Below are positions 1 to 64,000 of a stretch of DNA of 64,000 nucleotides, piece by piece. The notes below the pieces were generated by a model. That model was not told the DNA's origin. It worked only from the letters and a program-made list of their open reading frames with translations, and did no database searches. Both the position numbers and the translations under genes were made by a program. How positions within the stretch are numbered: the first letter of the stretch is position 1; each line of letters begins with the position of its first letter. The stretch is taken from positions 1 to 64,000 of the forward strand of contig JAQYLE010000039.1 in the NCBI GenBank assembly GCA_028720205.1, given 5' to 3'. This DNA is from Clostridia bacterium (GTDB lineage Bacteria > Bacillota > Clostridia > Christensenellales > Borkfalkiaceae).

Positions 1-148
1 TGAAACATAATAGGAAATCCTTTTGTATATTTGTGGTGAATTTATTATAACAGGTTTTTCCTTTTTATGTTTCTTTTTTTATGCCTTTTTACGAAAAATT
101 GTTGAGATATTTTCTCATACCCCAACATTTATTATAGAACCAAAAAAA

Positions 149-1027
149 GTGAACGAACGGATTCTGGCGGTACAGAGAATGCAGGATTATATAGAAACGC
201 ATGCGGAAGAAGAAATAACGCTTGCCGCTCTTTCTGCGCAGGCGATGTTTTCCCCCTGGCACGCGTACCGGCTGTTCTGCCTGTATACGGGGTATACGCC
301 CGCCGCATACGTGCGAAGGTTGAGGTTGGCGCGCGCGGCGAAAAAACTCAAATGCGGAAATTGCCGCGTAATCGACGCGGCGTTCGATTGCGGGTTTGGC
401 AGCGCCGACGGATTTACGCGGGCGTTTTTTAAAGAATTCGGCGTCACCCCTATCGAGTATGCCAGAAATCCCGTACCCGTATCTCTTTTCGTTCCTTACG
501 GCGCAAAATACAAAGAGTTGAAAAAGGAGAACAAAGCAATGAAAGAAGCAAAAACGGTATTCGTGCGGGCGGTGAAAAAACTGCAAAGAAAGGCGATAAT
601 AAAACGCGGCGTAAAAGCCGACGAATATTTTTCGTATTGCGAAGAGGTGGGGTGCGACGTGTGGGGACTGCTTTTAAGCATGGATTCGCTCTGCGGTGAA
701 CCCGTGTGCATGTATCTGCCGCAAAGCATGATAAAACCCGGTACGTCTTTATACGTGCAGGGCGTGGAAACAGAGAAGAATTACGCGGGAAGAGTGCCCG
801 CAGGATTCGACGTGATCGAACTTCCCGAAGCGGAATATCTGGAATTTAAAGGCGAGCCGTTCGAGGAAGAAGAGTACGAAGAGGCGATATTTCAGGTGAA
901 AAAAGCGATGGATAAATTCAACCCCGAACCGATGGGGTATGTGTGGGACGAAAGCAATCCGCGCATTCAGTTAGAACCCCGCGGCGAACGCGGCTATATC
1001 GAACTGAAAGCCGTAAAGAAAATTTAA
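149..1027 (+). CDS. AraC family regulator with GyrI-like effector domain
   Basis: A transcriptional regulator with an N-terminal AraC-type double helix-turn-helix (from DYIETHAEEEITLAALS to FGVTPIEYARN, about the first 115 residues). A C-terminal half resembling the GyrI/SOUL-like effector-binding domain (YVQGVETEKNYAGRVPAG, then PEAEYLEFKGEPFEE) follows. In this family the C-terminal domain binds a small molecule and the HTH part binds DNA. The track ORF opens at 23, but its first 42 residues are hydrophobic and unlike the family. The GTG at 149 gives the family-typical lead-in (NERILAVQRMQDYIE). No clear Shine-Dalgarno precedes 149 or the ATG at 179, so the start is uncertain. It converges on rqcH. 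The ligand is unknown. Confidence 0.8.
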   Translation: MNERILAVQRMQDYIETHAEEEITLAALSAQAMFSPWHAYRLFCLYTGYTPAAYVRRLRLARAAKKLKCGNCRVIDAAFDCGFGSADGFTRAFFKEFGVTPIEYARNPVPVSLFVPYGAKYKELKKENKAMKEAKTVFVRAVKKLQRKAIIKRGVKADEYFSYCEEVGCDVWGLLLSMDSLCGEPVCMYLPQSMIKPGTSLYVQGVETEKNYAGRVPAGFDVIELPEAEYLEFKGEPFEEEEYEEAIFQVKKAMDKFNPEPMGYVWDESNPRIQLEPRGERGYIELKAVKKI

Positions 1028-1064
1028 AACGGTAAAAATTAAAACGATAAAAACGCCGAAACAG

Positions 1065-1094
1065 CCGCCGAAAATATCTTCGGCGGTAATTTTT
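1065..1094 (+). terminator. Intrinsic terminator of the AraC/GyrI gene
   Basis: A perfect 8-bp stem CCGCCGAA / TTCGGCGG with a 6-nt loop is followed by TAATTTTT, 37 bp after the stop codon. Confidence 0.75.
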
Positions 1095-1125
1095 AAAATG
1101 AAAAGAAGTTTAAGCAAAAAGTCGT

Positions 1126-1143
1126 AAAAAACCGCTCTCGCGG
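1126..1143 (-). terminator. Intrinsic terminator of rqcH
   Basis: On the minus strand CCGC-GAGA-GCGG is followed by six T, about 45 bp past the rqcH stop. The stem is short but GC-only and correctly placed. Confidence 0.6.
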
Positions 1144-1188
1144 GGATAGCCCGTAAAAACGCCGTTTGGCAATCAAAACAAGAAAATT

Positions 1189-2958
1189 TTACGCATTTCT
1201 TTCGCTTTCATGAGCCGCGGGGGCAACGTATAAAGTTTTATAATCGGTGTACACAACAAACCCCGGCGCGGCTTTTTTCGGTTTTTTCACGTATTTTTTT
1301 TGCGCGTAATCCACCGCGATTTTTTCGCCGTTTTTCGCTTCGGAAAAATACGCGCAGATCTCGGCGGCGGCAAGTAAAACGTTTTGCGGCACGGCTTTGC
1401 CTTCCGTTAAAATACCCACGTGCGCGGAGTGGTATTTCTGCGTGTGCAGCCAGATATCGTCCGCGCCCAGGGAGTGGGTAAGTCGGTCGTTGGAAACGTT
1501 GTTTCTGCCTGCCAGCACGGAAAAACCTTCTATAACGTATTTCCGGAAAGGAACGGCGACTTCTGCTTTTTTCTTCCGCGCTTTTTCCTGCGGCAACAGA
1601 TTAAGAACGCGCAGTTCTTCTTCCGTTTCTTTCAGATCGTCCGCGTTTTCGGCGCTCTGGATGGAAGAAAGAACCGAGCGGAAATAAGAAAGTTCGCGTT
1701 CTTCTTCTTCGCGACGGGGAAGAAGCGCTGCTTTCGTGCGCTTTTCCTTGGCGTACGTTTTAAAATATTTCTGCGCGTTCCGCGCGGGCGAAAGAGTTTT
1801 GTCCAACAAAATTTTTTCTTCTTTGCCCCCCTCGTACCAGTTTTCCGCCGTTAAAAAAGCGTCGCCTTTTTGGATTTTGTAAAGATTCGCGGTAATCAGT
1901 TCGCCTTTCACGCGGTTTGCTTCCGCGTTTTCCGCTTCCTGCAAGCGGCGGTAAATATCCGCCAGATTTTTTTCGTTCTTTTTGATTTTAGCGCCCGTAA
2001 CGGCGGAAAGACGCGCTTTTTTTTCGTTGAACGCTCTGTTTTCGCTGCGCGAAACGTAATAAACGGCTTCCGCTTCGTTTAAAGAATGCGCGGGTTTTAT
2101 AACAACGTTTTCTTCGTTGCACGGAAGAAACGCGAAAAAATCCGTAATCTGTCCGTTTTCTTCGATAAGACAGGGAACAACGGGTTCGTTTTTAAAAAAC
2201 CCGACGAAAAAATCGGGAAAATTTTCAGGCAAAACGCCGCGTTGTTTTGCCTTACGCGCGATATGAAGAGCCGTGGAAGCAGCGATACCCGCCACGTTTA
2301 AAAACAGAAACCGCGCGGCTTCTTCGCCGTAAACGGCGTTTAAAAAGGCATAGTTGTTTTTAACTATACTCCCCTCGTTTTCCGGCAAGGGAGCGGCAAT
2401 CGTCTGCAAAAACGTCCGCCATTTTTCAAAAACCGCTTCTTTGTCGACGGGCGAAACTTTTTCCTGCGGGGCGGGCAAACCGTATTTTGCGCCGGCAAAC
2501 AACGCGCGACCCGATGAATTTTCAAGCGCGGCGCTTTTCAACGCGCCGCAGATTACGCCGTTTTCCGTTAAGATAAGGTTGGAATACTTCCCCATCAATT
2601 CGGCGTACAGCACTTTTTCTCCGCCGGAAAAATCGTTGAAACAAAGAAACGTCAGCGCCAGAATACGCTCGTTTTCCACCTGTTTTACAGAGAGAATCTG
2701 CGCGCCCGAAAGATGTTTTCTGAGCAGCATGCAAAACGGCGGCGGCACAAGCAGAGGGGGCGTTTCCTCGTTCTGCACGCAGACGCGGGCAAAAGAGGCG
2801 TTTGTGTTTAAAACAAGTTTAAGAACGCCTTTTTCGGTGTATATAATTAAGGTAATTTCGTCTTTGTTCGGTTGCGATACGCGGTTGACCTTTCCGCCGC
2901 AAAGAATACGGTTGAGTTCTTCGGCGAGCCTGCGGATATGAAAAGAGTCCTGCGGCAT
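1189..2958 (-). CDS. rqcH: Rqc2 homolog RqcH (NFACT family)
   Basis: Ribosome quality-control factor of the NFACT/FbpA family. It binds stalled 50S subunits carrying peptidyl-tRNA and drives C-terminal alanine tailing that marks the nascent chain for proteolysis. The N-terminal NFACT-N domain begins SFHIRRLAEELN with GGKVNRVSQPNKDEI. A coiled-coil middle region follows (KNEKNLADIYRRLQEAENAE). The C-terminal NFACT-R domain has the signature GRNNVSNDRL and DDIWLHTQ. The track start at 3033 is too early: the ATG at 2958 sits behind AAAGGAGGTG, giving 589 aa, normal for the family. It is divergent from tig and near clpXP and lon, which fits a shared protein quality-control role. Confidence 0.93.
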   Translation of the reverse strand: MPQDSFHIRRLAEELNRILCGGKVNRVSQPNKDEITLIIYTEKGVLKLVLNTNASFARVCVQNEETPPLLVPPPFCMLLRKHLSGAQILSVKQVENERILALTFLCFNDFSGGEKVLYAELMGKYSNLILTENGVICGALKSAALENSSGRALFAGAKYGLPAPQEKVSPVDKEAVFEKWRTFLQTIAAPLPENEGSIVKNNYAFLNAVYGEEAARFLFLNVAGIAASTALHIARKAKQRGVLPENFPDFFVGFFKNEPVVPCLIEENGQITDFFAFLPCNEENVVIKPAHSLNEAEAVYYVSRSENRAFNEKKARLSAVTGAKIKKNEKNLADIYRRLQEAENAEANRVKGELITANLYKIQKGDAFLTAENWYEGGKEEKILLDKTLSPARNAQKYFKTYAKEKRTKAALLPRREEEERELSYFRSVLSSIQSAENADDLKETEEELRVLNLLPQEKARKKKAEVAVPFRKYVIEGFSVLAGRNNVSNDRLTHSLGADDIWLHTQKYHSAHVGILTEGKAVPQNVLLAAAEICAYFSEAKNGEKIAVDYAQKKYVKKPKKAAPGFVVYTDYKTLYVAPAAHESERNA

Positions 2959-3042
2959 AGCGGCACCTCCTTTATAATTAAGTCGCGCAAAAAACGTAAA
3001 AACGCGTCGAAACGCGCGCGGAAGAAAAAACAATTTTTCTAA

Positions 3043-3071
3043 ATTATAACCGAAAAATCGCGATTTGTAAA
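3043..3071 (-). promoter_or_regulatory. Sigma-A promoter of rqcH
   Basis: On the minus strand TTTACA, 17-bp spacer, TATAAT, about 85 bp upstream of the rqcH start. It lies between the divergent rqcH and tig genes. Confidence 0.65.
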
Positions 3072-3233
3072 TAAAATCGCTTTATTTTCTTAAAAGAATA
3101 TGGTAAAATGTATGGAGCAAAAATAAAGAGACGGCGTTTTACAAAAAAAACGAAACGCGCTTTTTTAATATTTTTTATTAAAGGAAAACTTAAAGGAAAA
3201 AAATCAGGAAAAACATCGGGAGAGACAAACACC

Positions 3234-4763
3234 ATGAAGTACACTACAAAAGCAGCAGAAAAAAGCACCGTGAAAATTAAAATGACGTTCGATAAAGACG
3301 AATGGACGGAAGCGCAGACCAAAGCGTACGTAAAAGAACGCGGCAGATTTTCGGTAAACGGGTTCCGTAAAGGCAAAGCGCCCAAAAACGTGATAGAGCA
3401 CGCGTACGGCAAAGGCGTGTTTTACGAGGAAGGGCTGAATATCCTCTTTTCTGAAAACTACGGAAAGATTCTTGAAAAAGAAGCCGAGAACTTCGTATCG
3501 GTCGGCGACCCCGACGTTTCCGTGGACGAACTGGAAGAAGATAAAGTGGTAATAACCGCGACGGTGCCCGTAAAACCCGACGTGAAAATAGCCGCTTATA
3601 AAGGTATGAAAATCACGGGCTACGCGTATAATGTAAAAGACGCGGACGTAGACGCGGAAGTGGAAAAAGTGCGGGAAAGAAACGCGCGCAACGTACCTGT
3701 GGAAGGCAGAGCCGCTCAGAAAGGAGACGTTGCCAACATCGATTTCGTAGGCACGGTAAACGGCGTGAAATTCGAAGGGGGCGAAGCGGAAAAATTCGAC
3801 CTCACTTTGGGAAGCGGACAATTCATTCCCGGGTTTGAAGATCAGGTGATCGGCATGAACGTCGGCGAGAAAAAGGACGTGAACGTCACGTTCCCCGAAA
3901 ATTATCAGGCTGCCGATTTAAAAGGAAAAGCGGCGGTGTTTGCCGTAACGCTCAATTCCCTTTCCGAAAAAGAAAAGCCGGAACTTACCGACGCGTTCAT
4001 CAAAGAAGCGACGGGCAGCGAAACGGTGGAAGCGTATAGACAAAAGACGAAAGAACGTTTGCAGCGGCAGGCGGATTCCCGCGCGATCGACGATACCGAA
4101 AACGCGATTTTAAACGAAATCGCAAAGGGCGCGGAAGCGGAAATTCCTCAGGCGATGATCGAAACGGAAATCGACAATCTTGTAAAGCGGTTCGAATATC
4201 AACTGATGTATCAGGGCTTGAAGTTAGACGATTATCTCGGCTATATCAAAACGACGAAAGAAGAGTTCCGTAAAAATTACGAGGACGCGGCAAAGCAGAA
4301 CGTTTTAAAGCAACTGATTATTTCCAAAATCATCAAAGACGAGAAAATCGAAGCGGACGAATCGGAAGTTAAAGAAAAGATCGCGAAACAGGCTGAATCC
4401 GTGGGCAAGAGCGCGGAAGAATACGAAAAAACGATCGATCCCCGTCAGGTAGATTACATTAAAAACGATATTATCGTTACGAAACTGTTCGACTTTTTGA
4501 AGGAGAACAACGATATGACCTATTCCGACGGCACGCAGACGACGGAAGAGCAAAAAGCGGAAGAAAAAACGGAAGAAAAAGCGGAAGAAAAAGCAGCCGT
4601 GAAGAAACCCGCCGCGAAAAAGACGACGGCAAAAAAAGCCGAATCGACGGCTACCAAAGAGGAGTCGGAAGTAACGAAGGACGGGGAAGAAGCGAAAAAG
4701 AGCGGCGGCAGAAAATGCGGCGCGAAGAAAACCGCGGAAAAAAAGACAACCGACGCCGAGTAA
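3234..4763 (+). CDS. tig: Trigger factor with long charged C-terminal tail
   Basis: Ribosome-bound chaperone and peptidyl-prolyl isomerase that receives nascent chains at the exit tunnel. The ribosome-docking signature NGFRKGKAPKNVIE is near residue 40. The FKBP-type PPIase domain follows (GDVANIDFVGTVNG, FIPGFEDQVIGM) and then the helical chaperone arms. The ATG at 3234 with GGGAGA upstream and MKYTTKAAEKSTVKI is the family-like start; the 42 extra residues in the track are dropped, giving 509 aa. The family is usually about 430 aa. The excess is a low-complexity Lys/Ala/Glu tail after FLKENNDMTYSDG (EEKTEEKAEEKAAVKKPAAKK and on), which is unusual. It is 67 bp upstream of clpP and probably co-transcribed. 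Confidence 0.95.
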   Translation: MKYTTKAAEKSTVKIKMTFDKDEWTEAQTKAYVKERGRFSVNGFRKGKAPKNVIEHAYGKGVFYEEGLNILFSENYGKILEKEAENFVSVGDPDVSVDELEEDKVVITATVPVKPDVKIAAYKGMKITGYAYNVKDADVDAEVEKVRERNARNVPVEGRAAQKGDVANIDFVGTVNGVKFEGGEAEKFDLTLGSGQFIPGFEDQVIGMNVGEKKDVNVTFPENYQAADLKGKAAVFAVTLNSLSEKEKPELTDAFIKEATGSETVEAYRQKTKERLQRQADSRAIDDTENAILNEIAKGAEAEIPQAMIETEIDNLVKRFEYQLMYQGLKLDDYLGYIKTTKEEFRKNYEDAAKQNVLKQLIISKIIKDEKIEADESEVKEKIAKQAESVGKSAEEYEKTIDPRQVDYIKNDIIVTKLFDFLKENNDMTYSDGTQTTEEQKAEEKTEEKAEEKAAVKKPAAKKTTAKKAESTATKEESEVTKDGEEAKKSGGRKCGAKKTAEKKTTDAE

Positions 4764-4830
4764 AACCCGGCAGCCGGAGAGAAAAACGCTTCTAAGAAGG
4801 TAAAACGAGAAAAATTTTCGGAGGAAGTCA

Positions 4831-5424
4831 ATGAAAGAGAAAAACGTGCTGATCCCCTACGTTGTAGAACGCACGAGCGCGGGCGAAAGATCGTACGATC
4901 TGTATTCCCGTCTGCTGGACGACCGCATCGTATTTTTAAGCGGCGAAATCGACGACGCGCTGGCGAATACCGTAGTGGCGCAACTCATCTATCTGGAAGG
5001 GAAAGAACCGGGAAAGGATATTTCTCTGTACATCAACTCTCCGGGCGGTTCCGTTTCGGCGGGAATGGCGATTTACGATACGATGAATTACGTGAAGTGC
5101 GACGTTTCCACCATCTGCATAGGCATGGCGGCGAGCATGGGCGCGTTTTTGCTTTCCAGCGGCGCAAAAGGCAAGCGGTACGCTCTTCCCAATTCCGAAA
5201 TTATGATTCATCAACCCCTCGGCGGCGCGCAAGGTCAGGCAAGCGATATAAAAATTCAGGCGGAACACATTCTGCGCACCAAGGCGAAACTCAACCGCAT
5301 TCTTGCCGAAAACACGGGAAAAGATTTATCGGTGATTGAAAAGGATACCGACCGCGACAACTATATGTCCGCAGACGAGGCGCGCGAATACGGACTGATC
5401 GATAAGGTTTTTGTAAGGCGATAA
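4831..5424 (+). CDS. clpP: ATP-dependent Clp protease proteolytic subunit
   Basis: Serine peptidase subunit that forms a double-heptameric barrel and degrades proteins unfolded by ClpX or ClpC. The catalytic Ser is in [13 protein letters not shown], the His in [12 protein letters not shown], and the acidic member of the triad lies in the [18 protein letters not shown] region. The ATG follows CGGAGGAAGTCA. At 197 aa it is full length. The N-terminus [22 protein letters not shown] is the usual ClpP start that docks the ATPase loops. It lies between tig and clpX on the same strand. Confidence 0.97.
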
Positions 5425-5603
5425 CGTTACGGCGTAAAACACAGATCTGTTCCCGCCGCAAAACGCGCGGGAGAGGAACGCGCAACTTCCGGAAATGAGT
5501 CAGGGAAGATTGCGCGCTCCGTTATTATAAAAGGTTATCGTGACGGCGCGGTTTTGCGCTTTGCGCTTTTGTGTGCAAAGCGGCATTGTAAGGAGGTAAA
5601 ACT
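5425..5603. other. Structured clpP-clpX intergenic region
   Basis: The 179 bp between clpP and clpX contain two potential hairpins. One is CGCGCAACTTCC ... GGAAGATTGCGCG, with one internal mismatch. The other is GCTTTGC ... GCAAAGC, just before the clpX ribosome binding site AAGGAGG. No U-rich tail follows the first, so it is not a clear terminator. It may tune processing or expression of clpX. Confidence 0.35.
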
Positions 5604-6839
5604 ATGGCGGAAAAAGAAAGACACTGTTCCTTTTGCGGGAAGAAAGAAAGCGAAGTGAGGCAACTCATCGCCTCGCCCGAAGGAACGTTTATCTGTGAAA
5701 ATTGCGTGGAAATCTGCAAGACGATGCTGGACGAAGCGTTGGAAAAGGACGGGGACGAAAACGCCGCCGTGCCTTTGAAAAAACCGGCGGAATTAAAAGC
5801 CGAACTGGATAAATATATCGTGGGGCAGGATAAGGCGAAACGCGTGCTTTCGGTGGCGGTGTACAATCACTATAAGCGCATCAATTCGCTTGCGGATAAA
5901 AAAGACGACGACGTGGAGATTGAAAAGAGCAATATTCTGCTTCTCGGCCCTACGGGCAGCGGAAAAACGCTGCTTGCCAAAACGCTGGCAAAAATTTTAA
6001 ACGTGCCCTTTGCCGCGGCGGACGCTACCACGCTTACCGAAGCGGGCTACGTGGGCGAGGACGTGGAAAATATTCTGTTAAAACTCATTCAGAACGCCGA
6101 CTACGACGTTTCGCGCGCGCAACGGGGTATTATTTATATCGACGAAATCGATAAAATCGCGCGCAAAGGCGAAAACGTATCCATTACGCGCGACGTTTCG
6201 GGCGAGGGCGTGCAGCAGGCTCTTTTGAAAATCATCGAAAGCACGGTGGCTTCCGTGCCTCCGCAGGGCGGCAGAAAGCACCCGCAGCAGGAATGTCTGC
6301 GTATCGATACTACCAATATCCTCTTTATCTGCGGCGGCGCGTTCGTGGGGTTGGATAAAATCGTGGCTTCCAGAAAGGACGATACCACTCTCGGCTTCGG
6401 CGGAAAGGTACGCCTTGGAAAAGACGAAGTGGATTATTCCGCGTTAGAGGACGTAAAGCCGCAGGATCTTACCAGGTTCGGCCTGATTCCCGAATTCGTG
6501 GGCAGACTTCCCATCGTGGTGAATTTAAACCCGTTGGACGAGGAAGCGCTGGTAAAAATTCTCACCGAGCCGAAAAACGCGATTATCAAGCAATATCAGA
6601 AACTCGTGGCGCTGGACGGCGTGAAATTAACCGTGGAAGACGATGCGGTGCGCGAAATCGCGCAGACGGCGATACGCCTGAAAACGGGCGCGCGCGGGTT
6701 GCGTACGATTATAGAAGGCGTGATGACGGGCGTGATGTACAAAATTCCTTCGGAAACGGACGTGGAGGAAGTGATTATTACCAAAGAGTGTCTGACAAAC
6801 GGCGCGGAACCCGTGCTGGTGTATAAAAAATCGGCGTAA
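5604..6839 (+). CDS. clpX: ATP-dependent Clp protease ATP-binding subunit ClpX
   Basis: AAA+ unfoldase that recognises tagged substrates and threads them into ClpP. The N-terminal zinc-binding domain has CSFCGKKE ... CENCVEIC. The AAA+ core has Walker A GPTGSGKT, Walker [12 protein letters not shown] and the pore loop in [10 protein letters not shown]. The IGF-type ClpP-docking loop is represented by LGFGGKVR. At 411 aa the length is normal. The ATG follows AAGGAGGTAAAACT. Genes tig, clpP and clpX are in the standard order for this block. Confidence 0.97.
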
Positions 6840-6878
6840 CGCCGCTTTGTAATAAAAGGCAATAAAAGGCGCAACGAA

Positions 6879-6917
6879 AAAAAGGACTTTCTTAACAGAC
6901 AAAAGGAAGTTCTTTTT
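6879..6917 (+). terminator. Intrinsic terminator after clpX
   Basis: A 15-bp stem (two G-U wobbles) starting AAAAAGGACTTTCTT, with a 9-nt loop and the T-run forming the 3' side of the stem. It separates clpX from lon, implying lon has its own promoter or relies on readthrough. Confidence 0.55.
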
Positions 6918-7094
6918 GTTTAAAAAACGCGGTTTTTCCGCCCCCGTTCCCCTGGTTTTTCCGACAAAAAGAAAAAAAGAGACGAAAAAAACGAGGCGGT
7001 TTTTCAAGGCGATAACGCGTAAGATAGCAAATCCGCAAAAATCCGGGACAAACCGCCTGTTTAAAAGACGGGCGGGCGGGGTAAAAATAATTAT

Positions 7095-9512
7095 ATGGAA
7101 AAGAATACGAAAAAGAAAAAAACAGTACTCCCCGTCGTACCGCTGCGCGGGAAAGTGGCGTTTCCCGATACGCTGCTTACGTTCGACGCGGGCAGAAAAG
7201 GCACGATCGAGGCGATAAAGCAATCGTCCGCGCAATTTAACGGCGAACTGTTGATCTGCACGCAGAAAGATACCGATAAAAACGAGATTTCCGCCGAGGA
7301 TATGTACTCTGTAGGTACGTTGGTGGAAGTAAAGCAGGCAACCAATCTGCCGGGCGGCGCGGTGCGCGTTCTGGCGGAAGGAAAACGCCGCATGAAAGTA
7401 AAAGAGTTTTCGCAAAACGAATGTTTTTATGCGGAGTGCGTTCCGCTTGCCCCGGTTCACGGCGACGCGGTGATTGAAGAGGCGTATTTCCGCTCTGCGC
7501 GGGCGCTTGTTTCCGACGTGCTTTCTTCCGACGGAAAAATCAGCCGGGAAACGGCGGCAAAACTGGAAATCTGCACCGACGCGGACGAATACGTGAATGC
7601 GGTGGTAAACTCCATGCGCGTACGGCTGGACGTGAAGCAGGCGATTTTAGAAGAAACCGACGTGGTGGAACGGCTGAAAATGCTGGAACGCTGTTTAAAC
7701 GACGAATTGGAAATAGCCAAAATAGAAAAACGTATTTCTTCCGTGGTAAGGCAGAATATCGAACGTTCGCAGAAAGACTATTATCTTCGCGAACAACTCA
7801 AAGCCATTCACGGGGAACTGGGCGACGACGGCAAAGAACAGGATTTGTACCGCCAAAAAATCGAGAAGAAAAATCTCCCCGATTACATGAAAGAAAAGTG
7901 CCTGAAAGAAATCGACCGCATGGGAAAAATGCAGCCGTCCTCTCCCGAATACACCGTAATTACGGGGTATCTGGACTGGGTGCTGGATCTGCCCTGGACG
8001 GAGGAGACGAAAGACACCGAAAAACTTTCCGACGCAACGGCGATTTTAGAAGAGGACCACTACGCGTTGGAAAAAATAAAAGAGCGTATCTGCGAATATC
8101 TGGCGGTTCTGAAACTGACGGGCAATATGAACGCGCCTATTTTGTGCTTTGTTGGTCCTCCCGGGGTGGGGAAAACCAGCATCGCGCGTTCGATTGCGCG
8201 CGCGCTGAACAGAAAATTCGTGCGGATGAGCCTCGGCGGCGTAAAAGACGAAGCGGAAATCCGCGGACACCGCCGCACTTATATCGGCGCGATGCCGGGG
8301 CGGATTTTGTACGCGATGAAGAACGCGGGCAGCGTTAACCCCGTGTTTTTGCTTGACGAAATAGATAAAATATCTTCGGATATGCGCGGCGATCCCGCAA
8401 GCGCGCTGTTGGAAGTGCTCGATCCGGAGCAGAATTCCACGTTCCGCGACCGCTACCTCGAAGAGCCGTACGATTTATCGAAAGTGCTGTTCATCACCAC
8501 CGCGAATTCGCTGGATACCATTCCCGCGCCGTTGCTTGACAGAATGGAAGTAATACAACTTTCCGGCTACACGCAGGAAGAAAAAAAGGAAATAGCAAAG
8601 CGGTATCTTATTCCCAAACAACTGAAAAACAACGGATTGAGCGCGCACGACGTAACTTTCAGCGACGGGGCGATCCGCGCCGTTATCGAAGGATACACTA
8701 TGGAAGCGGGCGTGCGCTCTCTGGAACGCACCGTGGGCGCAATCTGCCGCAAGGTTGCGCTTGCCGTGGCGGATCAAAGCGAGAGCGAACGCAAAAAGAC
8801 GAGCGTTACGGCGGAGAGTGTGGAAAAATATCTCGGCGCGCCGAGGTATACGAAAAACGGCGTGAACAAAAAACCAGAAACCGGCGCTGCCGTAGGGCTT
8901 GCCTGGACGAGCGCGGGCGGCGTTACGCTTACCGTGGAAGCCACGATAGTCAGGGGCAAGGGAGAAGTGCGATTAACGGGGAAACTCGGCGACGTTATGA
9001 AAGAATCCGCGCTTGCCGCCATTACCTTTATTCGTTCGCACGCGGCGAGATACGGAATAAACGAGCAGGCGTTTGAAACCTCCGACGTGCATATTCACGT
9101 GCCCGAAGGCGCTACGCCGAAAGACGGCCCTTCGGCGGGCATTACCATGGCGACCGCCGTGCTTTCGGCTTTTCTGAATGCGCCCGTAAAAAAAAGCGTG
9201 GCGATGACGGGCGAAATTACTTTGCGGGGCAAGGTGCTGCCCATCGGTGGATTGAAAGAAAAGGCGCTTGCCGCGCGGCGCGCGGGAATCAAACGGGTGA
9301 TTATTCCCGCGGAAAACAAAAAAGACTTAGAAGAATTGCCCGAAACGGCGAAAAACGAAATTACGTTTCTGCCTGTTTCCGATGCCGAGGAGGCGTTTAA
9401 AGAGGCGATTATAGGCTTTAAGGTCTATGCGGAAAAACCGCAAAAAAAACAATTGAAAGCCCAACCCGAAGGCGACGAGTTTTCCGCGCACAGGCACGGC
9501 ATCACCTGCTGA
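7095..9512 (+). CDS. lon: Endopeptidase La (Lon protease)
   Basis: ATP-dependent serine protease that degrades misfolded and regulatory proteins in the cytoplasm. It has an N-terminal LON substrate-binding domain (VVPLRGKVAFPDTLLTFDAGR), a coiled middle region and an AAA+ domain with Walker A GPPGVGKTS and Walker B PVFLLDEIDK. The C-terminal protease domain carries the Ser-Lys dyad in PKDGPSAGITM and LPIGGLKEKALAA. At 805 aa it is full length. The ATG at 7095 has only a weak GGGCGGGG upstream, so translation initiation may be modest. The short C-terminal extension after AYAEKPQKKQ is unremarkable. It follows the tig-clpP-clpX block, as in many Firmicutes. Confidence 0.97.
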   Translation: MEKNTKKKKTVLPVVPLRGKVAFPDTLLTFDAGRKGTIEAIKQSSAQFNGELLICTQKDTDKNEISAEDMYSVGTLVEVKQATNLPGGAVRVLAEGKRRMKVKEFSQNECFYAECVPLAPVHGDAVIEEAYFRSARALVSDVLSSDGKISRETAAKLEICTDADEYVNAVVNSMRVRLDVKQAILEETDVVERLKMLERCLNDELEIAKIEKRISSVVRQNIERSQKDYYLREQLKAIHGELGDDGKEQDLYRQKIEKKNLPDYMKEKCLKEIDRMGKMQPSSPEYTVITGYLDWVLDLPWTEETKDTEKLSDATAILEEDHYALEKIKERICEYLAVLKLTGNMNAPILCFVGPPGVGKTSIARSIARALNRKFVRMSLGGVKDEAEIRGHRRTYIGAMPGRILYAMKNAGSVNPVFLLDEIDKISSDMRGDPASALLEVLDPEQNSTFRDRYLEEPYDLSKVLFITTANSLDTIPAPLLDRMEVIQLSGYTQEEKKEIAKRYLIPKQLKNNGLSAHDVTFSDGAIRAVIEGYTMEAGVRSLERTVGAICRKVALAVADQSESERKKTSVTAESVEKYLGAPRYTKNGVNKKPETGAAVGLAWTSAGGVTLTVEATIVRGKGEVRLTGKLGDVMKESALAAITFIRSHAARYGINEQAFETSDVHIHVPEGATPKDGPSAGITMATAVLSAFLNAPVKKSVAMTGEITLRGKVLPIGGLKEKALAARRAGIKRVIIPAENKKDLEELPETAKNEITFLPVSDAEEAFKEAIIGFKVYAEKPQKKQLKAQPEGDEFSAHRHGITC

Positions 9513-9566
9513 ATATATCGCCCGAAAACAAAAACGCGCGCGGAGTAAACGTCGAGGAGAACGAAT

Positions 9567-10241
9567 ATGGAAGATACGCCGTTAAAAATAAAAAACGCCG
9601 CGTTTATTACGTCGGCGGCAACCGCGGCGCAGTTTTTAAAAACGGGGAAGCCGTTAATAGCCGTCTGCGGTAAATCAAACGTGGGCAAAAGCACGTTTAT
9701 CAACATGCTGGCGGGGCAGAAACGTCTTGCCAGAACAAGCGCGGCGCCGGGGCGCACGAGGCTGGTGAATTATTTCGACTTCGGGCAATTTATTCTCGCC
9801 GACCTGCCCGGGTACGGCTATGCGGAAGTTTCTAAGGCGGAAAAAGCCAAATGGTCGAAAACGCTCGACGCTTTTTTCGGGCAGAAAAGCCGCCTTGCGC
9901 ATGTGTTTCTGCTGCTCGATTGCCGGCACGACCCCACCGCCGAAGATTTGCAGATGCTCAATTACCTCAACTACCACATCGTGCCCTTTACCGCGGTTCT
10001 TACCAAAACGGATAAACTTTCTAAAATGAAACTGAAAGAACAGACGGTGAAGATCGCCGCGAAAGCGGGGCTTGCAGCGGGTAACGTTATCGCCACCAGC
10101 GGCGAAACGCGCGCGGGAAAAGATGAAATTCTGCAAAAAATCGCGCGGATTATCGCGTTGCAAACCGAGCGCGCCAAAAGCGACGGGGAAACAAACAAGA
10201 TAACCGAACCGAACGGAACGGAACAAGCCGCAAACGAATAA
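9567..10241 (+). CDS. engB: Ribosome biogenesis GTP-binding protein EngB/YsxC
   Basis: Essential small GTPase needed for late 50S subunit assembly. G1 is GKSNVGKST, G3 is DLPGYG and G4 is TKTDK, all in family order. The ATG follows GAGGAGAACGAAT. It lies 54 bp after lon, the usual ysxC position, and probably shares its transcript. At 224 aa it is slightly long because of a polar Lys/Glu/Asn-rich C-terminal tail (TERAKSDGETNKITEPNG). Confidence 0.95.
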   Translation: MEDTPLKIKNAAFITSAATAAQFLKTGKPLIAVCGKSNVGKSTFINMLAGQKRLARTSAAPGRTRLVNYFDFGQFILADLPGYGYAEVSKAEKAKWSKTLDAFFGQKSRLAHVFLLLDCRHDPTAEDLQMLNYLNYHIVPFTAVLTKTDKLSKMKLKEQTVKIAAKAGLAAGNVIATSGETRAGKDEILQKIARIIALQTERAKSDGETNKITEPNGTEQAANE

Positions 10242-10267
10242 AAACGCGCCTGTAACGAGATAAAACA

Positions 10268-10297
10268 AACCGACCGCAAAATATATCGCGGTCGGTT
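10268..10297. terminator. Terminator between convergent engB and ABC fusion gene
   Basis: Perfect 10-bp stem AACCGACCGC / GCGGTCGGTT with a 10-nt AT-rich loop, located in the 78 bp between the convergent stops. The T-rich side is weak on the plus strand (TTATTTCG). Confidence 0.6.
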
Positions 10298-10319
10298 ATT
10301 TCGTTGCGACAAGAGGCGA

Positions 10320-13300
10320 TTACAGCGCTCTGATCGCCTCTACGGGTTTCTTCCTCGCCGCGGAGAACACGGGCAGGAAGGTGGCGATAGCGGAAGTGGC
10401 TACGGCGATACCGAGAAGTATGGCGATAGAAGCGCCGCCGAATACGAAGATAGAGGCGTTTATCGTATCGGCAAGTTCGGCGTTAATAATACGGCACCCG
10501 AAGATACTGCCGGCAACGCCCAGCGCAAAGCAGATGAGGGCGATGACGGACGCTTCGGAGAAGAAGATTTTAAACACGTCGGCGCCGCGCGCGCCCACCG
10601 CGCGTAAAATGCCGATTTCTTTCTTCTTATACGAAATAGACGTAGCGATGAAACCGGAAAGCAGCAACATCGAGAACGCCGCCAGCACGATGCCTATCCA
10701 CATAAAGATTTTAGACATTTCTTCCACCATCGAGTTTACCATATCCAACGTTTGCCCCGCGGCGTTTCCGATAAAGATTCGCGCGTCGTTTTCGTCGTAA
10801 TCGTACGAGAACATGGCAAGATCGCTTCTGTGAGCGGAAGAATACGGGAAGAATACCGCGTCGTAAACGGCGTTTTCCGGCTGAACGTATTTTGTAGAGA
10901 TCGTTTCGTTATTCCGATAAGAATGCACGCCGTTTTCTTCGGCAATCGTTTTAAAAGCGTTGTAATCGGTATCGTTGAAGAACATGAGAAGCGAGGTGTT
11001 GTAACGGGCAACGCCTACAACGGAAAACGTTTTTGCCGAGGACGAAACGGCTTCGTTATAATCCTGAACGTACACTTTTGAAGTAACGGAAAGAAGGTTT
11101 TTCTCGTTCATCTCTGTTAAAAGCGCGGCGTATACCTGCTGTATTTCCTCATCGGAAAGGGAAATCTGATTGTATTTTCCCGTTACTTCGTCGTAAAGAT
11201 CGTAATAGCCCTGATTGGCGACGTACCGCCATTCGCTAAACGATTTTTCCGCGCCGAACAGGGTAAGATTTTTATTGAACAGAGCATTGACCGTTTTATA
11301 GAACAGGGCGTGTTGATAATACGTTCCGCTTTCGCCCGTAAGCGATAACAGGAAGTCGTACGCCGCCTGTTCCGAGGCGTCGGGCGTTGTTTCTTCCGTC
11401 AGCCACCAGGGAATATAATCCATGTATTCTCCGTAGTCGTTCGTTGAAAATTCCGTTCGTAAAGCGTTTATCAAGCCGTCGGAATAGTGTTGAAAGGAAT
11501 ACAGCCACTCCTGAAAAGCGGGCGCGCTTAAAACGACTTCGCCCGCGCCTACGGACGATTTCCCCGTAAGATACACCGTTTTTACCTTATCCGATAAAAG
11601 CGACGCGGGAAGATAAGGCATATACAAATAAGAAGGTTGGCTTTCAAGCGGATTTTCGAATAAAGTCGCCTGATACGCCCAGTCGATATAATCGTTTAAC
11701 GCGTCGTTTTCAGAAGAAGAATTTTTTTCCGCGATCAGCGCGTCCGTCGTATTTTTATTGAAGAACGCGATTAAATGATAGCCGTCGGTAACCGAAACGG
11801 CGATTTGTTCGATTACGTTCTGCTCTTCTTTTGAGGCGCCGTCCTTTATTTTTTCCGTTTTGTATCTTTCGTATTCGGCGGGGAAATTTTTATCGCCGCT
11901 ATCGAAAATACCTACGATTTTAAACGAGGAGGGAACGGCGGAAGAAGAATAACTTTCGAACGTAACCGTTTTTCCTATAAGTTGCTGCGCCGAAGTAACG
12001 TCGGCGTATTTTGCCGCAACCAAAGCGGAAGCCGTATACGTAGATATACATATTTCGTCGTCGTTTACGGGATATGCGCCCGCCGTGATTTTGCTTCTGA
12101 ACGCGTGCCCTTCGGGCAGATACGTCCCGTACGCTATTTTCCGCGCGTCAAGCGAATAACCCGCATAATAATACGAACCTAACTCCGAAACGTTTACGCC
12201 GCTGATTGTCTTTTCCGTTTTAATTACGCCGAACGCTTCTTCGCCGAACGTTGCGGCGATTTTTTTCACCTCTTCTTCCGTCATTTTTGTGGAGGAAGAA
12301 GTGGTATAAGAATAAGAGTCGCCGTCGGGATACGTTCCCGCGCGGGTGTATTGATACGTTTTATCCACGTGCAGAACGGTTACGCCCGAATCGTCCAGCG
12401 TCTGGTACAGCGTTTCGTTTTTATCGTAAAACGTCAGCGTGGAAAAAAGCCCGAACATGATAAACGCCACCGAGCACATAAGCACCGTGAAAATCAGGCG
12501 GAACGGCTTTGATTTCAAGCCCGAAACGCCTATTTTAAACGCGTGCCTGAGGGGTAGTTTCGAACGGATAAAATGCGTTTTTTTCGGGTCGTACTGTTTT
12601 TTGGGAAGTTTCTTTTCGTCGGTTTCGGCAAAAAATTCTTTGCCGCCCTCTTCGGTGATGTGGCTCGCCTTTTTAAAATCGGCTATTTCTTTTTCGCCGC
12701 TCGCGATCATCGCGCCTTTGTGATTGGATAAAAACGCGTAAATATAGCGGTAGTCCTGTTCGGTAAGCGCGGCGCCGTCTTTTACGGCAAGCGTGTTTTC
12801 GCCGATGACGGAAAGATTTTCGCCGAGTTGTTGCGCCGCCGCCGCTTTTTTGGTTACGTCGGATATAATTTTGCCGTCTTTCAGTTCTATGATTCGGTCG
12901 GCGTATTCCTCCGCGGAATCGCGGTCGTGCGAAACCACGATTACCAGTTTCTTTTCGGAAAGTTTTTTCAGCGTGTCGAACACCTGTTTTCCCGTGGCGG
13001 AATCGAGCGCGCCCGTCGGTTCGTCCGCCATAATGATCTGCGGTTGTTTAATCAGGGCGCGGGCGATGGCGATACGCTGTTTCTGTCCGCCGGAAAGAGT
13101 GTTCGGCTTTCTGTGCGCGTACGCGCCCAACTCCACTTCGTCCAGCAGCGCTTTAATGGCTTTTTTGTCTTTCGGCTTGCCCTGCAATTCCAGCGCGAGG
13201 GCGATATTGTCCTCCACCGTAAATTCGTTTAAAATGTTGTATTCCTGAAAGACGAACCCGATAAACGTGTTGCGGTACGAATCGAAGTCGCTCTGCGAGA

Positions 13301-13517
13301 AATTTTTGCTGGAACGCCCTTTTACGATGATTTCGCCCGAAGTAGGCGAATCCAGACCGCCGCAGACGTTTAACAACGTGGATTTACCGCTGCCGCTTTT
13401 CCCCAGAAGAAAGACAAGCCCTTTTTCGGGAAAGCGTACGGAAACGTCGTCGAGCGCCTTTGTTTCCGCGCCGCCTTTGGTTTTGTATATTTTTGTTAAA
13501 TGAATTGCTTCCAACAT
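10320..13517 (-). CDS. ABC transporter ATPase-permease fusion (LolD/MacB type)
   Basis: A single 1065-aa polypeptide joining an ABC ATPase to an FtsX-type permease. The ATPase (about residues 1-240) has Walker A GKSGSGKST, signature LSGGQKQRIAIARAL and Walker B IIMADEPTGALDS. A linker follows, then a first membrane helix (LIFTVLMCSVAFIMFGLF) and a large extracytoplasmic region of about 550 residues. Three C-terminal helices are consistent with FtsX (IVLAAFSMLLLSGFIATSI, VIALICFALGVAG, IAILLGIAVATSAIATFLP). Such MacB/LolD-class proteins are mechanotransducers or peptide and lipid exporters, often for antimicrobial peptide resistance. The substrate here is unknown. The ATG at 13517 is chosen because the ATPase begins there; AAGGAG lies 16 nt upstream, rather far. 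Confidence 0.88.
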   Translation of the reverse strand: MLEAIHLTKIYKTKGGAETKALDDVSVRFPEKGLVFLLGKSGSGKSTLLNVCGGLDSPTSGEIIVKGRSSKNFSQSDFDSYRNTFIGFVFQEYNILNEFTVEDNIALALELQGKPKDKKAIKALLDEVELGAYAHRKPNTLSGGQKQRIAIARALIKQPQIIMADEPTGALDSATGKQVFDTLKKLSEKKLVIVVSHDRDSAEEYADRIIELKDGKIISDVTKKAAAAQQLGENLSVIGENTLAVKDGAALTEQDYRYIYAFLSNHKGAMIASGEKEIADFKKASHITEEGGKEFFAETDEKKLPKKQYDPKKTHFIRSKLPLRHAFKIGVSGLKSKPFRLIFTVLMCSVAFIMFGLFSTLTFYDKNETLYQTLDDSGVTVLHVDKTYQYTRAGTYPDGDSYSYTTSSSTKMTEEEVKKIAATFGEEAFGVIKTEKTISGVNVSELGSYYYAGYSLDARKIAYGTYLPEGHAFRSKITAGAYPVNDDEICISTYTASALVAAKYADVTSAQQLIGKTVTFESYSSSAVPSSFKIVGIFDSGDKNFPAEYERYKTEKIKDGASKEEQNVIEQIAVSVTDGYHLIAFFNKNTTDALIAEKNSSSENDALNDYIDWAYQATLFENPLESQPSYLYMPYLPASLLSDKVKTVYLTGKSSVGAGEVVLSAPAFQEWLYSFQHYSDGLINALRTEFSTNDYGEYMDYIPWWLTEETTPDASEQAAYDFLLSLTGESGTYYQHALFYKTVNALFNKNLTLFGAEKSFSEWRYVANQGYYDLYDEVTGKYNQISLSDEEIQQVYAALLTEMNEKNLLSVTSKVYVQDYNEAVSSSAKTFSVVGVARYNTSLLMFFNDTDYNAFKTIAEENGVHSYRNNETISTKYVQPENAVYDAVFFPYSSAHRSDLAMFSYDYDENDARIFIGNAAGQTLDMVNSMVEEMSKIFMWIGIVLAAFSMLLLSGFIATSISYKKKEIGILRAVGARGADVFKIFFSEASVIALICFALGVAGSIFGCRIINAELADTINASIFVFGGASIAILLGIAVATSAIATFLPVFSAARKKPVEAIRAL

Positions 13518-13584
13518 GGCTTTGCGTATTTGTCTCCTTGATTTTATTCGGCGATATTGTAAAATAATACCGTTTTGTTTGATT

Positions 13585-13613
13585 ATTATATCATACAATT
13601 GATTAAAAAGCAA
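13585..13613 (-). promoter_or_regulatory. Sigma-A promoter of the ABC fusion gene
   Basis: On the minus strand TTGCTT, 17-bp spacer, perfect TATAAT, about 65 bp upstream of the start codon. Confidence 0.75.
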
Positions 13614-13675
13614 GGGAAAAACCGAAGAAACGGCGTTTTACGGTTGCTTTTATGCCGCTTATCCGCCGCCAATGC

Positions 13676-13704
13676 TTGACAAGCGGGGAAGAAAATGGTA
13701 TAAT
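13676..13704 (+). promoter_or_regulatory. Sigma-A promoter of the secB-like gene
   Basis: Consensus TTGACA, 17-bp spacer, TATAAT, 40 bp upstream of the start codon. A strong, apparently constitutive promoter. Confidence 0.85.
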
Positions 13705-13744
13705 AACCGTACGCAAAAAAATTTAATTAAAGGAAGTATATACT

Positions 13745-14191
13745 ATGAAATATGCGTTAAGAGGGATTACCGCGGAAGAACTGAATTATACGGTAAACCG
13801 TATCAAAATGGAAAGAAACGCCAAATTCGAAATCAAACCTCAATTTTCCCGCACGATAAGAAAAGTGCAGGAAAACGACAAACTGTATTTTGTTGCGCTG
13901 GAAGTAAAAGTGGAATCTACCGAGGCCGAACCCAAGCCGTTTAATTTAAAAGCGCGGTTGGTGGGGATTTTCGAAGCCGAGGACGTGAACACCGACGAAG
14001 ACCGTCAGGTGCTCGCCATCTCTACGACGGAAATCGTTTACCCCTATCTTCGCGCCGCGGTGTCCTCTCTTACCGCCAACGCGTTTATCAATCCGCTTAT
14101 TCTGCCTGTGATTCCCGCGGGAACCATGTTCCCCGAAGATCGGGGCGAAGAACCTTCCAAAACGTTTACCTCTCCCGACGCTCTGAACTGA
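13745..14191 (+). CDS. SecB-like protein-export chaperone
   Basis: A 148-aa protein with the SecB fold pattern. A beta-rich body (ARLVGIFEAEDVN) is followed by the helix motif VYPYLRAAVSSLTANAFINPLILP, which matches SecB's FPYAREC..MVSRG.FPQLNL.PV segment. SecB tetramers hold unfolded secretory proteins and hand them to SecA. SecB is typical of Proteobacteria. SecB-like proteins elsewhere can serve export or toxin-antitoxin-chaperone systems, but no toxin-antitoxin pair is adjacent. Start ATG follows AAAGGAAG. The gene is monocistronic, with its own consensus promoter and a downstream hairpin. It may help export the large secreted proteins encoded nearby, which is inference only. Confidence 0.75.
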   Translation: MKYALRGITAEELNYTVNRIKMERNAKFEIKPQFSRTIRKVQENDKLYFVALEVKVESTEAEPKPFNLKARLVGIFEAEDVNTDEDRQVLAISTTEIVYPYLRAAVSSLTANAFINPLILPVIPAGTMFPEDRGEEPSKTFTSPDALN

Positions 14192-14268
14192 GCCGCACGG
14201 AACGAACCCCGGCCCGCGAAAAAACGCGGCGGAAAAAATATAATCTGACTAAGCATAATTAGACTAAG

Positions 14269-14301
14269 CGCGAGGCGTATTTTAACGCCCCGCGTATTTT
14301 T
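14269..14301 (+). terminator. Probable terminator of the secB-like gene
   Basis: Stem CGCGAGGCGT / ACGCCCCGCG (one A-C mismatch), loop of six, followed by TATTTTT, ahead of the tetR promoter. Confidence 0.5.
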
Positions 14302-14333
14302 GCGGCAATTTTTTAAAAGCGCTTTTCAAACGC

Positions 14334-14363
14334 TTGACTACGGGTAAAACAATATGATATAAT
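14334..14363 (+). promoter_or_regulatory. Sigma-A promoter of the TetR-ABC operon
   Basis: TTGACT, 18-bp spacer, TATAAT, about 120 bp upstream of the TetR start. The long leader (14370-14485) shows no obvious palindromic operator. Confidence 0.7.
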
Positions 14364-14485
14364 CTTGTCGTTTAAAATAACAAACGTTATTTATCGTAGA
14401 ACGATTGCGGCGTTAAAAACGGTTGTATTTCAGGCGGCAAAGCGGGCGCGGATAAGGTTTTTTGCGTTGCGGCGCGGAGTAAAAA

Positions 14486-15088
14486 ATGGCGGAGAAGAAA
14501 AAACGGGCGAAGAAAAACGAAATCACGCGGGAAAAGGTAATACAGGCGGCGTTTGAAGAACTGCGGGCAAACGGCACGGAAAAATGGAACGCGCGGACGA
14601 TAGCGCGGCGGGCGGGGTGCTCCACCATGCCGCTGTTCCGACTGTTTAAAAACATGGAAGAGATACGGAACGAGGTGATCGCGCGGGCGGAGCGGGTGTA
14701 CGAATCGTATATAAACGAGGGATTGAAAGAGTCGCTTGCTTACCGCGGCGCAGGCAGAGCGTATATCCGGTTCGCCCGCGAAGAGCCGCAACTTTTTAAA
14801 GCGCTTTGCGTTTCGGAAGAATTTACAAAGAGACCTTTTTCCGCAATCGATCAGACTCTGCCCGGGGTAATGTCGGCGGCGGAACAAACGGGCGACGTAT
14901 GCGGGGAAACGGCGAAGCGCCTGCACGCCTGTATGACGATTTTCTGCCACGGCGCCGCGGTTATGGCGGCTTCGCGCGCGCCCATGGTGCCCGAAGCGAC
15001 GTTCGATACTTTGATGGGCGACGTGTTCCGCGCGTTGAAAGAATATTATAAAACAACGCCCGAAGCGGGCTCGGACATAACGGAATAA
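14486..15088 (+). CDS. TetR/AcrR family transcriptional regulator
   Basis: A 200-aa one-component repressor. The N-terminal HTH is clear (TREKVIQAAFEELRANGTEKWNARTIARRAGCSTMPLFRLFKNMEEI, residues ~13-60, preceded by a basic MAEKKKRAKKNE leader). The C-terminal ligand-binding helices are divergent, as usual. It starts an operon with the ABC ATPase (20 bp downstream) and ABC-2 permease, so it most likely represses this exporter and is released by an exported compound. The ribosome binding site (GCGGAGT) is weak. Confidence 0.88.
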   Translation: MAEKKKRAKKNEITREKVIQAAFEELRANGTEKWNARTIARRAGCSTMPLFRLFKNMEEIRNEVIARAERVYESYINEGLKESLAYRGAGRAYIRFAREEPQLFKALCVSEEFTKRPFSAIDQTLPGVMSAAEQTGDVCGETAKRLHACMTIFCHGAAVMAASRAPMVPEATFDTLMGDVFRALKEYYKTTPEAGSDITE

Positions 15089-15108
15089 TGTAAAACGGAG
15101 GAGGCAGA

Positions 15109-16053
15109 GTGGAAACGAGAGAGGTAAAAAACGCGGCGATACGCGTGGAAAATCTGGTAAAAACGTTTAAAGACGTTCGCGCGGTAGACGGCGTTTCGTT
15201 TGCCGTGGAAGAGGGCGAATTGTTTGCGTTTCTCGGCGAAAACGGCGCGGGGAAAAGCACGAGTATCGCGGTGATCTGCGGGCTTTTGCAAAAAGACGGC
15301 GGCAAGGTGTACGTGGCGGGGCGGGATACGGACGAGAGCGATTCGGCAAAGAGCGAAATCGGCGTGGTGTTTCAAAGCAGCGTGCTGGATAAGGCGCTTT
15401 CCGCGCGCGACAATCTGCGTTCCCGCGCGGCGCTGTACGGCATTGTAGGCAAGGCGTTTCAACAAAGGCTTTGCGAACTGGACGGATTGCTGGCGTTCGG
15501 CGAGTTTATCGATCGTCCCCTTGGCAGATTATCGGGCGGACAGAAACGAAAAATCGATATTGCCCGCGCGCTTGTGCATCATCCGAAAATCCTGATATTA
15601 GACGAGCCGACTACCGGGCTGGATCCGCAGACGAGAAAAACGGTGTGGGAAGCGGTGCAAAAACTCCGGAACGAAGAAAAAATGACGGTGTTTCTCACTA
15701 CGCACTATATGGAAGAAGCGGCCAAAGCCGATTACGTGGTGATACTCGATCGCGGTAAAGTGGCTGCGGAAGGCACGCCGCATATGTTAAAAAACAAGTA
15801 TACGGGCGATTTCATCGTTTTGTACGGCGTTTCGCGCGAGGCTGTGATAAGCGCGCTCGGAAAGGAGTGGCTCGATAAAACCGCGCCCTTTGCGGGCGGC
15901 GTGAAGATCCGCGTGGAAAACACCGCGCAGGCAACGAAACTGATTGTTGCGTACCCCCGGGTATTCAACGATTACGAAGTGCTGAAAGGAAATATGGACG
16001 ACGTGTTTTTGGCGGTTACGGGAAAAACTCTGAAAAAAGGAGTAGAACAATGA
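15109..16053 (+). CDS. ABC transporter ATP-binding protein
   Basis: ATPase of an ABC-2 type exporter (CcmA/YadG class). Walker A is GENGAGKST, signature LSGGQKRKIDIARAL, Walker B LILDEPTTGLDPQ and the switch His is in TTHYMEEA. At 314 aa it includes the extra C-terminal domain common in drug and polyketide-type exporters. It starts with GTG preceded by ACGGAGGAGGCA. The stop overlaps the permease start (ATGA), so the two are translationally coupled. Confidence 0.93.
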   Translation: METREVKNAAIRVENLVKTFKDVRAVDGVSFAVEEGELFAFLGENGAGKSTSIAVICGLLQKDGGKVYVAGRDTDESDSAKSEIGVVFQSSVLDKALSARDNLRSRAALYGIVGKAFQQRLCELDGLLAFGEFIDRPLGRLSGGQKRKIDIARALVHHPKILILDEPTTGLDPQTRKTVWEAVQKLRNEEKMTVFLTTHYMEEAAKADYVVILDRGKVAAEGTPHMLKNKYTGDFIVLYGVSREAVISALGKEWLDKTAPFAGGVKIRVENTAQATKLIVAYPRVFNDYEVLKGNMDDVFLAVTGKTLKKGVEQ

Positions 16054-16994
16054 ACGGAGTAAAAGAAGAAAGCGCGATGAAAAACGTTAACGTAAAAACG
16101 TTCGGGGCAATGGTGAAACGAAACGTAAAACTGTTTTTCAAGGACAAGGGAATGTTCTTTACCTCGCTGATTACGCCGCTTATTTTGCTTGTGTTATACG
16201 GCACGTTTTTGTGGAAAGTTTACGAAAACTCCTTTTTAGAAAGCGTGAAAGCGGCGGGCGGACAAGTGGATGTGAAACTTGTGAAAGGTTGCGTGGGCGG
16301 CGAACTGTTGTCTTCGTTGCTCGCCGTATCCTGCATTACGGTGGCGTTCTGCGCCAATATGCTGATGGTACAGGATAAAGTAAACGGCGTGGATAACGAT
16401 TTTAAAATGACGCCCGTAAAAAGCGGTATGCTGGCGATGTCGTATTACGTCGCCACGCTGATTTCCACGCTGATTATCTCGTTTGTGGCGCTTGGCGCGG
16501 GGCTTGCGTTTATCGCTTTCAAGGGCTGGTATTTATCCGCGCCAGACGTATTGTTGATTATTGTCGACGTAATTATATTGTCTTCGTTCGGCACGGCGCT
16601 TTCCTCGCTGATCGGATATTTTTTAACTTCGCAGGGGCAGATTTCCGCCGTGGGCACTATCGTCAGTTCGTGCTACGGGTTTATCTGCGGCGCGTATATG
16701 CCCGTCTCGCAATTCCCCGCGTGGTTGCAGAAAGTTATTATGTTTCTGCCCGGCACGTACGGCACGTCGCTGGTAAGAACGCATTGCATGGGCGGCGCGT
16801 TTCGCGAAATGGCTACGTCTTTTCCCGCAGAATATATGGAAGAAATTAAAAAAAGCGTGGATTGCGTGCTGTACTTTTTTAATCATAAGGTAAGCGTTTT
16901 TGCCGCGTATGCCGTGTTGATCGGCTCGGTAGCGGCGATTCTGGCGGCATATTGCGCGGTGGTGTATGCAAAAAGCAGAAAAAAACGCAAATAA
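16050..16994 (+). CDS. ABC-2 type transporter permease
   Basis: A 314-aa membrane protein with a cytoplasmic N-terminus followed by six predicted membrane segments. The first is MFFTSLITPLILLVLYGTFLW; later ones include LLSSLLAVSCITVAFCANML, TLIISFVALGAGLAFIAF, VLLIIVDVIILSSFGTALSSLIGYF and a C-terminal VFAAYAVLIGSVAAILAAYC. The conserved GxxxPxxxxP-like segment GAYMPVSQFPAWLQ is typical of ABC-2 permeases. It pairs with the preceding ATPase through an ATGA overlap. The substrate is unknown; TetR control suggests export of a toxic compound. Confidence 0.9.
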   Translation: MNGVKEESAMKNVNVKTFGAMVKRNVKLFFKDKGMFFTSLITPLILLVLYGTFLWKVYENSFLESVKAAGGQVDVKLVKGCVGGELLSSLLAVSCITVAFCANMLMVQDKVNGVDNDFKMTPVKSGMLAMSYYVATLISTLIISFVALGAGLAFIAFKGWYLSAPDVLLIIVDVIILSSFGTALSSLIGYFLTSQGQISAVGTIVSSCYGFICGAYMPVSQFPAWLQKVIMFLPGTYGTSLVRTHCMGGAFREMATSFPAEYMEEIKKSVDCVLYFFNHKVSVFAAYAVLIGSVAAILAAYCAVVYAKSRKKRK

Positions 16995-17070
16995 AAGCCG
17001 CGTTCCCTTCCGTTAAAAAAGGCGCGGCAAAAATAATAAAAGGTATGGGGTAGCGGCGAAACGAACGCGG

Positions 17071-18450
<1,380 letters not shown>

Positions 18451-18502
18451 TTAATGTGCCGCCGAAAACAGGGCGAGAAGCCGGAGGGTTCGGAAAATCG
18501 CA

Positions 18503-18541
18503 CCGCATACGAAAAAACGCGGGGCGGCTTTTCGTATGCGG
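18503..18541. repeat. 13-bp perfect inverted repeat
   Basis: CCGCATACGAAAA and its exact reverse complement are separated by 13 bp, in the intergenic region before the first repeat-protein gene. There is no U-tract outside the stem, so its role (weak terminator or RNA structure) is open. Confidence 0.6.
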
Positions 18542-18654
18542 CAGCCGTCAAAATAGCGCATAGAAAACAACCGATACGGCGTTGAATATCCGCGTATTAT
18601 TTGCATATAAACGCGTTTCAGGGAAGTATTTTCCCAAGTAAAAAAACAAAGATT

Positions 18655-18697
18655 TGTTCAAAATAAAACAATAATAAGAAAATAGAGTCGATTGACT
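18655..18697 (+). promoter_or_regulatory. Upstream element, copy 1 (shared with 23486-23528)
   Basis: Begins TGTTCAAAATAAAACAATAA. It matches the element at 23486 in 36 of 43 positions and has exactly the same 37-bp distance from its first base to the -35 hexamer. Candidate activator site for the AraC regulator encoded at 22522-23334. Confidence 0.6.
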
Positions 18698-18720
18698 GAA
18701 ACGCGCGGCGGTGCTACAAT
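18692..18720 (+). promoter_or_regulatory. Promoter of repeat-protein gene 1
   Basis: TTGACT, 17-bp spacer, TACAAT, about 40 bp upstream of the start codon and directly downstream of the shared element. Confidence 0.65.
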
Positions 18721-18761
18721 TTAAGCGCAATAAAAATAAAAACGCGCTTAAAGGAGGGAAA

Positions 18762-20474
18762 ATGAAAACCAAAAAAATTTCAATCGTAGTATTGTCGGCG
18801 TTGGCGGCTATCCTGTTCGCGCTGGCGGGCATTTTTGCGATCGGCGCGAAAACGAACGGCAAAGCAAGCGCGGAAGACGCGCCCGTAATCACGCTGGGCA
18901 GCGGAAAATGGGCGAGTCCGGATTATACTTTAACGACAAACGGTACCACGTGGACGGGTACGCTGGCAAACGGCGGATATTATTACGGCAATATCTATCC
19001 TGTTTCAAACGGTTCGTTCGAAACGGCGGTTAAAATTTATTTTACGCCGATAGCGGATAACGCTGCGGCCGCCAACTTCAGATTTCACCTTGCCGACTAT
19101 TCCGGCGCGGCGGAAGTAAAGCAATTTGTAATAAAAAAAACAGAGCCTTTCACGAGAGCAGACGTATCCTGTTATTTCGATAAGAATTATCTGGTTTCTT
19201 TTTCATCATGGAATGCCGAGCCGAAAATCGTAGAATTGACAACCGTAACCCTCGGCACGGGACGATGGGCGACGGATTCTTCAAAAACGGTAAGTTTGAA
19301 TAATTCGACGTGGAGCGGGGCGTTGCTTTCCGGATACCACTACGGCAATTTGTATTCGAGAGACGGATTGTTGTATTCGGGCGCGTACATTGACAAAAAC
19401 GCGAACGCAACCAATACCGAGTCAAATATTATTTTTAATTTGGGAAAAGTGACGGGGGGTGACGAGATAAGCGAATTCGTTGTAAAAGCAAACACTCTTT
19501 TCGCCAAAGGCGACAATTCCAGCGCGTTATGCGTGGATAAAGATTATTTCATCAAGTACGGCAAATGGGAAAGCGCCCCTGCCGTAATGCCGCTTGCAGA
19601 CGTAGTAAGCGTAACGCTCGGCGAGGGAAAGGGTACCGATTTAGAGACAAAGAGAATTTCGTTTAATAATTCCGTATGGAGCGGCGTGCTGGCAAACGGC
19701 GGATATTATTACGGCAATATTTATGCTTTGGACGGAACGAAATTCGAAGCCGTTTCTTCAAGTGCGCTGCCCGTATATATAATTCCCGGCGCTTCAAACG
19801 CTGCGGCTAACATCGTCATCGATTTGTCTAACGTACAAAACGCTTCCGACATAACTGAATTCGTACTTAAAAAGAGCGAAGCGTTTACAAGGGCGGGTGT
19901 TCCATTCTACTTCGATCAAGATTACGTAATTACTTGTAATTGGGGCGGCGTGCCTAACGTTTCCTGCAACTTTACAATGAATACGGGCGCGGCTATCCGG
20001 CTGGGCGAAGTGAACGGGTTAAGGTTCAGCGCAAACGTTGCCAAGTCCGTGGTGGAAGGTTATAGGAACGCGGGGTATACCGTTTCCGCGGGTATGGTGA
20101 TTCTGCCGTACGATTACATAGAAAAGTACGGCGACTTTTCCGCTACGAACGTGTTCGGCGAGGCGTACAAAGGCGTTCGGATTATCGATCTTGCGGCGGA
20201 ACTTATCGAAGAAGACGAGGAAACCTACCGCATTAACGGCTCTATCGTTGAAATTAAAGACGAGAATCTGCAAAGAGCGTTTGTGGGCAGGGCGTATCTG
20301 AAACTTGAAAAAGGCGGCGGCGTTACCTATATTATGTCCGCTTATGCCGATTTTAACATTGCCAACAACTCGCGTACGGTAATGGATATCGCTCAGGCGG
20401 CGTACGACGACTCGGGTACGTCCGAAGAAAATAAAACTGCTTTACAGACCTTGTATTTAAGTAAAAAAAAATGA
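18762..20474 (+). CDS. Secreted protein with three YYYGNIY/YFDKDY repeats
   Basis: A 570-aa exported protein of unknown function. The start ATG at 18762 follows AAGGAGGGAA (the track start is 51 bp too early). A signal peptide ends near GKASA-ED. Three tandem repeats of about 90-120 residues follow. Each has a xTLGxGxW opening, NxxxWxG, (Y)YYGN(I/L)Y, a (Q/E)FV(I/L/V)K stretch and a closing YFDxDYxxxxxWxxxP. After them comes a ~170-residue domain (INTGAAIRLGEVNGLRF-like to AYDDSGTSEENK) that I do not recognise. The gene ends in a run of nine A, then TGA overlapping the ATG of the DUF4838 gene. It may be the N-terminal half of one longer protein. The paralogue at 23651 shares the signal peptide and promoter element. 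Confidence 0.8.
   Translation: MKTKKISIVVLSALAAILFALAGIFAIGAKTNGKASAEDAPVITLGSGKWASPDYTLTTNGTTWTGTLANGGYYYGNIYPVSNGSFETAVKIYFTPIADNAAAANFRFHLADYSGAAEVKQFVIKKTEPFTRADVSCYFDKNYLVSFSSWNAEPKIVELTTVTLGTGRWATDSSKTVSLNNSTWSGALLSGYHYGNLYSRDGLLYSGAYIDKNANATNTESNIIFNLGKVTGGDEISEFVVKANTLFAKGDNSSALCVDKDYFIKYGKWESAPAVMPLADVVSVTLGEGKGTDLETKRISFNNSVWSGVLANGGYYYGNIYALDGTKFEAVSSSALPVYIIPGASNAAANIVIDLSNVQNASDITEFVLKKSEAFTRAGVPFYFDQDYVITCNWGGVPNVSCNFTMNTGAAIRLGEVNGLRFSANVAKSVVEGYRNAGYTVSAGMVILPYDYIEKYGDFSATNVFGEAYKGVRIIDLAAELIEEDEETYRINGSIVEIKDENLQRAFVGRAYLKLEKGGGVTYIMSAYADFNIANNSRTVMDIAQAAYDDSGTSEENKTALQTLYLSKKK
20463..20471 (+). other. A9 homopolymer at ORF junction (possible slippage site)
   Basis: Nine A form the last three Lys codons of the upstream ORF and the first base of the next ATG. 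A -1 shift, or one extra A in the transcript, fuses the two frames without a stop. No Shine-Dalgarno precedes the downstream ATG. Confidence 0.6.
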
Positions 20475-22204
20475 ATTTTGTAACTGACGGAAACACGAAT
20501 TATTGTATTAAAGTTCCGCAGGGCGCGTCTTCTATGATCGGCTATGCGGCGAGCGAGTTGCAAACGCTGTTTGCCGAGGCGACGGGCGCCGCTCTTTCCG
20601 TGGGCGACGGCGGCGAAAGATTCGTCAGCCTTGGCAGAACGGAAGAATTTATCAACGCGGGATACTCCGTAACCGAGGCGGAAACGGGCAAGACGGGCTT
20701 TATTATAAAAACGGACGACAAAGGCAACGTTTTTATTGCGGGGAGCGAGGACGTAGGCACGCTGAACGGCGTTTACGGCTTTTTGGAAAAAACGCTTAAT
20801 TTCGACTGTTTTACCAAGGGCGTATATCATATCGACAAGGTAAGCGAATTATCTTTTATGCCGTTCAACCTTACCGAAAAGCCGAGTTTCGATTACAGAC
20901 AGGTGAATTATGCGGAACTGCGCGAAGACGAAACCACTTACCGCCGTATGCGCATGCAACCTGCGCCCGAACAGTACGTTACGGGCAACGCCTATCACAA
21001 TTCGATAGAAATTCTCACGTATAAACGGGTGTTAAACGGCGAAAGCAAAGACGACGTTATCAAAGAATATACCGCAAGCGGTTGGATAAACAACGGGCAA
21101 CTGTGCTATTCTGCCGCGGATATGCGCGCGGCGTTTATCGAAAGTCTTAAATTGTATCTGCAATCCAAGTATTGTAATCTTTCGCGCAATCTTATGGTGA
21201 TCGGCATGGAAGACGCGGTGACCTGGTGCGACTGTTCCGCTTGCGGCGCCGCCCCTTCCAAGGTTTACGCGGAGTTTATGAACGCCGTGGCGGAGGCGAT
21301 TAACGCGGAGCGCGAAAGCGCGGGCGAATCCCCCGTTACTTTTCTGATGTTCGCGTACTACTATACGCTGGAACCGCCTAAGGGCGTTACTTTAAACAAG
21401 AACGTGGGCGTGTTGTTCGCTCCCATTAAAGCGAGGTTCACGCTGGGGCTTACCGACGCGGAAAACGCCATGTACGAAACGGCGCTTGCCGGCTGGGCGG
21501 CGCTTACCGACAATTTGTACGGCTGGACGTATAACGCGTATTTCGGGCAGACCCTCGTTATGTACGATACGTTCGGCGTATTGCAGGAAAATTACAAACT
21601 GCTTTTGAAGTACGGCGTGAAAGGGCTGTACGATCAGACGGAATCGTATATGGCGGTATCTTCGGGCTTCGGGCGGCTGAAAGGATACCTGCAATCCAAA
21701 CTTTTGTGGAACGTGAACGCGGACGCGGAAGCGCTGACGGATAAATTTTTCAACGCCGTTTACGGCAATGCGGCGGAAACGATGAAAACGGTGTTTAACG
21801 AAACGCGCGCGTACTACAAACACCTGTACGAAACGGCAGATAAATTCAACGGCCAGACGGGGTTGGCGGATTCCGATAAAAGAAAATATTCCGAAGGCTC
21901 GGTGGATTTTGCCGCAAGTTATGCCTGCTTACAAAGCGGCGGTTCGGAATACGCCGCGTTCAAAACCAAACTGGAAGGCTGGATTTCCGCGCTGAATACG
22001 GCGAAATCCGCCGCCGCCGCAGAAGAAGCGGAAAGAATAAAATTAGAAACTCTGCAATACCGTTATCTGTATCTCAGAATTTACGGCGAAACGGATACGA
22101 TTACCAAAGCGGACTTTAAAACGGATATCGATTCCTTCGGAATCCTTTATTATAAAGAAGGCAAAAAAGTTACCGAACTCTGGCAGGAATGGGGGCTTGA
22201 ATAA
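20471..22204 (+). CDS. DUF4838 domain-containing protein
   Basis: A 577-aa protein of the DUF4838 group, which is associated with glycoside hydrolases. The N-terminal part resembles the alpha-glucuronidase/GH20 accessory domain (NYCIKVPQGASSMIGYAASELQ, ATGAALSVGD). The DUF4838 core has MRMQPAPEQYVTGNAYHN, then CDCSACGAAPSKVYAEFMNAVAEAIN, with EWG-type and aromatic motifs after. It has no signal peptide and no ribosome binding site, although DUF4838 proteins are normally extracellular. Its ATG overlaps the stop of the secreted repeat protein (ATGA) at an A9 run. Either it is translated by coupling, or it is the C-terminal part of a frameshift fusion of about 1150 aa that carries the upstream signal peptide. 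The catalytic activity is unknown. Confidence 0.8.
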   Translation: MNFVTDGNTNYCIKVPQGASSMIGYAASELQTLFAEATGAALSVGDGGERFVSLGRTEEFINAGYSVTEAETGKTGFIIKTDDKGNVFIAGSEDVGTLNGVYGFLEKTLNFDCFTKGVYHIDKVSELSFMPFNLTEKPSFDYRQVNYAELREDETTYRRMRMQPAPEQYVTGNAYHNSIEILTYKRVLNGESKDDVIKEYTASGWINNGQLCYSAADMRAAFIESLKLYLQSKYCNLSRNLMVIGMEDAVTWCDCSACGAAPSKVYAEFMNAVAEAINAERESAGESPVTFLMFAYYYTLEPPKGVTLNKNVGVLFAPIKARFTLGLTDAENAMYETALAGWAALTDNLYGWTYNAYFGQTLVMYDTFGVLQENYKLLLKYGVKGLYDQTESYMAVSSGFGRLKGYLQSKLLWNVNADAEALTDKFFNAVYGNAAETMKTVFNETRAYYKHLYETADKFNGQTGLADSDKRKYSEGSVDFAASYACLQSGGSEYAAFKTKLEGWISALNTAKSAAAAEEAERIKLETLQYRYLYLRIYGETDTITKADFKTDIDSFGILYYKEGKKVTELWQEWGLE

Positions 22205-22221
22205 AAAAGGAGAGAATTTTT

Positions 22222-22362
22222 ATGAAATACGTTAAACCGGAAATTATTATAAAAACAATCGGCAACGGCGGAATATATACCGACGTTATAACCGTCTCGG
22301 GCGAAACGGGAGGAACGCCGGACGACCCGTGGAGCAAAGATTCTTACACGATAGAAAAATAG
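22222..22362 (+). CDS. 46-aa peptide, unknown, not in ORF track
   Basis: A short ORF with a strong ribosome binding site (AAAGGAGAGAATTTTT-ATG) 17 bp after the DUF4838 gene and before its terminator. It begins MKYVKPEIIIKTIGNGG and continues DVITVSGETGG, ending DSYTIEK. The layout (MKKYxKPxI start, then acidic D(V/I)ITxSG, Gly/Pro-rich end) resembles many small orphan peptides of Clostridia. No modifying enzyme is adjacent. It is neither clearly secreted nor membrane-bound. The function is unknown. Confidence 0.65.
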   Translation: MKYVKPEIIIKTIGNGGIYTDVITVSGETGGTPDDPWSKDSYTIEK

Positions 22363-22403
22363 GCTTACGACGGAAGCGGTTATCGGGTTACGGAGAAGAC
22401 AAC

Positions 22404-22447
22404 GGGGCGGTGAAAACCTTTTACGGTTTTCGCCGCCCCGCTATTTT
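22404..22447 (+). terminator. Terminator of repeat protein-DUF4838-peptide unit
   Basis: 15-bp stem GGGGCGGTGAAAACC / GGTTTTCGCCGCCCC (one G-T wobble), 6-nt loop, followed by GCTATTTT. Confidence 0.8.
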
Positions 22448-22521
22448 AATTTTACGCCGTCTCCGCCGTCTCCGCCGAAAGACCCTGCCGCAAAAGCCGC
22501 GGCGCGCACCCGTTGCGGAAA

Positions 22522-23334
22522 CTAAGGCGACATATTGCGTACGGAAGTAGGCGTGGCGCCGTTGTATTTTTTAAACAGTTTGCAAAAATACGAAACGCTG
22601 TTAAAGCCGACGATCTCGCAGATTTGTTCTATGGTGTAATCGGTGGTGAGCAAAAGTATCTGCGCGTATTCGATTTTTCGGGCGTTGAAAAAATTGTTTA
22701 TCGGCACGCCGTAGTGCTTTTTGAATATGCGGCAGATATAACTGACGGAATAAGGATAGTGAGAAACGATTTCCGAAATCGATTGATTGAATTCTTCGGG
22801 AGAAGAAAGGTGTTTTGCAAGTTTTTCCACCCAACTGGGCGAATTTTTCTTTTTATTCTGTTTTAAAAATTCGTTCAGCAACGTGGTGACGATAACGCAT
22901 TCGAACCTGCGCTGTTCGGCGCGCGAACGGGCGGGCGTCTGAACAAGCAACTGCTCGAACGCGTTGATCTGTTCTACGCTGAAAGCGATGCGGCGGACGG
23001 GCTTGTCTTTCAGAAAATCGTACAGTTTCGCGTCGTATACGGCGCAGACGGCTTTGAAATATTCTAAGTTAATCAGCACGTCGCGGTGCAGAAAATCGTC
23101 CGATTGCGCAACAAACAGGTGTTTATCCTGCGGGAACAGCATAAACGCGTCCCCTGCGGATACGTTTATCGCGGCGTTGTTAAGATTGTGTTCGGCGGAA
23201 CCGGAAATAACGTAAAATACTTCCACGCAGTCGTGATAATGCGATTGGATTTTCTGTTTGGGAGTGATCTGCGACAAAATTTCTTTTGTGGATAAAGAAT
23301 TTAAAAAAATCGTTTTGGTATTCCCGTCGTCCAT
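22522..23334 (-). CDS. AraC family regulator with cupin sensor domain
   Basis: A 270-aa regulator. The N-terminal cupin-like domain has HYHDCVEVFYVISGSAEHNLN and AGDAFMLFPQDKHLF, a sugar-binding AraC arm. The C-terminal double HTH runs from HYPYSVSYICRIFKKHYGVPINNFFNARKIEYAQILL to YTIEQICEIVGFNSVSYFCKLFKKYNGATPTSVR. The ATG at 23334 is preceded by GGGAGG; the 55-residue hydrophobic extension in the track is spurious. It lies between two repeat-protein genes that share an upstream element, so it is the best local candidate for their activator. The ligand is probably a saccharide, by family analogy. Confidence 0.88.
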   Translation of the reverse strand: MDDGNTKTIFLNSLSTKEILSQITPKQKIQSHYHDCVEVFYVISGSAEHNLNNAAINVSAGDAFMLFPQDKHLFVAQSDDFLHRDVLINLEYFKAVCAVYDAKLYDFLKDKPVRRIAFSVEQINAFEQLLVQTPARSRAEQRRFECVIVTTLLNEFLKQNKKKNSPSWVEKLAKHLSSPEEFNQSISEIVSHYPYSVSYICRIFKKHYGVPINNFFNARKIEYAQILLLTTDYTIEQICEIVGFNSVSYFCKLFKKYNGATPTSVRNMSP

Positions 23335-23410
23335 GACAAACCTCCCTGTTGTTATTACCGCTTTGAAACCGCGGAAAACGGCGCGAACGCCGCGTTTGCC
23401 TGCGTTTTTT

Positions 23411-23439
23411 ATTTTACCAAATTTTACAAAAAAAAGCAA
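23411..23439 (-). promoter_or_regulatory. Promoter of the AraC/cupin regulator
   Basis: On the minus strand TTGCTT, 17-bp spacer, TAAAAT, 77 bp before the start. Divergent from the repeat-protein 2 promoter, with the shared element between them. Confidence 0.55.
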
Positions 23440-23485
23440 GCAAAGCAGCGTATAAAGCATGAAAATACCCGTTTTTTGATTTTTA

Positions 23486-23528
23486 TGTTCAAAATAAAAC
23501 AATAAAAAGCAAATAGAAACTATTGATA
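23486..23528 (+). promoter_or_regulatory. Upstream element, copy 2 (shared with 18655-18697)
   Basis: Starts with the same 20 bases as copy 1 and has the same 37-bp distance to the -35 box. It sits in the divergent region between the AraC/cupin gene and repeat-protein gene 2. Confidence 0.6.
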
Positions 23529-23550
23529 AATCGTATGATTATGATATAAT
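23523..23550 (+). promoter_or_regulatory. Promoter of repeat-protein gene 2
   Basis: TTGATA, 16-bp spacer, TATAAT. The leader to the start at 23651 is about 95 nt. Confidence 0.65.
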
Positions 23551-23650
23551 TATTACGCGATAAGTAAATTCGGGCGGCGCCTTTCGCTCGCGGTTTGTCC
23601 GGCGAGGGCGGGGCGAACGACCCGATAAAAAAATTTTTGGAGGAGAAAAG

Positions 23651-25708
23651 ATGAACACAAAGAGCAGAAAACTTTCAATCGCATTGCTTTCGGCACTGGC
23701 TGCGGTAGCGCTTGCGCTGGCGGGCATTTTTGCGATCGGCGCGAAAACGAACGGCAAAGCAAGCGCGGAAGACGCGCCCGTAATCACGCTGGGCACGGGC
23801 GGCACCGGCAGATGGGCAAGCGCCAACGAAAATATGTCGGTAAAATTCGGCAACGTTACGTGGACGGGCGAACTTGCGAACGGCGGCAATTATTACGGTA
23901 ATATATATTCGGTAGAAGACGGAACCAGATACGCTTCTCTTTCCGATCCTTCCGACGCAACGCCCGTTTATTTCACCCCGACCGCTTCGGGGGAAAACGG
24001 AAACTTCGTATTCTTTTTGAAAAACGTTGTGACGGCGGAAACCAAAGATAACATAAAGCAGTTTCTCATCAAAAAGACGGAGCCGTTTACGCGAGCGGGA
24101 GTTTCCTGTTATTTCGATAACGACTACGTCGTTACCTGCAACTGGGGCGGCGGACCTTCCGCTTCCGTATACGTTGCGCCCGCTACCGTCAGCCTCGGCA
24201 CGGGCGTCTGGTCCACGTCTACCAGCGCTTCCGGAGATCCGCGTTATACCGTTTCGATGAATTCTTCCGCAGACGACGGCTCCTTTATTAAAGGGTATTA
24301 TTACGGCAACATTTATTCTACGGACGGCAGCGTATATACGGGGGCGTATCTCGATTTTCTTGTAAAAGAAGGCGAGGAAGAAACCGCCTCGGGAAAAATC
24401 GTGGCGACTTTCACAAACGTGAAAGGCGCGGAAAAAATAACGGAATTTGTGCTGAAAAGCACCGATTTGTTTAAAAAAGGCGACGGAAGATGTCCGTTCT
24501 ACTTCGATAAAAATTACGTCGTCACCGTGAACTGGGACGGCGTGCCTGCGATAAGAGAAGACCTGCGCACGTTCGTTTCCCTGTCGGGCGGCGTTTCTTC
24601 CGACGAAGCCGAAAAATCGGTTACCGCAGGCGTAAGCGCGCTGAACGGAGTGGCGCCTTCGGGCGAGTACAAGGGCAACGTTTACCCTACTTCGGGCGAG
24701 AAGATAGAAAACGTAGTTTTTGCGATAGAAGCCGCGGAGGAAAGCAACGCGCTGAAAATAACGCTTCCCGATACTTCTGTTACCGATTTCGTGGTGAAAG
24801 CGGGCGAATCGTATGCCGGTACGGACGGGCGCGAAATTTACTTCGATAAAGATTACAGAATTACCCTTTCGTGGGGCGAAACTCCCGTAATCAAACAAGA
24901 CAACCGTATTTTCCTTACTCTTTCGGAAGGCGCGGCGACAACCGACGCAGCCGAAAAATCGGTTACCGTCGTTACGTCGGTGAGAGGAGCGGTGATCGGC
25001 GAAAAGGCGTACGAAGGTTATGCCGTGGATAAGAACGGCGAGAAGACGGGCGTTTCGCTTTACGTTACCGTCGGTACCGAAAACGCAACGGTTAAAGTCG
25101 TTCTCGATTCTACCGATACGGAGTTCTTCGCATTGAGAAAAGCGGATAAATTCGTTGACGAAGACGGCAACGAACTGTTCTTCAACAAAGACTGTACCGT
25201 AAGTTGCGTCTGGGGCGAAGAGGCGACGGTTACCGTTATAGGCGCAACCGAACACGTATGGAGCGATGAAAAGACGCATACGGGCGCGGATTGCACCGAA
25301 AAAAGTTACAAATACAAAGAATGTATCATTCACGGCGATACCGAAGTTACGGAAGAATTGCCCGACAATCATCGGTACGGCGACGTGATTACCGAAGATT
25401 CCACCTGCGCTCAAAAAGGCCGCACGTATAAAAAATGCGAGGTGTGCGGGCACGAGGAGAATTTAAGCGTCATCGAAAAGAAGGAACATACGCCGTCCGA
25501 TTGGATTACCGATACAAATCCCACTACCGAAGCGGAAGGTTCGGCGCATAAAGAATGTACGGCGTGCGGCGAAACGCTGGAAAGCAAAGTATTGCCCAAG
25601 GCCGAAAAGAGCGGTTGCTCCGGCAACGCGTTTGTAAACGCGATGATTCCCCTTACCGTTTCGGCGGCGGCGCTCTTCGTTTTGAAAAAGAGAAAAAACA
25701 AAGAATAA
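23651..25708 (+). CDS. Surface protein with four repeats, Cys-rich modules and C-terminal anchor
   Basis: A 685-aa exported protein. The signal peptide is nearly identical to that of the 18762 protein and ends at KASA-ED. Four tandem ~100-residue repeats of the same type follow, two well conserved (WTGELANGGNYYGNIY, CYFDNDYVVTCNWGG) and two degenerate (EIYFDKDYRITLSWGETPV, LFFNKDCTVSCVWGEEA). Then come short Cys-containing modules (CTEKSYKYKECIIHGD, CAQKGRTYKKCEVCGHEEN, HKECTACGETLESK) common in gut Firmicute surface proteins. The end is SGCSGNAFVNAMIPLTVSAAALF plus KKRKNKE, a membrane anchor without an LPXTG motif. The start ATG follows TTGGAGGAG. Likely a glycan- or host-binding surface protein; the exact role is unknown. 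Confidence 0.8.
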   Translation: MNTKSRKLSIALLSALAAVALALAGIFAIGAKTNGKASAEDAPVITLGTGGTGRWASANENMSVKFGNVTWTGELANGGNYYGNIYSVEDGTRYASLSDPSDATPVYFTPTASGENGNFVFFLKNVVTAETKDNIKQFLIKKTEPFTRAGVSCYFDNDYVVTCNWGGGPSASVYVAPATVSLGTGVWSTSTSASGDPRYTVSMNSSADDGSFIKGYYYGNIYSTDGSVYTGAYLDFLVKEGEEETASGKIVATFTNVKGAEKITEFVLKSTDLFKKGDGRCPFYFDKNYVVTVNWDGVPAIREDLRTFVSLSGGVSSDEAEKSVTAGVSALNGVAPSGEYKGNVYPTSGEKIENVVFAIEAAEESNALKITLPDTSVTDFVVKAGESYAGTDGREIYFDKDYRITLSWGETPVIKQDNRIFLTLSEGAATTDAAEKSVTVVTSVRGAVIGEKAYEGYAVDKNGEKTGVSLYVTVGTENATVKVVLDSTDTEFFALRKADKFVDEDGNELFFNKDCTVSCVWGEEATVTVIGATEHVWSDEKTHTGADCTEKSYKYKECIIHGDTEVTEELPDNHRYGDVITEDSTCAQKGRTYKKCEVCGHEENLSVIEKKEHTPSDWITDTNPTTEAEGSAHKECTACGETLESKVLPKAEKSGCSGNAFVNAMIPLTVSAAALFVLKKRKNKE

Positions 25709-25728
25709 GCAATTAACAAAAATGGCGA

Positions 25729-25765
25729 AAAACGGCCGCCGTTCTTAAAGATCTGCGGCCGTTTT
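25729..25765 (+). terminator. Terminator between repeat protein 2 and ABC importer
   Basis: 11-bp stem AAAACGGCCGC / GCGGCCGTTTT with a 15-nt loop. The stem's T-rich end serves as a short U-tract. Confidence 0.7.
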
Positions 25766-25785
25766 AAAAAAAGGAAGTAACCTAT

Positions 25786-26733
25786 ATGACCGATACAACC
25801 GAAGGCAAGCGCGTTAAAAAAAGCGACGCGCAAAAACGGGAAAAACTGTGGTTTATGATAAGCGTTCTGGCTTTGCCTACGCTGGGATTTCTGGTTTTTT
25901 TCGTTTACGTCAACTTCAATTCGTTTCTGATGGCGTTTCAACGGCCCGTATATACCGATACGGGACTGGTGGAAAAATTTTCGTTTGATAATTTCAGGCG
26001 TATTTTCACCGCGGGCGGCACGGATATGAAAGAACTGTTGGAAGCGCTGAAAAATACCATGTTGTTTTTCTTTGCGGATACGGCGGTGGTGTTTCCCATA
26101 TCGCTTTTAATGTGTTATTTCTTCTTTAAAAAGATAGCGGGCTACCGTTTTTTCAGATTCGTTTATTATATGCCTACCATCATTTCGTCCTCCGTGCTCG
26201 TCGTGCTTTTTAAATATTCGATAGGCGCGGGCGGAATTTTAGACGCGATTGCGACTTCGAAAGGCGAAACGTTTATCAGCCCGCTTACGCAGGAGCCGAA
26301 CGCGCTTTTTACCATTCTCTTTTACAGTATAGCGTTCGGTTTTGCGGGCAATATCATCGTTCTCGGCGGATCGATGAACGGAGTGAGCGCGGACGTTCTG
26401 GAAGCGGGGCAAATCGACGGCTGCAACTGGGTGCAGGAACTATTTTTGCTGATTATTCCGATGATGTGGCCTACGATTTCCACCATGGTAATTCTGAAAT
26501 TCACGGGCATTTTATCGGCAAGCGGACCCATTCTTGCCTTCACGAAAGGCGAACACGGCACGATGACTCTTTCGTACCTTTTGTACGCGCTTGTTTCCGG
26601 CTACGGAAAAACCAAAGATCTGTATTACGCCAGCGCGGTGGGCATGGTGATGACGTTGTTCGTATTTCCGCTTACCATGCTGATTAAGCATCTGATTTAC
26701 AGCGATAAAAAAGAGGAGGAAACGGCACTGTGA
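25786..26733 (+). CDS. Carbohydrate ABC transporter permease (MalF/UgpA type)
   Basis: First inner-membrane permease of a CUT1-type sugar importer, 315 aa, with six predicted helices. The first is FMISVLALPTLGFLVFFVYV, followed by TMLFFFADTAVVFPISLLMCYFF. The EAA loop that contacts the ATPase is NGVSADVLEAGQIDGCNWVQELFLLIIPMMWP (EAGQIDGC in place of EAAxIDGA). The ATG follows AAAGGAAG. Its stop overlaps the next permease start. There is no ATPase in the operon, so a shared MsmX-like ATPase elsewhere in the genome is expected. Confidence 0.92.
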   Translation: MTDTTEGKRVKKSDAQKREKLWFMISVLALPTLGFLVFFVYVNFNSFLMAFQRPVYTDTGLVEKFSFDNFRRIFTAGGTDMKELLEALKNTMLFFFADTAVVFPISLLMCYFFFKKIAGYRFFRFVYYMPTIISSSVLVVLFKYSIGAGGILDAIATSKGETFISPLTQEPNALFTILFYSIAFGFAGNIIVLGGSMNGVSADVLEAGQIDGCNWVQELFLLIIPMMWPTISTMVILKFTGILSASGPILAFTKGEHGTMTLSYLLYALVSGYGKTKDLYYASAVGMVMTLFVFPLTMLIKHLIYSDKKEEETAL

Positions 26734-27623
26734 AAACCGCTCGTCGTAACAAAATCAAAAAACCCGTATCACAGAAAGCCGTTTTCGGCATAGCCTTTGC
26801 GATTTTCTGCGTTTACGCGGCGTTTATTCTGTTTTTCTTTTTGTTCGCTTTTTTAATCGCGATTAAAGAAAACAACCGCGCCTTTTTAGAGGACCAGATC
26901 GCCGCAAGACTTTTTTCGTTTCCGGCGAAGCCCACTTTAAAGCACTTTGCGGAAGCGTTCAGCGAATGGACGGTGATCGACGGTGAAACCACGTATCTTA
27001 CGATGTTTTTCAATTCGGTGTGGATTTCTATCCTCGGTCCGTTGATTTCGGCGTTTACCACCGCAAGCGTTACCTACGTTCTGGTGTTTTACAGAACGGG
27101 GTATACCAAATGGCTCTATAAATTGGGCGTGTTCTTTGCCATACTGCCCCTGTACGGCGCATCGGGCGCGATGTACAAACTCGTTACCGATATAGGCATC
27201 ATCGATTCGCCGCTGATGTTTTTAACGAACATATCGCTGTTCGGCGGAAACTTCTTCTACTTTTACGCTTTTTATAAAGCGATCAGTTGGCAATATGCGG
27301 AAGCGGCGTTTATCGACGGCGCCAACCATTGGCAGGTGTATCTGAAAATCATGCTGCCCTTGCTGATTCCCGGCGCCACCGCGCTGTACATTATGGGGGT
27401 GATTTCCACGTGGAACGATTACGCCAACATCATCCTCTATTGGCAGAGTTATCCCACGCTTGCTTACGGCGCGTACGCGTACAGCGAAATTGCCAAATAC
27501 AACGCGAACAACCCCGCGTATTTTGCGGGCGTGCTCATTTCTATCGTACCTATTCTGTTGCTGTTTGCCGCCTTCCAGAACACCATTATGGAAAAGGTGC
27601 ATATCGGCGGACTGAAAGGCTGA
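26730..27623 (+). CDS. Carbohydrate ABC transporter permease (MalG type)
   Basis: Second permease of the importer, 297 aa. It has six predicted helices, beginning AVFGIAFAIFCVYAAFILFFFLFAF. The EAA loop is QYAEAAFIDGANHWQVYLKIMLPLLIPG, a good match to EAAxIDGAxxxxxFxxIxLP. The start is a GTG overlapping the stop of the first permease (GTGA), indicating translational coupling. The protein ends in a run of 8-bp DNA repeats that begins inside its last codons. Confidence 0.92.
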   Translation: MKTARRNKIKKPVSQKAVFGIAFAIFCVYAAFILFFFLFAFLIAIKENNRAFLEDQIAARLFSFPAKPTLKHFAEAFSEWTVIDGETTYLTMFFNSVWISILGPLISAFTTASVTYVLVFYRTGYTKWLYKLGVFFAILPLYGASGAMYKLVTDIGIIDSPLMFLTNISLFGGNFFYFYAFYKAISWQYAEAAFIDGANHWQVYLKIMLPLLIPGATALYIMGVISTWNDYANIILYWQSYPTLAYGAYAYSEIAKYNANNPAYFAGVLISIVPILLLFAAFQNTIMEKVHIGGLKG

Positions 27624-27674
27624 AAGGCTGAAAGAATGAAAGAATGAAAGGCTGAAAGAATGAAAGGCTGAAAG
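27611..27674 (+). repeat. Tandem 8-bp repeat (GCTGAAAG/AATGAAAG), eight units
   Basis: Eight contiguous octamers ending in TGAAAG, alternating GCTGAAAG and AATGAAAG, run from the last codons of the second permease across most of the gap to the binding-protein gene. Each unit carries a TGA. Confidence 0.9.
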
Positions 27675-27710
27675 TATTTCTTTACAAAAAACAAGGAGAA
27701 TTACGCAATC

Positions 27711-29291
27711 ATGAAAAAAATCACAAAAACGTTTGCAACGCTGCTCAGCGCCGCCGTCGTTTTTTCCTCGGGCGCCGCATGCAAAAAAAACGCGGACACG
27801 AGCGACACGCTGGTGATTACCGCCGCAAAACTCGGTTACGGGTTAGACTGGCTGAATTCCATGGCGGACGGCTGGTCGGCAAAGACGGGCAACAAAACGA
27901 AAATCGTGCAGAAAGTGGGAACTTCGGGCAACAACGCGATTACGGAAGAAATCGCCTCGCTCGCCTCTTCAAGCGATATATTCATTTACCGTACCGCCGA
28001 TTACGCCGACAAGGTATATCAAGGCGAAGTGAAACACGCGGGAGAAAAATACGACTGCGTGTATCTGGATCTCACCGACGTATACGATTCGGAAATAGAA
28101 GGAGAATCCGTAGCGGTAGGTGCGAAAATCGTGGATAAATACAAAACCGCGCTGAATGTGAACGGAAAATATTACGCCGTACCGTGGATAGAAGGCACGA
28201 TGGGGCTGATGCGCAACGTAACGCTGTGGAACAAACTCGGCTTAACCGACGCGGACGTTCCGCTTACCACGGATCAACTGAAAGAAACTTGCGACAAAAT
28301 TCTGGACGCGACCTCGGCGGACAGAAAGTATCAGAACGTCGCGCCCTTTATTTATTCCGCGGAAGACGAATATTACACAAGTTTTATCCCCGTGTGGTTT
28401 GCGCAGTACGAAGGCGTGCAGAATACCGAACGCTATAAGCAGGGACTCGATCCAGACGGGAAACTTTCGAAGAATATCTTCAATTACGACGGGTTCGAAG
28501 AAATGTTCAACGTAATAAACGATCTGCTGGATCCCGATAACGGCTATCAGCATTCCAAATCAAGTTCGCTGAACTTCACCGATATGCAGGGGCAGTTTTT
28601 GATGGAACAGGCGGTGTTCTGCGTGAACGGCGCGTGGATAGAAATTGAAATGGGCAACAGTTTCCCGGACGTTCAGATCGATTACGTAAAAACTCCCGTC
28701 ATCAGCGCGCTTGTCAAGAAAACGTCGTTCTACGATAAAAACGACGTAACGGGCGCGAACGACGAGAAACTTGCAACCTTGATAAAATACGTGGACGCTA
28801 ACAAGACGGGGTATAACGGCAAACCCGATTTCGCCACCGAAGCGGACGTGGATCTGGCGCGCGAAGCGAGAAACTACGGATATACCACGTTAAGCAGCAC
28901 GCACGTTCTTGTAGGGTCGTCGTATTCCAAAAAAACCGATATGATTAAAAGTTTTATCAGATATATGTATTCCGACGAAGGGCTGGATCTGTACTACCGC
29001 GCAACGGGCGGCGCAAGGCTCCCCGCGCAACGCGCCGCGGGCGCTTATCCTCAGGACGTCGCTGTGTCCGATTTTAAAAAGAGCGTAAACGCCATCGACG
29101 GGAACGAGATCCTCGTTTTCGCTTCCACGGCGAAGTTGTTTTCGGTGGGCGGCGTTTCCATCCGCGCGCTTAACGGCATTACCAACTACATTTCGGCTTT
29201 CGCTTCCAAAAAGATGACGCCGAGACAAGTGGTGCAGAAAAATCAGCAGTATATGTCCGACAACTGGTCGGTAATCGCTTCGAAATTATAA
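27711..29291 (+). CDS. Extracellular sugar-binding lipoprotein (family 1 SBP)
   Basis: Solute-binding protein of the CUT1 importer, 526 aa. The lipoprotein signal is TFATLLSAAVVFSSGAAC-KK with lipobox SGAAC, so it is anchored to the outer face of the membrane. The family 1 binding fold shows in GYGLDWLNSMADGWSAKTG, NGKYYAVPWIEGTMGLMRN, FVNGAWIEIEMGNSFPDV-like and SFIRYMYSDEGLDLYYRATGG. The ribosome binding site AAGGAGAA precedes the ATG. It lies downstream of both permeases. The ligand is not deducible, but neighbouring enzymes suggest an oligosaccharide. Confidence 0.92.
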   Translation: MKKITKTFATLLSAAVVFSSGAACKKNADTSDTLVITAAKLGYGLDWLNSMADGWSAKTGNKTKIVQKVGTSGNNAITEEIASLASSSDIFIYRTADYADKVYQGEVKHAGEKYDCVYLDLTDVYDSEIEGESVAVGAKIVDKYKTALNVNGKYYAVPWIEGTMGLMRNVTLWNKLGLTDADVPLTTDQLKETCDKILDATSADRKYQNVAPFIYSAEDEYYTSFIPVWFAQYEGVQNTERYKQGLDPDGKLSKNIFNYDGFEEMFNVINDLLDPDNGYQHSKSSSLNFTDMQGQFLMEQAVFCVNGAWIEIEMGNSFPDVQIDYVKTPVISALVKKTSFYDKNDVTGANDEKLATLIKYVDANKTGYNGKPDFATEADVDLAREARNYGYTTLSSTHVLVGSSYSKKTDMIKSFIRYMYSDEGLDLYYRATGGARLPAQRAAGAYPQDVAVSDFKKSVNAIDGNEILVFASTAKLFSVGGVSIRALNGITNYISAFASKKMTPRQVVQKNQQYMSDNWSVIASKL

Positions 29292-29307
29292 AGATAACGG
29301 AGAAAAT

Positions 29308-31794
29308 ATGAAAAAATTTTTAATTCGCTTAACGACGTTTCTGGCGGCGCTTACCGTAACGGCGCCTCTTTCCGCGTGTTCGGAAAACGGGAACGATGAA
29401 AAAAACGAAACGGCGGAAGTGTGGGGAACGTATTCCACGGCAAAAATAGGGCAGGATTCTTCGAACAACGAAAAATTCGTTAAAAACGAAGCGCGTCTCG
29501 ACGTTCAGATGATGAAAAACGAATCGGAGGGCGGGCAGATTATCGTTACCGCGGCAAAAGACTACGACTCGTTCGATCTGGAAGTTTCCGATCTGAAAAC
29601 CGCCGACGGAAAGGTGTTTGCCGCTTCCAACGTTACGGCGTATCAGGAAAAGTATATTCAGGTGCGGCAGAAGCGCGACTATAACGATATGTACGTGATA
29701 GGCGAATACGTGCCCGATATGTTGCTTCCCCTTTCCGTATCGAAACAATACGGCGAAAACGTGATTAAAAAAGGAAATAACCAGGGCATATACGTGGAAT
29801 TTTCTTCCGCGGGGGTGCCGGCGGGGAAGTATACGGGCGCTTATAAACTTACCGTGGGAAGCGAAAAATACGAGATTCCCGTTTCGGTGGAAGTATGGGA
29901 TATCGAATATGCGGGCAGACGCAACTTCCAATCTTGCTTCGTACTGTATCAGTCGTCGCTTTTAAAATCGGAATACGATAATTCCGACGAGATGACGGAC
30001 GCATACACGCAATTCTTTCTCGATTATAAAGTAGACGTATGCCTGCATAACTTCAACCGCAACGATTTTTCTTCTTACGGAGAAAAATGGCTGCAATCCG
30101 TGGAAAAGTATAAAGACAACCCTAATTTCAACTCGGTTTATATTCCCTATCAGTTCGCGCCGAATTACACGGCGTACACTTCTGCGGGAACGGCTACCGC
30201 GGCGGCGGAACAATGTATAAAATACGTTACCGCGCTTGCAAAAACGTCCAGCGCCGAATATCCGTATATCGATTACGCGTATTTCTATCCTTTCGAACTG
30301 GACGAAGCGGACGTGGTTACGCGCAGGCAGCCTTACGCCGAAAATCTGCTGAAACAGGGCGGCGAGATAGAGCAGACGCTGCAACTGGCGGTTGACAGAC
30401 TGGAAAGCGAGGGCTATTTCGATTCCCTTTCCGATCAGGCGTATGCGGAACATCTGAAACAGGCGATTCTGAATATTCCTACGATTTTTACCAACGTAAA
30501 TTTCAAGGGCGACTGGGTGGATTCGTACGACGCGTGTTTCTGCCCGTATTTAAGCGTGTTCAACAGCGGCGCTTCCGCCGATCATTACCTTGCTTCCGCA
30601 AACGAATCGGGCAAAGACGTATGGGCGTATACCTGCGTGGGACCCAATTATCCCTATCCCACGTTCCACCTCGACGATTACAACCTGGGCACGAGAATTT
30701 CCGGCTGGATGGAAAAGTATTACGGTATAAACGGCTATTTGTACTGGTCGGCGAGCAACGCCTCTTATTCGGGCGAAGAATACAAGTATCTCGACCCGTA
30801 TGAAGACGCAGACAGATATCCGGGCGCGGACGGCGACGGCTATCTTGTTTATCCCGGCAGTTATTACGGCCTCAAAACGCCGTTGCCTTCGTTGCGGCTT
30901 GTGGCGTACAGGGATTCTATGGACGATTACGATATGCTTTGCGTATACGAAAGCCTGCTGAAAGCGTATTATAAAAAATACGACCTCGGCGAACTCGACT
31001 TCAACGATTACGCGGAACATCTGTATGCCGAACTGTTTACCGGCGCGATTTACGATACGGACGATGCGAAACTTTTCGCCGCGAGGGAAGAGTTGGCAAG
31101 CCGAATCGCCGCGCTTTCCGGCGACGAAGAAATTCTCGTTACCAAAAAGACGACGGCGCAGGGCTGTTTTGTTGAAATTTATTCCAACGTATGGGCGCTG
31201 GATATCAACGGCGCTACTCAAATGGGCGAAAAAACGGGCAAAGACCGTTATAAATATACGCTTACGGACGCCGCCGCTTTACGCTCAGTAACGGTTTCGA
31301 CGGATAACAGAACGGAAGCATACGAATTTTTCGCCGCAAACGTACAGGCGCTTTCCCCCTCGAACGTTTCCGCGGGCGAGAACAGCGAAGTTACGGTAAC
31401 GGACGGCGCGGCGCAGGCGGTATTGCGTTCGGTGCTCAAAGGCGACGAGATCGGCTCTTCTACGGTGGCATACAATCCGTACGTTACGTTTGCGTTAGAC
31501 AAAAAAGAAAACGCAAAATACGTATGCTTTACTATCGCCAATCTCAGCGGCACGGCTACGGATTTTTATTTCGATTTAACTTCGGGACTTCTCGTTAACG
31601 AAATCGGTTCCGCCTATCTGAAAGCGGGCGCGAGCAAGAGAGTGCGAATAAAAATTCCCGACGGAATTACTGTAGGAAACGGCGCGGAACTTACCGTTCG
31701 CGTACCTAACGTGTTTATGGGTGAAAACAACGAGTACGAACTATACGCAGACCGTACCGTATCCGTTTCCGACGTGTACTTTGAATGCGAATAA
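29308..31794 (+). CDS. DUF4091 / GH123-like lipoprotein
   Basis: An 828-aa lipoprotein (LAALTVTAPLSAC lipobox). The N-terminal beta-sandwich is followed by a TIM-barrel-like region and the DUF4091 block (GDGYLVYPGSYYGLKTPLPSLRLVAYRDSMDDYDML). This block is shared with GH123 beta-N-acetylgalactosaminidases. A candidate acidic catalytic segment is YFYPFELDEADV. A C-terminal beta-rich ~200-residue module may bind carbohydrate. The ATG follows ACGGAGAA, 16 bp after the binding protein. Probably an extracellular glycosidase that trims the glycan before import; the specific activity is unproven. Confidence 0.85.
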   Translation: MKKFLIRLTTFLAALTVTAPLSACSENGNDEKNETAEVWGTYSTAKIGQDSSNNEKFVKNEARLDVQMMKNESEGGQIIVTAAKDYDSFDLEVSDLKTADGKVFAASNVTAYQEKYIQVRQKRDYNDMYVIGEYVPDMLLPLSVSKQYGENVIKKGNNQGIYVEFSSAGVPAGKYTGAYKLTVGSEKYEIPVSVEVWDIEYAGRRNFQSCFVLYQSSLLKSEYDNSDEMTDAYTQFFLDYKVDVCLHNFNRNDFSSYGEKWLQSVEKYKDNPNFNSVYIPYQFAPNYTAYTSAGTATAAAEQCIKYVTALAKTSSAEYPYIDYAYFYPFELDEADVVTRRQPYAENLLKQGGEIEQTLQLAVDRLESEGYFDSLSDQAYAEHLKQAILNIPTIFTNVNFKGDWVDSYDACFCPYLSVFNSGASADHYLASANESGKDVWAYTCVGPNYPYPTFHLDDYNLGTRISGWMEKYYGINGYLYWSASNASYSGEEYKYLDPYEDADRYPGADGDGYLVYPGSYYGLKTPLPSLRLVAYRDSMDDYDMLCVYESLLKAYYKKYDLGELDFNDYAEHLYAELFTGAIYDTDDAKLFAAREELASRIAALSGDEEILVTKKTTAQGCFVEIYSNVWALDINGATQMGEKTGKDRYKYTLTDAAALRSVTVSTDNRTEAYEFFAANVQALSPSNVSAGENSEVTVTDGAAQAVLRSVLKGDEIGSSTVAYNPYVTFALDKKENAKYVCFTIANLSGTATDFYFDLTSGLLVNEIGSAYLKAGASKRVRIKIPDGITVGNGAELTVRVPNVFMGENNEYELYADRTVSVSDVYFECE

Positions 31795-31803
31795 GGAGAG
31801 AAT

Positions 31804-34434
31804 ATGAGGAAAAACAAAAAAATTCTTACCATCGGCTTTGCAACGCTTTCCTGTTTCTTTTTATCTTTGGCGTATGCGTGCGGCAAAACGACGGAAACGG
31901 AAGCGGGCAAAGGAAACGTGCAGGAATCTCCGCGCGAATACGCGGACGGTACTTACCTCCTCTGCGATTTTGAGAACGCCGCCGATCTGTATACGGTAAA
32001 GCCCTGTTTTACCAATAAACTCAACGCTTACGGAAAAGCGGGCGTGGTGTTCGGCGAGCAGTATAAAGGCGACTCTCCCGATAAAACGGGCAGTTTGAAA
32101 TACGCTTACGAAAAGGCGAACGACTCGGTAAAATCGGTGAGTTCTCTTGCTTTTTATATAGAAAAATCCGCCTGCCCCGATATTAACAGGGCTAAAATAC
32201 TTTCGTTCGGCATCAGCGTTTACAACGCTTCCGATACGGTGAAAACCGTAAAACTCGGGTTGGTTTCTTCTTCTAAAACCGTGTGCGACGTCAGCGCGGC
32301 GCTTAACGCGGGCTGGAACGACATATCCTTTTCGGTCGATCCCGTTTTCGCAATGTACCGCATAGACGAAGTGAAAGCCTTCAACGTGGAATTCCCGACG
32401 GGCGAAGCGTGCGATTATTACTTCGACGACTGGACGGTGACGATAGGCGAAAGCCGGCTTAACGATATGCAGAAATCCGCGGTGAATTTTGCGGAAACGG
32501 TATCTTCGCTTGACGGCAACGTTACGCTCGATTCCGCGCAGACGCTGCTTTCCGCCAACGCGCTGTACGCCGGGCTGGACGAAAACTGCCGCTCTGCGGT
32601 GACGGCGTATTATAACGTTTATCAGAGCGCGGTGGGGTACTTTTTCGATCTGCTTGCCAAACAATCGGGCGATACGGTATTCTATTTCGGCGAAGAATAC
32701 GGCGTATTGCAGGTATCGGCAACCGACGGCATGAACTGCGCTTACGATGGCGAAATACAATTGCTCGGTGAAAAAGGAGCGCTCGGTTTCGGCTTTAACG
32801 ACAAGGGCGATTATAAAACCAACGTTCATATTCCTACTCTGATGATTTCCGCTTTCGATTACGTTGCGGTAAACGCTAAAAACGAATCGGACGCGGACGT
32901 ATCGGTTGTGCTGAACGCTTCGGAAGCGGAAACGTTGGAGGCGGGCGGCGAACGCACGCTGTACTTTCCCGCCGCACAGTTAAGCGAATCGGGCAACAGC
33001 ATTACCTTTAAAACGGCGGGCGCTACGAACGGTAACGTATATCTGGGCAATCTTGTCGGCGCGGCGCTGCAGACGGACGGCATTTATTCGCTCGCCCTCG
33101 GGGCGGAAGGTTACGCCTCGGAAGACGCCGCCGTAACGGAAGAAGACGGCAGATATACGATAACCGCCGCAACGGAAGGCACGTACAGAATAACGCCCGT
33201 AAAAACGGGCGATCCGCTTAACGTAGCCGAAAGCGTTACGTTCGGCGTACGGTTCGGCGAAAGCGGCAGCGTAGAAGCGTACGACGAAAACGGCAATCTG
33301 CTGCGCCGCGACGTGCTCGGCGCCGGCTTGCAGACGGTATATTACGGCAGCAAAATTTATAATGCGCTTTCGTACCTTACGATAAACGTCGGCGCGGACG
33401 GCGTTACGTTTACGCCGATGCTGCGTTCCAGAACGACGGATACCGATTACGTGGATATCGTTTTGAAAAACGACTCGGTGGTAAAAGGCGAAAACGTTAC
33501 GATAGATACTTTCCGCGAAGCGATGTACTATTTAAGCGCTTACGAAAGCATGACGCTGTATAAACAACTGTATTTAAAGAACAACGAAAAGGAAGTTTAC
33601 GGCGACATCACCGCGCGCGCGGCAAAAGTTTCCGGACTGATGGCGGGCGTCATCGAACGCTATAAAAACGGCGAGGCAAGCGATACCGACGGAAAACTGC
33701 TGCTCGATTTCGCCGCCTCTTACCGCAAAATGAAGTGCGTAGATAAACTTACGGCAGAGCAACTGAAAATTGTTTCCGAAGCCTCCGCCGCTCTTCTGAA
33801 ATACGAATATACCGTTTACGATTTCGTGAATCCGTTAACCGCGAAAATGTTTATACCGCTGTATAACGATACGCTCCCCAACGGCAAAGCGTATTATCAG
33901 TGGTCGGGCAGCGCGTATCTCGGAAATAAAGACGGCAACGCGGTGATGACGTTTAAAGTTTCAGTGCCTTCCAAAGAATTGTATATGTACGCGAGGTACG
34001 ACTATTCTTCGGTGCAGAGCGCGCTTTCCGATTACGATTACGTAACGTTCAGAATTTACAACGGCTGTTCCGCCGCGCGCGACATCGTGTTTATTCCCTA
34101 CGCGTGGTCGTCCACCGTTAAAGTGTTAACGCTTAAAGCGAATTCGTGGAACGATATCTGTTTATCCGCAAGCGAATTTACGCGCGCGGGGTACTTCGTA
34201 ATCCGTTCGGTAAACGCGGGCGATACCTTCTGTTTCGGCAACGTTACCGCCTGTTCGTATCAACACGTGCAATCTTGTATAGACGCGTTGCCCGAGCCCT
34301 CCGCCGTTACGGAAGAGGACAGGGCGGCGATAAATCTGGCGCGGGAAAAATACGAAAAACTTTCCGATAAAGGAAAGGCGAAAATAAATGCGGAAAGACT
34401 GACGAAGTGCGAAGAAGCGCTTTCAAAACCGTGA
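31804..34434 (+). CDS. Large lipoprotein of unknown function
   Basis: An 876-aa lipoprotein (ATLSCFFLSLAYAC lipobox) coupled 9 bp downstream of the DUF4091 gene with AAGGAGAG. I recognise no catalytic domain. There are two jelly-roll-like modules, one near residues 40-210 (LLCDFENAADLYTV ... NVEFPTGEACDYYFDDWTV) and one near 680-820 (YVTFRIYNGCSAARDIVFIPYAWSS ... VIRSVNAGDTFCFGNV). Both resemble carbohydrate-binding modules. A helical segment before each and a C-terminal helical tail (INLAREKYEKLSDKGKAKINAE) look like FIVAR-type spacers. Probably a surface glycan-binding protein serving the importer, by context. Confidence 0.75.
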   Translation: MRKNKKILTIGFATLSCFFLSLAYACGKTTETEAGKGNVQESPREYADGTYLLCDFENAADLYTVKPCFTNKLNAYGKAGVVFGEQYKGDSPDKTGSLKYAYEKANDSVKSVSSLAFYIEKSACPDINRAKILSFGISVYNASDTVKTVKLGLVSSSKTVCDVSAALNAGWNDISFSVDPVFAMYRIDEVKAFNVEFPTGEACDYYFDDWTVTIGESRLNDMQKSAVNFAETVSSLDGNVTLDSAQTLLSANALYAGLDENCRSAVTAYYNVYQSAVGYFFDLLAKQSGDTVFYFGEEYGVLQVSATDGMNCAYDGEIQLLGEKGALGFGFNDKGDYKTNVHIPTLMISAFDYVAVNAKNESDADVSVVLNASEAETLEAGGERTLYFPAAQLSESGNSITFKTAGATNGNVYLGNLVGAALQTDGIYSLALGAEGYASEDAAVTEEDGRYTITAATEGTYRITPVKTGDPLNVAESVTFGVRFGESGSVEAYDENGNLLRRDVLGAGLQTVYYGSKIYNALSYLTINVGADGVTFTPMLRSRTTDTDYVDIVLKNDSVVKGENVTIDTFREAMYYLSAYESMTLYKQLYLKNNEKEVYGDITARAAKVSGLMAGVIERYKNGEASDTDGKLLLDFAASYRKMKCVDKLTAEQLKIVSEASAALLKYEYTVYDFVNPLTAKMFIPLYNDTLPNGKAYYQWSGSAYLGNKDGNAVMTFKVSVPSKELYMYARYDYSSVQSALSDYDYVTFRIYNGCSAARDIVFIPYAWSSTVKVLTLKANSWNDICLSASEFTRAGYFVIRSVNAGDTFCFGNVTACSYQHVQSCIDALPEPSAVTEEDRAAINLAREKYEKLSDKGKAKINAERLTKCEEALSKP

Positions 34435-34568
34435 CGTACCGTCCGCCCCGTTAGTAAAGGGCGGGGCGACGCATAAATAACGGCGTTTTTCAGGAAACGT
34501 TAAGCGCAACCCGCGTTTACGGGGGCAAAGCGGTTACTAAGCGACAGAAATATTTTGGAGAGCGGCAA

Positions 34569-35423
34569 ATGATAGACGAACGAGTCAGAGAGTTTGTATT
34601 TCCCGTTAAAATCAAGGCGACGGGCGGCGCGGTGGAAGGCGAGAATTTTTTACTTAAAGAAAAGATTCTGCAGATCGCTACGGTAGAAGACGAACTCTGT
34701 AAAATGAGCGGTAAGAGCCATGTTATTCTTGATTTCGGCAAAGAATTATACGGCGGAATCAGAATTCTTACCAAAAGAACGTATAAAAAAAGCAAGGAAA
34801 ACGCGCCTGTTTTAATGCGATTGCGTTTCGGAGAATCATTGACGGAAACGTGCGCGGAATTAGGCGAAAAGAACGCTACCAACGACCACGCCGTAAGGGA
34901 TATGACGATAACGCTCGGTTCTCATTCCGATATGGAATTCGGCAATACAGGGTTCAGATTTTTGCGTATCGATCTTCTATCCGACGACGACGCGATTCTT
35001 ATCAAATCGGCGGTGGCGGTATACGTGCACCGTGATTTACGCCCCGCAGGCGGTTTTCACTGCGACGACGAAAGACTCAACGAAATATATTCCGTTGCTT
35101 CGCGCACCTGTATGCTTTGTATGCAGAGTATGTTATGGGACGGCATAAAGCGCGATAAACTCGTATGGATGGGAGATATGCACCCGGAAATGATGACGAT
35201 TCAGTGCCTGTTCGGTTACGATAAATGTATCGACGACGCGCTGGACTTCGTAGTGGCGCAGTTTAAACTCCCCGAATACATCAACTTAAAACCTTCGTAC
35301 TCGTTGTGGTTCGTTGTAGTATTGTACGATTGGTACATGCAGAACGGCGATAAAAACCTTTTGATAAAACACGCGGGATATATCGAAGATCTGTTCGATA
35401 ATCTCGGCGCGCTGGTAGACTAA
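34569..35423 (+). CDS. Rhamnosidase-like (GH78-type) protein, N-terminal part cut by in-frame TAA
   Basis: First 284 residues of a GH78-like alpha-L-rhamnosidase-related protein. A beta-sandwich (VILDFGKELYGGIRI, MRLRFGESLTETCAELGE) leads to the start of the (alpha/alpha)6 barrel (FHCDDERLNEIYSVASRTCMLCMQSMLWDGIKRDKLVWMGDMHPEM). The ATG follows TTGGAGAGCGGCAA. There is no signal peptide, so it would act in the cytoplasm on imported fragments. Translation stops at TAA 35421-35423 and the family homology continues in the same frame immediately afterwards. This looks like a nonsense mutation; GAA or AAA to TAA would suffice. Confidence 0.75.
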   Translation: MIDERVREFVFPVKIKATGGAVEGENFLLKEKILQIATVEDELCKMSGKSHVILDFGKELYGGIRILTKRTYKKSKENAPVLMRLRFGESLTETCAELGEKNATNDHAVRDMTITLGSHSDMEFGNTGFRFLRIDLLSDDDAILIKSAVAVYVHRDLRPAGGFHCDDERLNEIYSVASRTCMLCMQSMLWDGIKRDKLVWMGDMHPEMMTIQCLFGYDKCIDDALDFVVAQFKLPEYINLKPSYSLWFVVVLYDWYMQNGDKNLLIKHAGYIEDLFDNLGALVD

Positions 35424-35432
35424 AACGGAGAT

Positions 35433-36224
35433 ATGCACCTGAAAGGCTACTTTTTCGATTGGCCCACGCACCCCGATTCCGACAGCAACGCGGGCGGATC
35501 GGACGATAGCAAAAACGGCGTAAAGGCGTTGTTTTTAACCGCGCTGCGCTACGCGCGCGAAATTTTCGGCATTCTCGGCAACGACGGCGCGCGGCTTACC
35601 GCGCTTGAAAACAGGCTGTTGAAAGGCAGGCTTCCCGCGCCTGTAAAAAAGCAGGCGGCGGCGTTCAAGGCGCTGTGCGAAAACAACTTTTCCGCCGAAG
35701 TATGTAAAACGCTTACGGAAGGAGGCTGCAAGGGGTTTTCAACGTTTACGGCTTTCTATCTGCTCGACGCTATCGCAAAATGCGGAGAAAAAGAGCGCGC
35801 CGTACAGATTATGAAAGAGTATTACGGGGCGATGCTGGATAAAGGCGCTACCTCTTTTTGGGAAGACTTCAATATAGAATGGGTTAAAAACACGGGCAGA
35901 ATCGACGAATTCCCCAAAGAAGGAGAAGAAGATATTCACGGCGACAGAGGCGATTATTGCTATAAAGGGTTTCGGCACAGCCTTTGTCACGGCTGGTCGT
36001 CCGCGCCCGTGCCGTTTATAACAAGATATATTCTGGGCGTAAACGTGTTGTCGGCGGGATGCGGCAAAATAGCGATACGGCCTTATCTGCCCCGCGGCGT
36101 AAACCGCGCGGAAGGAACGTATCCCACGCCGTACGGCAATATTTATATCAGACACGAAAGAATTAACGGCGAAATCGTTTCCGAAATCAACGCGCCGGAA
36201 GAAATTGAAATTATCCGCAACTGA
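35433..36224 (+). CDS. Rhamnosidase-like protein, C-terminal part after in-frame TAA
   Basis: Continuation in the same reading frame of the GH78-like protein (YFFDWPTHPDSDSNAGGSDDSK, then FWEDFNIEWVKN, LCHGWSSAPVPFITRYILGV and the closing beta-domain IAIRPYLPRGVNRAEGTYPTPYGNIYIRHE). The ATG at 35433 has GGAG only two bases upstream, too close for efficient initiation. Without the N-terminal barrel helices it is unlikely to fold alone. Either the pair is a recent pseudogene, the stop is read through, or it is a sequencing error. Confidence 0.7.
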   Translation: MHLKGYFFDWPTHPDSDSNAGGSDDSKNGVKALFLTALRYAREIFGILGNDGARLTALENRLLKGRLPAPVKKQAAAFKALCENNFSAEVCKTLTEGGCKGFSTFTAFYLLDAIAKCGEKERAVQIMKEYYGAMLDKGATSFWEDFNIEWVKNTGRIDEFPKEGEEDIHGDRGDYCYKGFRHSLCHGWSSAPVPFITRYILGVNVLSAGCGKIAIRPYLPRGVNRAEGTYPTPYGNIYIRHERINGEIVSEINAPEEIEIIRN

Positions 36225-36248
36225 AACGCGTATGTTTCTTAAAAAAAG

Positions 36249-36287
36249 CAGGCGCCGCCGGATTATCCGGCGGCGCCTGACTTTTTT
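36249..36287. terminator. Bidirectional terminator (importer operon / uxa operon)
   Basis: Perfect 13-bp stem CAGGCGCCGCCGG / CCGGCGGCGCCTG with a 5-nt loop, an A-run upstream and six T downstream. It ends both converging operons. Confidence 0.9.
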
Positions 36288-36314
36288 AAACTGCGTTTTT
36301 TCAATTCGCTTTTT

Positions 36315-37706
36315 TCAATTCATTCCGAAGTAATTTACGGCGTTATTGTAGCAAACGTCTTCGATTACCTTGCCCACGAGTTTTTCGTTCTGCGTAATTT
36401 CGCCTCTTTCCATCATGCCGCCCAGATAATTGCAAAGAATTCTGCGGAAATAATGATGACGCGGATACGATAAAAACGAACGGCTGTCCGTCAGCATGCC
36501 TATAAACGCCCCGATATGCCCCGTTGCCGTTAAATCCTGCAAGTGCTTTTCCATGCCCGCTTTGTTATCCAGAAACCACCATGCGGGGCCGTATTGCATT
36601 TTTCCTTTCGCTTCGCCCGATTGAAAACATCCTAACAGCGTTACGATTTCCGCATTCATCTTGGGGTTTAAATTGAAAACGACGGTTTTTGGTAAGGCGT
36701 TTTCGTCGTTCAGCCTGTCGAACAGGCGCGACATGTTTTTTATGCTGTTTTCCTCCGCAATGCTGTCGTACCCCGTATCCAATCCCAGCCGCGCCAGCAT
36801 TACGGCGTTGTTGTTCCGCATCGCCCCTACGTGCAATTCCGTCGCCACGCCGTGTTTTGCGTAAAGTTTCATTAAAAAATACGTAAGATACCCTTTAAAC
36901 GTTTCCGCATCTTTTTCGCCGATCGTTTCGCCGTTTCTGCGTTTGACGAACGCCGCCTCCGCGTCCGTCCGCGCCCCGATCGGATAAACTTGCTGTAAAG
37001 CGATATCCGCGGCTTTCGCGCCTACGCCGATAAACGCAAGCAAGCGGTTTTCTATCGCGCTTTCCAGCCCGGAAAGCGTGGTGATTTTATGCGTTTTTTC
37101 TTCTAACAGCGCGATAAAATCGTTGTAGCGCTCCGCCTCGATATTCATAATCTTATCCGCGCGGAAAGCGGGGCTTACCTTAAATTTATATCCTTTTTTT
37201 GCGATTTTTACAAACGTTTCCAGATCGTCGAAAATCTCGTTTGTGGTAAACAGGTGCGTCACGTTCGATTTTTCTATTAAACTTTGCGGCGTAATGTTAT
37301 TCAGCCTGATATATTCGTTGCACCAATCCCAGATGAGTTCCGCGTTCTCGCCGTTAATCTCCAATTCGCAATTGAAAAACTCTTTCAGTTCCGCCTGCGA
37401 CCAATGATACAACGGGTTTCCGAACGCCGTGGAAAGCGTATTGCAATAAGCGAGGAATTTTTCTTTATTGCTTTTGTTCCCCGTAATATATTCTTCGTCT
37501 ACGCCGTAATTCCGCATCAGGCGCCACTTGTAATGATCGCCCGAAAGCCAGATTTCAAAAATATCGTTGAACGGTTTGTTTTCCAGAATCTGTTTTTCCG
37601 GTAAATGACAGTGATAATCGAAAATCGGCATTTTTTCCGCATATGTAGCGTACAGTTTTTCCGCCGTTTTGCTTTCCAGTAAAAAATTTTCTTTAATATA
37701 ACTCAT
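36315..37706 (-). CDS. uxaC: Glucuronate isomerase UxaC
   Basis: Isomerises D-glucuronate to D-fructuronate and D-galacturonate to D-tagaturonate in the cytoplasm. Amidohydrolase-like metal site FDYHCHLPEKQI is near residue 30. Family segments include ELHVGAMRNNN, FLDNKAGMEKHLQDLTATGHIGAFIGMLTDSRSFLSYPRHHYFRR. At 463 aa it is full length. The ATG follows CGGGAG and overlaps the uxaA stop (ATGA). It is the last gene of the minus-strand hexuronate operon. Confidence 0.95.
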   Translation of the reverse strand: MSYIKENFLLESKTAEKLYATYAEKMPIFDYHCHLPEKQILENKPFNDIFEIWLSGDHYKWRLMRNYGVDEEYITGNKSNKEKFLAYCNTLSTAFGNPLYHWSQAELKEFFNCELEINGENAELIWDWCNEYIRLNNITPQSLIEKSNVTHLFTTNEIFDDLETFVKIAKKGYKFKVSPAFRADKIMNIEAERYNDFIALLEEKTHKITTLSGLESAIENRLLAFIGVGAKAADIALQQVYPIGARTDAEAAFVKRRNGETIGEKDAETFKGYLTYFLMKLYAKHGVATELHVGAMRNNNAVMLARLGLDTGYDSIAEENSIKNMSRLFDRLNDENALPKTVVFNLNPKMNAEIVTLLGCFQSGEAKGKMQYGPAWWFLDNKAGMEKHLQDLTATGHIGAFIGMLTDSRSFLSYPRHHYFRRILCNYLGGMMERGEITQNEKLVGKVIEDVCYNNAVNYFGMN

Positions 37707-39100
37707 AAAGTTACTCCCGTTTTATAAAACGCTATCTCGCGTATGTCTTCGCTTTTGCATTTATATTCGCCGTTAAGCGCTTTTTCAAGCAACCCGAACA
37801 GACCTTCTTCGTCCATATCGTAGGCGTTGAAATCTATCCAATTGTTTTTAAACGCGGAAATTCTGTTGTTCGTCGCGATTTTCATCGTGGGCACGAACGT
37901 GGAAAAAGGAGTGCCTCTGCCCGTTGTAAACAGCACGATCTGGCAGCCGCTCGCCGCCAGCGCCGTTGCGGCAATTAAATCGTTCCCCGGCGCGTTCAAT
38001 GCCGATACGCCCTGTTCTTTTACCCGTTCGCCGTAAGAGAGCACGTCTGTAATCTGCGTGCTTCCCGCCTTTTCGACGCACCCCAGCGACTTTTCTTCCA
38101 GCGTGGTGATTCCGCCTTTTTTATTGCCGGGGCTGGGATTTTCATACACGGGAAAGCCGTTTTTGGTGTAATAGTCCTTGAAGTTTTCTATCATCGCCTT
38201 GTATTTTTCGAACACTTCGAGGTTTTTGCATTTATTCATTAAAAGTTGTTCCGCGCCGAACATTTCCGGCACTTCCGTAAGGATCGCGCTGCCGCCGCAC
38301 GCCACCACTCTGTCCGTGATTCTGCCCACCAGCGGATTTGCCGTCAGCCCCGAATAGCCGTCGCTTCCGCCGCATTTGAGCCCCACGCAAAGTTTTGAAA
38401 AATCGGTTTCTTCCCGTTGCAACTCTTTCGCTTTTCCGGCAAATTCCCGCAATATCTCTAATCCGTAGGCGTGCTCGTCTTCCACGTCCTGACAGTTGTA
38501 ATACGCGATATTGTCGCAGTCTTTCAGTTGTTCTTTTATTCCGTTCAGGCCGTTGTTTTCGCACCCCAGACCAACGAACAGCACGTACGAAGCGTTGGGG
38601 TTTTCCGCAATGCCGCACAGAAGTTTTCTGATGTTTACGTTGTCTTCCCCGAGTTGCGAACAGCCGAACTGGTGCGTTAAGGCAAATATGCCGTCGATAC
38701 TGCCGCTCACGTATTTCTGCGCCGCTTTTTCCAGGCGGCGGCACACGTTGTTCACGCACCCCACGGTAGGAATAATGTAAATTTCGTTGCGTATGCCCGC
38801 TTTGCCGTTTTTGCGTTTATACCCCCGGAACGTGCGCGCCGTTTTTGAAAGCGTATTCGCTTTGTATTCGTATTGATACGCCGCGTTTTTTTCGTCTAAA
38901 TGCGATTTTACGTTGTGCGTATGCACCCATTCGCCCTTTTTTATATTCTGCGTGGCCTTGCCTATGATTTCGCCGTATTTTATGATATATTCGCCCGCCG
39001 CAATGTCTTTTAAGGCGAATTTATGCCCCGCGGGAATGCTTTCGCTTCCTTCCAGCGATACGCCTACGTTGTCCTTTTCGTTTATAATCACGCTTTTCAT
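37703..39100 (-). CDS. uxaA: Altronate dehydratase (UxaA family)
   Basis: Dehydrates D-altronate to 2-keto-3-deoxygluconate. The N-terminal SAF-like domain has SIPAGHKFALKDIAAGEYIIKYGEIIG and THNVKSHL. The large dehydratase domain has FALTHQFGCSQLGEDNVN, VGLGCENNG, LKCGGSDGYSGLTANPLVG, with the cysteines that bind the metal. The ATG at 39100 overlaps the uxaB stop (ATGA) and gives 465 aa; the track's 29 extra residues lie inside uxaB. Both SAF and catalytic parts are present in one chain. Confidence 0.94.
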   Translation of the reverse strand: MKSVIINEKDNVGVSLEGSESIPAGHKFALKDIAAGEYIIKYGEIIGKATQNIKKGEWVHTHNVKSHLDEKNAAYQYEYKANTLSKTARTFRGYKRKNGKAGIRNEIYIIPTVGCVNNVCRRLEKAAQKYVSGSIDGIFALTHQFGCSQLGEDNVNIRKLLCGIAENPNASYVLFVGLGCENNGLNGIKEQLKDCDNIAYYNCQDVEDEHAYGLEILREFAGKAKELQREETDFSKLCVGLKCGGSDGYSGLTANPLVGRITDRVVACGGSAILTEVPEMFGAEQLLMNKCKNLEVFEKYKAMIENFKDYYTKNGFPVYENPSPGNKKGGITTLEEKSLGCVEKAGSTQITDVLSYGERVKEQGVSALNAPGNDLIAATALAASGCQIVLFTTGRGTPFSTFVPTMKIATNNRISAFKNNWIDFNAYDMDEEGLFGLLEKALNGEYKCKSEDIREIAFYKTGVTL

Positions 39101-40431
39101 ATCAGTACTTCGCCCTCGATAATCCGTTCCGTGTTTTCTTTCACCGTTTCGTAAAAGCCCGCGTACGCGGTTAAATCTTCGCCCCACATCTCCGCGTTTT
39201 GCATGATCTTTTCAAGCGGCTGCTTCATGGCGAAACATTCCAGATATTTAGCCTCGTCTTTCAACTCGCCGTGCTTTGTATAATACAGCGCGATAAGGTA
39301 CGAAAAACCGACGGCGATCTTCGGCGCGATTTTGCCGTGCGCCGCGTAATAATCTTTAAAACTCGGCAGTACCCGCGCCCGCCATTTAGAAATACTGTTC
39401 AGCGCGATGCTGATCAGCCGATGGTTTAAATACGGGTTTAAAAACCGCTCCGTCACGCTGTGCGCAAACGCCGTCGTCGCCGCAACGTCCTCAGATACGA
39501 ACGGAATGATTTCTTTTTCCAGCGTATCTGTTACAAACGCCGAAAGCCTTTCGTCTTTCATGCAATCGTATACCGTTTCTTTGCCCAGCATAAGTCCCGC
39601 CGCAACCAGATTGGTATGGCTGCCGTTCAGCACGCGCACTTTCCGCTTTTTATAATAATTTATGTCGTTCGTCAGCACGACTTCCACGTTGTGCGCGCCT
39701 TCTTTTACGTAGTTTTCTATTCCGCCTTTCTTTTCTATCGCCCACAGTCCGAACGGCTCGCCGACGCTGACGAGTTCGTCCGTTTCGCCGATCAGTTGCC
39801 AGACGCGATTTCTCGTTTCTTCGTCGCGCGGATACCCCGATACGATTCTGTCTACCAGCGTGTTGCAGTAGAAGTTTTGTTCCGCGTTCCACTTCCGGAA
39901 CGCCTCGGGCAGGCGCCAGAGCGCGACGTATTTTTCCACGCAGCGGAATAACTCGTCCGCGTTGTTTTCTATCAGTTCAACGGGCAGAATATATACGCCT
40001 CCCAAACCCGCGCGATATCTTTCGTACAGCCACTTCGTCAACTTCGCGGGGTAGGTTGCCGTTTCAAAATCTTCGAATTTGTCGCTTTCGCTGAAACAAA
40101 TCCCCGCTTCCGTGGTGTTCGATACGACGAGTTTTACTTCGCAATCCCGCGCCAGCGCAAGGTATTTCGGGCATTCGTCAAACGGAGAAAACGCCGATTT
40201 CACCGCGTCGATTTTATAAATTTCTTCCGTTTCTTTTCCGTTCTTCACGCCGCGCAGTACAATATGGTATGCGTTGTTTTGCTTTACGAATTTTTCTAAA
40301 CTTCCCCCGGGAATAGGCTTTACGATGTGTACTTCGTATTCTCCCGCGCCTTCTTTGTTCAGCGTATCGAAATACGCATCCGCAAACGTGCGTAAAAAAT
40401 TGCCTTCTCCGAATTGCAGTATTTTTATCAT
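39097..40431 (-). CDS. uxaB: Tagaturonate reductase (UxaB, mannitol dehydrogenase family)
   Basis: NADH-dependent reduction of D-tagaturonate to D-altronate. The Rossmann motif is ILQFGEGNFLRTFADAYF at the N-terminus. The polyol dehydrogenase signature follows (VRVLNGSHTNLVAAGLMLG), then ERFLNPYLNHRLISIALNSISKWRARVLPS. At 444 aa it is normal for UxaB. The ATG sits 6 bp past the stop of the GH2 gene with CGGGAAG upstream. UxaB rather than UxuB is favoured because uxaA and uxaC are adjacent, pointing to galacturonate. Confidence 0.92.
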   Translation of the reverse strand: MIKILQFGEGNFLRTFADAYFDTLNKEGAGEYEVHIVKPIPGGSLEKFVKQNNAYHIVLRGVKNGKETEEIYKIDAVKSAFSPFDECPKYLALARDCEVKLVVSNTTEAGICFSESDKFEDFETATYPAKLTKWLYERYRAGLGGVYILPVELIENNADELFRCVEKYVALWRLPEAFRKWNAEQNFYCNTLVDRIVSGYPRDEETRNRVWQLIGETDELVSVGEPFGLWAIEKKGGIENYVKEGAHNVEVVLTNDINYYKKRKVRVLNGSHTNLVAAGLMLGKETVYDCMKDERLSAFVTDTLEKEIIPFVSEDVAATTAFAHSVTERFLNPYLNHRLISIALNSISKWRARVLPSFKDYYAAHGKIAPKIAVGFSYLIALYYTKHGELKDEAKYLECFAMKQPLEKIMQNAEMWGEDLTAYAGFYETVKENTERIIEGEVLI

Positions 40432-40437
40432 GCTCTT

Positions 40438-43335
40438 TTACTTCCCGTTACAAGATATTTCTTCCGCGACGTATTCAATCGCGTAATAGCCGCTGTTTAA
40501 TCCGGGCGTAAACGGCGGAAGTTCCGTTTGAAAATCCGCCTGTACGTTTTTATACGTCGCCGTATCCGCTATGTTGCCGTCGGCGTCTTTTACGTTTATG
40601 GTAACGTTATATAAACAACCTTTTTCGCAGCCCGTAAGCACGGGGACGATCGTAAATCCGCGCCCGGCGAGCACGTCGGTGGATTTTGAAAAACACACCG
40701 TTTTCGCATACCCTTCTTTCAAGGCGTAAAAAGCCTGCTTGGCATAGCCGTAAAAATCGATTACGGGTTTTAAATATCCCGCGTCGTTCGCCCCGCCCGT
40801 TAAACAACACCATAACAGTCCGTCCGCGCCCAGATACCGCATATATTTCACGGTATTGTAAGCGCATAACGCCTGATATGCCTGACTCAATTTCCATTCG
40901 CTCTGCGTAGTGCTTCTGCCCAAGGCGTTTTTCTCGTCGGAAAGTTCGTACGAATGAGCGTTGAAAAACGCTTTGCTTTCCGGCACGGTATGATCCTGCC
41001 TGCCCATCACGGCAAATTCCGATATGATATATGCGTGCTTTTTTGAAGCAAACAGCGCGGGCTGAGAGTTCCACGCCTGCTTTCTGAACATATCCCACTT
41101 GTTTCCGTAGCCCAGCAACAAATCGTAATTGTGCGAACTTCTCACCACCAAAGGATCGTTCCAGCCGAACGAACTTTGCGCCGCGTTAAAATCCTGATCC
41201 GCTTTTCCGTCGTCCTGATAATAAAAGCCGCTGTTGCCGTACAGGCCGCCGCCGTAATAAATATGCGAGGAAGGGCAAAGCAGCCGCGTATCGTCCACCC
41301 GTTTTACGGCGGAAACGAATTCGTCGAACAACGCGTCGAAAGAATATTTATCCGCGTGGAACTCGTTGCTTCCTTCCCACATAATTACGGAAGGATGCGA
41401 TAACGTTTCTTTAATCTGCTCGCAATACGCTTCCTTCTGCCGCCAGCCCCGTCCGTCTTCAACGCCCTCTGCCGAATCGATCAGCCGCGTCGTCCAGATC
41501 GTCATCAGGCCCAGCCGGTCGAAAATTTCTCCGTAACGCGGATCGTTGGAACCGTAGCCAAGAAAATGCAGGCGCGCCGTATTGCCGTTCATTTTTTTAA
41601 TACAAAGTGCCTGCCGTACGATTTCTTCGCCGGTGGGGCAAACGTGATTTACGCCGATTTCTTCGTACGGCGGTAAAAACTGCATTAAAAGCGCGCCCGT
41701 AAGCAAAATTTTCTTGCCGTTTAAAAGAATATCGCCGTTTTTCTGTTCAATCGTTCTGAACCCCGTTTCCAGCGCGTAATCGTCGTAGATGCCGTTTTCG
41801 TCGTACAATTCCGCCCGCAGGATATACAGCGCGGGGTTTTCGGGCGACCAACTTTCCGCAGGAAAGGTAAGCGTCGTTTCCGTTTCTGTTTCCGCCGCGC
41901 CCGCGTAAATTTTATCTTCCTGCCCGTCCGGCGCTTTCGCAAGATACAGCGCCCATTTCTTTCCCGTTGCGTTTACGGCGGATAATTTAACGGAAACGGT
42001 TACTCCGTCTTTCCGCGTGTTTAAAGTTTTTACCGTAAGAGTATCGATATAACTTTCGGGGAGAAAATCGACGTACGCCTCTCTGCAAAACCAGCCGATA
42101 TACGGATCGGCGCTTCTGTGCCAACTGTAATTCACTTCGGGCGCGCGCGGATTTACGATAAACTGTATCTCGTTTTCCCCGGGTTTTAAAAACGGCGTTA
42201 CGTCCGTTACGATTTTTGTGAAATCTTCCGCCGCGGCGGCGATTTTTCCGTTGATCTTCACAACGCCCGAAGGATCTAACGAACCCGCGTGCAATACGGC
42301 TCTGCCGCCTTCGTACGCGAAAGAGGATTGCAAAATAAGGCATTTATCCTTATTTTTTTCCGTTCCTGCGGCATAGGGCAAACTGACCTTGCCGATATAT
42401 TCGGGCGTTCCCGTATATTCGGATATTTCAGCGTTTTTAAACGCCCCGACGCTTTCGGGCGTTACGCCCGCCGTTTCCCTTACAAAAAAATTTTTCCTCG
42501 CGCCGTCGGAAAAGTCGATTTCTTTCAGGGTAAATTTCCACTTTCCTTCCGGACGGAAGCCGCCGCAAATAAAAAGCGAATCGGGCGATAACGCGTTTGT
42601 AAGGGGCAATTCTTCCCCGTATGCCTTGCCGTTCAGAGAAATTTTAAAGCGGTTTTCATACAATTCGATTTGTATCTCGTTGTTTTTGCCGGTAACGAAA
42701 TCGCCTATTTTTACGTTTTGCGGGTGGTAAATATCCGGCACGCCCACGCGGGCGTAGAATTCGCCGTTGCGGTAAAACTGTAATTTGAGCACTTCTTTAA
42801 TGCCGCGCCTGAGTTCCACATATCTTCCGCAGGTGGTGGTAAGAGGCTTTTTCCCTTCTCCCCGTCTTGTGGCCGCGTCGAGGTAATCGTGCGGAATATA
42901 TACCGAAAAGGAAAGTTTTTCGGCCTTTCCGTCGGTTAAAAAATAATACTGCGCCGCAGGAACGGGCGGAAGAATACCGTCGGTGAAAACAACCGCGTTT
43001 TTTTCTCTTTTTGCGTTTCCGTAAAATTTCCAGCCCGCGTATTCGCCGCGTCGCTCGCATAAATACGCGTCCGCCGTATCGAAACGGAACCGCTTTCTGC
43101 GCTTGCAATTTACGCTGTAATCGATTTTTTTTAAAACGTCCGCCGCTTCCTTAGCGGATATCACCGTTTCCGAACCGTTCTGCGTGCCGTTCTTTTTATC
43201 GAGGAACGCCGCGTAGTTTTCAAGAAATTCCCATCTGTCGTTATCGCCGAGCAAACTTTCCGCGCCCGAAAAATCGCCGCAGGAAATTTCGCGTTCGCAG
43301 TCGTATTTTATAAAATCGTAAAAATAATTTTTCAC
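40438..43335 (-). CDS. Glycoside hydrolase family 2 protein
   Basis: A 965-aa cytoplasmic GH2 enzyme with no signal peptide. The N-terminal part includes a sugar-binding-like beta domain. The GH2 sandwich follows (YSWHRSADPYIGWFCREAYVDFLPESYIDTL) and then the TIM barrel. The acid/base Glu lies in VIMWEGSNEFHADKYS (near residue 650) and a candidate nucleophile in AYIISEFAVMGRQD (near 775). The chosen start is the GTG at 43335, 5 nt after GGGAG; the track's ATG eight codons earlier has no ribosome binding site. As first gene of an operon with uxaB, uxaA and uxaC it is most likely a hexuronidase (beta-glucuronidase or galacturonidase) rather than a beta-galactosidase. This is inferred. Confidence 0.87.
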   Translation of the reverse strand: MKNYFYDFIKYDCEREISCGDFSGAESLLGDNDRWEFLENYAAFLDKKNGTQNGSETVISAKEAADVLKKIDYSVNCKRRKRFRFDTADAYLCERRGEYAGWKFYGNAKREKNAVVFTDGILPPVPAAQYYFLTDGKAEKLSFSVYIPHDYLDAATRRGEGKKPLTTTCGRYVELRRGIKEVLKLQFYRNGEFYARVGVPDIYHPQNVKIGDFVTGKNNEIQIELYENRFKISLNGKAYGEELPLTNALSPDSLFICGGFRPEGKWKFTLKEIDFSDGARKNFFVRETAGVTPESVGAFKNAEISEYTGTPEYIGKVSLPYAAGTEKNKDKCLILQSSFAYEGGRAVLHAGSLDPSGVVKINGKIAAAAEDFTKIVTDVTPFLKPGENEIQFIVNPRAPEVNYSWHRSADPYIGWFCREAYVDFLPESYIDTLTVKTLNTRKDGVTVSVKLSAVNATGKKWALYLAKAPDGQEDKIYAGAAETETETTLTFPAESWSPENPALYILRAELYDENGIYDDYALETGFRTIEQKNGDILLNGKKILLTGALLMQFLPPYEEIGVNHVCPTGEEIVRQALCIKKMNGNTARLHFLGYGSNDPRYGEIFDRLGLMTIWTTRLIDSAEGVEDGRGWRQKEAYCEQIKETLSHPSVIMWEGSNEFHADKYSFDALFDEFVSAVKRVDDTRLLCPSSHIYYGGGLYGNSGFYYQDDGKADQDFNAAQSSFGWNDPLVVRSSHNYDLLLGYGNKWDMFRKQAWNSQPALFASKKHAYIISEFAVMGRQDHTVPESKAFFNAHSYELSDEKNALGRSTTQSEWKLSQAYQALCAYNTVKYMRYLGADGLLWCCLTGGANDAGYLKPVIDFYGYAKQAFYALKEGYAKTVCFSKSTDVLAGRGFTIVPVLTGCEKGCLYNVTINVKDADGNIADTATYKNVQADFQTELPPFTPGLNSGYYAIEYVAEEISCNGK

Positions 43336-43454
43336 CCGATCTCCCGTTCCGCCGTACAAACTTTCCGCGCCGCCCCCGCAAATTTCCAGACGCGTCCGTC
43401 GACGAAACCGTCAGGAAAGCGGTGGAGTTTGAACGGCTGATTACTCTATATATA

Positions 43455-43482
43455 ATTATACGATTTCTGCGTTGTTTGTCAA
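43455..43482 (-). promoter_or_regulatory. Sigma-A promoter of GH2-uxaBAC operon
   Basis: On the minus strand TTGACA, 16-bp spacer, TATAAT, about 120 bp upstream of the GTG. The -10 lies in the symmetric AT-rich TATAATTATA, which may also be an operator half. Confidence 0.8.
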
Positions 43483-43587
43483 GCAATTGCAGATAGAATC
43501 ATGCGCTTCTCGCTTTTTCTTCCGGTATTTACGATCTCACGCCGTAAATCCGTTCAGGAACGGGCGCGGCTTTGTTTTTATCTTAAC

Positions 43588-44358
43588 TTATTCTTTTCGG
43601 TCCGGTTTATCGGCGGGCGGCGTCGGCACGGTTTCGTCCATGAATTTGCGATATCGGCGGGGCATCAGCGTATCTTGCAGTTTTGCATTGGCGCGGGCGC
43701 GGATCGCCACGGTATTAAAGTACTGCTTCCACAACGCGGAAATTTTTTCCTCTCTTTCGGAAAGAGGGATTTCCGCGCGCGCCGCGCGCAGTTTTACCGT
43801 GCGTTCGCCGTTATAACAAAGCGCGTATCCGCGCGAGATATCGTGCAGGATAAAAGGAAGTTGCATCCGCCTGATAAAATGCGGAGCAAGCAGGGGTAAA
43901 ATATCGTTATCGGGCGCGCATGCCGCGTAATAAACGCCCGCCGCCGTTTCTTTAAAGCGCAGAAAGCCTTTTAAACGTTCGACTTCTTTGCCGATCTGCC
44001 TGTAAAGATCTGTTGCCGCGGCAACGACGGGCAGATACGTTTTATCGCGGGCGGGGGCTTTACAACGGAAAATTTCTTTCAGGTATAAAAACGCGGTTTG
44101 TTCCTTTTCGTCGTTGCCCGAAAGCAGAATTCTGCCGATTTCGTGCAGTGCGCGCGCGTCGATTTTCTGCAGCGCCGCTTTCACGCGCGCCGCTTTTGTT
44201 TCGCTCTGCGCGTCGATGCCCGAAACGTCCGCAAGTTCGTCGGTGAGCGCGGGCTGAAAATTTTGTTTGGAAGTGAGGTAAGCGTTTTTGTTCCAGCCGC
44301 TGAAAACGGCGGCGTAAAACGCCGTTTCGCTCCCGTCCGTAACAAGCACCGTGCGCAT
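43588..44358 (-). CDS. TIGR03915 family DNA metabolism protein
   Basis: A 256-aa protein of the SAM_7_link group (TIGR03915/DUF4130), which is nearly always paired with a TIGR03916 radical-SAM enzyme. In some species it is fused to a uracil-DNA-glycosylase-like domain. Recognisable segments: VTDGSETAFYAAVFSGW at the N-terminus, ERLKGFLRFKET, PHFIRRMQLPFILHD and LWKQYFNTVAIRARANAKLQDTLMPRRYRKFM near the C-terminus. It lies 55 bp downstream of the radical-SAM gene. The function is presumed DNA repair or modification; the chemistry is unknown. Confidence 0.9.
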   Translation of the reverse strand: MRTVLVTDGSETAFYAAVFSGWNKNAYLTSKQNFQPALTDELADVSGIDAQSETKAARVKAALQKIDARALHEIGRILLSGNDEKEQTAFLYLKEIFRCKAPARDKTYLPVVAAATDLYRQIGKEVERLKGFLRFKETAAGVYYAACAPDNDILPLLAPHFIRRMQLPFILHDISRGYALCYNGERTVKLRAARAEIPLSEREEKISALWKQYFNTVAIRARANAKLQDTLMPRRYRKFMDETVPTPPADKPDRKE

Positions 44359-44413
44359 AACGGCTTATGCCTCCTTTTTTTCGTTTCGCGCCTTTGGCGG
44401 AAACGGGCGAAGT

Positions 44414-45988
44414 TCAGATTTCGCCCGTCAGAACCGACCGGCGGATTTCCGGCGTGGATAAATTGATTTTTTTCTGCGTTTCGTCGGCGGGAAGATCGAG
44501 CCGCGCGCCCGTAAAATACCCGCCGTAAAGATTCGCGGTTTCGCCGGAAAAATCGTTGCGTTGCGCAGCGGATTTAATCAGCGCGGCGTCGGAAAACAAG
44601 GAGAGTTGTTCCGCGCCGTCGGACGTTTCCGCCGCGGACAACGTCGCTTTGATTTTTTCTTCTTTTTCCTCGCCGTAAAATTTTCCGTCGCAGGTGATGA
44701 AATGCCGCGCGCGTTTTAACACCACGCGCATTTTTTTTAAGTGCTCGTATTGCAGTTCGGTATGGCGCCGCGCCGCTATGATTTTATTCGCCGACCTTAT
44801 GCCTATGCCGGGAACGCGGAGCAGAGAAGAAAGATCGGCGCGGTTGATTTCCACGGGAAACAGATTCAGATGTTTAATCGCCCAGGCGCATTTCGGATCG
44901 TACTCCACGGGCAGATTTTCGTCTTCGTCCGCAAGTTCTTCGGGAGAAAATCCGTAAAACCGCATCAGCCAGTCCGCCTGATACAGCCTGTGTTCCCGCA
45001 GCAGTTTTTCGCCGACGTCCGGCAACAGCGGATCGGCTACCACGGGCAGATATGCCGAAAAATACACCCGTTTCATCGAAAATTTCTGATACAGCGCCCG
45101 GGAAAGGCGCAAGATGCGTCCGTCCTTTTCCGGCGAAGCGCCCACGATTATCTGCGTGGTCTGCCCGGCGGGCAGGTACAGAGGGCGTTTGTTTGCGCGG
45201 AAGGACGATAATGCCGCGGAAGGGGACGAAGCAAACGAAACAAGCCGTTTTTCCGCCGCCGTCTGCTCGGCGCCGTTTGCCGCGATACCCATAATTTTGC
45301 GGTTATTTTCGCCGATACCCCCTTCGTTTTTCTCGCCCGATAAGCGCTTGAAAGCGGCGCCTTTCAAAGAGGCGGTACGCTCTGATAAAAATGCCTTTTT
45401 CCCTTCGGCAAGTTGTTTCATCGGCGCCAGAAGCGATTGTTTCGTCTTCTGCGGCGCAAGCCGTTTTAAACTGTCTTCGCCCGGAAGTTCCAGATTGTAA
45501 CTCATGCGGTCGGCAAGAAGAGCGGCGCGATCCGTCAGCAGCGGATCGGCATGGGGTATGCCCTTGATATGCAGATAGCCGTTAAAACGGTATCTGCCGC
45601 GCAGAAGTTCCGCCGTCTGAACCAGAAGTTCCATGGTGTAATCGGGCGTTTTATACACCGCGGAAGAAAGAAACAAGCCTTCGATATAATTGCGGCGGTA
45701 AAAATCAAGCGTGAGTTCGCAGATTTCTTCGGGCGATAACACCGCGCGCGGCACGTCCGCGCTGCGGCGGTTAGGACAGTATCTGCAATCGAACGCGCAA
45801 TCGTTCGTCATTAAAATTTTCAACAACGACAAACATCTGCCGTCCGCCGTGAACGAATGACAAATCCCTCCGATCGCCGCGTTGCCCGTTCCGCCCGAAG
45901 CGTTGCTCCTGCGCGAACCGGACGAAGAACACGAAACGTCGTATTTCGTCCCTTCCGTAAGTATTCTCAAACGTTCTTCGTCAATCAT
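44414..45988 (-). CDS. TIGR03916 putative DNA repair radical SAM protein
   Basis: A 524-aa radical-SAM enzyme. The [4Fe-4S] motif is MTNDCAFDCRYCPNR (CxxxCxxC). The N-terminal region has the conserved GGICHSFTADGRCLSLLK. A helix-hairpin-helix DNA-binding motif is near the C-terminus (LLRVPGIGIRSANKIIAAR). The family is usually about 420 aa. Here a low-complexity insertion of about 60 residues sits between RLAPQKTKQSLLAPMKQ and YLPAGQTTQIIVGASPE. The C-terminal tail after KATLSAAETSDGAEQLSLF is also long; it ends with a QLSLF sequence reminiscent of a beta-clamp binding motif. The ATG follows CGGAGCGTAACG. LexA-like boxes precede the gene. Confidence 0.92.
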   Translation of the reverse strand: MIDEERLRILTEGTKYDVSCSSSGSRRSNASGGTGNAAIGGICHSFTADGRCLSLLKILMTNDCAFDCRYCPNRRSADVPRAVLSPEEICELTLDFYRRNYIEGLFLSSAVYKTPDYTMELLVQTAELLRGRYRFNGYLHIKGIPHADPLLTDRAALLADRMSYNLELPGEDSLKRLAPQKTKQSLLAPMKQLAEGKKAFLSERTASLKGAAFKRLSGEKNEGGIGENNRKIMGIAANGAEQTAAEKRLVSFASSPSAALSSFRANKRPLYLPAGQTTQIIVGASPEKDGRILRLSRALYQKFSMKRVYFSAYLPVVADPLLPDVGEKLLREHRLYQADWLMRFYGFSPEELADEDENLPVEYDPKCAWAIKHLNLFPVEINRADLSSLLRVPGIGIRSANKIIAARRHTELQYEHLKKMRVVLKRARHFITCDGKFYGEEKEEKIKATLSAAETSDGAEQLSLFSDAALIKSAAQRNDFSGETANLYGGYFTGARLDLPADETQKKINLSTPEIRRSVLTGEI

Positions 45989-46003
45989 CGTTACGCTCCG
46001 TTA

Positions 46004-46017
46004 CGAACATTTGTTTT
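46004..46017. promoter_or_regulatory. LexA-like box 2 (weaker)
   Basis: CGAACATTTGTTTT lies between the radical-SAM gene's -10 and its ribosome binding site. It fits GAAC-N4-GTTY but deviates from CGAACRNRYGTTYC at two positions. Confidence 0.45.
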
Positions 46018-46027
46018 TTATAACGCA

Positions 46028-46056
46028 ATTATATACCTTTTTCGCGAAAAAGTCAA
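46028..46056 (-). promoter_or_regulatory. Sigma-A promoter of the radical-SAM repair operon
   Basis: On the minus strand TTGACT, 17-bp spacer, TATAAT. The spacer contains nearly all of a perfect 16-bp palindrome, CTTTTTCGCGAAAAAG (46037-46052). Confidence 0.75.
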
Positions 46057-46067
46057 ACATTCGTTCG
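46054..46067. promoter_or_regulatory. LexA-like SOS box 1
   Basis: Minus-strand CGAACGAATGTTTG matches the Gram-positive SOS box CGAACRNRYGTTYC at 13 of 14 positions. It overlaps the -35 of the repair operon promoter, a position suited to repression. Confidence 0.65.
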
Positions 46068-46109
46068 TGTTTTATTAAAAAAATCTGTCGAAAAATGTCG
46101 TAGAAAATA

Positions 46110-46138
46110 TTGACAAGGCGAAAGATGTATGATATAAT
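46110..46138 (+). promoter_or_regulatory. Sigma-A promoter of degV-like gene
   Basis: Consensus TTGACA, 17-bp spacer, TATAAT. Divergent from the repair operon. Confidence 0.85.
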
Positions 46139-46143
46139 AAAAA

Positions 46144-46165
46144 TTGTCATAAATATATATGACAA
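46144..46165. promoter_or_regulatory. Palindromic operator candidate before degV
   Basis: TTGTCATA-N6-TATGACAA, perfect 8-bp arms. It begins 6 bp downstream of the -10 hexamer, i.e. over the transcription start. A classic repressor position; the regulator is not identified. Confidence 0.6.
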
Positions 46166-46269
46166 AACAATGATTTTATGGCGCGGAACGTGCGCGATAT
46201 GCGGAACGTGCGCGGGAAAAGTCTGCGATAAGCGCTTTAAATCGGGTTTTATTCGGGAGAAGAGAAAAA

Positions 46270-47166
46270 ATGAGATTGTTTGAAGTTTCCAGCGATTCCA
46301 CCTGTGATTTATATGAAGATTACCGCAAGCAACGGGATATTTATTTTGCACCGCTGACTTTTTCTATGGAAAAAAACGGCGAAATTACGGAGTATCTCGA
46401 TAATTTTTCACAGTATTCCCAGTACGTGGAGTTTTACGCGAAAGTGCGGAATAAATACATGCCGCGCACGGCGATGCTTAATTACGACGCGCACGTGGCG
46501 CATTTTACGAAAATGGCGGAAGCGGGCGTAAAAGACGTTCTGCATTTTTCCATTTCTTCGGGGTTGGCGCGCACGACAAGCGTTGCCAAAGAAGCCGCCG
46601 CGGCGGTGAAAAAAGAATATCCGGATTTTAACATGGTTTCCGTAGATCCTTTAGGCGCCACTATTTTGCAGGGAATGCTCGTTTCGTTTGCCTGCGACAT
46701 GCGCGACGAGGGAAAGACGTTGCAGGAAACCTACGATTATCTGACGGACGCGAGAAACCGTCTTTTGTGTACGATTATTCCCACCGATCTGTTTTATCTG
46801 CAACGGGGCGGGCGCGTTTCTCCCACGGCGGCGGTATTCGGCTCGATGTTGCAGGTGAAGCCCATTTTAACTTTCGACGCCGAAGGCAAGTTGAAAACCG
46901 TGGATAAAGTAAAAGGCATGAAAAAGGCGTATTCGTACACGCTGGATAGAATAGCGGCCGCTCCGCCGGACGAGAAGAAAAAAATCGTGGTGGTGCATAC
47001 CGATAACGAAGAGGGCGCCAATGAACTCGCTTCGCGTATACGGGAAGCGACGGGGATTACGCCCGAAATTTTCATTATGGGGCCCACCATCGGCGCGCAC
47101 GTAGGACCGGGAGCGGTTGCCTGCGGTTGGCTTTCCGTAAAGACGAGAGCGGAACTGGGGTTGTAA
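46270..47166 (+). CDS. DegV family fatty acid-binding protein
   Basis: A 298-aa DegV-fold protein. Members bind a fatty acid and act as FakB subunits that present it to FakA kinase for phosphorylation. The N-terminus EVSSDSTCDLYEDY has the DSxxDL motif, and LHFSISSGLARTTSVAKEAA and SVDPLGATILQGMLV form the fatty-acid pocket. FYLQRGGRVSPTAAVFGSMLQVKPIL is the canonical LxxGGR segment and IMGPTIGAHVGPGAV the closing motif. The ATG follows CGGGAGAAG. It is monocistronic with a palindrome over the likely start site. No fakA is in the window. Confidence 0.92.
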   Translation: MRLFEVSSDSTCDLYEDYRKQRDIYFAPLTFSMEKNGEITEYLDNFSQYSQYVEFYAKVRNKYMPRTAMLNYDAHVAHFTKMAEAGVKDVLHFSISSGLARTTSVAKEAAAAVKKEYPDFNMVSVDPLGATILQGMLVSFACDMRDEGKTLQETYDYLTDARNRLLCTIIPTDLFYLQRGGRVSPTAAVFGSMLQVKPILTFDAEGKLKTVDKVKGMKKAYSYTLDRIAAAPPDEKKKIVVVHTDNEEGANELASRIREATGITPEIFIMGPTIGAHVGPGAVACGWLSVKTRAELGL

Positions 47167-47318
47167 AGAATTTTTTTTCGACGGCCGCGCGGAAGAGGGA
47201 ACGTGCTTAAATACGCGCGTTGCCGCGCGCTCGTCGCAGACGGCGTAGGAGATTGCCATCGTCGCGTTCGGTTTTTCGCGTTTTGTTTATCGCGAGGGAA
47301 AACGAACGCGGTTTTTAT

Positions 47319-47347
47319 TTGACAAAACGGCGTCGGCCGAGTATAAT
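47319..47347 (+). promoter_or_regulatory. Sigma-A promoter of queH
   Basis: Consensus TTGACA, 17-bp spacer, TATAAT, 39 bp upstream of the GTG start. Confidence 0.85.
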
Positions 47348-47386
47348 GATTCGCGTACGATACGGTACGATTAAGGAGGGCGGACG

Positions 47387-48028
47387 GTGGAAAACATGGC
47401 GGAGGAGAAGAGAACGAACGCCGTGAATTACGATAAAATCATGCGGGAAACGCTTTCGTCGTTTGAACGGAGCACGGATACGGACGGAACGGGAGTAAAC
47501 TTGTTGTTACACAGTTGTTGCGCGCCGTGTTCTTCCGCCTGTCTGGAAATTTTAAAAGAATATTGCAACGTTACGGTGTTTTATTATAATCCGAATATCG
47601 ACGAGCGCGAAGAATATGAAAAACGGAAAAACGAGCAGATTCGTTTTTTAAAAGAAACGGGTTGGGCGGAGTTTATCGACTGCGATTACGAAAACGAGGC
47701 GTTTGAAAAAATCGCTTTGGGCAAAGAAACTTGTCCCGAAGGCGGCGCGCGGTGCTACGAATGCTACAAATTGCGGCTTTTTAAAACGGCGGAACGGGCG
47801 AAAAGCGCAGGATTCGGTTATTTTGCCAGCACGCTATCGGTCAGTCCGTACAAAAACGCCGCTTGGCTGAACGAGATCGGTTTTGCGGCGCAGGATACAT
47901 TCGGCGTGAAGTATCTCCCTTCCGATTTTAAAAAACACGGCGGATATCTGCGGAGCGTTCAATTATCGAAGGAATACGGGTTATACCGTCAGGCGTATTG
48001 CGGCTGCCGATTTTCGCGAAAACGATAA
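47387..48028 (+). CDS. queH: Epoxyqueuosine reductase QueH
   Basis: Last step of queuosine biosynthesis, reducing epoxyqueuosine to queuosine in tRNA; QueH is the metal-cluster alternative to QueG. The N-terminal LLLHSCCAPCSSACLEIL supplies the paired cysteines. CPEGGARCYECYKLRL gives the second cysteine set. FASTLSVSPYKN and the C-terminal YRQAYCGCRFS are also typical. At 213 aa it is normal. The start is GTG behind TAAGGAGGG; the ATG three codons on is the alternative. The other queuosine genes are not here. Confidence 0.93.
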   Translation: MENMAEEKRTNAVNYDKIMRETLSSFERSTDTDGTGVNLLLHSCCAPCSSACLEILKEYCNVTVFYYNPNIDEREEYEKRKNEQIRFLKETGWAEFIDCDYENEAFEKIALGKETCPEGGARCYECYKLRLFKTAERAKSAGFGYFASTLSVSPYKNAAWLNEIGFAAQDTFGVKYLPSDFKKHGGYLRSVQLSKEYGLYRQAYCGCRFSRKR

Positions 48029-48112
48029 GCGGTCGCAATATTTTTTTCGCCTTTGCGTATACTTTTTGCCGGGCGCTGAAAAGAAGGCGCGGAATTTTAT
48101 CAGAAAAAAATT

Positions 48113-48856
48113 ATGGAAGATCCGATTTTAAAAGAATCCGCAAGCGGAGAGAAAAAACAAGAAAAACATTTCAGAAAATTTACGGTTAAAGCGGAGGCGG
48201 CGTACGTTTTAGGCGTGGCGTTTCTTGCGTTGGCGGTAGCGATGTGCGCGGCGGCTGATTTCGGCGTATCGATGATTGTGGCGCCGGCGTATATTCTGAG
48301 CCTGAAAGTTTCGTTCCTTTCGTTCGGCAGAGCGGAATATCTGGTACAGGCGGTTTTGTTTATCGCGCTTTGCATTGTGCTGAAAAAAGTGCGCTTTTCG
48401 TACTTTTTTGCCTTTTTTACCTGCATTTTTTACGGTGCGGCGCTCGATCTGATTCGCCTGATTCCGTTTTTTTCACAGAGCGCGGCGGGGGCGGCGGCGC
48501 TTCCCGCGCGTATCGCGCTGTTTATCGGCGGTATGGCTTTAACGTCGTTTTCCGTTATGCTTTCCGTTAAAACGTATTTGTATCCGCAGGTATACGATTT
48601 TTTCGTGAAGCAGATTTCCAAAAAGTTTTCAAAACCGCTTTCCCGAATAAAAACGGCGTTCGACGCCTCGTTTTTACTGCTTTCGTGTGCGCTGTCGTTT
48701 GCGTTGTTCGGCTTCGGTAACTTTAAGGGAATAGGCTGGGGAACGCTGATTATCACCGCTTGTAACGGACCGTTAATAGGGCTTTTCGGGAAACTTTTCG
48801 ATAAATACGTTGAAATTACTCCTATATTTCCGCGCTTTTCAAGGTATTTCGATTAA
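48113..48856 (+). CDS. YczE/DUF6198 family membrane protein
   Basis: A 247-aa integral membrane protein with about five predicted helices (AYVLGVAFLALAVAMCAAADFGVS, YLVQAVLFIALCIVLKKV, YFFAFFTCIFYGAALDLIRL, ALPARIALFIGGMALTSFSV, FDASFLLLSCALSFALFGF). It ends with GIGWGTLIITACNGPLIGLFGKLFDKY, the characteristic YczE/DUF6198 C-terminal motif. The function of the family is unknown; Bacillus YczE influences surfactin and antibiotic production. The N-terminus is polar. No Shine-Dalgarno is visible before the ATG (ATCAGAAAAAAATT). It lies 84 bp after queH and may be on the same transcript. Confidence 0.83.
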   Translation: MEDPILKESASGEKKQEKHFRKFTVKAEAAYVLGVAFLALAVAMCAAADFGVSMIVAPAYILSLKVSFLSFGRAEYLVQAVLFIALCIVLKKVRFSYFFAFFTCIFYGAALDLIRLIPFFSQSAAGAAALPARIALFIGGMALTSFSVMLSVKTYLYPQVYDFFVKQISKKFSKPLSRIKTAFDASFLLLSCALSFALFGFGNFKGIGWGTLIITACNGPLIGLFGKLFDKYVEITPIFPRFSRYFD

Positions 48857-48959
48857 ACTTTTTTGCCGCGCGTTCGGCGGTTTCTCTCCAGCGCGAGGCG
48901 GAAGCGTTCCGCGCGCAGATGAAATTTTTGTGATAAGAAAAGAAAAATAAGAAAAGCGC

Positions 48960-48988
48960 TTGACTTTTTGTAGCGTGCTACATATAAT
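48960..48988 (+). promoter_or_regulatory. Promoter of MarR-ABC operon with embedded operator
   Basis: TTGACT, 17-bp spacer, TATAAT. The spacer contains the dyad TGTAGC-GT-GCTACA (48969-48982), ending immediately at the -10. This is an ideal site for MarR autorepression. Confidence 0.85.
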
Positions 48989-49051
48989 AGAATCATTCCG
49001 AAAGAATAATGCCGTTGCAAAGGAGGTTCATGCCGCGGCGCGGGAGATAAG

Positions 49052-49564
49052 ATGAGCGGACGAAACGCGATAAATGCAGAGCGGAAAAAGAGCGAAAAGA
49101 GCGTAAAACAAAAAGACGTGGGCATATATATAAAAAAAATTGCGGAACGACTGCAAGCGTATGCCGATAAAAAAGGGTTTCGCCACGACGTGACGTTTGC
49201 GCAGGGGAAAGTGCTGTTTTTTCTGCACACGCAAAAAGACGGCGCCGCCACGATGAAAAGCGTTGAAAATTATCTGGACGTATCGCACGCCACCGTTTCC
49301 GGCATTATATCGCGGTTGCAGGAAAAGGGTTACGTGGAATGCGAAAGAAGCCCGGAAGACGCGCGGGCGAAAACGGTGCGGCTGACGGAAAAGGAAAACG
49401 CTTCGTTTGCCGAGATGAAAAAACGGCGCTCGGATATGGAAAAAATGCTGTTGAAAAATTTTACCGCAGAAGAGCGCGCCGCCCTTGCGGCGTATCTGGA
49501 ACGCGTGTACCTGAACGTACGCGAAGCGGCGGGCGGAAGCGCGTTGTGCGGCGGAGAATCGTGA
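49052..49564 (+). CDS. MarR family transcriptional regulator
   Basis: A 170-aa winged-HTH regulator. The DNA-binding part is DGAATMKSVENYLDVSHATVSGIISRLQEKGYVECERSPEDARAKTVRLTEKE, including the usual RSPxDxRxKxVxLT wing. The N- and C-terminal helices form the dimer. The ATG at 49052 follows GCGGGAGATAA. It heads an operon with two ABC half-transporters and has a dyad operator in its own promoter. It is therefore most likely an autorepressor induced by a drug-like substrate. Confidence 0.93.
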   Translation: MSGRNAINAERKKSEKSVKQKDVGIYIKKIAERLQAYADKKGFRHDVTFAQGKVLFFLHTQKDGAATMKSVENYLDVSHATVSGIISRLQEKGYVECERSPEDARAKTVRLTEKENASFAEMKKRRSDMEKMLLKNFTAEERAALAAYLERVYLNVREAAGGSALCGGES

Positions 49565-49646
49565 AAAGGCGCGACGGAAAAGGCGCGATAATCGGTAGGG
49601 ATTATTCCCGGAAAATAAAAATCGGATTTGTGAAGGATAAAAAACC

Positions 49647-51446
49647 ATGGTAAAAACATTGTTGAAAAGCGTGCGGGAATATAAAAAACCCGCGCTGGCA
49701 ACGCCGCTGTTTATGATTCTGGAAGCGGTGTGCGAATGTCTGATACCGTTTATGATGACGAAGATGCTTGCCACCAACGACGCGGGTATAGTGCCGATGT
49801 CGCAGATTTTACTATACGGCGGCATTATGGTGGTATTGGCGATGATTTCGTTGTTCGGCGGCGTGATGGGCGGAAAATATGCGGCGATAGCCAGTTGCGG
49901 TTACGCGAAAAATCTGCGTAAAGATTTGTTTTACGCCGTTCAGAATTTTTCGTTTAAAGACGTGGACAGATTTTCGTCCTCTTCGCTTGTAACGCGGTTG
50001 ACGACGGACGTTTCCAACGTACAGATGGCCTTTCAGATGTGTCTGCGTATCGTGGTGCGCGTGCCCATGATGTTCGTTTTCGCCATTATCATGAGCATGT
50101 CGATTTCGGTAAAATTGGCGCTGATTTACGTGATTATATTGCCGTTCCTTGCCGTGGCGCTGATTTTGGTTATTGCCAAGGCGTTGCCGTTCTTCCGCCG
50201 TATTTTTAAAAAATACGACGCGCTGAACGCCTCCGTGGAAGAGAACGTGAGCGGAATCCGCGTAGTGAAGTCGTTCGTGCGCGAAGAGCACGAAAAGAAA
50301 AAATTCGACAAAGCCTCGTCCGAAGTGAAAAACGACTTTACCAAAGCGGAAAAAATCATCGCGTTGAATTCGCCCGTGATGATGATGGCGATGTATGCCG
50401 CTTCGCTGCTCATTTCCTTTTTCGGTGCGAAAATGGTAATAGAGGGCGGCAGCGTTTCGAACGGGATTGCGGTATACGGCGCGCTTGCGCCCGCCGACGT
50501 TTCCGCGGTGATCACTTACGGCGTGCAGATGCTTTCTTCGCTGATGACGGCGGCGATGATCATGGTGATGTTCACGATGTCGGTGGAATCGTGCAGGCGT
50601 ATTGCGGAAGTATTGGAATGCAAGCCCGATCTGGTAAGCCCGGAAAACGGACTGAAAGAAGTGAAAGACGGTTCGATCGAGTTTGAAAACGTCAATTTCA
50701 AATACGCGAAAGACGGCGAAAAATTCGCGCTTTCCGATATAAATCTTTCGATAAAATCGGGCGAAACCGTGGGCATTTTAGGCGGTACGGGTTCTTCGAA
50801 GACCTCGTTGATTCAACTTATCCCCCGTTTGTACGACGTGACGGAAGGTTGCGTAAAGGTGGGCGGCGCGGACGTAAAAGAATACGACCTTAACGTATTG
50901 CGCCGGGAAGTCGCCGTGGTGTTGCAGAAAAACGTGCTGTTTTCCGGCACGATTAAAGAAAATCTGCGTTGGGGCAACGAAAACGCTACGGACGAAGAAA
51001 TGATTGCGGCGTGCAAGGCGGCGCAGGCAGACGAATTTATCTCCTCTTTCCCGGACGGGTACGACACGTATATAGAACAGGGCGGCGCGAACGTTTCGGG
51101 CGGACAGAAACAGAGACTGTGCATCGCCCGCGCGCTGCTTGCCAAGCCGAAAATTCTCATTCTGGACGATTCCACCTCCGCGGTGGATACCAAAACGGAC
51201 GCCCTGATTCGGGCGGCGTTTATGAAAGAGATTCCCGGCACGACGAAGATCATTATCGCCCAGCGTGTGGCGTCCGTGGAAAACGCGGATAAGATACTGG
51301 TGATGGACGGAGGCAAAATCGCGGCGTGCGGCTCGCACGAAGAACTGATGAAGACAAGCCGGATTTACCGCGAGGTGTACGAATCTCAGACGCGCGGCGG
51401 TAACGCGGAGGATAAGAGCGACGAATTGCCGGGAGGAATCGAGTAA
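49647..51446 (+). CDS. ABC exporter half-transporter A (YheI/LmrC-like)
   Basis: A 599-aa ABC exporter subunit. Six N-terminal helices (ATPLFMILEAVCECLIPFMMT, ILLYGGIMVVLAMISLFGGVMGG and on) are followed by the nucleotide-binding domain. Walker A is GGTGSSKTSL, where GSSKT replaces the usual GSGKS. The signature is VSGGQKQRLCIARALL and Walker B ILILDDSTSAVD. Asp in place of the catalytic Glu after Walker B (LDD) marks this as the degenerate-site subunit of a heterodimer, as in BmrC/LmrC. Its stop overlaps the ATG of the partner (TAATG). Presumed multidrug or lipid exporter under MarR control. Confidence 0.93.
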   Translation: MVKTLLKSVREYKKPALATPLFMILEAVCECLIPFMMTKMLATNDAGIVPMSQILLYGGIMVVLAMISLFGGVMGGKYAAIASCGYAKNLRKDLFYAVQNFSFKDVDRFSSSSLVTRLTTDVSNVQMAFQMCLRIVVRVPMMFVFAIIMSMSISVKLALIYVIILPFLAVALILVIAKALPFFRRIFKKYDALNASVEENVSGIRVVKSFVREEHEKKKFDKASSEVKNDFTKAEKIIALNSPVMMMAMYAASLLISFFGAKMVIEGGSVSNGIAVYGALAPADVSAVITYGVQMLSSLMTAAMIMVMFTMSVESCRRIAEVLECKPDLVSPENGLKEVKDGSIEFENVNFKYAKDGEKFALSDINLSIKSGETVGILGGTGSSKTSLIQLIPRLYDVTEGCVKVGGADVKEYDLNVLRREVAVVLQKNVLFSGTIKENLRWGNENATDEEMIAACKAAQADEFISSFPDGYDTYIEQGGANVSGGQKQRLCIARALLAKPKILILDDSTSAVDTKTDALIRAAFMKEIPGTTKIIIAQRVASVENADKILVMDGGKIAACGSHEELMKTSRIYREVYESQTRGGNAEDKSDELPGGIE

Positions 51447-53395
51447 TGGCGGGAATGAAGGGCGGCCGTATGCGCGGCAGGACGATACAAAAAGGAGCGA
51501 TTAAAAAAGGCACTTTTTCGCGCCTGATAAAATACGTATTCAAATATTATAAACCCCATCTTCTTCTTGTTGCGCTGTGCCTGATAGTCAGCGCGGGCGG
51601 CGGCTTGATTTCTTCGCTGTTCATGCAGAAGAACATCGACGATATCATGAACCCCGGCATTCTGGGCGGCTACGAATCCGTGGCGGGGAAGTTGCGCACG
51701 TTTATCATTGTAATGGGTACGTGTTACCTTTTAGCGCTTCTCGCTTCGTATATCTATAACCGCGTTATGGCGGTGGTAACGCAGGGTACGTTGTATCACG
51801 TGCGTAAAGATATGTTCGAAAAAATGGAAACGTTGCCCATCAAATACTTCGATACGCACGCGCACGGCGAAATTATGTCGACGTATACCAACGATACGGA
51901 CGCGCTCCGCCAACTGGTGGGGCAGAGCCTTCCCACGCTGGTTTCCAGTATGCTCACGCTTGTCGTAGCCGTTTGTTTAATGCTGTGGTATTCGTTGCTG
52001 ATGACCGCGGTGTTCGTTTTATGTTCCGCGCTGATGTTCGTAGTGGTGAAAAAAGTAGGCGGCGCGTCTTCCAAATATATGGTGGCGCAGCAGCGTTCGT
52101 TGGCGGCGGAAGAAGGGTTTGTGGAAGAGATGATAAAAGGGCAGAAAGTGGTGAAGGTATTCACGCACGAAGAACGCGCCAAATCCGATTTCGACAAGTA
52201 CAACGAAACGCTGTATCGCGACGCGACGAGCGCGCACGTCTACGGTAACGTGCTCGGCCCGATTCTGGGAAATATCGGCAATTTCACTTACGTTTTCCTT
52301 GCGATCTGCGGCGGATTGCTGTTTGCTTCGGGCGTGAAAAATATAGGGTTTTCCTCGCTGAAAACGGGAATCGTGCCCATTACCTTCGGCTATATCATAC
52401 CCTTTCTCGGCATGGCGCGCCGCTCCACGCAGGCGGTGAACGAAATGTCGCAGCAGGTTTCTATGATCGCCATGGGGCTTGCGGGGGCTTCGCGCGTGTT
52501 TGCGATGATGGACGAAGAGCCGGAAAAAGACGAAGGATACGTAACGCTGGTGAACGCGAAACGCGGCGAACACGGCGAACTTACCGAAACGAAAGAACGC
52601 ACCGAACTGTGGGCGTGGAAACACTTCCATAAAGCGGACGGTACGGTGACGTATACGGAACTGAAAGGCGACATCGTGCTGGATCACGTGGATTTTGGTT
52701 ACGTGCCGGAAAAGCAGGTGCTTACCGACGTATCGCTGTATGCCAAGCCGGGGCAGAAGATCGCATTCGTGGGCGCGACGGGCGCGGGAAAAACCACGAT
52801 TACCAACCTGATCAACCGCTTTTACGATATCGCCGACGGAAAAATCCGCTACGACGGCATCAATATCAATAAAATTAAAAAGGACGATTTGCGCCGTTCG
52901 CTGGGCATCGTTTTGCAGGATACCAATCTGTTTACGGGCAGCGTGATGGATAATATCCGTTACGGCAGACCCGACGCTACGGACGAAGAGTGTATCGCCG
53001 CCGCGCAACTTGCCAATGCCGACGACTTTATCCGCCGCCTGCCGCAGGGATACAATACCACGCTGACGGGGAACGGCGCGAACCTGTCGCAAGGGCAGCG
53101 GCAACTCATTTCCATCGCGCGCGCCGCCGTGGCGGATACGCCCGTAATGATTCTGGACGAGGCGACTTCTTCTATCGATACCCGCACCGAAGCGCTTGTG
53201 CAGGACGGTATGGATAAACTGATGAAAGGCAGAACGGTTTTCGTCATCGCGCACCGCCTTTCCACCGTGCGCAACGCCGACGCCATTATGGTGCTCGATC
53301 ACGGGCGCATCATCGAACGCGGCACGCACGAGCAGTTGATTGCCCAAAAAGGCGTGTATTATCAATTGTATACGGGTGCGTTCGAACTGGAATAA
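51446..53395 (+). CDS. ABC exporter half-transporter B (YheH/LmrD-like)
   Basis: A 649-aa partner subunit. Six membrane helices are followed by a ~30-residue insertion before the nucleotide-binding domain (KRGEHGELTETKERTELWAWKHF). Walker A is GATGAGKTT, the signature LSQGQRQLISIARAA, Walker B VMILDEATSSID with an intact catalytic Glu, and the switch His is in FVIAHRLSTV. With the preceding subunit (degenerate LDD) it forms a heterodimer with one canonical ATP site. The start codon overlaps the upstream stop. The N-terminal basic leader (MKGGRMRGRTIQKGAIKKG) is cytoplasmic. Confidence 0.94.
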   Translation: MAGMKGGRMRGRTIQKGAIKKGTFSRLIKYVFKYYKPHLLLVALCLIVSAGGGLISSLFMQKNIDDIMNPGILGGYESVAGKLRTFIIVMGTCYLLALLASYIYNRVMAVVTQGTLYHVRKDMFEKMETLPIKYFDTHAHGEIMSTYTNDTDALRQLVGQSLPTLVSSMLTLVVAVCLMLWYSLLMTAVFVLCSALMFVVVKKVGGASSKYMVAQQRSLAAEEGFVEEMIKGQKVVKVFTHEERAKSDFDKYNETLYRDATSAHVYGNVLGPILGNIGNFTYVFLAICGGLLFASGVKNIGFSSLKTGIVPITFGYIIPFLGMARRSTQAVNEMSQQVSMIAMGLAGASRVFAMMDEEPEKDEGYVTLVNAKRGEHGELTETKERTELWAWKHFHKADGTVTYTELKGDIVLDHVDFGYVPEKQVLTDVSLYAKPGQKIAFVGATGAGKTTITNLINRFYDIADGKIRYDGININKIKKDDLRRSLGIVLQDTNLFTGSVMDNIRYGRPDATDEECIAAAQLANADDFIRRLPQGYNTTLTGNGANLSQGQRQLISIARAAVADTPVMILDEATSSIDTRTEALVQDGMDKLMKGRTVFVIAHRLSTVRNADAIMVLDHGRIIERGTHEQLIAQKGVYYQLYTGAFELE

Positions 53396-53523
53396 CCCGG
53401 CGTACGTGAAAAACTTCGCGTTTCATTGTCGCGTCTGCGCGCCCCATATATCCGCCGGGAAATCGCTTGGTTTTCAACGTGAAAATTATTTGAAAGAAAT
53501 GTGAGCGAAACGGGACGATTTGC

Positions 53524-53552
53524 TTGACAAAGACGTTCCGATAATGTAAAAT
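53524..53552 (+). promoter_or_regulatory. Sigma-A promoter of pyrR operon
   Basis: TTGACA, 17-bp spacer, TAAAAT. A leader of about 170 nt follows before pyrR. Confidence 0.8.
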
Positions 53553-53573
53553 TAAATACGAAAAAAGGAATGA

Positions 53574-54275
<702 letters not shown>

Positions 54276-54330
54276 AAAGTCGTTTTGTAAATAATTGACG
54301 GAAGAAAAATTTTTATAGGAGAAAAAAGTT

Positions 54331-55773
54331 ATGGAACTCGTTTATCAAGTGAAAGACAGACCGCCTTTCGGAAAAACGCTGGTGTTTGCGTTGCAGCAAT
54401 TGCTTGCCATTCTGGCGGCGACGATCGCCGTGCCCGCCGTAATCAACAGCAACGTGCCGGGCGCAAACATGTCGCAATCCGCCGCGTTATTCGGCGCCGG
54501 TATGGGCACTATCGTGTATCTGCTTTTTACTAAATTCAGAAGTCCGGTATTCCTCGGCTCGTCGTTCGCTTTCATCGGCTCGATGCTGGCGGCGTTCGCG
54601 GGCGGCGTATCCATGTCGGTTGGGTATCTCGGGTTGATTATCGGCGCGGCGTTCGCGGGACTTGTTTATGTAATCATCGCCCTCATCGTAAAAAAAGCGG
54701 GCGTAAACTGGATAAACAAATTGATGCCCGCCGTGGTAATCGGGCCTACGGTGGCGATCATCGGCCTTTCGCTGGCGGGTAACGCCATCGGCGATTTAAC
54801 TACGGGCGGACTTAAAAATATCGCGGGCGCTTCGGTTTGCAACGAATACGTGGCGCTGATCTGCGGCTTGGTTACGCTCTTCACCGTAATCGCCTGCTCC
54901 GTATACGGCAAGAAGATGATGAAACTCATTCCTTTCATTATCGGTATCCTCGCGGGATACGCGGTGGCGGCTATCTTCACGGCGATAGGCTATATCGCGG
55001 AAGCGGACGCTTTGAAAGTAATCGATTTCACAAAATTCAAAAACATGCAGTGGTATCCCGACTTTGCGTTCCTCAAGGCGTTTAAGGGAGAGTTTGTTTA
55101 CGGCGCAGGCGGTTCGTTCGGCACGTATCTCGCCACGATTGCGGTGGCGTATGCGCCCGTGGCGTTCGTGGTGTTTGCGGAACACATCGCCGACCATAAA
55201 AACCTTTCTTCCATTATTAATCACGACTTGCTTGTGGAACCGGGGCTTGATAAAACCCTTCTCGGCGACGGCGTAGGCTCGGTAGTGGGCGCGTTCTTCG
55301 GCGGCTGCCCCAACACCACGTACGGCGAATCCGTAGGCTGCGTGGCGATCACGGGCAACGCGTCTGTCGCTACGATTTTTCTCACGGCGATCATCGCTAT
55401 CGTCGCATCCTTCGTGGCTCCTTTCGTCACCTTCCTTGCCACCATTCCCAACTGCGTAATGGGCGGCGTGTGCATTACGCTGTACGGCTTCATCGCCGTA
55501 TCCGGGTTGAAAATGATTCAGAAAGCCGACCTCGGCGATAACAAGAATCTGTTCGTCGTGTCCGTTATTTTAATCGCGGGAATCGGCGGTATGACTCTCA
55601 ACTTCGGTAAGGTTACGATCACTTCCGTGGCGTGCGCGCTTATACTCGGCATTATCACTAACCTGCTTTGCTCCGTCGGCAAAAAGAACACAACGCAGGC
55701 AAGCGCGGCAAACGCGGACGCGTCCGTGGCGGCGGAAAGCATGGAAGCGACGGAAAACGCCGAAACAAAATAA
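54331..55773 (+). CDS. Uracil permease (NCS2 family)
   Basis: A 480-aa nucleobase:proton symporter of the UraA/PyrP type with about 14 membrane segments. NCS2 signatures include AVINSNVPGANMSQSAALFGAGMGTIVY, PVFLGSSFAFIGSM, the motif VVFAEHIADHKNLSSIIN (the EHxGD-like helix) and PNTTYGESVGCVAITGNAS. The ATG follows ATAGGAGAAAA. Cotranscription with pyrR and the attenuator in the leader indicate uracil as substrate and induction when UMP is low. A short Ala/Ser/Glu-rich tail ends the protein. PyrP/UraA is the likely name. Confidence 0.93.
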   Translation: MELVYQVKDRPPFGKTLVFALQQLLAILAATIAVPAVINSNVPGANMSQSAALFGAGMGTIVYLLFTKFRSPVFLGSSFAFIGSMLAAFAGGVSMSVGYLGLIIGAAFAGLVYVIIALIVKKAGVNWINKLMPAVVIGPTVAIIGLSLAGNAIGDLTTGGLKNIAGASVCNEYVALICGLVTLFTVIACSVYGKKMMKLIPFIIGILAGYAVAAIFTAIGYIAEADALKVIDFTKFKNMQWYPDFAFLKAFKGEFVYGAGGSFGTYLATIAVAYAPVAFVVFAEHIADHKNLSSIINHDLLVEPGLDKTLLGDGVGSVVGAFFGGCPNTTYGESVGCVAITGNASVATIFLTAIIAIVASFVAPFVTFLATIPNCVMGGVCITLYGFIAVSGLKMIQKADLGDNKNLFVVSVILIAGIGGMTLNFGKVTITSVACALILGIITNLLCSVGKKNTTQASAANADASVAAESMEATENAETK

Positions 55774-55827
55774 AAGCGAACGAAAAAACTTGCGGTTTGC
55801 CGGTTATAAGCGGCGTCTGAACGATTA

Positions 55828-55864
55828 AAAACCGCGCCCCGAAACGCTTTCGGGGCGCGGTTTT
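55828..55864. terminator. Bidirectional terminator (pyrP / DeoR gene)
   Basis: Perfect 17-bp stem AAAACCGCGCCCCGAAA / its complement with a CGC loop, A-run on one side and T-run on the other, between converging genes. Confidence 0.9.
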
Positions 55865-55888
55865 GCGTGTTTGAAACGACAACGGGGA

Positions 55889-56647
55889 CTACATCACAAC
55901 GATATCCTTTTCTTTAAATTGATCTTTCAACGATTGAGGAAACGCCTCGTCGGTGATTAAAACGTTGATATCTTCGGGGCGGGCGAACGTGTAGGGCATG
56001 ATTTTTCCGATTTTGGAAGAATCCAGCATCATATACACGAATTTTGCCTTTTTACGCACGAAACGCAACAGATCCGCCTCGACCTGCGCGCCGCAGGAGA
56101 AACCGCTTTCCGGCGTAAACGCCGAAGCCGAGATAATGGCGAGTTCGAAGTTGGTATCGGCAAAGTATTGCGCGGCAAGAGGAGAGGCGGTGGATAAGTT
56201 GTCTTTTATCAGTAAACCGCCCAGAAGATTGACGGTAACGTTTTTTTTCTGCGCCAGTTCCTGCGCCACGGCGATGCCGTTGGTGAACACGTTACATTTC
56301 ATATCCGGCAGTTCTTTGGCGAAGTACAGCGCCGTAGAGCCGCCGTCGATAAAAATGGAAGTGCCTTCGTCCACCAGCATAGCGGCTTTCTGCGCAATGG
56401 CGATTTTTTCGTCCGTGTGCAACGCCGTTTTTTTCACGTACGGCTCGCCCGAAGTTTTCTGTACGTCTTTTACCGAAAGCGCGCCGCCTCTGATTCGTAT
56501 GATTTTTCCTTCTTCTTCCAGTTGAAACAAATCGCGGCGTAACGTCATCTGCGATACTTTCGGAAAGTATTCTTCCAGTTGTTCCAAAGTCATTTTGCCG
56601 CGCTTGTTGATCAGTTCGGATAATTCTTCTATTCTTTCGCGTTTCAT
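55889..56647 (-). CDS. DeoR/GlpR family transcriptional regulator
   Basis: A 252-aa sugar-metabolism repressor. The N-terminal HTH has ERIEELSELINKRGKMTLEQLEEYFPKVSQMTLRRDLFQLEEEGKIIRIRGGALS. The C-terminal DeoRC sugar-phosphate-binding domain has IAQKAAMLVDEGTSIFIDGGSTALYFAKEL, VFTNGIAVAQEL, VNLLGG and VYMMLDSSKIG. The ATG follows GGAGACAGAGTTGAA. It is alone on its transcript with no metabolic genes adjacent, so its regulon is not evident here. The carbohydrate island in this window is one possible target. Confidence 0.92.
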   Translation of the reverse strand: MKRERIEELSELINKRGKMTLEQLEEYFPKVSQMTLRRDLFQLEEEGKIIRIRGGALSVKDVQKTSGEPYVKKTALHTDEKIAIAQKAAMLVDEGTSIFIDGGSTALYFAKELPDMKCNVFTNGIAVAQELAQKKNVTVNLLGGLLIKDNLSTASPLAAQYFADTNFELAIISASAFTPESGFSCGAQVEADLLRFVRKKAKFVYMMLDSSKIGKIMPYTFARPEDINVLITDEAFPQSLKDQFKEKDIVVM

Positions 56648-56685
56648 TTCAACTCTGTCTCCGTATTTTTTGTTATTTCAATAAA

Positions 56686-56714
56686 AATTTAACACAAAAT
56701 TCACAAAAACGCAA
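56686..56714 (-). promoter_or_regulatory. Promoter of DeoR-type gene
   Basis: On the minus strand TTGCGT, 17-bp spacer, TAAATT, about 40 bp upstream of the start. Confidence 0.5.
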
Positions 56715-56884
56715 GCATTTACAGATAGGTTTTTTTAAAAAATTATCGAAACGAACAAAAATGAAGAAAAACGGCGATAAACTGCCGCCGAACGTCGGGG
56801 GCGATTTGCTTTCCGCGCCTGATTTTGCGAGGGGGGGGTAAGAAAAAAATATTTTGCGTAAGGTTTTGTTCGGGGCGTAAACGG

Positions 56885-56913
56885 TTGTTATTTTTCGCCC
56901 GGTATGGTATAAT
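56885..56913 (+). promoter_or_regulatory. Promoter of unknown gene-cysS operon
   Basis: TTGTTA, 17-bp spacer, TATAAT, 46 bp upstream of the GTG start. No T-box leader is present although cysS is in the operon. Confidence 0.75.
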
Positions 56914-56958
56914 AATCGCGTATACGCCGTAGAAGAAAATCAGGCGGGGGAGAAAAAC

Positions 56959-57603
56959 GTGGAAAAATACGCTTTTATTTCCGATTTAAACGATTATTTT
57001 TGCGAAAAATACGCCAACTACGATAAAATCTGCATCCTGAAAGGTTACGTTATGCCAAAAATGCAGACGACGGAACGCCGCCCGGACGGCACGGATTATT
57101 CCTATACTTTGCCGCCTGAAACAATGCGCCTTTCGCTACAGAAGAACAAGGCGGAACTTTTATCGGAACTGAAAGAACGGATAACGGATTATACGTTTTC
57201 GTTTTCGTTCCGCCCGCTTTCGTTTTTTGAAAAGTTACGAAACAACCGTTCGAAATATTCTTTCAGAAAAACTTTTTCGGCGGTATGCGCCAGATATTCG
57301 CTGACGGCGGAAGAGGCGCTTTCCAGAACGGATATCGGCGATAAAACGAAAAAGCGTTTACTCGGCGGCGCTTATTATCCCACGAAAAATCTGCTGTTTA
57401 CCTTGGCGCTTGTCTGCGGTTTTTCCATGCAAGATACGGAGGCGCTTTTAACCGTATGCGGGCTTTCGTTCGATTACGCGTTGGTGAAAGACGTTACCGT
57501 ATCGTATCTGATCGTGAACAGGGTGCATAACGAAGAAATGGCGCGTGCGGCGCTGGAAGAATTCAAAGTGGACGGTTTGTTTTTCCGCGGAGGTGGTTTA
57601 TGA
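56959..57603 (+). CDS. Unknown protein with HTH-like C-terminal domain, coupled to cysS
   Basis: A 214-aa protein I cannot assign. The C-terminal ~110 residues (FRKTFSAVCARYSLTAEEALSRTDIGDKTKKRLLGGAYYPTKNLLFTLALVCGFSMQDTEALLTVCGLSF) resemble a degenerate Cro/C1-like helical domain. It is seen at the end of various Clostridia proteins, where the SK.TA.ALAIAL.L..EE...LL pattern recurs. The N-terminal part (MEKYAFISDLNDYFCEKYANYDKI) has no recognisable domain. The start is GTG behind GGCGGGGGAG. Its stop overlaps the cysS ATG (ATGA), so it is translationally coupled to cysS. No catalytic motif is visible. Confidence 0.65.
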   Translation: MEKYAFISDLNDYFCEKYANYDKICILKGYVMPKMQTTERRPDGTDYSYTLPPETMRLSLQKNKAELLSELKERITDYTFSFSFRPLSFFEKLRNNRSKYSFRKTFSAVCARYSLTAEEALSRTDIGDKTKKRLLGGAYYPTKNLLFTLALVCGFSMQDTEALLTVCGLSFDYALVKDVTVSYLIVNRVHNEEMARAALEEFKVDGLFFRGGGL

Positions 57604-59012
57604 AAATATACAATTCCCTTACAAGGCAGAAAGAAGAATTCGTGCCCATCGAAGAAGGAAAAGTAAAGATGTACGCGTGCGGCATCACCGTATCGGGCGA
57701 GGCGCACGTGGGGCACGCCTATCAGGCGCTGATTTACGATATCATGCGCAAATATTTTCAGAAAAAAGGCTATAGCGTAACGTATGCGCGCAACTATACC
57801 GACGTAGATGATAAAATTATAGCAAAATCGCGGGAGACGGGAATTTCCGCGGACGTTTACGCCGCGGAAATGATTAAAAATATCGACGGCGTTATGCGCC
57901 GCTTCCGCGTGGACGACCCCGATTTATGGCTGAAAGCCACCGAAAATATCGGGAATATTATTGATTTTATTCAGGGATTGATCGAGAAAGGCCACGCTTA
58001 TTCCACGGGAGACGGAAACGTGTATTTCGACGTGGATACGTATCCCGCGTACGGCCATTTATCCGGAAGAAATTTACAGGACGCGCTGGACGGCGTACGC
58101 GTGGAAAACGACGAAAACAAAAAACACGCCTATGATTTTGCCTTATGGAAAGCGGCGAAAGAGGGGGAAATCTGCTGGGATTCTCCCTGGGGAAAGGGCA
58201 GGCCGGGCTGGCATATCGAATGTTCCGCGATGAACCGCGCGGCGTTCGGAGATCAGATCGATCTGCACGGCGGCGGCAGAGATTTAATCTTTCCCCATCA
58301 CGAAAACGAAATCGCCCAGACGGAGGCGCTGACGGGGAAGCGGTTCGTAAAATACTGGACGCACAACGGACTTATCAAAGTGAACGGGCAGAAGATGAGT
58401 AAATCGCTGGGAAACAGTTTATTGCTTTCCGATTTGCTGGATAAATATTCCGACGAGGCGATTAAATTCGCGCTGTTGCAGACGAATTACCGCGGCGACA
58501 TCAACGTCACCGACGATTTGTTTCCCGAAGCGGAAAAGCATATCCGCGAGTTTTACCTTACTCTTTCGGAGGCGGAAAAGGCAAGGCGCGGCGGACTTAT
58601 TCCCGACCGGGCGGACGAGACGTTTGCAAAGAAAGCGGACGAGGCGTTCGATAAGGCGATGGACGACGATTTTAACACCGCTTTGGCGCTGAGCGATCTG
58701 TTCGGCTTGTTTAAAGAAGTGCGCGCATACCTTGCGCAAAACGACGCGAAGGGCGTGGCGCTCGCCGATCAGATTAAAAAGACGTACGCTCTTTTAGGGT
58801 TGTTCAAAAAAACGCCCGAAGAATATCTTACCCGGTATAATAAAACGCACGAGGAGAATATTTCCGCCGAGGCGATTGCGCTTGCCGAAGAGAGAAAGGC
58901 GGCGCGCGCGAACAAAGACTGGAAAAAAAGCGACGAACTGCGCGCGCGACTTACCGCGATGGGCTACGCCGTAAAGGATACGAAAGACGGCTACGAGTTG
59001 CAAAAAGCGTAA
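57600..59012 (+). CDS. cysS: Cysteinyl-tRNA synthetase
   Basis: Class I synthetase charging tRNA-Cys, 470 aa. The zinc/HIGH region reads [21 protein letters not shown], where GEAHVGHA replaces the more common YNYIHIGNA. Zinc and cysteine ligands continue in [10 protein letters not shown] and [22 protein letters not shown]. The KMSKS loop is [11 protein letters not shown]. The DALR-like C-terminal helices and anticodon-binding end ([29 protein letters not shown]) are present. The ATG follows CGGAGGTGGTTT and overlaps the upstream gene's stop. Confidence 0.96.
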
Positions 59013-59073
59013 AGAGCGGCGAGGGTAAAACGAAAAACGTAAACAGGTTTCAACAAAAAGAGGTGGAGTTTTT

Positions 59074-60909
59074 ATGAAAGAATATACAAGCGAAAATCTG
59101 CGGGAAATGTATCTCGGCTTTTTTGAAAAACGCGGACATAAAGTGATACCGTCCGCTTCGTTAATTCCCGAAAACGATCCCACGGTGCTGTTCACCACGG
59201 CGGGCATGCATCCGCTCGTGCCGTATCTGCTGGGCGAAAAGCACCCTGCGGGTAAACGGCTTACCGACGTGCAGAAATGCGTGCGCACGGGAGATATCGA
59301 CGACGTTGGCGACGAACGGCACTGCACGTTTTTCGAAATGCTGGGCAATTGGTCGCTGGGCGATTATTTCAAAAAAGAAATGATTCCCTGGTCGTACGAA
59401 TTTTTAACGGGAGAGGAATACCTGCATATTCCTTCCGATTCGCTTGCCGTAACGGTGTTTGCGGGCGACGAAACCGCCCCGCGCGACGACGAGGCGGCGG
59501 CGCTTTGGGAAAAGGCGGGAATTAAAAAAGAAAACATCTATTTTATGCCGCGCGAGAACAATTGGTGGGGACCTGCGGGGCTGACGGGGCCGTGCGGCAC
59601 CGATACGGAAATGTTCGTAATCAGAAAGCCGAAGTGCTCGCCGACTTGCAATCCCGATTGTTCGTGCGGGGCGTTTCTTGAAATATGGAACGACGTGTTC
59701 ATGCGCTTTAACAAAACCGCGGAGGGGAAGTTTGAAGAACTTAAACAGAAGAACGTGGATACGGGCATGGGGCTGGAACGCGCGCTCTGCGTTCTGAACG
59801 GCAAAACCAGCGTATACGAAACCGATCTGTTTGCAACGGCGATTAAAAAGATAGAGGAACTTACGGGCAAAAGGTACGGCGAAAGCGAAGAGGTGACCCG
59901 CGCGTTCCGCGTGCTTTTGGATCACGTGCGCACGGCTACGTTCATGATCGGCGACGAAAAGGGCATTTCCCCTTCCAATACCGATCAGGGGTATATTCTG
60001 CGCCGGATTATCCGCCGCGCGGTGCGCTACGGGCGCAAGATAGACCTGCCCGAGGGCGCATTGGCCAAAATCGCGGAAACGTACGTGGAAAAATATAAAC
60101 ACGCGTACCCCGAATTGGAAACGAACAAGGCGCGCATAGCCGAGGAACTGAACGCGGAAGAGGCGAAATTTTCCAAGACGCTTCAACAGGGATTGAAAGA
60201 ATTTGAAAAATGCGTAAACGGAATAGAACGGAAAAACGCGTTCATGTCCGCCAAAGATCCGTCGTACGTACCCGAAACGGTAATCGGGGGCAAACAGGCG
60301 TTTCACCTGTACGATACGTACGGCTTCCCCGTGGAAATCACCGCGGAAATGGCGAAAGAAAAAGGGTTGACGGTGGATATCGCCGCATACGAAGAGGCGT
60401 TTAAAGAGCATCAGGAGAAGAGCAAGGCGGGAAGCGAAGGCAAATTCGCTTGCGGGCTCGCCGATCACAAAACGGAAACCACGAGATTGCATACCGCCAC
60501 GCATTTGTTGCACGCGGCGTTGAAAAAGGTGCTGGGCGAGGAAGTAAATCAGAAAGGCTCGAACATTACGGAAGAGCGGCTTCGCTTCGACTTCAATTTC
60601 CCCCGCGCGATGAGCGAAGAGGAAATCAGGGCGGTGGAGAATCTGGTAAACGAAAAAATCAAAGAAAACCTGCCCGTGGTAATGAAAGAAATACCGCTTG
60701 CCGAAGCGAAAAAAGAGGAATTTACGGGGCTGTTCGAAAGCAAGTACGGCGACGTGGTAAAAACCTATTCGATCGGCGATTTTTCGCGCGAAATCTGCGG
60801 CGGACCGCACGCGGAGAACACAGGAGAATTGGGAAAATTCAAAATCGTGAAAGAACAATCCAGCGGCGCGGGCATCCGCCGTATCAAAGCCGTTTTAATT
60901 CACGAATAA
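59074..60909 (+). CDS. alaS: Alanyl-tRNA synthetase, short form lacking C-Ala domain
   Basis: Class II synthetase of 611 aa. The catalytic core begins LREMYLGFFEKRGHKVIPSASLIPENDPTVLFTTAGMHPLVPYLLG, with NWSLGDYFKKEMIPWSYEFL and DTGMGLERALCVL. The editing domain has THLLHAALKKVLGEEVNQKGS and CGGPHAENTGELGKF (the HxxxH and CxxxH metal ligands). It ends right after the editing domain (IRRIKAVLIHE), so the ~250-residue coiled-coil plus C-Ala (DHHA1) domain of typical ~870-aa AlaRS is absent. The region KPKCSPTCNPDCSCGAF is an unusual Cys cluster. The ATG follows AAAGAGGTGGAG. Whether it is the only AlaRS cannot be told from this window. Confidence 0.9.
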   Translation: MKEYTSENLREMYLGFFEKRGHKVIPSASLIPENDPTVLFTTAGMHPLVPYLLGEKHPAGKRLTDVQKCVRTGDIDDVGDERHCTFFEMLGNWSLGDYFKKEMIPWSYEFLTGEEYLHIPSDSLAVTVFAGDETAPRDDEAAALWEKAGIKKENIYFMPRENNWWGPAGLTGPCGTDTEMFVIRKPKCSPTCNPDCSCGAFLEIWNDVFMRFNKTAEGKFEELKQKNVDTGMGLERALCVLNGKTSVYETDLFATAIKKIEELTGKRYGESEEVTRAFRVLLDHVRTATFMIGDEKGISPSNTDQGYILRRIIRRAVRYGRKIDLPEGALAKIAETYVEKYKHAYPELETNKARIAEELNAEEAKFSKTLQQGLKEFEKCVNGIERKNAFMSAKDPSYVPETVIGGKQAFHLYDTYGFPVEITAEMAKEKGLTVDIAAYEEAFKEHQEKSKAGSEGKFACGLADHKTETTRLHTATHLLHAALKKVLGEEVNQKGSNITEERLRFDFNFPRAMSEEEIRAVENLVNEKIKENLPVVMKEIPLAEAKKEEFTGLFESKYGDVVKTYSIGDFSREICGGPHAENTGELGKFKIVKEQSSGAGIRRIKAVLIHE

Positions 60910-60999
60910 CGTTTTTTAGCGCGCGGCGGGGCAAATCGCGGCTTCGTGTGTATGAATTGTGAACGTTTTTCAAATATTTATAAAAAAGCCCGTAAACGC

Positions 61000-61028
61000 T
61001 TGAAAAAATAAACAACCTGTGTTAAAAT
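61000..61028 (+). promoter_or_regulatory. Promoter of ftsH
   Basis: TTGAAA, 17-bp spacer, TAAAAT, about 75 bp before the TTG start. Confidence 0.65.
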
Positions 61029-61045
61029 GTTAAAAACGGGGCGTT

Positions 61046-61071
61046 CGGCGGCGGCGATTGTTCCGCCGCCG
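61046..61071 (+). other. GC-rich hairpin in ftsH leader
   Basis: Perfect 9-bp stem CGGCGGCGG / CCGCCGCCG with 8-nt loop, 15 bp upstream of the AAGGAG of ftsH. A stable element in the 5' leader with no U-tract; it could affect mRNA stability or translation. Confidence 0.55.
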
Positions 61072-61102
61072 CGTCCCCGAACGCATAAGGAGTGTAAAAC
61101 CT

Positions 61103-63049
61103 TTGAATAAGAAGACGAAAACGATTATATGGGTGGTGCTCGGCATACTGCTTGTGGGAGTGCTGTTCTTTCTGTTCCGCGACATGGTTTCGCCAAGGTA
61201 TACGGAAGTTTCCGATACTAAATTTAACGAACTGGTAGAGGAGTTAAAACCGGAAGGAGGCGCTCCGGGCAAGGGCAAAGCGGAAATTTATGTGAGCGGA
61301 TATAACGTTCAGGCTAAATTTACCTATACCGACGGCTCGGTTAAATATTATAAATCTACCGGGCAGAGCAAGTACGACCCGAGCAATCAGGATATCGCGG
61401 CGTGGCGCGAATTAGGTTCGGATATCTGCGAAGTATCGTTCTCCGACCCCAATTCGGGCAACATATGGTCCGGGGTGGTAACGCTCGGCGGCATCGTGCT
61501 GGTTTCCGTGGTGTTTTATCTGATTATGCGCAGCGCGGCGGGCGGCGGCAAGGTAATGAGCGTCGGCAAGACGAAAGCGCATATGCAGAACAATATGAAA
61601 GTGCGTTTTTCCGACGTGGCGGGCGCGGAAGAAGAAAAGGAAGAGTTGCAGGAAGTGGTGGAGTTTTTAAAAACGCCCAAGCGCTTTTCCGATCTGGGCG
61701 CGAGAATCCCCCGCGGCGTACTTCTGGTAGGCCCTCCGGGCACGGGTAAAACGTTGTTCGCCAAAGCCGTGGCGGGCGAGGCGGGCGTTCCGTTCTTCTC
61801 CGTTTCCGGCTCGGATTTCGTGGAAATGTACGTGGGCGTGGGCGCGGCGCGCGTTCGCGATTTGTTCGACGTAGCCAAGAAAAATCAGCCGTGCATTATT
61901 TTCATCGACGAAATCGACGCGGTAGGTCGCCGGCGCGGCGCGGGATTAGGCGGCGGACACGACGAGAGAGAACAGACGCTCAACCAGATTCTGGTGCAGA
62001 TGGACGGGTTTGAAACGAACGAGGGAATTATCGTTATGGCGGCGACCAACCGCGCGGATATTCTCGATCCCGCTTTGCTCCGCCCCGGGAGATTCGATCG
62101 CCAGATTAACGTAAACCTGCCCGACGTAAAAGGCAGAGAGCAGATTTTAAAGGTGCACGCGCGGAACAAACCGATCGCGCCGGACGTAAACTTCCGTACG
62201 GTGGCACGCATTACCGCAGGGTTTTCGGGCGCGGATCTTGCCAACTTACTGAACGAGGCGGCTATTTTAACCGCGCGTAAGGGCAAAAAACTTATCGGCA
62301 ACCTCGAACTGTACGACGGCATCAACAAAGTGCTGATGGGGCCGCAGAAAAAGAGCCGCGTGGTTACCGAATCGGATAAACGCTGCACGGCGTATCACGA
62401 ATCGGGGCATGCCGTACTCGCCTGTTTGTGCAAGCATTGCGATCCCGTACACGAAGTTTCCATCATTCCCCGCGGCAAAGCGGCGGGCTACACGATGACC
62501 CGCCCGGAAACGGACGACAACGACGTTTCGTATAACAAACTTGTGGATAACATCTGCATGTCGCTGGGCGGACGCGTGGCGGAAGAACTTGTGATAAAAG
62601 ACGTAACGACGGGCGCCAGCGCCGATTTGCAGCATGTTTCCGATATTGCGCGACGCATGGTTACTCAGTGGGGTATGAGCGAAAAACTCGGGCTTGTGGC
62701 GTACGATTCCGATCAGCCCGTTTTTATGGGGATGGAATACGAATACGGCGGCGGCGCGCGCAACGGATATTCGCAGGAAACGGCGGCGGCGATCGACGAC
62801 GAAGTGCGTAAACTCGTGGGCGAGGCGCATGCGCGTGCGGTAAAACTGCTTACCGAAAACCGCTCGATTTTAGACAATATGTCGCGCGTGCTGGTGGAAA
62901 AAGAGACCATATACACCGACGAAGTGGCTATGCTGATGCGGGGGGCGACGTACACGGAAGTGATTGAATTTATGGACGCGCAGGAAGATCGGCACGAAAA
63001 AGATCCGTTCGAGAGAATGACGAAAGTTTCGCCCGAACATACCATATAA
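61103..63049 (+). CDS. ftsH: ATP-dependent zinc metalloprotease FtsH
   Basis: Membrane-anchored AAA+ protease that degrades membrane and cytoplasmic proteins. The N-terminal helix is [19 protein letters not shown], followed by an extracytoplasmic domain and a second helix [22 protein letters not shown]+ motifs are [22 protein letters not shown] and the second region of homology [11 protein letters not shown]. The zinc site is HESGHAV with a later Asp ligand near [11 protein letters not shown]. The start is TTG at 61103, 10 nt after AAGGAG, giving 648 aa. The upstream TTG at 61058 used in the track has no ribosome binding site and translates the leader hairpin. Confidence 0.96.
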
Positions 63050-63055
63050 TTGCGC

Positions 63056-63116
63056 AAAACGCTTTCTCTTTTTGCGGCGGCATTATGCCCGAACGCATTA
63101 CGGGAAAGCGTTTTTT
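63056..63116 (+). terminator. Probable terminator of ftsH
   Basis: AAAACGCTTTC pairs with GAAAGCGTTTT across a 37-nt loop and is followed by TTTTTT in all. The long loop weakens it. Confidence 0.55.
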
Positions 63117-63187
63117 ACGGAAATAAACCTTGAAAACGAAAGGGTGATAACGTTCGGGCGGCGTTAGACGCGGCGGAGAATATAATC

Positions 63188-63790
63188 ATGAAAAAAAGAA
63201 AAAACAGGCTGACGGCGAATGCGTTGAAAAATCCCGGGATTGCCGCCGCGGCTGCAACGCTTAAAAAGAACGCGGCGGGCGCGGTGGAAGCGGCGCGCGC
63301 GGAAAAAACGCTGGCGGAAAAGGGATTTACACAATCGGAAATCGCCTCTCTTGCGGGGAAAAGTCGTTCCGCCGTGGCAAACGATCTGCGACTTTTGTCG
63401 CTGGATGAAGAGGTGCTTTCGCTGATAGAACAGGGAAAACTTTCCGCCGGGCACGCCCGCGCGCTGATCAAAGCGCCCAAGGGAAAACAGTTGCCGTTTG
63501 CTTTGGAAACGGTGAAAGGAGGATATTCCGTGCGGCAGACGGAGCGCGCCGTAAAAATGTTTTTAACCCCGCCCGAAGTGCTGCGCGCCCAAAAAAACGC
63601 CGCCGCGGCGAAAGACGACGAGCGCCTTCGCTCGGCGGTGGAAAGAATGCGCGCCGCATTGCGCATGAAAGTTTCGCTGGTGGGAAACGCGAAAAAGGGT
63701 CGCGTTTACATAGATTATTTTTCCGCAGAAGATCTTGATCGTCTTACGCAACGTATCGCGGGCCCGGAACAAGGAAAAGAAAAGAGGTAA
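63188..63790 (+). CDS. ParB-like protein lacking the N-terminal CTPase domain
   Basis: A 200-aa protein related to the DNA-binding half of chromosome-partition ParB. The HTH is GFTQSEIASLAGKSRSAVANDLRLLSLDEEV. The following LIEQGKLSAGHARALIKAPKGKQ and GYSVRQTERAV are the standard ParB central-domain signatures. The C-terminus GRVYIDYFSAEDLDRLTQRI matches the ParB dimerisation tail. The expected ~100-residue N-terminal ParB/Srx domain (CTP-binding, GxRR motif) is replaced by a short basic leader MKKRKNRLTANALKN. There is no parA next to it. The predicted role is a DNA-binding protein that cannot slide as a CTP clamp. The ATG has no clear Shine-Dalgarno (GGCGGAGAATATAATC). Confidence 0.8.
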   Translation: MKKRKNRLTANALKNPGIAAAAATLKKNAAGAVEAARAEKTLAEKGFTQSEIASLAGKSRSAVANDLRLLSLDEEVLSLIEQGKLSAGHARALIKAPKGKQLPFALETVKGGYSVRQTERAVKMFLTPPEVLRAQKNAAAAKDDERLRSAVERMRAALRMKVSLVGNAKKGRVYIDYFSAEDLDRLTQRIAGPEQGKEKR

Positions 63791-63795
63791 AATTT

Positions 63796-64000
63796 ATGTA
63801 CGATATCCTGAATAAAATAAATTCTCCCGAAGACGTGAAAAAACTGAGCGTGATCGAATTGAAAGAACTCGCCCGCGATATCCGCGAGGCGTTGTTTAAC
63901 AGGTTGACGAAAATCGGCGGACATTGCGCCCCGAACTTCGGCGCGGTAGAGGCGGAAATCGCTATGCACTACGTGTTTTCATCGCCGAAAGACAAATTCG
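63796..64000 (+). CDS. dxs: 1-deoxy-D-xylulose-5-phosphate synthase, N-terminal part
   Basis: The first 68 codons of a gene that runs off the window. The sequence DILNKINSPEDVKKLSVIELKELARDIREAL and KIGGHCAPNFGAVEAEIAMHYVFSSPKDKF matches the N-terminus of DXS, including the GGH thiamine-diphosphate region. DXS condenses pyruvate and glyceraldehyde 3-phosphate to start isoprenoid synthesis by the MEP pathway. The ATG follows AAAGAGGTAAAATTT, 5 bp after the ParB-like stop, suggesting cotranscription. Confidence 0.85.
   Translation, partial: MYDILNKINSPEDVKKLSVIELKELARDIREALFNRLTKIGGHCAPNFGAVEAEIAMHYVFSSPKDKF

Follow-up and report, generated by a model that had tools for sequence, protein, structure and literature searches.

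The window, by which we mean the whole stretch of 64,000 nucleotides that was analysed, carries two neighbouring operons on the plus strand, each headed by a gene for a secreted repeat protein, and a gene for an AraC-family regulator that runs on the minus strand between them. The genes, together with the promoters and operators predicted for them, are as follows:

18657..18694, plus strand: predicted operator A, with direct half-sites at 18657-18673 (TTCAAAATAAAACAATA) and 18678-18694 (GAAAATAGAGTCGATTG), a 21-bp period, and an end in the TTG of the -35
18692..18720, plus strand: predicted core promoter A, TTGACT, 17 bp, TACAAT (18715-18720), from its sequence and from spacing as in homologues
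18762..20474, plus strand: first gene of operon A, encoding repeat protein A (secreted, 570 aa), an open reading frame and paralogue of protein B
20471..22204, plus strand: second gene of operon A, encoding a 577-aa DUF4838 protein that also has a GH67 N-terminal-like domain (PF16126, 2.3e-43; PF03648)
22522..23334, stop included, minus strand: AraC-family regulator, 270 aa, with a cupin N-terminal domain and two C-terminal helix-turn-helices
23410..23439, minus strand: candidate araC promoter, TTGCTT, 17 bp, TAAAAT, divergent from promoter B, a weak core match (4.7 bits)
23488..23525, plus strand: predicted operator B, with direct half-sites at 23488-23504 (TTCAAAATAAAACAATA) and 23509-23525 (GCAAATAGAAACTATTG)
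23523..23550, plus strand: predicted core promoter B, TTGATA, 16 bp, TATAAT (23545-23550), from its sequence
23651..25708, plus strand: first gene of operon B, encoding repeat protein B (secreted, 685 aa), an open reading frame and paralogue of protein A
25786..34434, plus strand: remainder of operon B, namely two sugar-type ABC permeases, a substrate-binding protein, a GH123-like protein and an 876-aa lipoprotein-like protein (open reading frames, Pfam, NCBIfam)

The repeat proteins are 47-51% identical over their aligned N-terminal parts; no Pfam match was found for repeat protein A, and neither the genome nor the genus yielded another full-length relative. The operon A regulator, like the repeat proteins, is without close relatives in the genus. 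Last in operon A lies a 46-codon open reading frame (22222-22362, MKYVKPEII...) with a good ribosome-binding site, and a tRNA-Arg gene (CCG, 18341-18416) lies directly 5' of the operon. An integration site based on this tRNA was considered and rejected, since a second copy of the tRNA end is absent from the window. Two inverted repeats accompany promoter A: GGGAAgtatTTTCCC at 18621-18635, 5' of operator A, and TTTAAGCGC...GCGCTTAAA at 18720-18752, between the -10 and the ribosome-binding site, each a possible second-regulator site or leader hairpin.

An earlier note on this DNA had described a 43-bp element shared by the promoters of the two repeat-protein genes, and its description of the copies was borne out. 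In an ungapped comparison, 18655-18697 matches 23486-23528 at 36 of 43 positions, bases 1-20 being identical, and each copy begins 37 bp ahead of its -35, counted from first base to first base (TTGACT at 18692, TTGATA at 23523). Because the -35 begins 37 bp in, the 43-bp element includes it as its last six bases. Between upstream regions A and B, the best ungapped 43-mer has 37 of 43 matches, and 400 dinucleotide shuffles of the two regions, used as a chance control, gave a mean of 24.7 (sd 1.17) and a maximum of 30. When up to three mismatches were allowed, the 20-mer common to the copies was found only twice in the 1.94-Mb genome, in which the note had proposed to look for further copies, and the window likewise holds these two occurrences and no third. 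The AraC/cupin gene (22525-23334 without its stop) is indeed situated between both copies, on the minus strand, according to the open reading frame and its Pfam matches.

The statement that the surrounding DNA differs also holds, as nothing aligns from the element to the start codons, which lie 64 bp (A) and 122 bp (B) past the -35. Since the downstream genes are paralogous, the two promoters are probably related by descent through an old local duplication; a recent long duplication, which the note had named as an explanation that would undo its reading, does not account for the pair. As there is no alignable sequence from the element to the signal-peptide codons, the element was retained while the DNA around it diverged. 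The signal-peptide DNA itself is near-identical (18762-18900 and 23651-23795), and over residues 15-45 the same codon is used at 26 of 27 identical residues (96%), compared with 46% elsewhere, a pattern suggestive of strong constraint or of a recent gene conversion. That the pair is a relic of tandem duplication of the repeat-protein genes, left by chance or by partial gene conversion and bound by no regulator, would agree with the paralogy of these genes and with their near-identical signal-peptide stretch. We nevertheless consider it highly improbable, given that the element, although followed by unalignable DNA, shares its register with a motif that was derived independently from other genomes and is described below.

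The refuting case named in the note, a lack of the element upstream of orthologues, presupposes an orthologue of the regulator, and none with more than 37% identity came up among the genus and family genomes that were searched; a regulator scan of named genomes yielded distant relatives only, and an order-wide regulator search added one homologue, which ends at a contig edge. At least one further AraC homologue is encoded in the host genome (G000:C16, roughly 30-32% identical). In the comparison with related genomes that the earlier note had called for, the element as a literal sequence is not conserved: across 398 family genomes, the 20-mer with two mismatches allowed occurs at 14 places outside the window, and these are attributed to chance because a reversed-pattern control gives about as many. 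One of the 14, at L035, was rejected as a real copy because it sits in a permease-matching, i.e. coding, stretch. With both the regulator and the literal 20-mer unconserved in relatives, the loci of distant homologues were therefore examined. Several of these homologues adjoin operons of the order DUF4838 protein, permease, permease and substrate-binding protein, the kinds of genes present in the window.

In the upstream regions of the homologues, a direct repeat was spotted by eye before the motif search. The motif was trained on 13 upstream regions of distant AraC homologues, and the window was left out of the training. The resulting 38-bp motif, GTCAATAtAGagcAaaAtTTtGTCAATgtAGtGTATTG, consists of 17-bp direct half-sites with a 21-bp period and ends in the TTG of the -35. 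In a scan of the 127,926 positions of the window (both strands), it places operator A at rank 1 and operator B at rank 8, in the same register; with the base composition of the window, the ranks are 1 and 3, and none of 500 column-shuffled matrices equalled the motif at both sites. Both window sites have the direct-repeat half-site form (about 17 bp, period about 21 bp) of a class-II operator of the AraC/XylS family, and half-site 2 of operators A and B deviates from the GTCAAT consensus. A pattern obtained from all 27 homologue regions jointly was rejected as an operator, because on the opposite strand it resembles the core promoter of the araC genes themselves (TTGACA...TATAAT). The literal 43-bp sequence is local and the operator architecture is the conserved part, and the same build and spacing recur, as predicted sites, beside distantly related regulators in many related bacteria.

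These homologous sites also bear on the choice between an activator site and an UP-like element, which the earlier note had offered side by side. The element is A-rich and lies 5' of the -35, as an UP element of RNA polymerase does, and its A-runs are about 10-11 bp apart, which would suit an UP element, or A-tract DNA with an intrinsic bend, in contact with the alpha subunit of RNA polymerase and with no specific protein involved. However, an UP element is conserved as A/T composition, and the equivalent positions in the homologues are sequence-specific boxes, GTCAAT ... GTCAAT ... ATTG, rather than A/T tracts. These position-specific non-A/T boxes covary with the regulator, and the element spans from about -72 into the -35 itself. 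The UP-like or bent-DNA explanation is accordingly rated as extremely improbable, and the activator half of the proposal is well supported by register, spacing and covariation.

The spacing to the -10 is fixed at the homologous regulators. In nearly all training sites the -10 begins exactly 20 bp past the motif, the last 3 bp of which are the TTG of the -35, so that the proximal half-site overlaps the -35 at a constant distance from the -10. The offset of 20 is also seen at four sites outside the training stretches, of which L142:8734, L146:9378 and L146:16299 precede second or third operons of the same loci; the link of L144:13072 to a gene is less clear. Among held-out homologue loci, a near-consensus -10 stands at offset 20 in 13 of 35, and at any other offset in no more than 4; motif and spacing are present in only about one-third of the more distant homologues. 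In the window, the -10 follows the ATTG of the operator by 20 bp at A and by 19 bp at B. Two homologue loci have another direct repeat of this type near the araC start (L137:4951-4988 and L139:9490-9527), which suggests autoregulation.

A sequence model of operator plus promoter was built from 20 homologue sites, again with the window left out, and was run over the whole genome. Full-length matches are restricted to the two promoters, A (16.4 bits) and B (11.4 bits). The other matches were rejected as operators, since mainly the core-promoter part was matched, and the best of them, L205, is without an AraC gene in its 3-kb neighbourhood. Because only A and B are matched at full length, the regulon is probably local and would consist of operons A and B; the divergent araC gene perhaps belongs to it as well.

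AraC-type proteins bear two helix-turn-helices (HTHs). The regulator in the window matches the Pfam families Cupin_2, AraC_binding, HTH_18 and HTH_AraC, i.e. it combines a ligand-binding N-terminal domain with an AraC-type double HTH; its best NCBIfam score of 59.2 bits, against an AraC cut-off of 208, is far below the curated cut-offs for AraC, RhaS and MelR. Across 26 homologues, HTH1 residues covary with half-site positions 1-7 (box A) and HTH2 residues with positions 9-16 (box B). All 11 of the box-cell pairs with z>4 fall in the HTH1-box A or HTH2-box B blocks, by a statistic that ignores kinship, and none of 5000 random helix labellings of the columns reached the observed block contrast, although neighbouring helix columns are not independent. 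An Arg in HTH1 (C-R-x-F) pairs with C at position 3 in 14 of 15 cases, compared with 3 of 11 in its absence (Fisher p=0.0008, kinship ignored). The window regulator carries this Arg, and operators A and B both read TTC, with C at position 3. The covariation indirectly supports a predicted assignment of box A in each half-site to HTH1 and of box B to HTH2.

If the site is an AraC-type operator, the local AraC protein might still act as a repressor, or another AraC-type paralogue of the genome might be the main binder. The additional homologue G000:C16 would be available for the latter role, and the -35 hexamers of A and B are nearer to the consensus than those of most homologues, so the promoters could fire unaided. 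We nevertheless regard both variants as unlikely. A half-site that ends at the -35 has the position typical of class-II activation, and in Caldicellulosiruptor, sites of the AraC family 5' of mapped promoters have been taken as activator sites (PMC8579813); moreover, the regulator gene lies between both sites, its HTH1 residues suit them, and the operator-plus-promoter model found no other full-length site in the genome.

It is thus very probable, though predicted from sequence, that both copies serve the AraC/cupin protein of the intervening gene as tandem-half-site operators, through which it would activate the two neighbouring operons in class-II style. We infer, as separate points, binding by the local protein, occupancy of the site by a dimer, activation rather than repression, and the presence of a ligand. 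Each half-site would present box A near its start and box B about 10 bp further, with the direct repeat following after 21 bp; the half-site period of AraC is 21 bp. Given a 17-bp half-site repeated at 21 bp, the four HTHs of two protomers could, between about -70 and -33, contact consecutive major grooves along a single face of the DNA, and, because the TTG of the -35 closes the proximal half-site, the second protomer could be placed against RNA polymerase, as in class-II activation. The cupin domain would sense the ligand, probably a sugar from the glycan processed by the locus, and the ligand-bound regulator would activate operon A, with repeat protein A and the DUF4838/GH67N-like enzyme, and operon B, with repeat protein B, the sugar-type ABC transporter and the GH123-like enzyme.

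This kind of system is already known, and the present site and its regulator are newly described. At the Pm promoter, XylS recognizes two 15-bp direct repeats, each comprising a box A and a box B that are 6 bp apart, and the sites of XylS and RNA polymerase overlap (PMC5481539). The window sites resemble such class-II sites of the AraC/XylS family (XylS at Pm, AraC at araI1-I2) in their direct-repeat half-sites with box A and box B, the proximal one reaching the -35. They differ in the boxes, which are TTCAAAAT/GAAAAT in the window and GTCAAT-type in the homologues, and, unlike in the XylS and AraC systems, the window regulator would serve two paralogue-headed operons with ABC-type glycan uptake. 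In the carbohydrate loci of Caldicellulosiruptor bescii, AraC-family regulons with tandem repeats have been predicted, the regulators being predicted activators (PMC8579813). As in the window, a local AraC-family regulator is found by a CUT1 ABC transporter and glycosidases, with tandem repeats 5' of the promoter, a likeness that is drawn from their description; the C. bescii repeats are described with large spacers, unlike those of the window.

The glycan-uptake locus thereby gains a concrete predicted regulator, a binding site and a two-operon regulon. More generally, the fixed geometry of AraC-type operators relative to the -10 makes it possible to find them among distant paralogues, even without an orthologue, and the covarying helix and box positions offer a testable start for site prediction for many AraC regulators in these genomes. 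With an averaged 17-bp half-site matrix, the first-ranked position in the window is 18547-18563 (plus strand, GTCAAAATAGCGCATAG), a candidate distal half-site 110 bp 5' of operator A, which may act as an auxiliary site at a distance or belong to a second promoter (TATAAA around 18606). A broader reading, conceivable but doubtful, is that the regulator belongs to a large, fast-diversifying AraC subfamily of one uncultured family, with rigid geometry and a readable helix-to-box code, and that operon A is additionally controlled, by looping or from tandem promoters, through the distal third half-site at 18547. If the subfamily reading were true, the operator sequence would be predictable from the two recognition helices.

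As to the inducer, a uronate or a rhamnose-containing glycan is our guess, made because of the DUF4838/GH67N-like protein, the neighbouring rhamnosidase-like fragments and the uxaC/uxaA-type genes. The GH78 rhamnosidase domains at 34569-36224 are distributed between two open reading frames (34569-35423 and 35433-36224), with the catalytic domain mostly unmatched, and are perhaps a broken gene. On the minus strand, genes of the glucuronate isomerase (UxaC), altronate dehydratase and mannitol-dehydrogenase-family types (36315-40431) adjoin the locus and suggest uronate catabolism.

Follow-up and report, generated by a model that had tools for sequence, protein, structure and literature searches.

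The window analysed here, a stretch of 64,000 nucleotides from a fragmented assembly of 1.94 Mb, contains two genes that meet at a run of nine adenines (Table 1). The upstream open reading frame, P2, starts at an ATG behind a strong Shine-Dalgarno sequence, ends with the codons TTA AGT AAA AAA AAA TGA and carries at its C-terminus a domain for which we coined the label GLRF, from a GLRF motif within it. The two frames overlap in the adenine run alone, and can therefore be joined nowhere else; joined in frame they encode 1147 residues. An earlier, sequence-only reading of this DNA had described a P2 ending of AGT-A9-TGA inside which a DUF4838 frame opens in the -1 frame, and a single product of about 1150 residues on joining the frames. 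The sequence and its open reading frames confirm the first description, and the computed fusion of 1147 residues, which carries the P2 signal peptide, bears out the second.

Table 1. Features of the P2/P1 locus, in window coordinates
Feature	Coordinates	Strand	Basis or remark
Shine-Dalgarno sequence AAAGGAGGG of P2	18750..18758	+	sequence; duplex energy -12.1 kcal/mol
Upstream ORF P2, 570 aa: signal peptide, about 3 repeats, C-terminal GLRF domain	18762..20474	+	ATG at 18762
P2 repeat region	18882..19967	+	confined to this genome; paralogue at 23660-25231
GLRF domain of P2	19968..20471	+	matches in 44/57 genus genomes
In-frame TAA closing the DUF4838 frame just 5' of the A run	20462..20464	+	sequence; open frame 579 aa
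A9 run, AAA AAA AAA in P2 frame	20463..20471	+	A_AAA_AAA heptamer adjoining TGA
P2 stop TGA	20472..20474	+	
DUF4838 ORF P1, 577 aa, -1 frame	20471..22204	+	ATG at 20471, ATGA overlap
GH67-N-like part of P1	20519-20779	+	
PF16126 match in P1	20837-21790	+	
Small ORF MKYVKPEIIIK...DVITVSGE...	22222..22362	+	own Shine-Dalgarno sequence

In the copies of Pfam and NCBIfam searched, no family matched P2 above its cut-off. P2 has a paralogue at 23660-25708, in which the repeats are 42-47% identical and a hydrophobic, anchor-like C-terminal segment replaces the GLRF domain. P1 belongs to DUF4838, scoring 149 bits against Pfam PF16126 (gathering cut-off 26.6). An alignment of P1 with 30 relatives spans its full length and has 11 invariant columns; a distant search with a smaller alignment returned 19 relatives. 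The domain order of P1, in which DUF4838 (PF16126) follows a GH67-like N-terminus (PF03648), is that of its relatives. Most DUF4838 relatives, however, have their own signal peptide or share one ORF with upstream domains, and P1 does neither.

Initiation at P1 and the adenine run

We found no signal peptide on P1, and the Shine-Dalgarno energy at its ATG is -0.9 kcal/mol, compared with a median best value of about -7 for the genes called in the window, where just 1 of 44 called ORFs has a weaker site; the absence of both a ribosome binding site and a signal peptide, as originally described, is thus upheld. The best Shine-Dalgarno sequence listed for P1 (-3.5) belongs to an inner ATG at 20534, and a start there would cut into the domain. 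The P1 start overlaps the P2 stop, as expected of a coupled pair, but the Shine-Dalgarno sequence expected at a second start is missing. Elsewhere in this genome, eight of ten sampled tight junctions have such sequences, and of the two exceptions at least L112 is probably a false ORF pair. In a sample of the genus, 139 of 154 tight same-strand ORF pairs have a start supported by a Shine-Dalgarno sequence. Sorting the other 15 by inspection, we observed that in most of them the next gene begins further 3' or a stop in the same frame interrupts a gene. The window pair and two others, L144 and L145, are the only ones in which reading passes directly into the following domain in a different frame and no such start is present; in each of them DUF4838 lies in the -1 frame behind a secreted GLRF ORF. 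Gene-calling programs will list P1 as an intracellular protein in its own right, although it probably belongs to a secreted protein.

The P2/P1 junction holds the sole coding A9 of the window, where synonymous shuffles of its 58 kb of coding sequence lead us to expect 6.5; the corresponding observed and shuffled counts are 12 and 17.8 for A8, 46 and 56 for A7, and 131 and 133 for A6. Baranov and colleagues regard avoidance of A9 in genes as a sign of slippage-prone transcription (PMC1088944), and the host genes of this one window show such avoidance. Our homopolymer statistics are based on the window and on further stretches taken from this genome. Genome-wide there are about 40 runs of nine or more adenines, the majority intergenic. 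In the same assembly, coding A9 runs lie intact and in frame in six conserved or recognisable genes, which include VirB4-like, SpoIIGA-like, RlmA-like, AraC and DUF1273-like genes (names assigned by eye), and we conclude from these that the assembly is not usually wrong at A9. A further candidate control for coding A9, L092, was dropped as a multiply broken pseudogene.

Start-less junctions and relatives of the two genes

Our survey of DUF4838 starts covered about 117 ORFs uncut by a contig edge, in which some rows repeat one gene, and 50 partly overlapping rows, about 165 in total. A credible initiation site is missing in only three of these ORFs: P1, L144 and L145. The latter two have no ATG, GTG or TTG ahead of the DUF4838 domain, and at all three junctions the upstream stop lies between -5 and +16 nt from the domain start. 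Two tandem second copies, L159 and L252, have an ATG with a weak Shine-Dalgarno sequence. Among about 107 complete DUF4838 domains we observed one internal frame break, in L163 at a masked stretch, and no clean one. Under a rough, position-only model that ignores selection and homopolymers and serves as a guide only, the probability of three of four breaks landing in the 45-nt linker is about 6e-5. Three start-less -1 junctions of independent origin, set against some 107 domains with no clean internal break, argue against random assembly error. Following the argument of PMC3711429, an isolated frame transition outside any cluster usually reflects an error, a recent indel or overlapping genes; what lifts the window case above that baseline is the pair of analogous junctions together with the absent start codons.

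On a tree of 113 domains the three junctions are mutually independent, and their sequences differ (A9 in the window, T7 in L144, and T5, which is no good slip site, in L145); there is therefore no conserved recoding signal, and we rejected a single conserved programmed site for all three. We found no second copy of the window locus in GTDB or viral contigs and no orthologue of its junction, the T7 and T5 junctions being analogous and non-orthologous. Restart at near-cognate codons is possible at the stops of L144 (TA-ACG) and L145 (TA-ATT); it carries no evidential weight, because 7 of the 16 codons that start with A would qualify.

Visualizing the relatedness of the domains, we observed that the nearest tree relative of P1 is a secreted protein (SH-aLRT 96; 113 domains), that L145 lies among secreted DUF4838 proteins and that L144 has a signal-less tandem copy as its sister. 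A classifier based on composition separates secreted from genuine signal-less domains and assigns the domains at all three junctions to the secreted group. The 18 genuine signal-less copies score at most 0.34, whereas L145 scores 0.84-1.00 and L144 0.72-0.99, depending on settings. Among the three, P1 gives the most ambiguous result: it scores 0.54 with all rows and 0.69-0.95 with four rows removed (L181, L023, L173 and L163, dropped after a first look as mislabelled or incomplete), and we report both versions. Its net charge of -18, intermediate between those of secreted and signal-less domains, counts against a fusion. P2 ends two residues past its GLRF domain, and only 1 of 32 other ORFs ends as close. 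A small ORF like that at 22222-22362 follows 7 of 15 other GLRF ORFs, compared with about 1 of 40 other DUF4838 ORFs, and here it follows P1. Homologues are arranged in more than one way: GLRF and DUF4838 lie within one ORF in L038, L044, L045, L134 and L139, whereas others have a GLRF gene and a signal-less DUF4838 gene as separate cistrons, each with its own Shine-Dalgarno sequence (L143, L146, L147), or form the start-less -1 pairs described above. The in-frame fusions, the secreted sister, the composition, the small 3' ORF and the ending of P2 at its last domain together suggest that P2 and P1 are parts of one secreted protein.

The small ORF belongs to a family of very small ORFs of about 40-50 residues, with a motif like DV[IV]TxSG and often an acidic end with a tryptophan, that lie directly 3' of many GLRF proteins of the genus; apart from the window member, they follow L053, L055, L060, L072, L075, L077 and L081. 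Their products could be partner peptides.

Tandem DUF4838 pairs with a signal-less second copy recur at L001/L002 (contig C14 of the window's own genome), L132, L137, L149, L174, L205, L212 and L217. In composition the second copies are more basic and of the cytoplasmic type. At L001/L002, L132, L137 and L149 the first copy has a signal, and the two members of the pair are sisters or close neighbours on the tree.

Explanations of the junction

The reading that we favour, with a probability of roughly 45%, is that P2 and P1 form one secreted modular protein (signal, repeats, GLRF and a glycoside-hydrolase-like DUF4838 part) whose frame is shifted by -1 within A9 at a domain boundary, and that slippage appends the enzyme. 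Normal reading would yield the secreted, non-catalytic P2 part of 570 residues, while an RNA polymerase that added one A (A9 to A10) would produce the secreted fusion of 1147 residues; a ribosome slipping by -1 on A_AAA_AAA ahead of the TGA would make the same fusion. A fusion peptide across the junction would contain ...YLSKKKMNFVTDG..., and the junction peptide of the fusion would read ...TLYLSKKKMNFVTDGNTNYCIK....

As expected of a slippage gene, the coding strand holds an uninterrupted run of at least nine A, and one added A gives a meaningful alternative product by joining P2 to an intact P1 domain. In E. coli, single-base insertions climb steeply with run length (PMC5574713). For -1 ribosomal frameshifting, the locus offers a heptamer of the form X_XXY_YYZ in the zero frame, the A_AAA_AAA directly ahead of TGA, which in E. 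coli is less shifty than A_AAA_AAG (PMC5009743). We found neither an SD-like stimulator upstream of the window A run nor a stimulatory RNA structure downstream of any of the three junctions (fold z 0.25 in the window, -0.68 and -0.35 at the other two), and the site is not conserved across these independent junctions of differing sequence. Since no stimulator was found, it is safest to expect a fusion product that is minor and unprogrammed; a minor fusion product is likely if the DNA really carries A9, as bacterial RNA polymerase is known to slip on A9 and would add or drop A there at some rate. Of the programmed slippage first proposed, we thus retain slippage, given that A9 is a recognised slippage length, that the window avoids coding A9 and that start-less -1 DUF4838 frames occur in two other species; "programmed" is not sustained, as site conservation, SD-like stimulator and structure are all missing. 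The frame geometry, the missing initiation site, the avoidance of A9 in the window's genes, the secreted-type relatives and composition and the recurrence of start-less -1 DUF4838 ORFs behind GLRF proteins are observed, whereas we infer that A9 is the true state of the DNA and that slippage occurs on it, at some rate and perhaps to some benefit; in this gut bacterium, an occasional slip may decide whether the secreted protein carries an enzyme.

Of the other explanations, one is a real one-base deletion in the run, through phase variation or recent pseudogenisation, such that some cells or strains carry A10 and make the fusion while this assembly records A9, with no useful slippage. Runs of A mutate at high rates and can be exploited by phase-variable surface proteins (PMC3711429); an otherwise undamaged P1 fits a recent or reversible change, and the lack of a conserved slippage signal agrees. 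Neutral decay would nevertheless not be expected to give three independent breaks at one kind of domain boundary and no clean internal break in about 107 domains, and some slippage would be expected from A9 in any case; we consider a deletion rather unlikely. We hold it unlikely, too, that P2 and P1 are two coupled cistrons, in which ribosomes that terminate P2 translation at TGA begin again at the ATG overlapping it, so that the DUF4838 enzyme is made as a separate cytoplasmic protein without a signal. An ATGA overlap is the arrangement expected of a coupled second cistron. A signal-less DUF4838 gene after a secreted one recurs in the genus and the order (L001, L132, L137, L149, L205, L212, L217), with one pair in this genome, and the separate GLRF and DUF4838 cistrons noted above are arranged in the same way. 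Yet nearly all comparable second cistrons have the Shine-Dalgarno sequence that P1 lacks (L252 and L159 are also weak), 18 of 18 genuine signal-less copies score as cytoplasmic whereas P1 scores higher, and the sister of P1 is secreted. Coupling would moreover make A9 a coincidence, and L144 and L145 have no start codon before the domain at which to restart.

Quite unlikely, in our view, is an error of sequencing or assembly, by which the true run would be A10 or another in-frame length and the gene one ORF of 1147 residues. A long homopolymer is the likeliest site for a mistake in length, and relatives carry in-frame fusions. Against this stand the six genes of this assembly whose coding A9 runs are in frame and the L145 junction, which holds only T5; the genome of L145 is apparently a water-deer MAG, judging by its sample name, and the water-deer samples were sequenced by PCR-free Illumina (PMC8199421). 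The assembly indel that had been named as the simple alternative is thus now less likely, given those A9 genes and the recurrence of breaks at the same kind of boundary.

Beyond the single locus, secreted GLRF proteins might repeatedly and independently have gained a C-terminal DUF4838 domain reachable only by a -1 frame change, so that recoding, and not promoter control, sets the enzyme-bearing share, with the window A9 as one of at least three cases. We regard this as doubtful; if true, the known range of recoding would come to include extracellular enzymes, through its recurrent use in gut bacteria to append an enzyme domain to a secreted protein.

Comparison with known recoded genes

Recoding is known for a few cellular bacterial genes, such as dnaX, tssM and the transposases of IS elements. 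A glycoside hydrolase for which it has been described is the α-L-fucosidase fucA of Saccharolobus solfataricus, which likewise is encoded by a pair of ORFs that overlap in the -1 frame and has an A-rich heptamer, A-AAA-AAT (PMC8037382). In fucA, however, -1 programmed ribosomal frameshifting was demonstrated experimentally, and there is a 40-base overlap with rare codons and a proposed structure (PMC8037382), whereas in the window the frames share nothing but the A run, and folding predicts no structure. In Thermus thermophilus dnaX, as described in PMC1088944, transcriptional slippage on a sense-strand run of nine A likewise leads to two products. The genome frame of dnaX encodes the long form and about half of the product is short, while the genome frame of the window encodes the short form. 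In Citrobacter rodentium tssM1, transcriptional slippage on A11 occurs at 20-25% (PMC4256274). There, as in the window, poly-A lies shortly before the stop of the upstream frame, and a slip would add a C-terminal domain and so give short and long forms. The tssM1 run is A11, and its slippage, two products and function are proven; the window has A9 with an immediate stop, as read from its sequence, and the protein families differ. We regard tssM as a close functional precedent for the window junction.

Two large ORFs in related genomes, L164 (G017:C71) and L173 (G012:C168), are cut by a single in-frame TAG after which coding resumes. The L173 domain is nearly identical to that of L028 (G033), whose ORF extends further upstream without that TAG. 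The TAG in L164 and L173 could reflect either a nonsense mutation or TAG readthrough.
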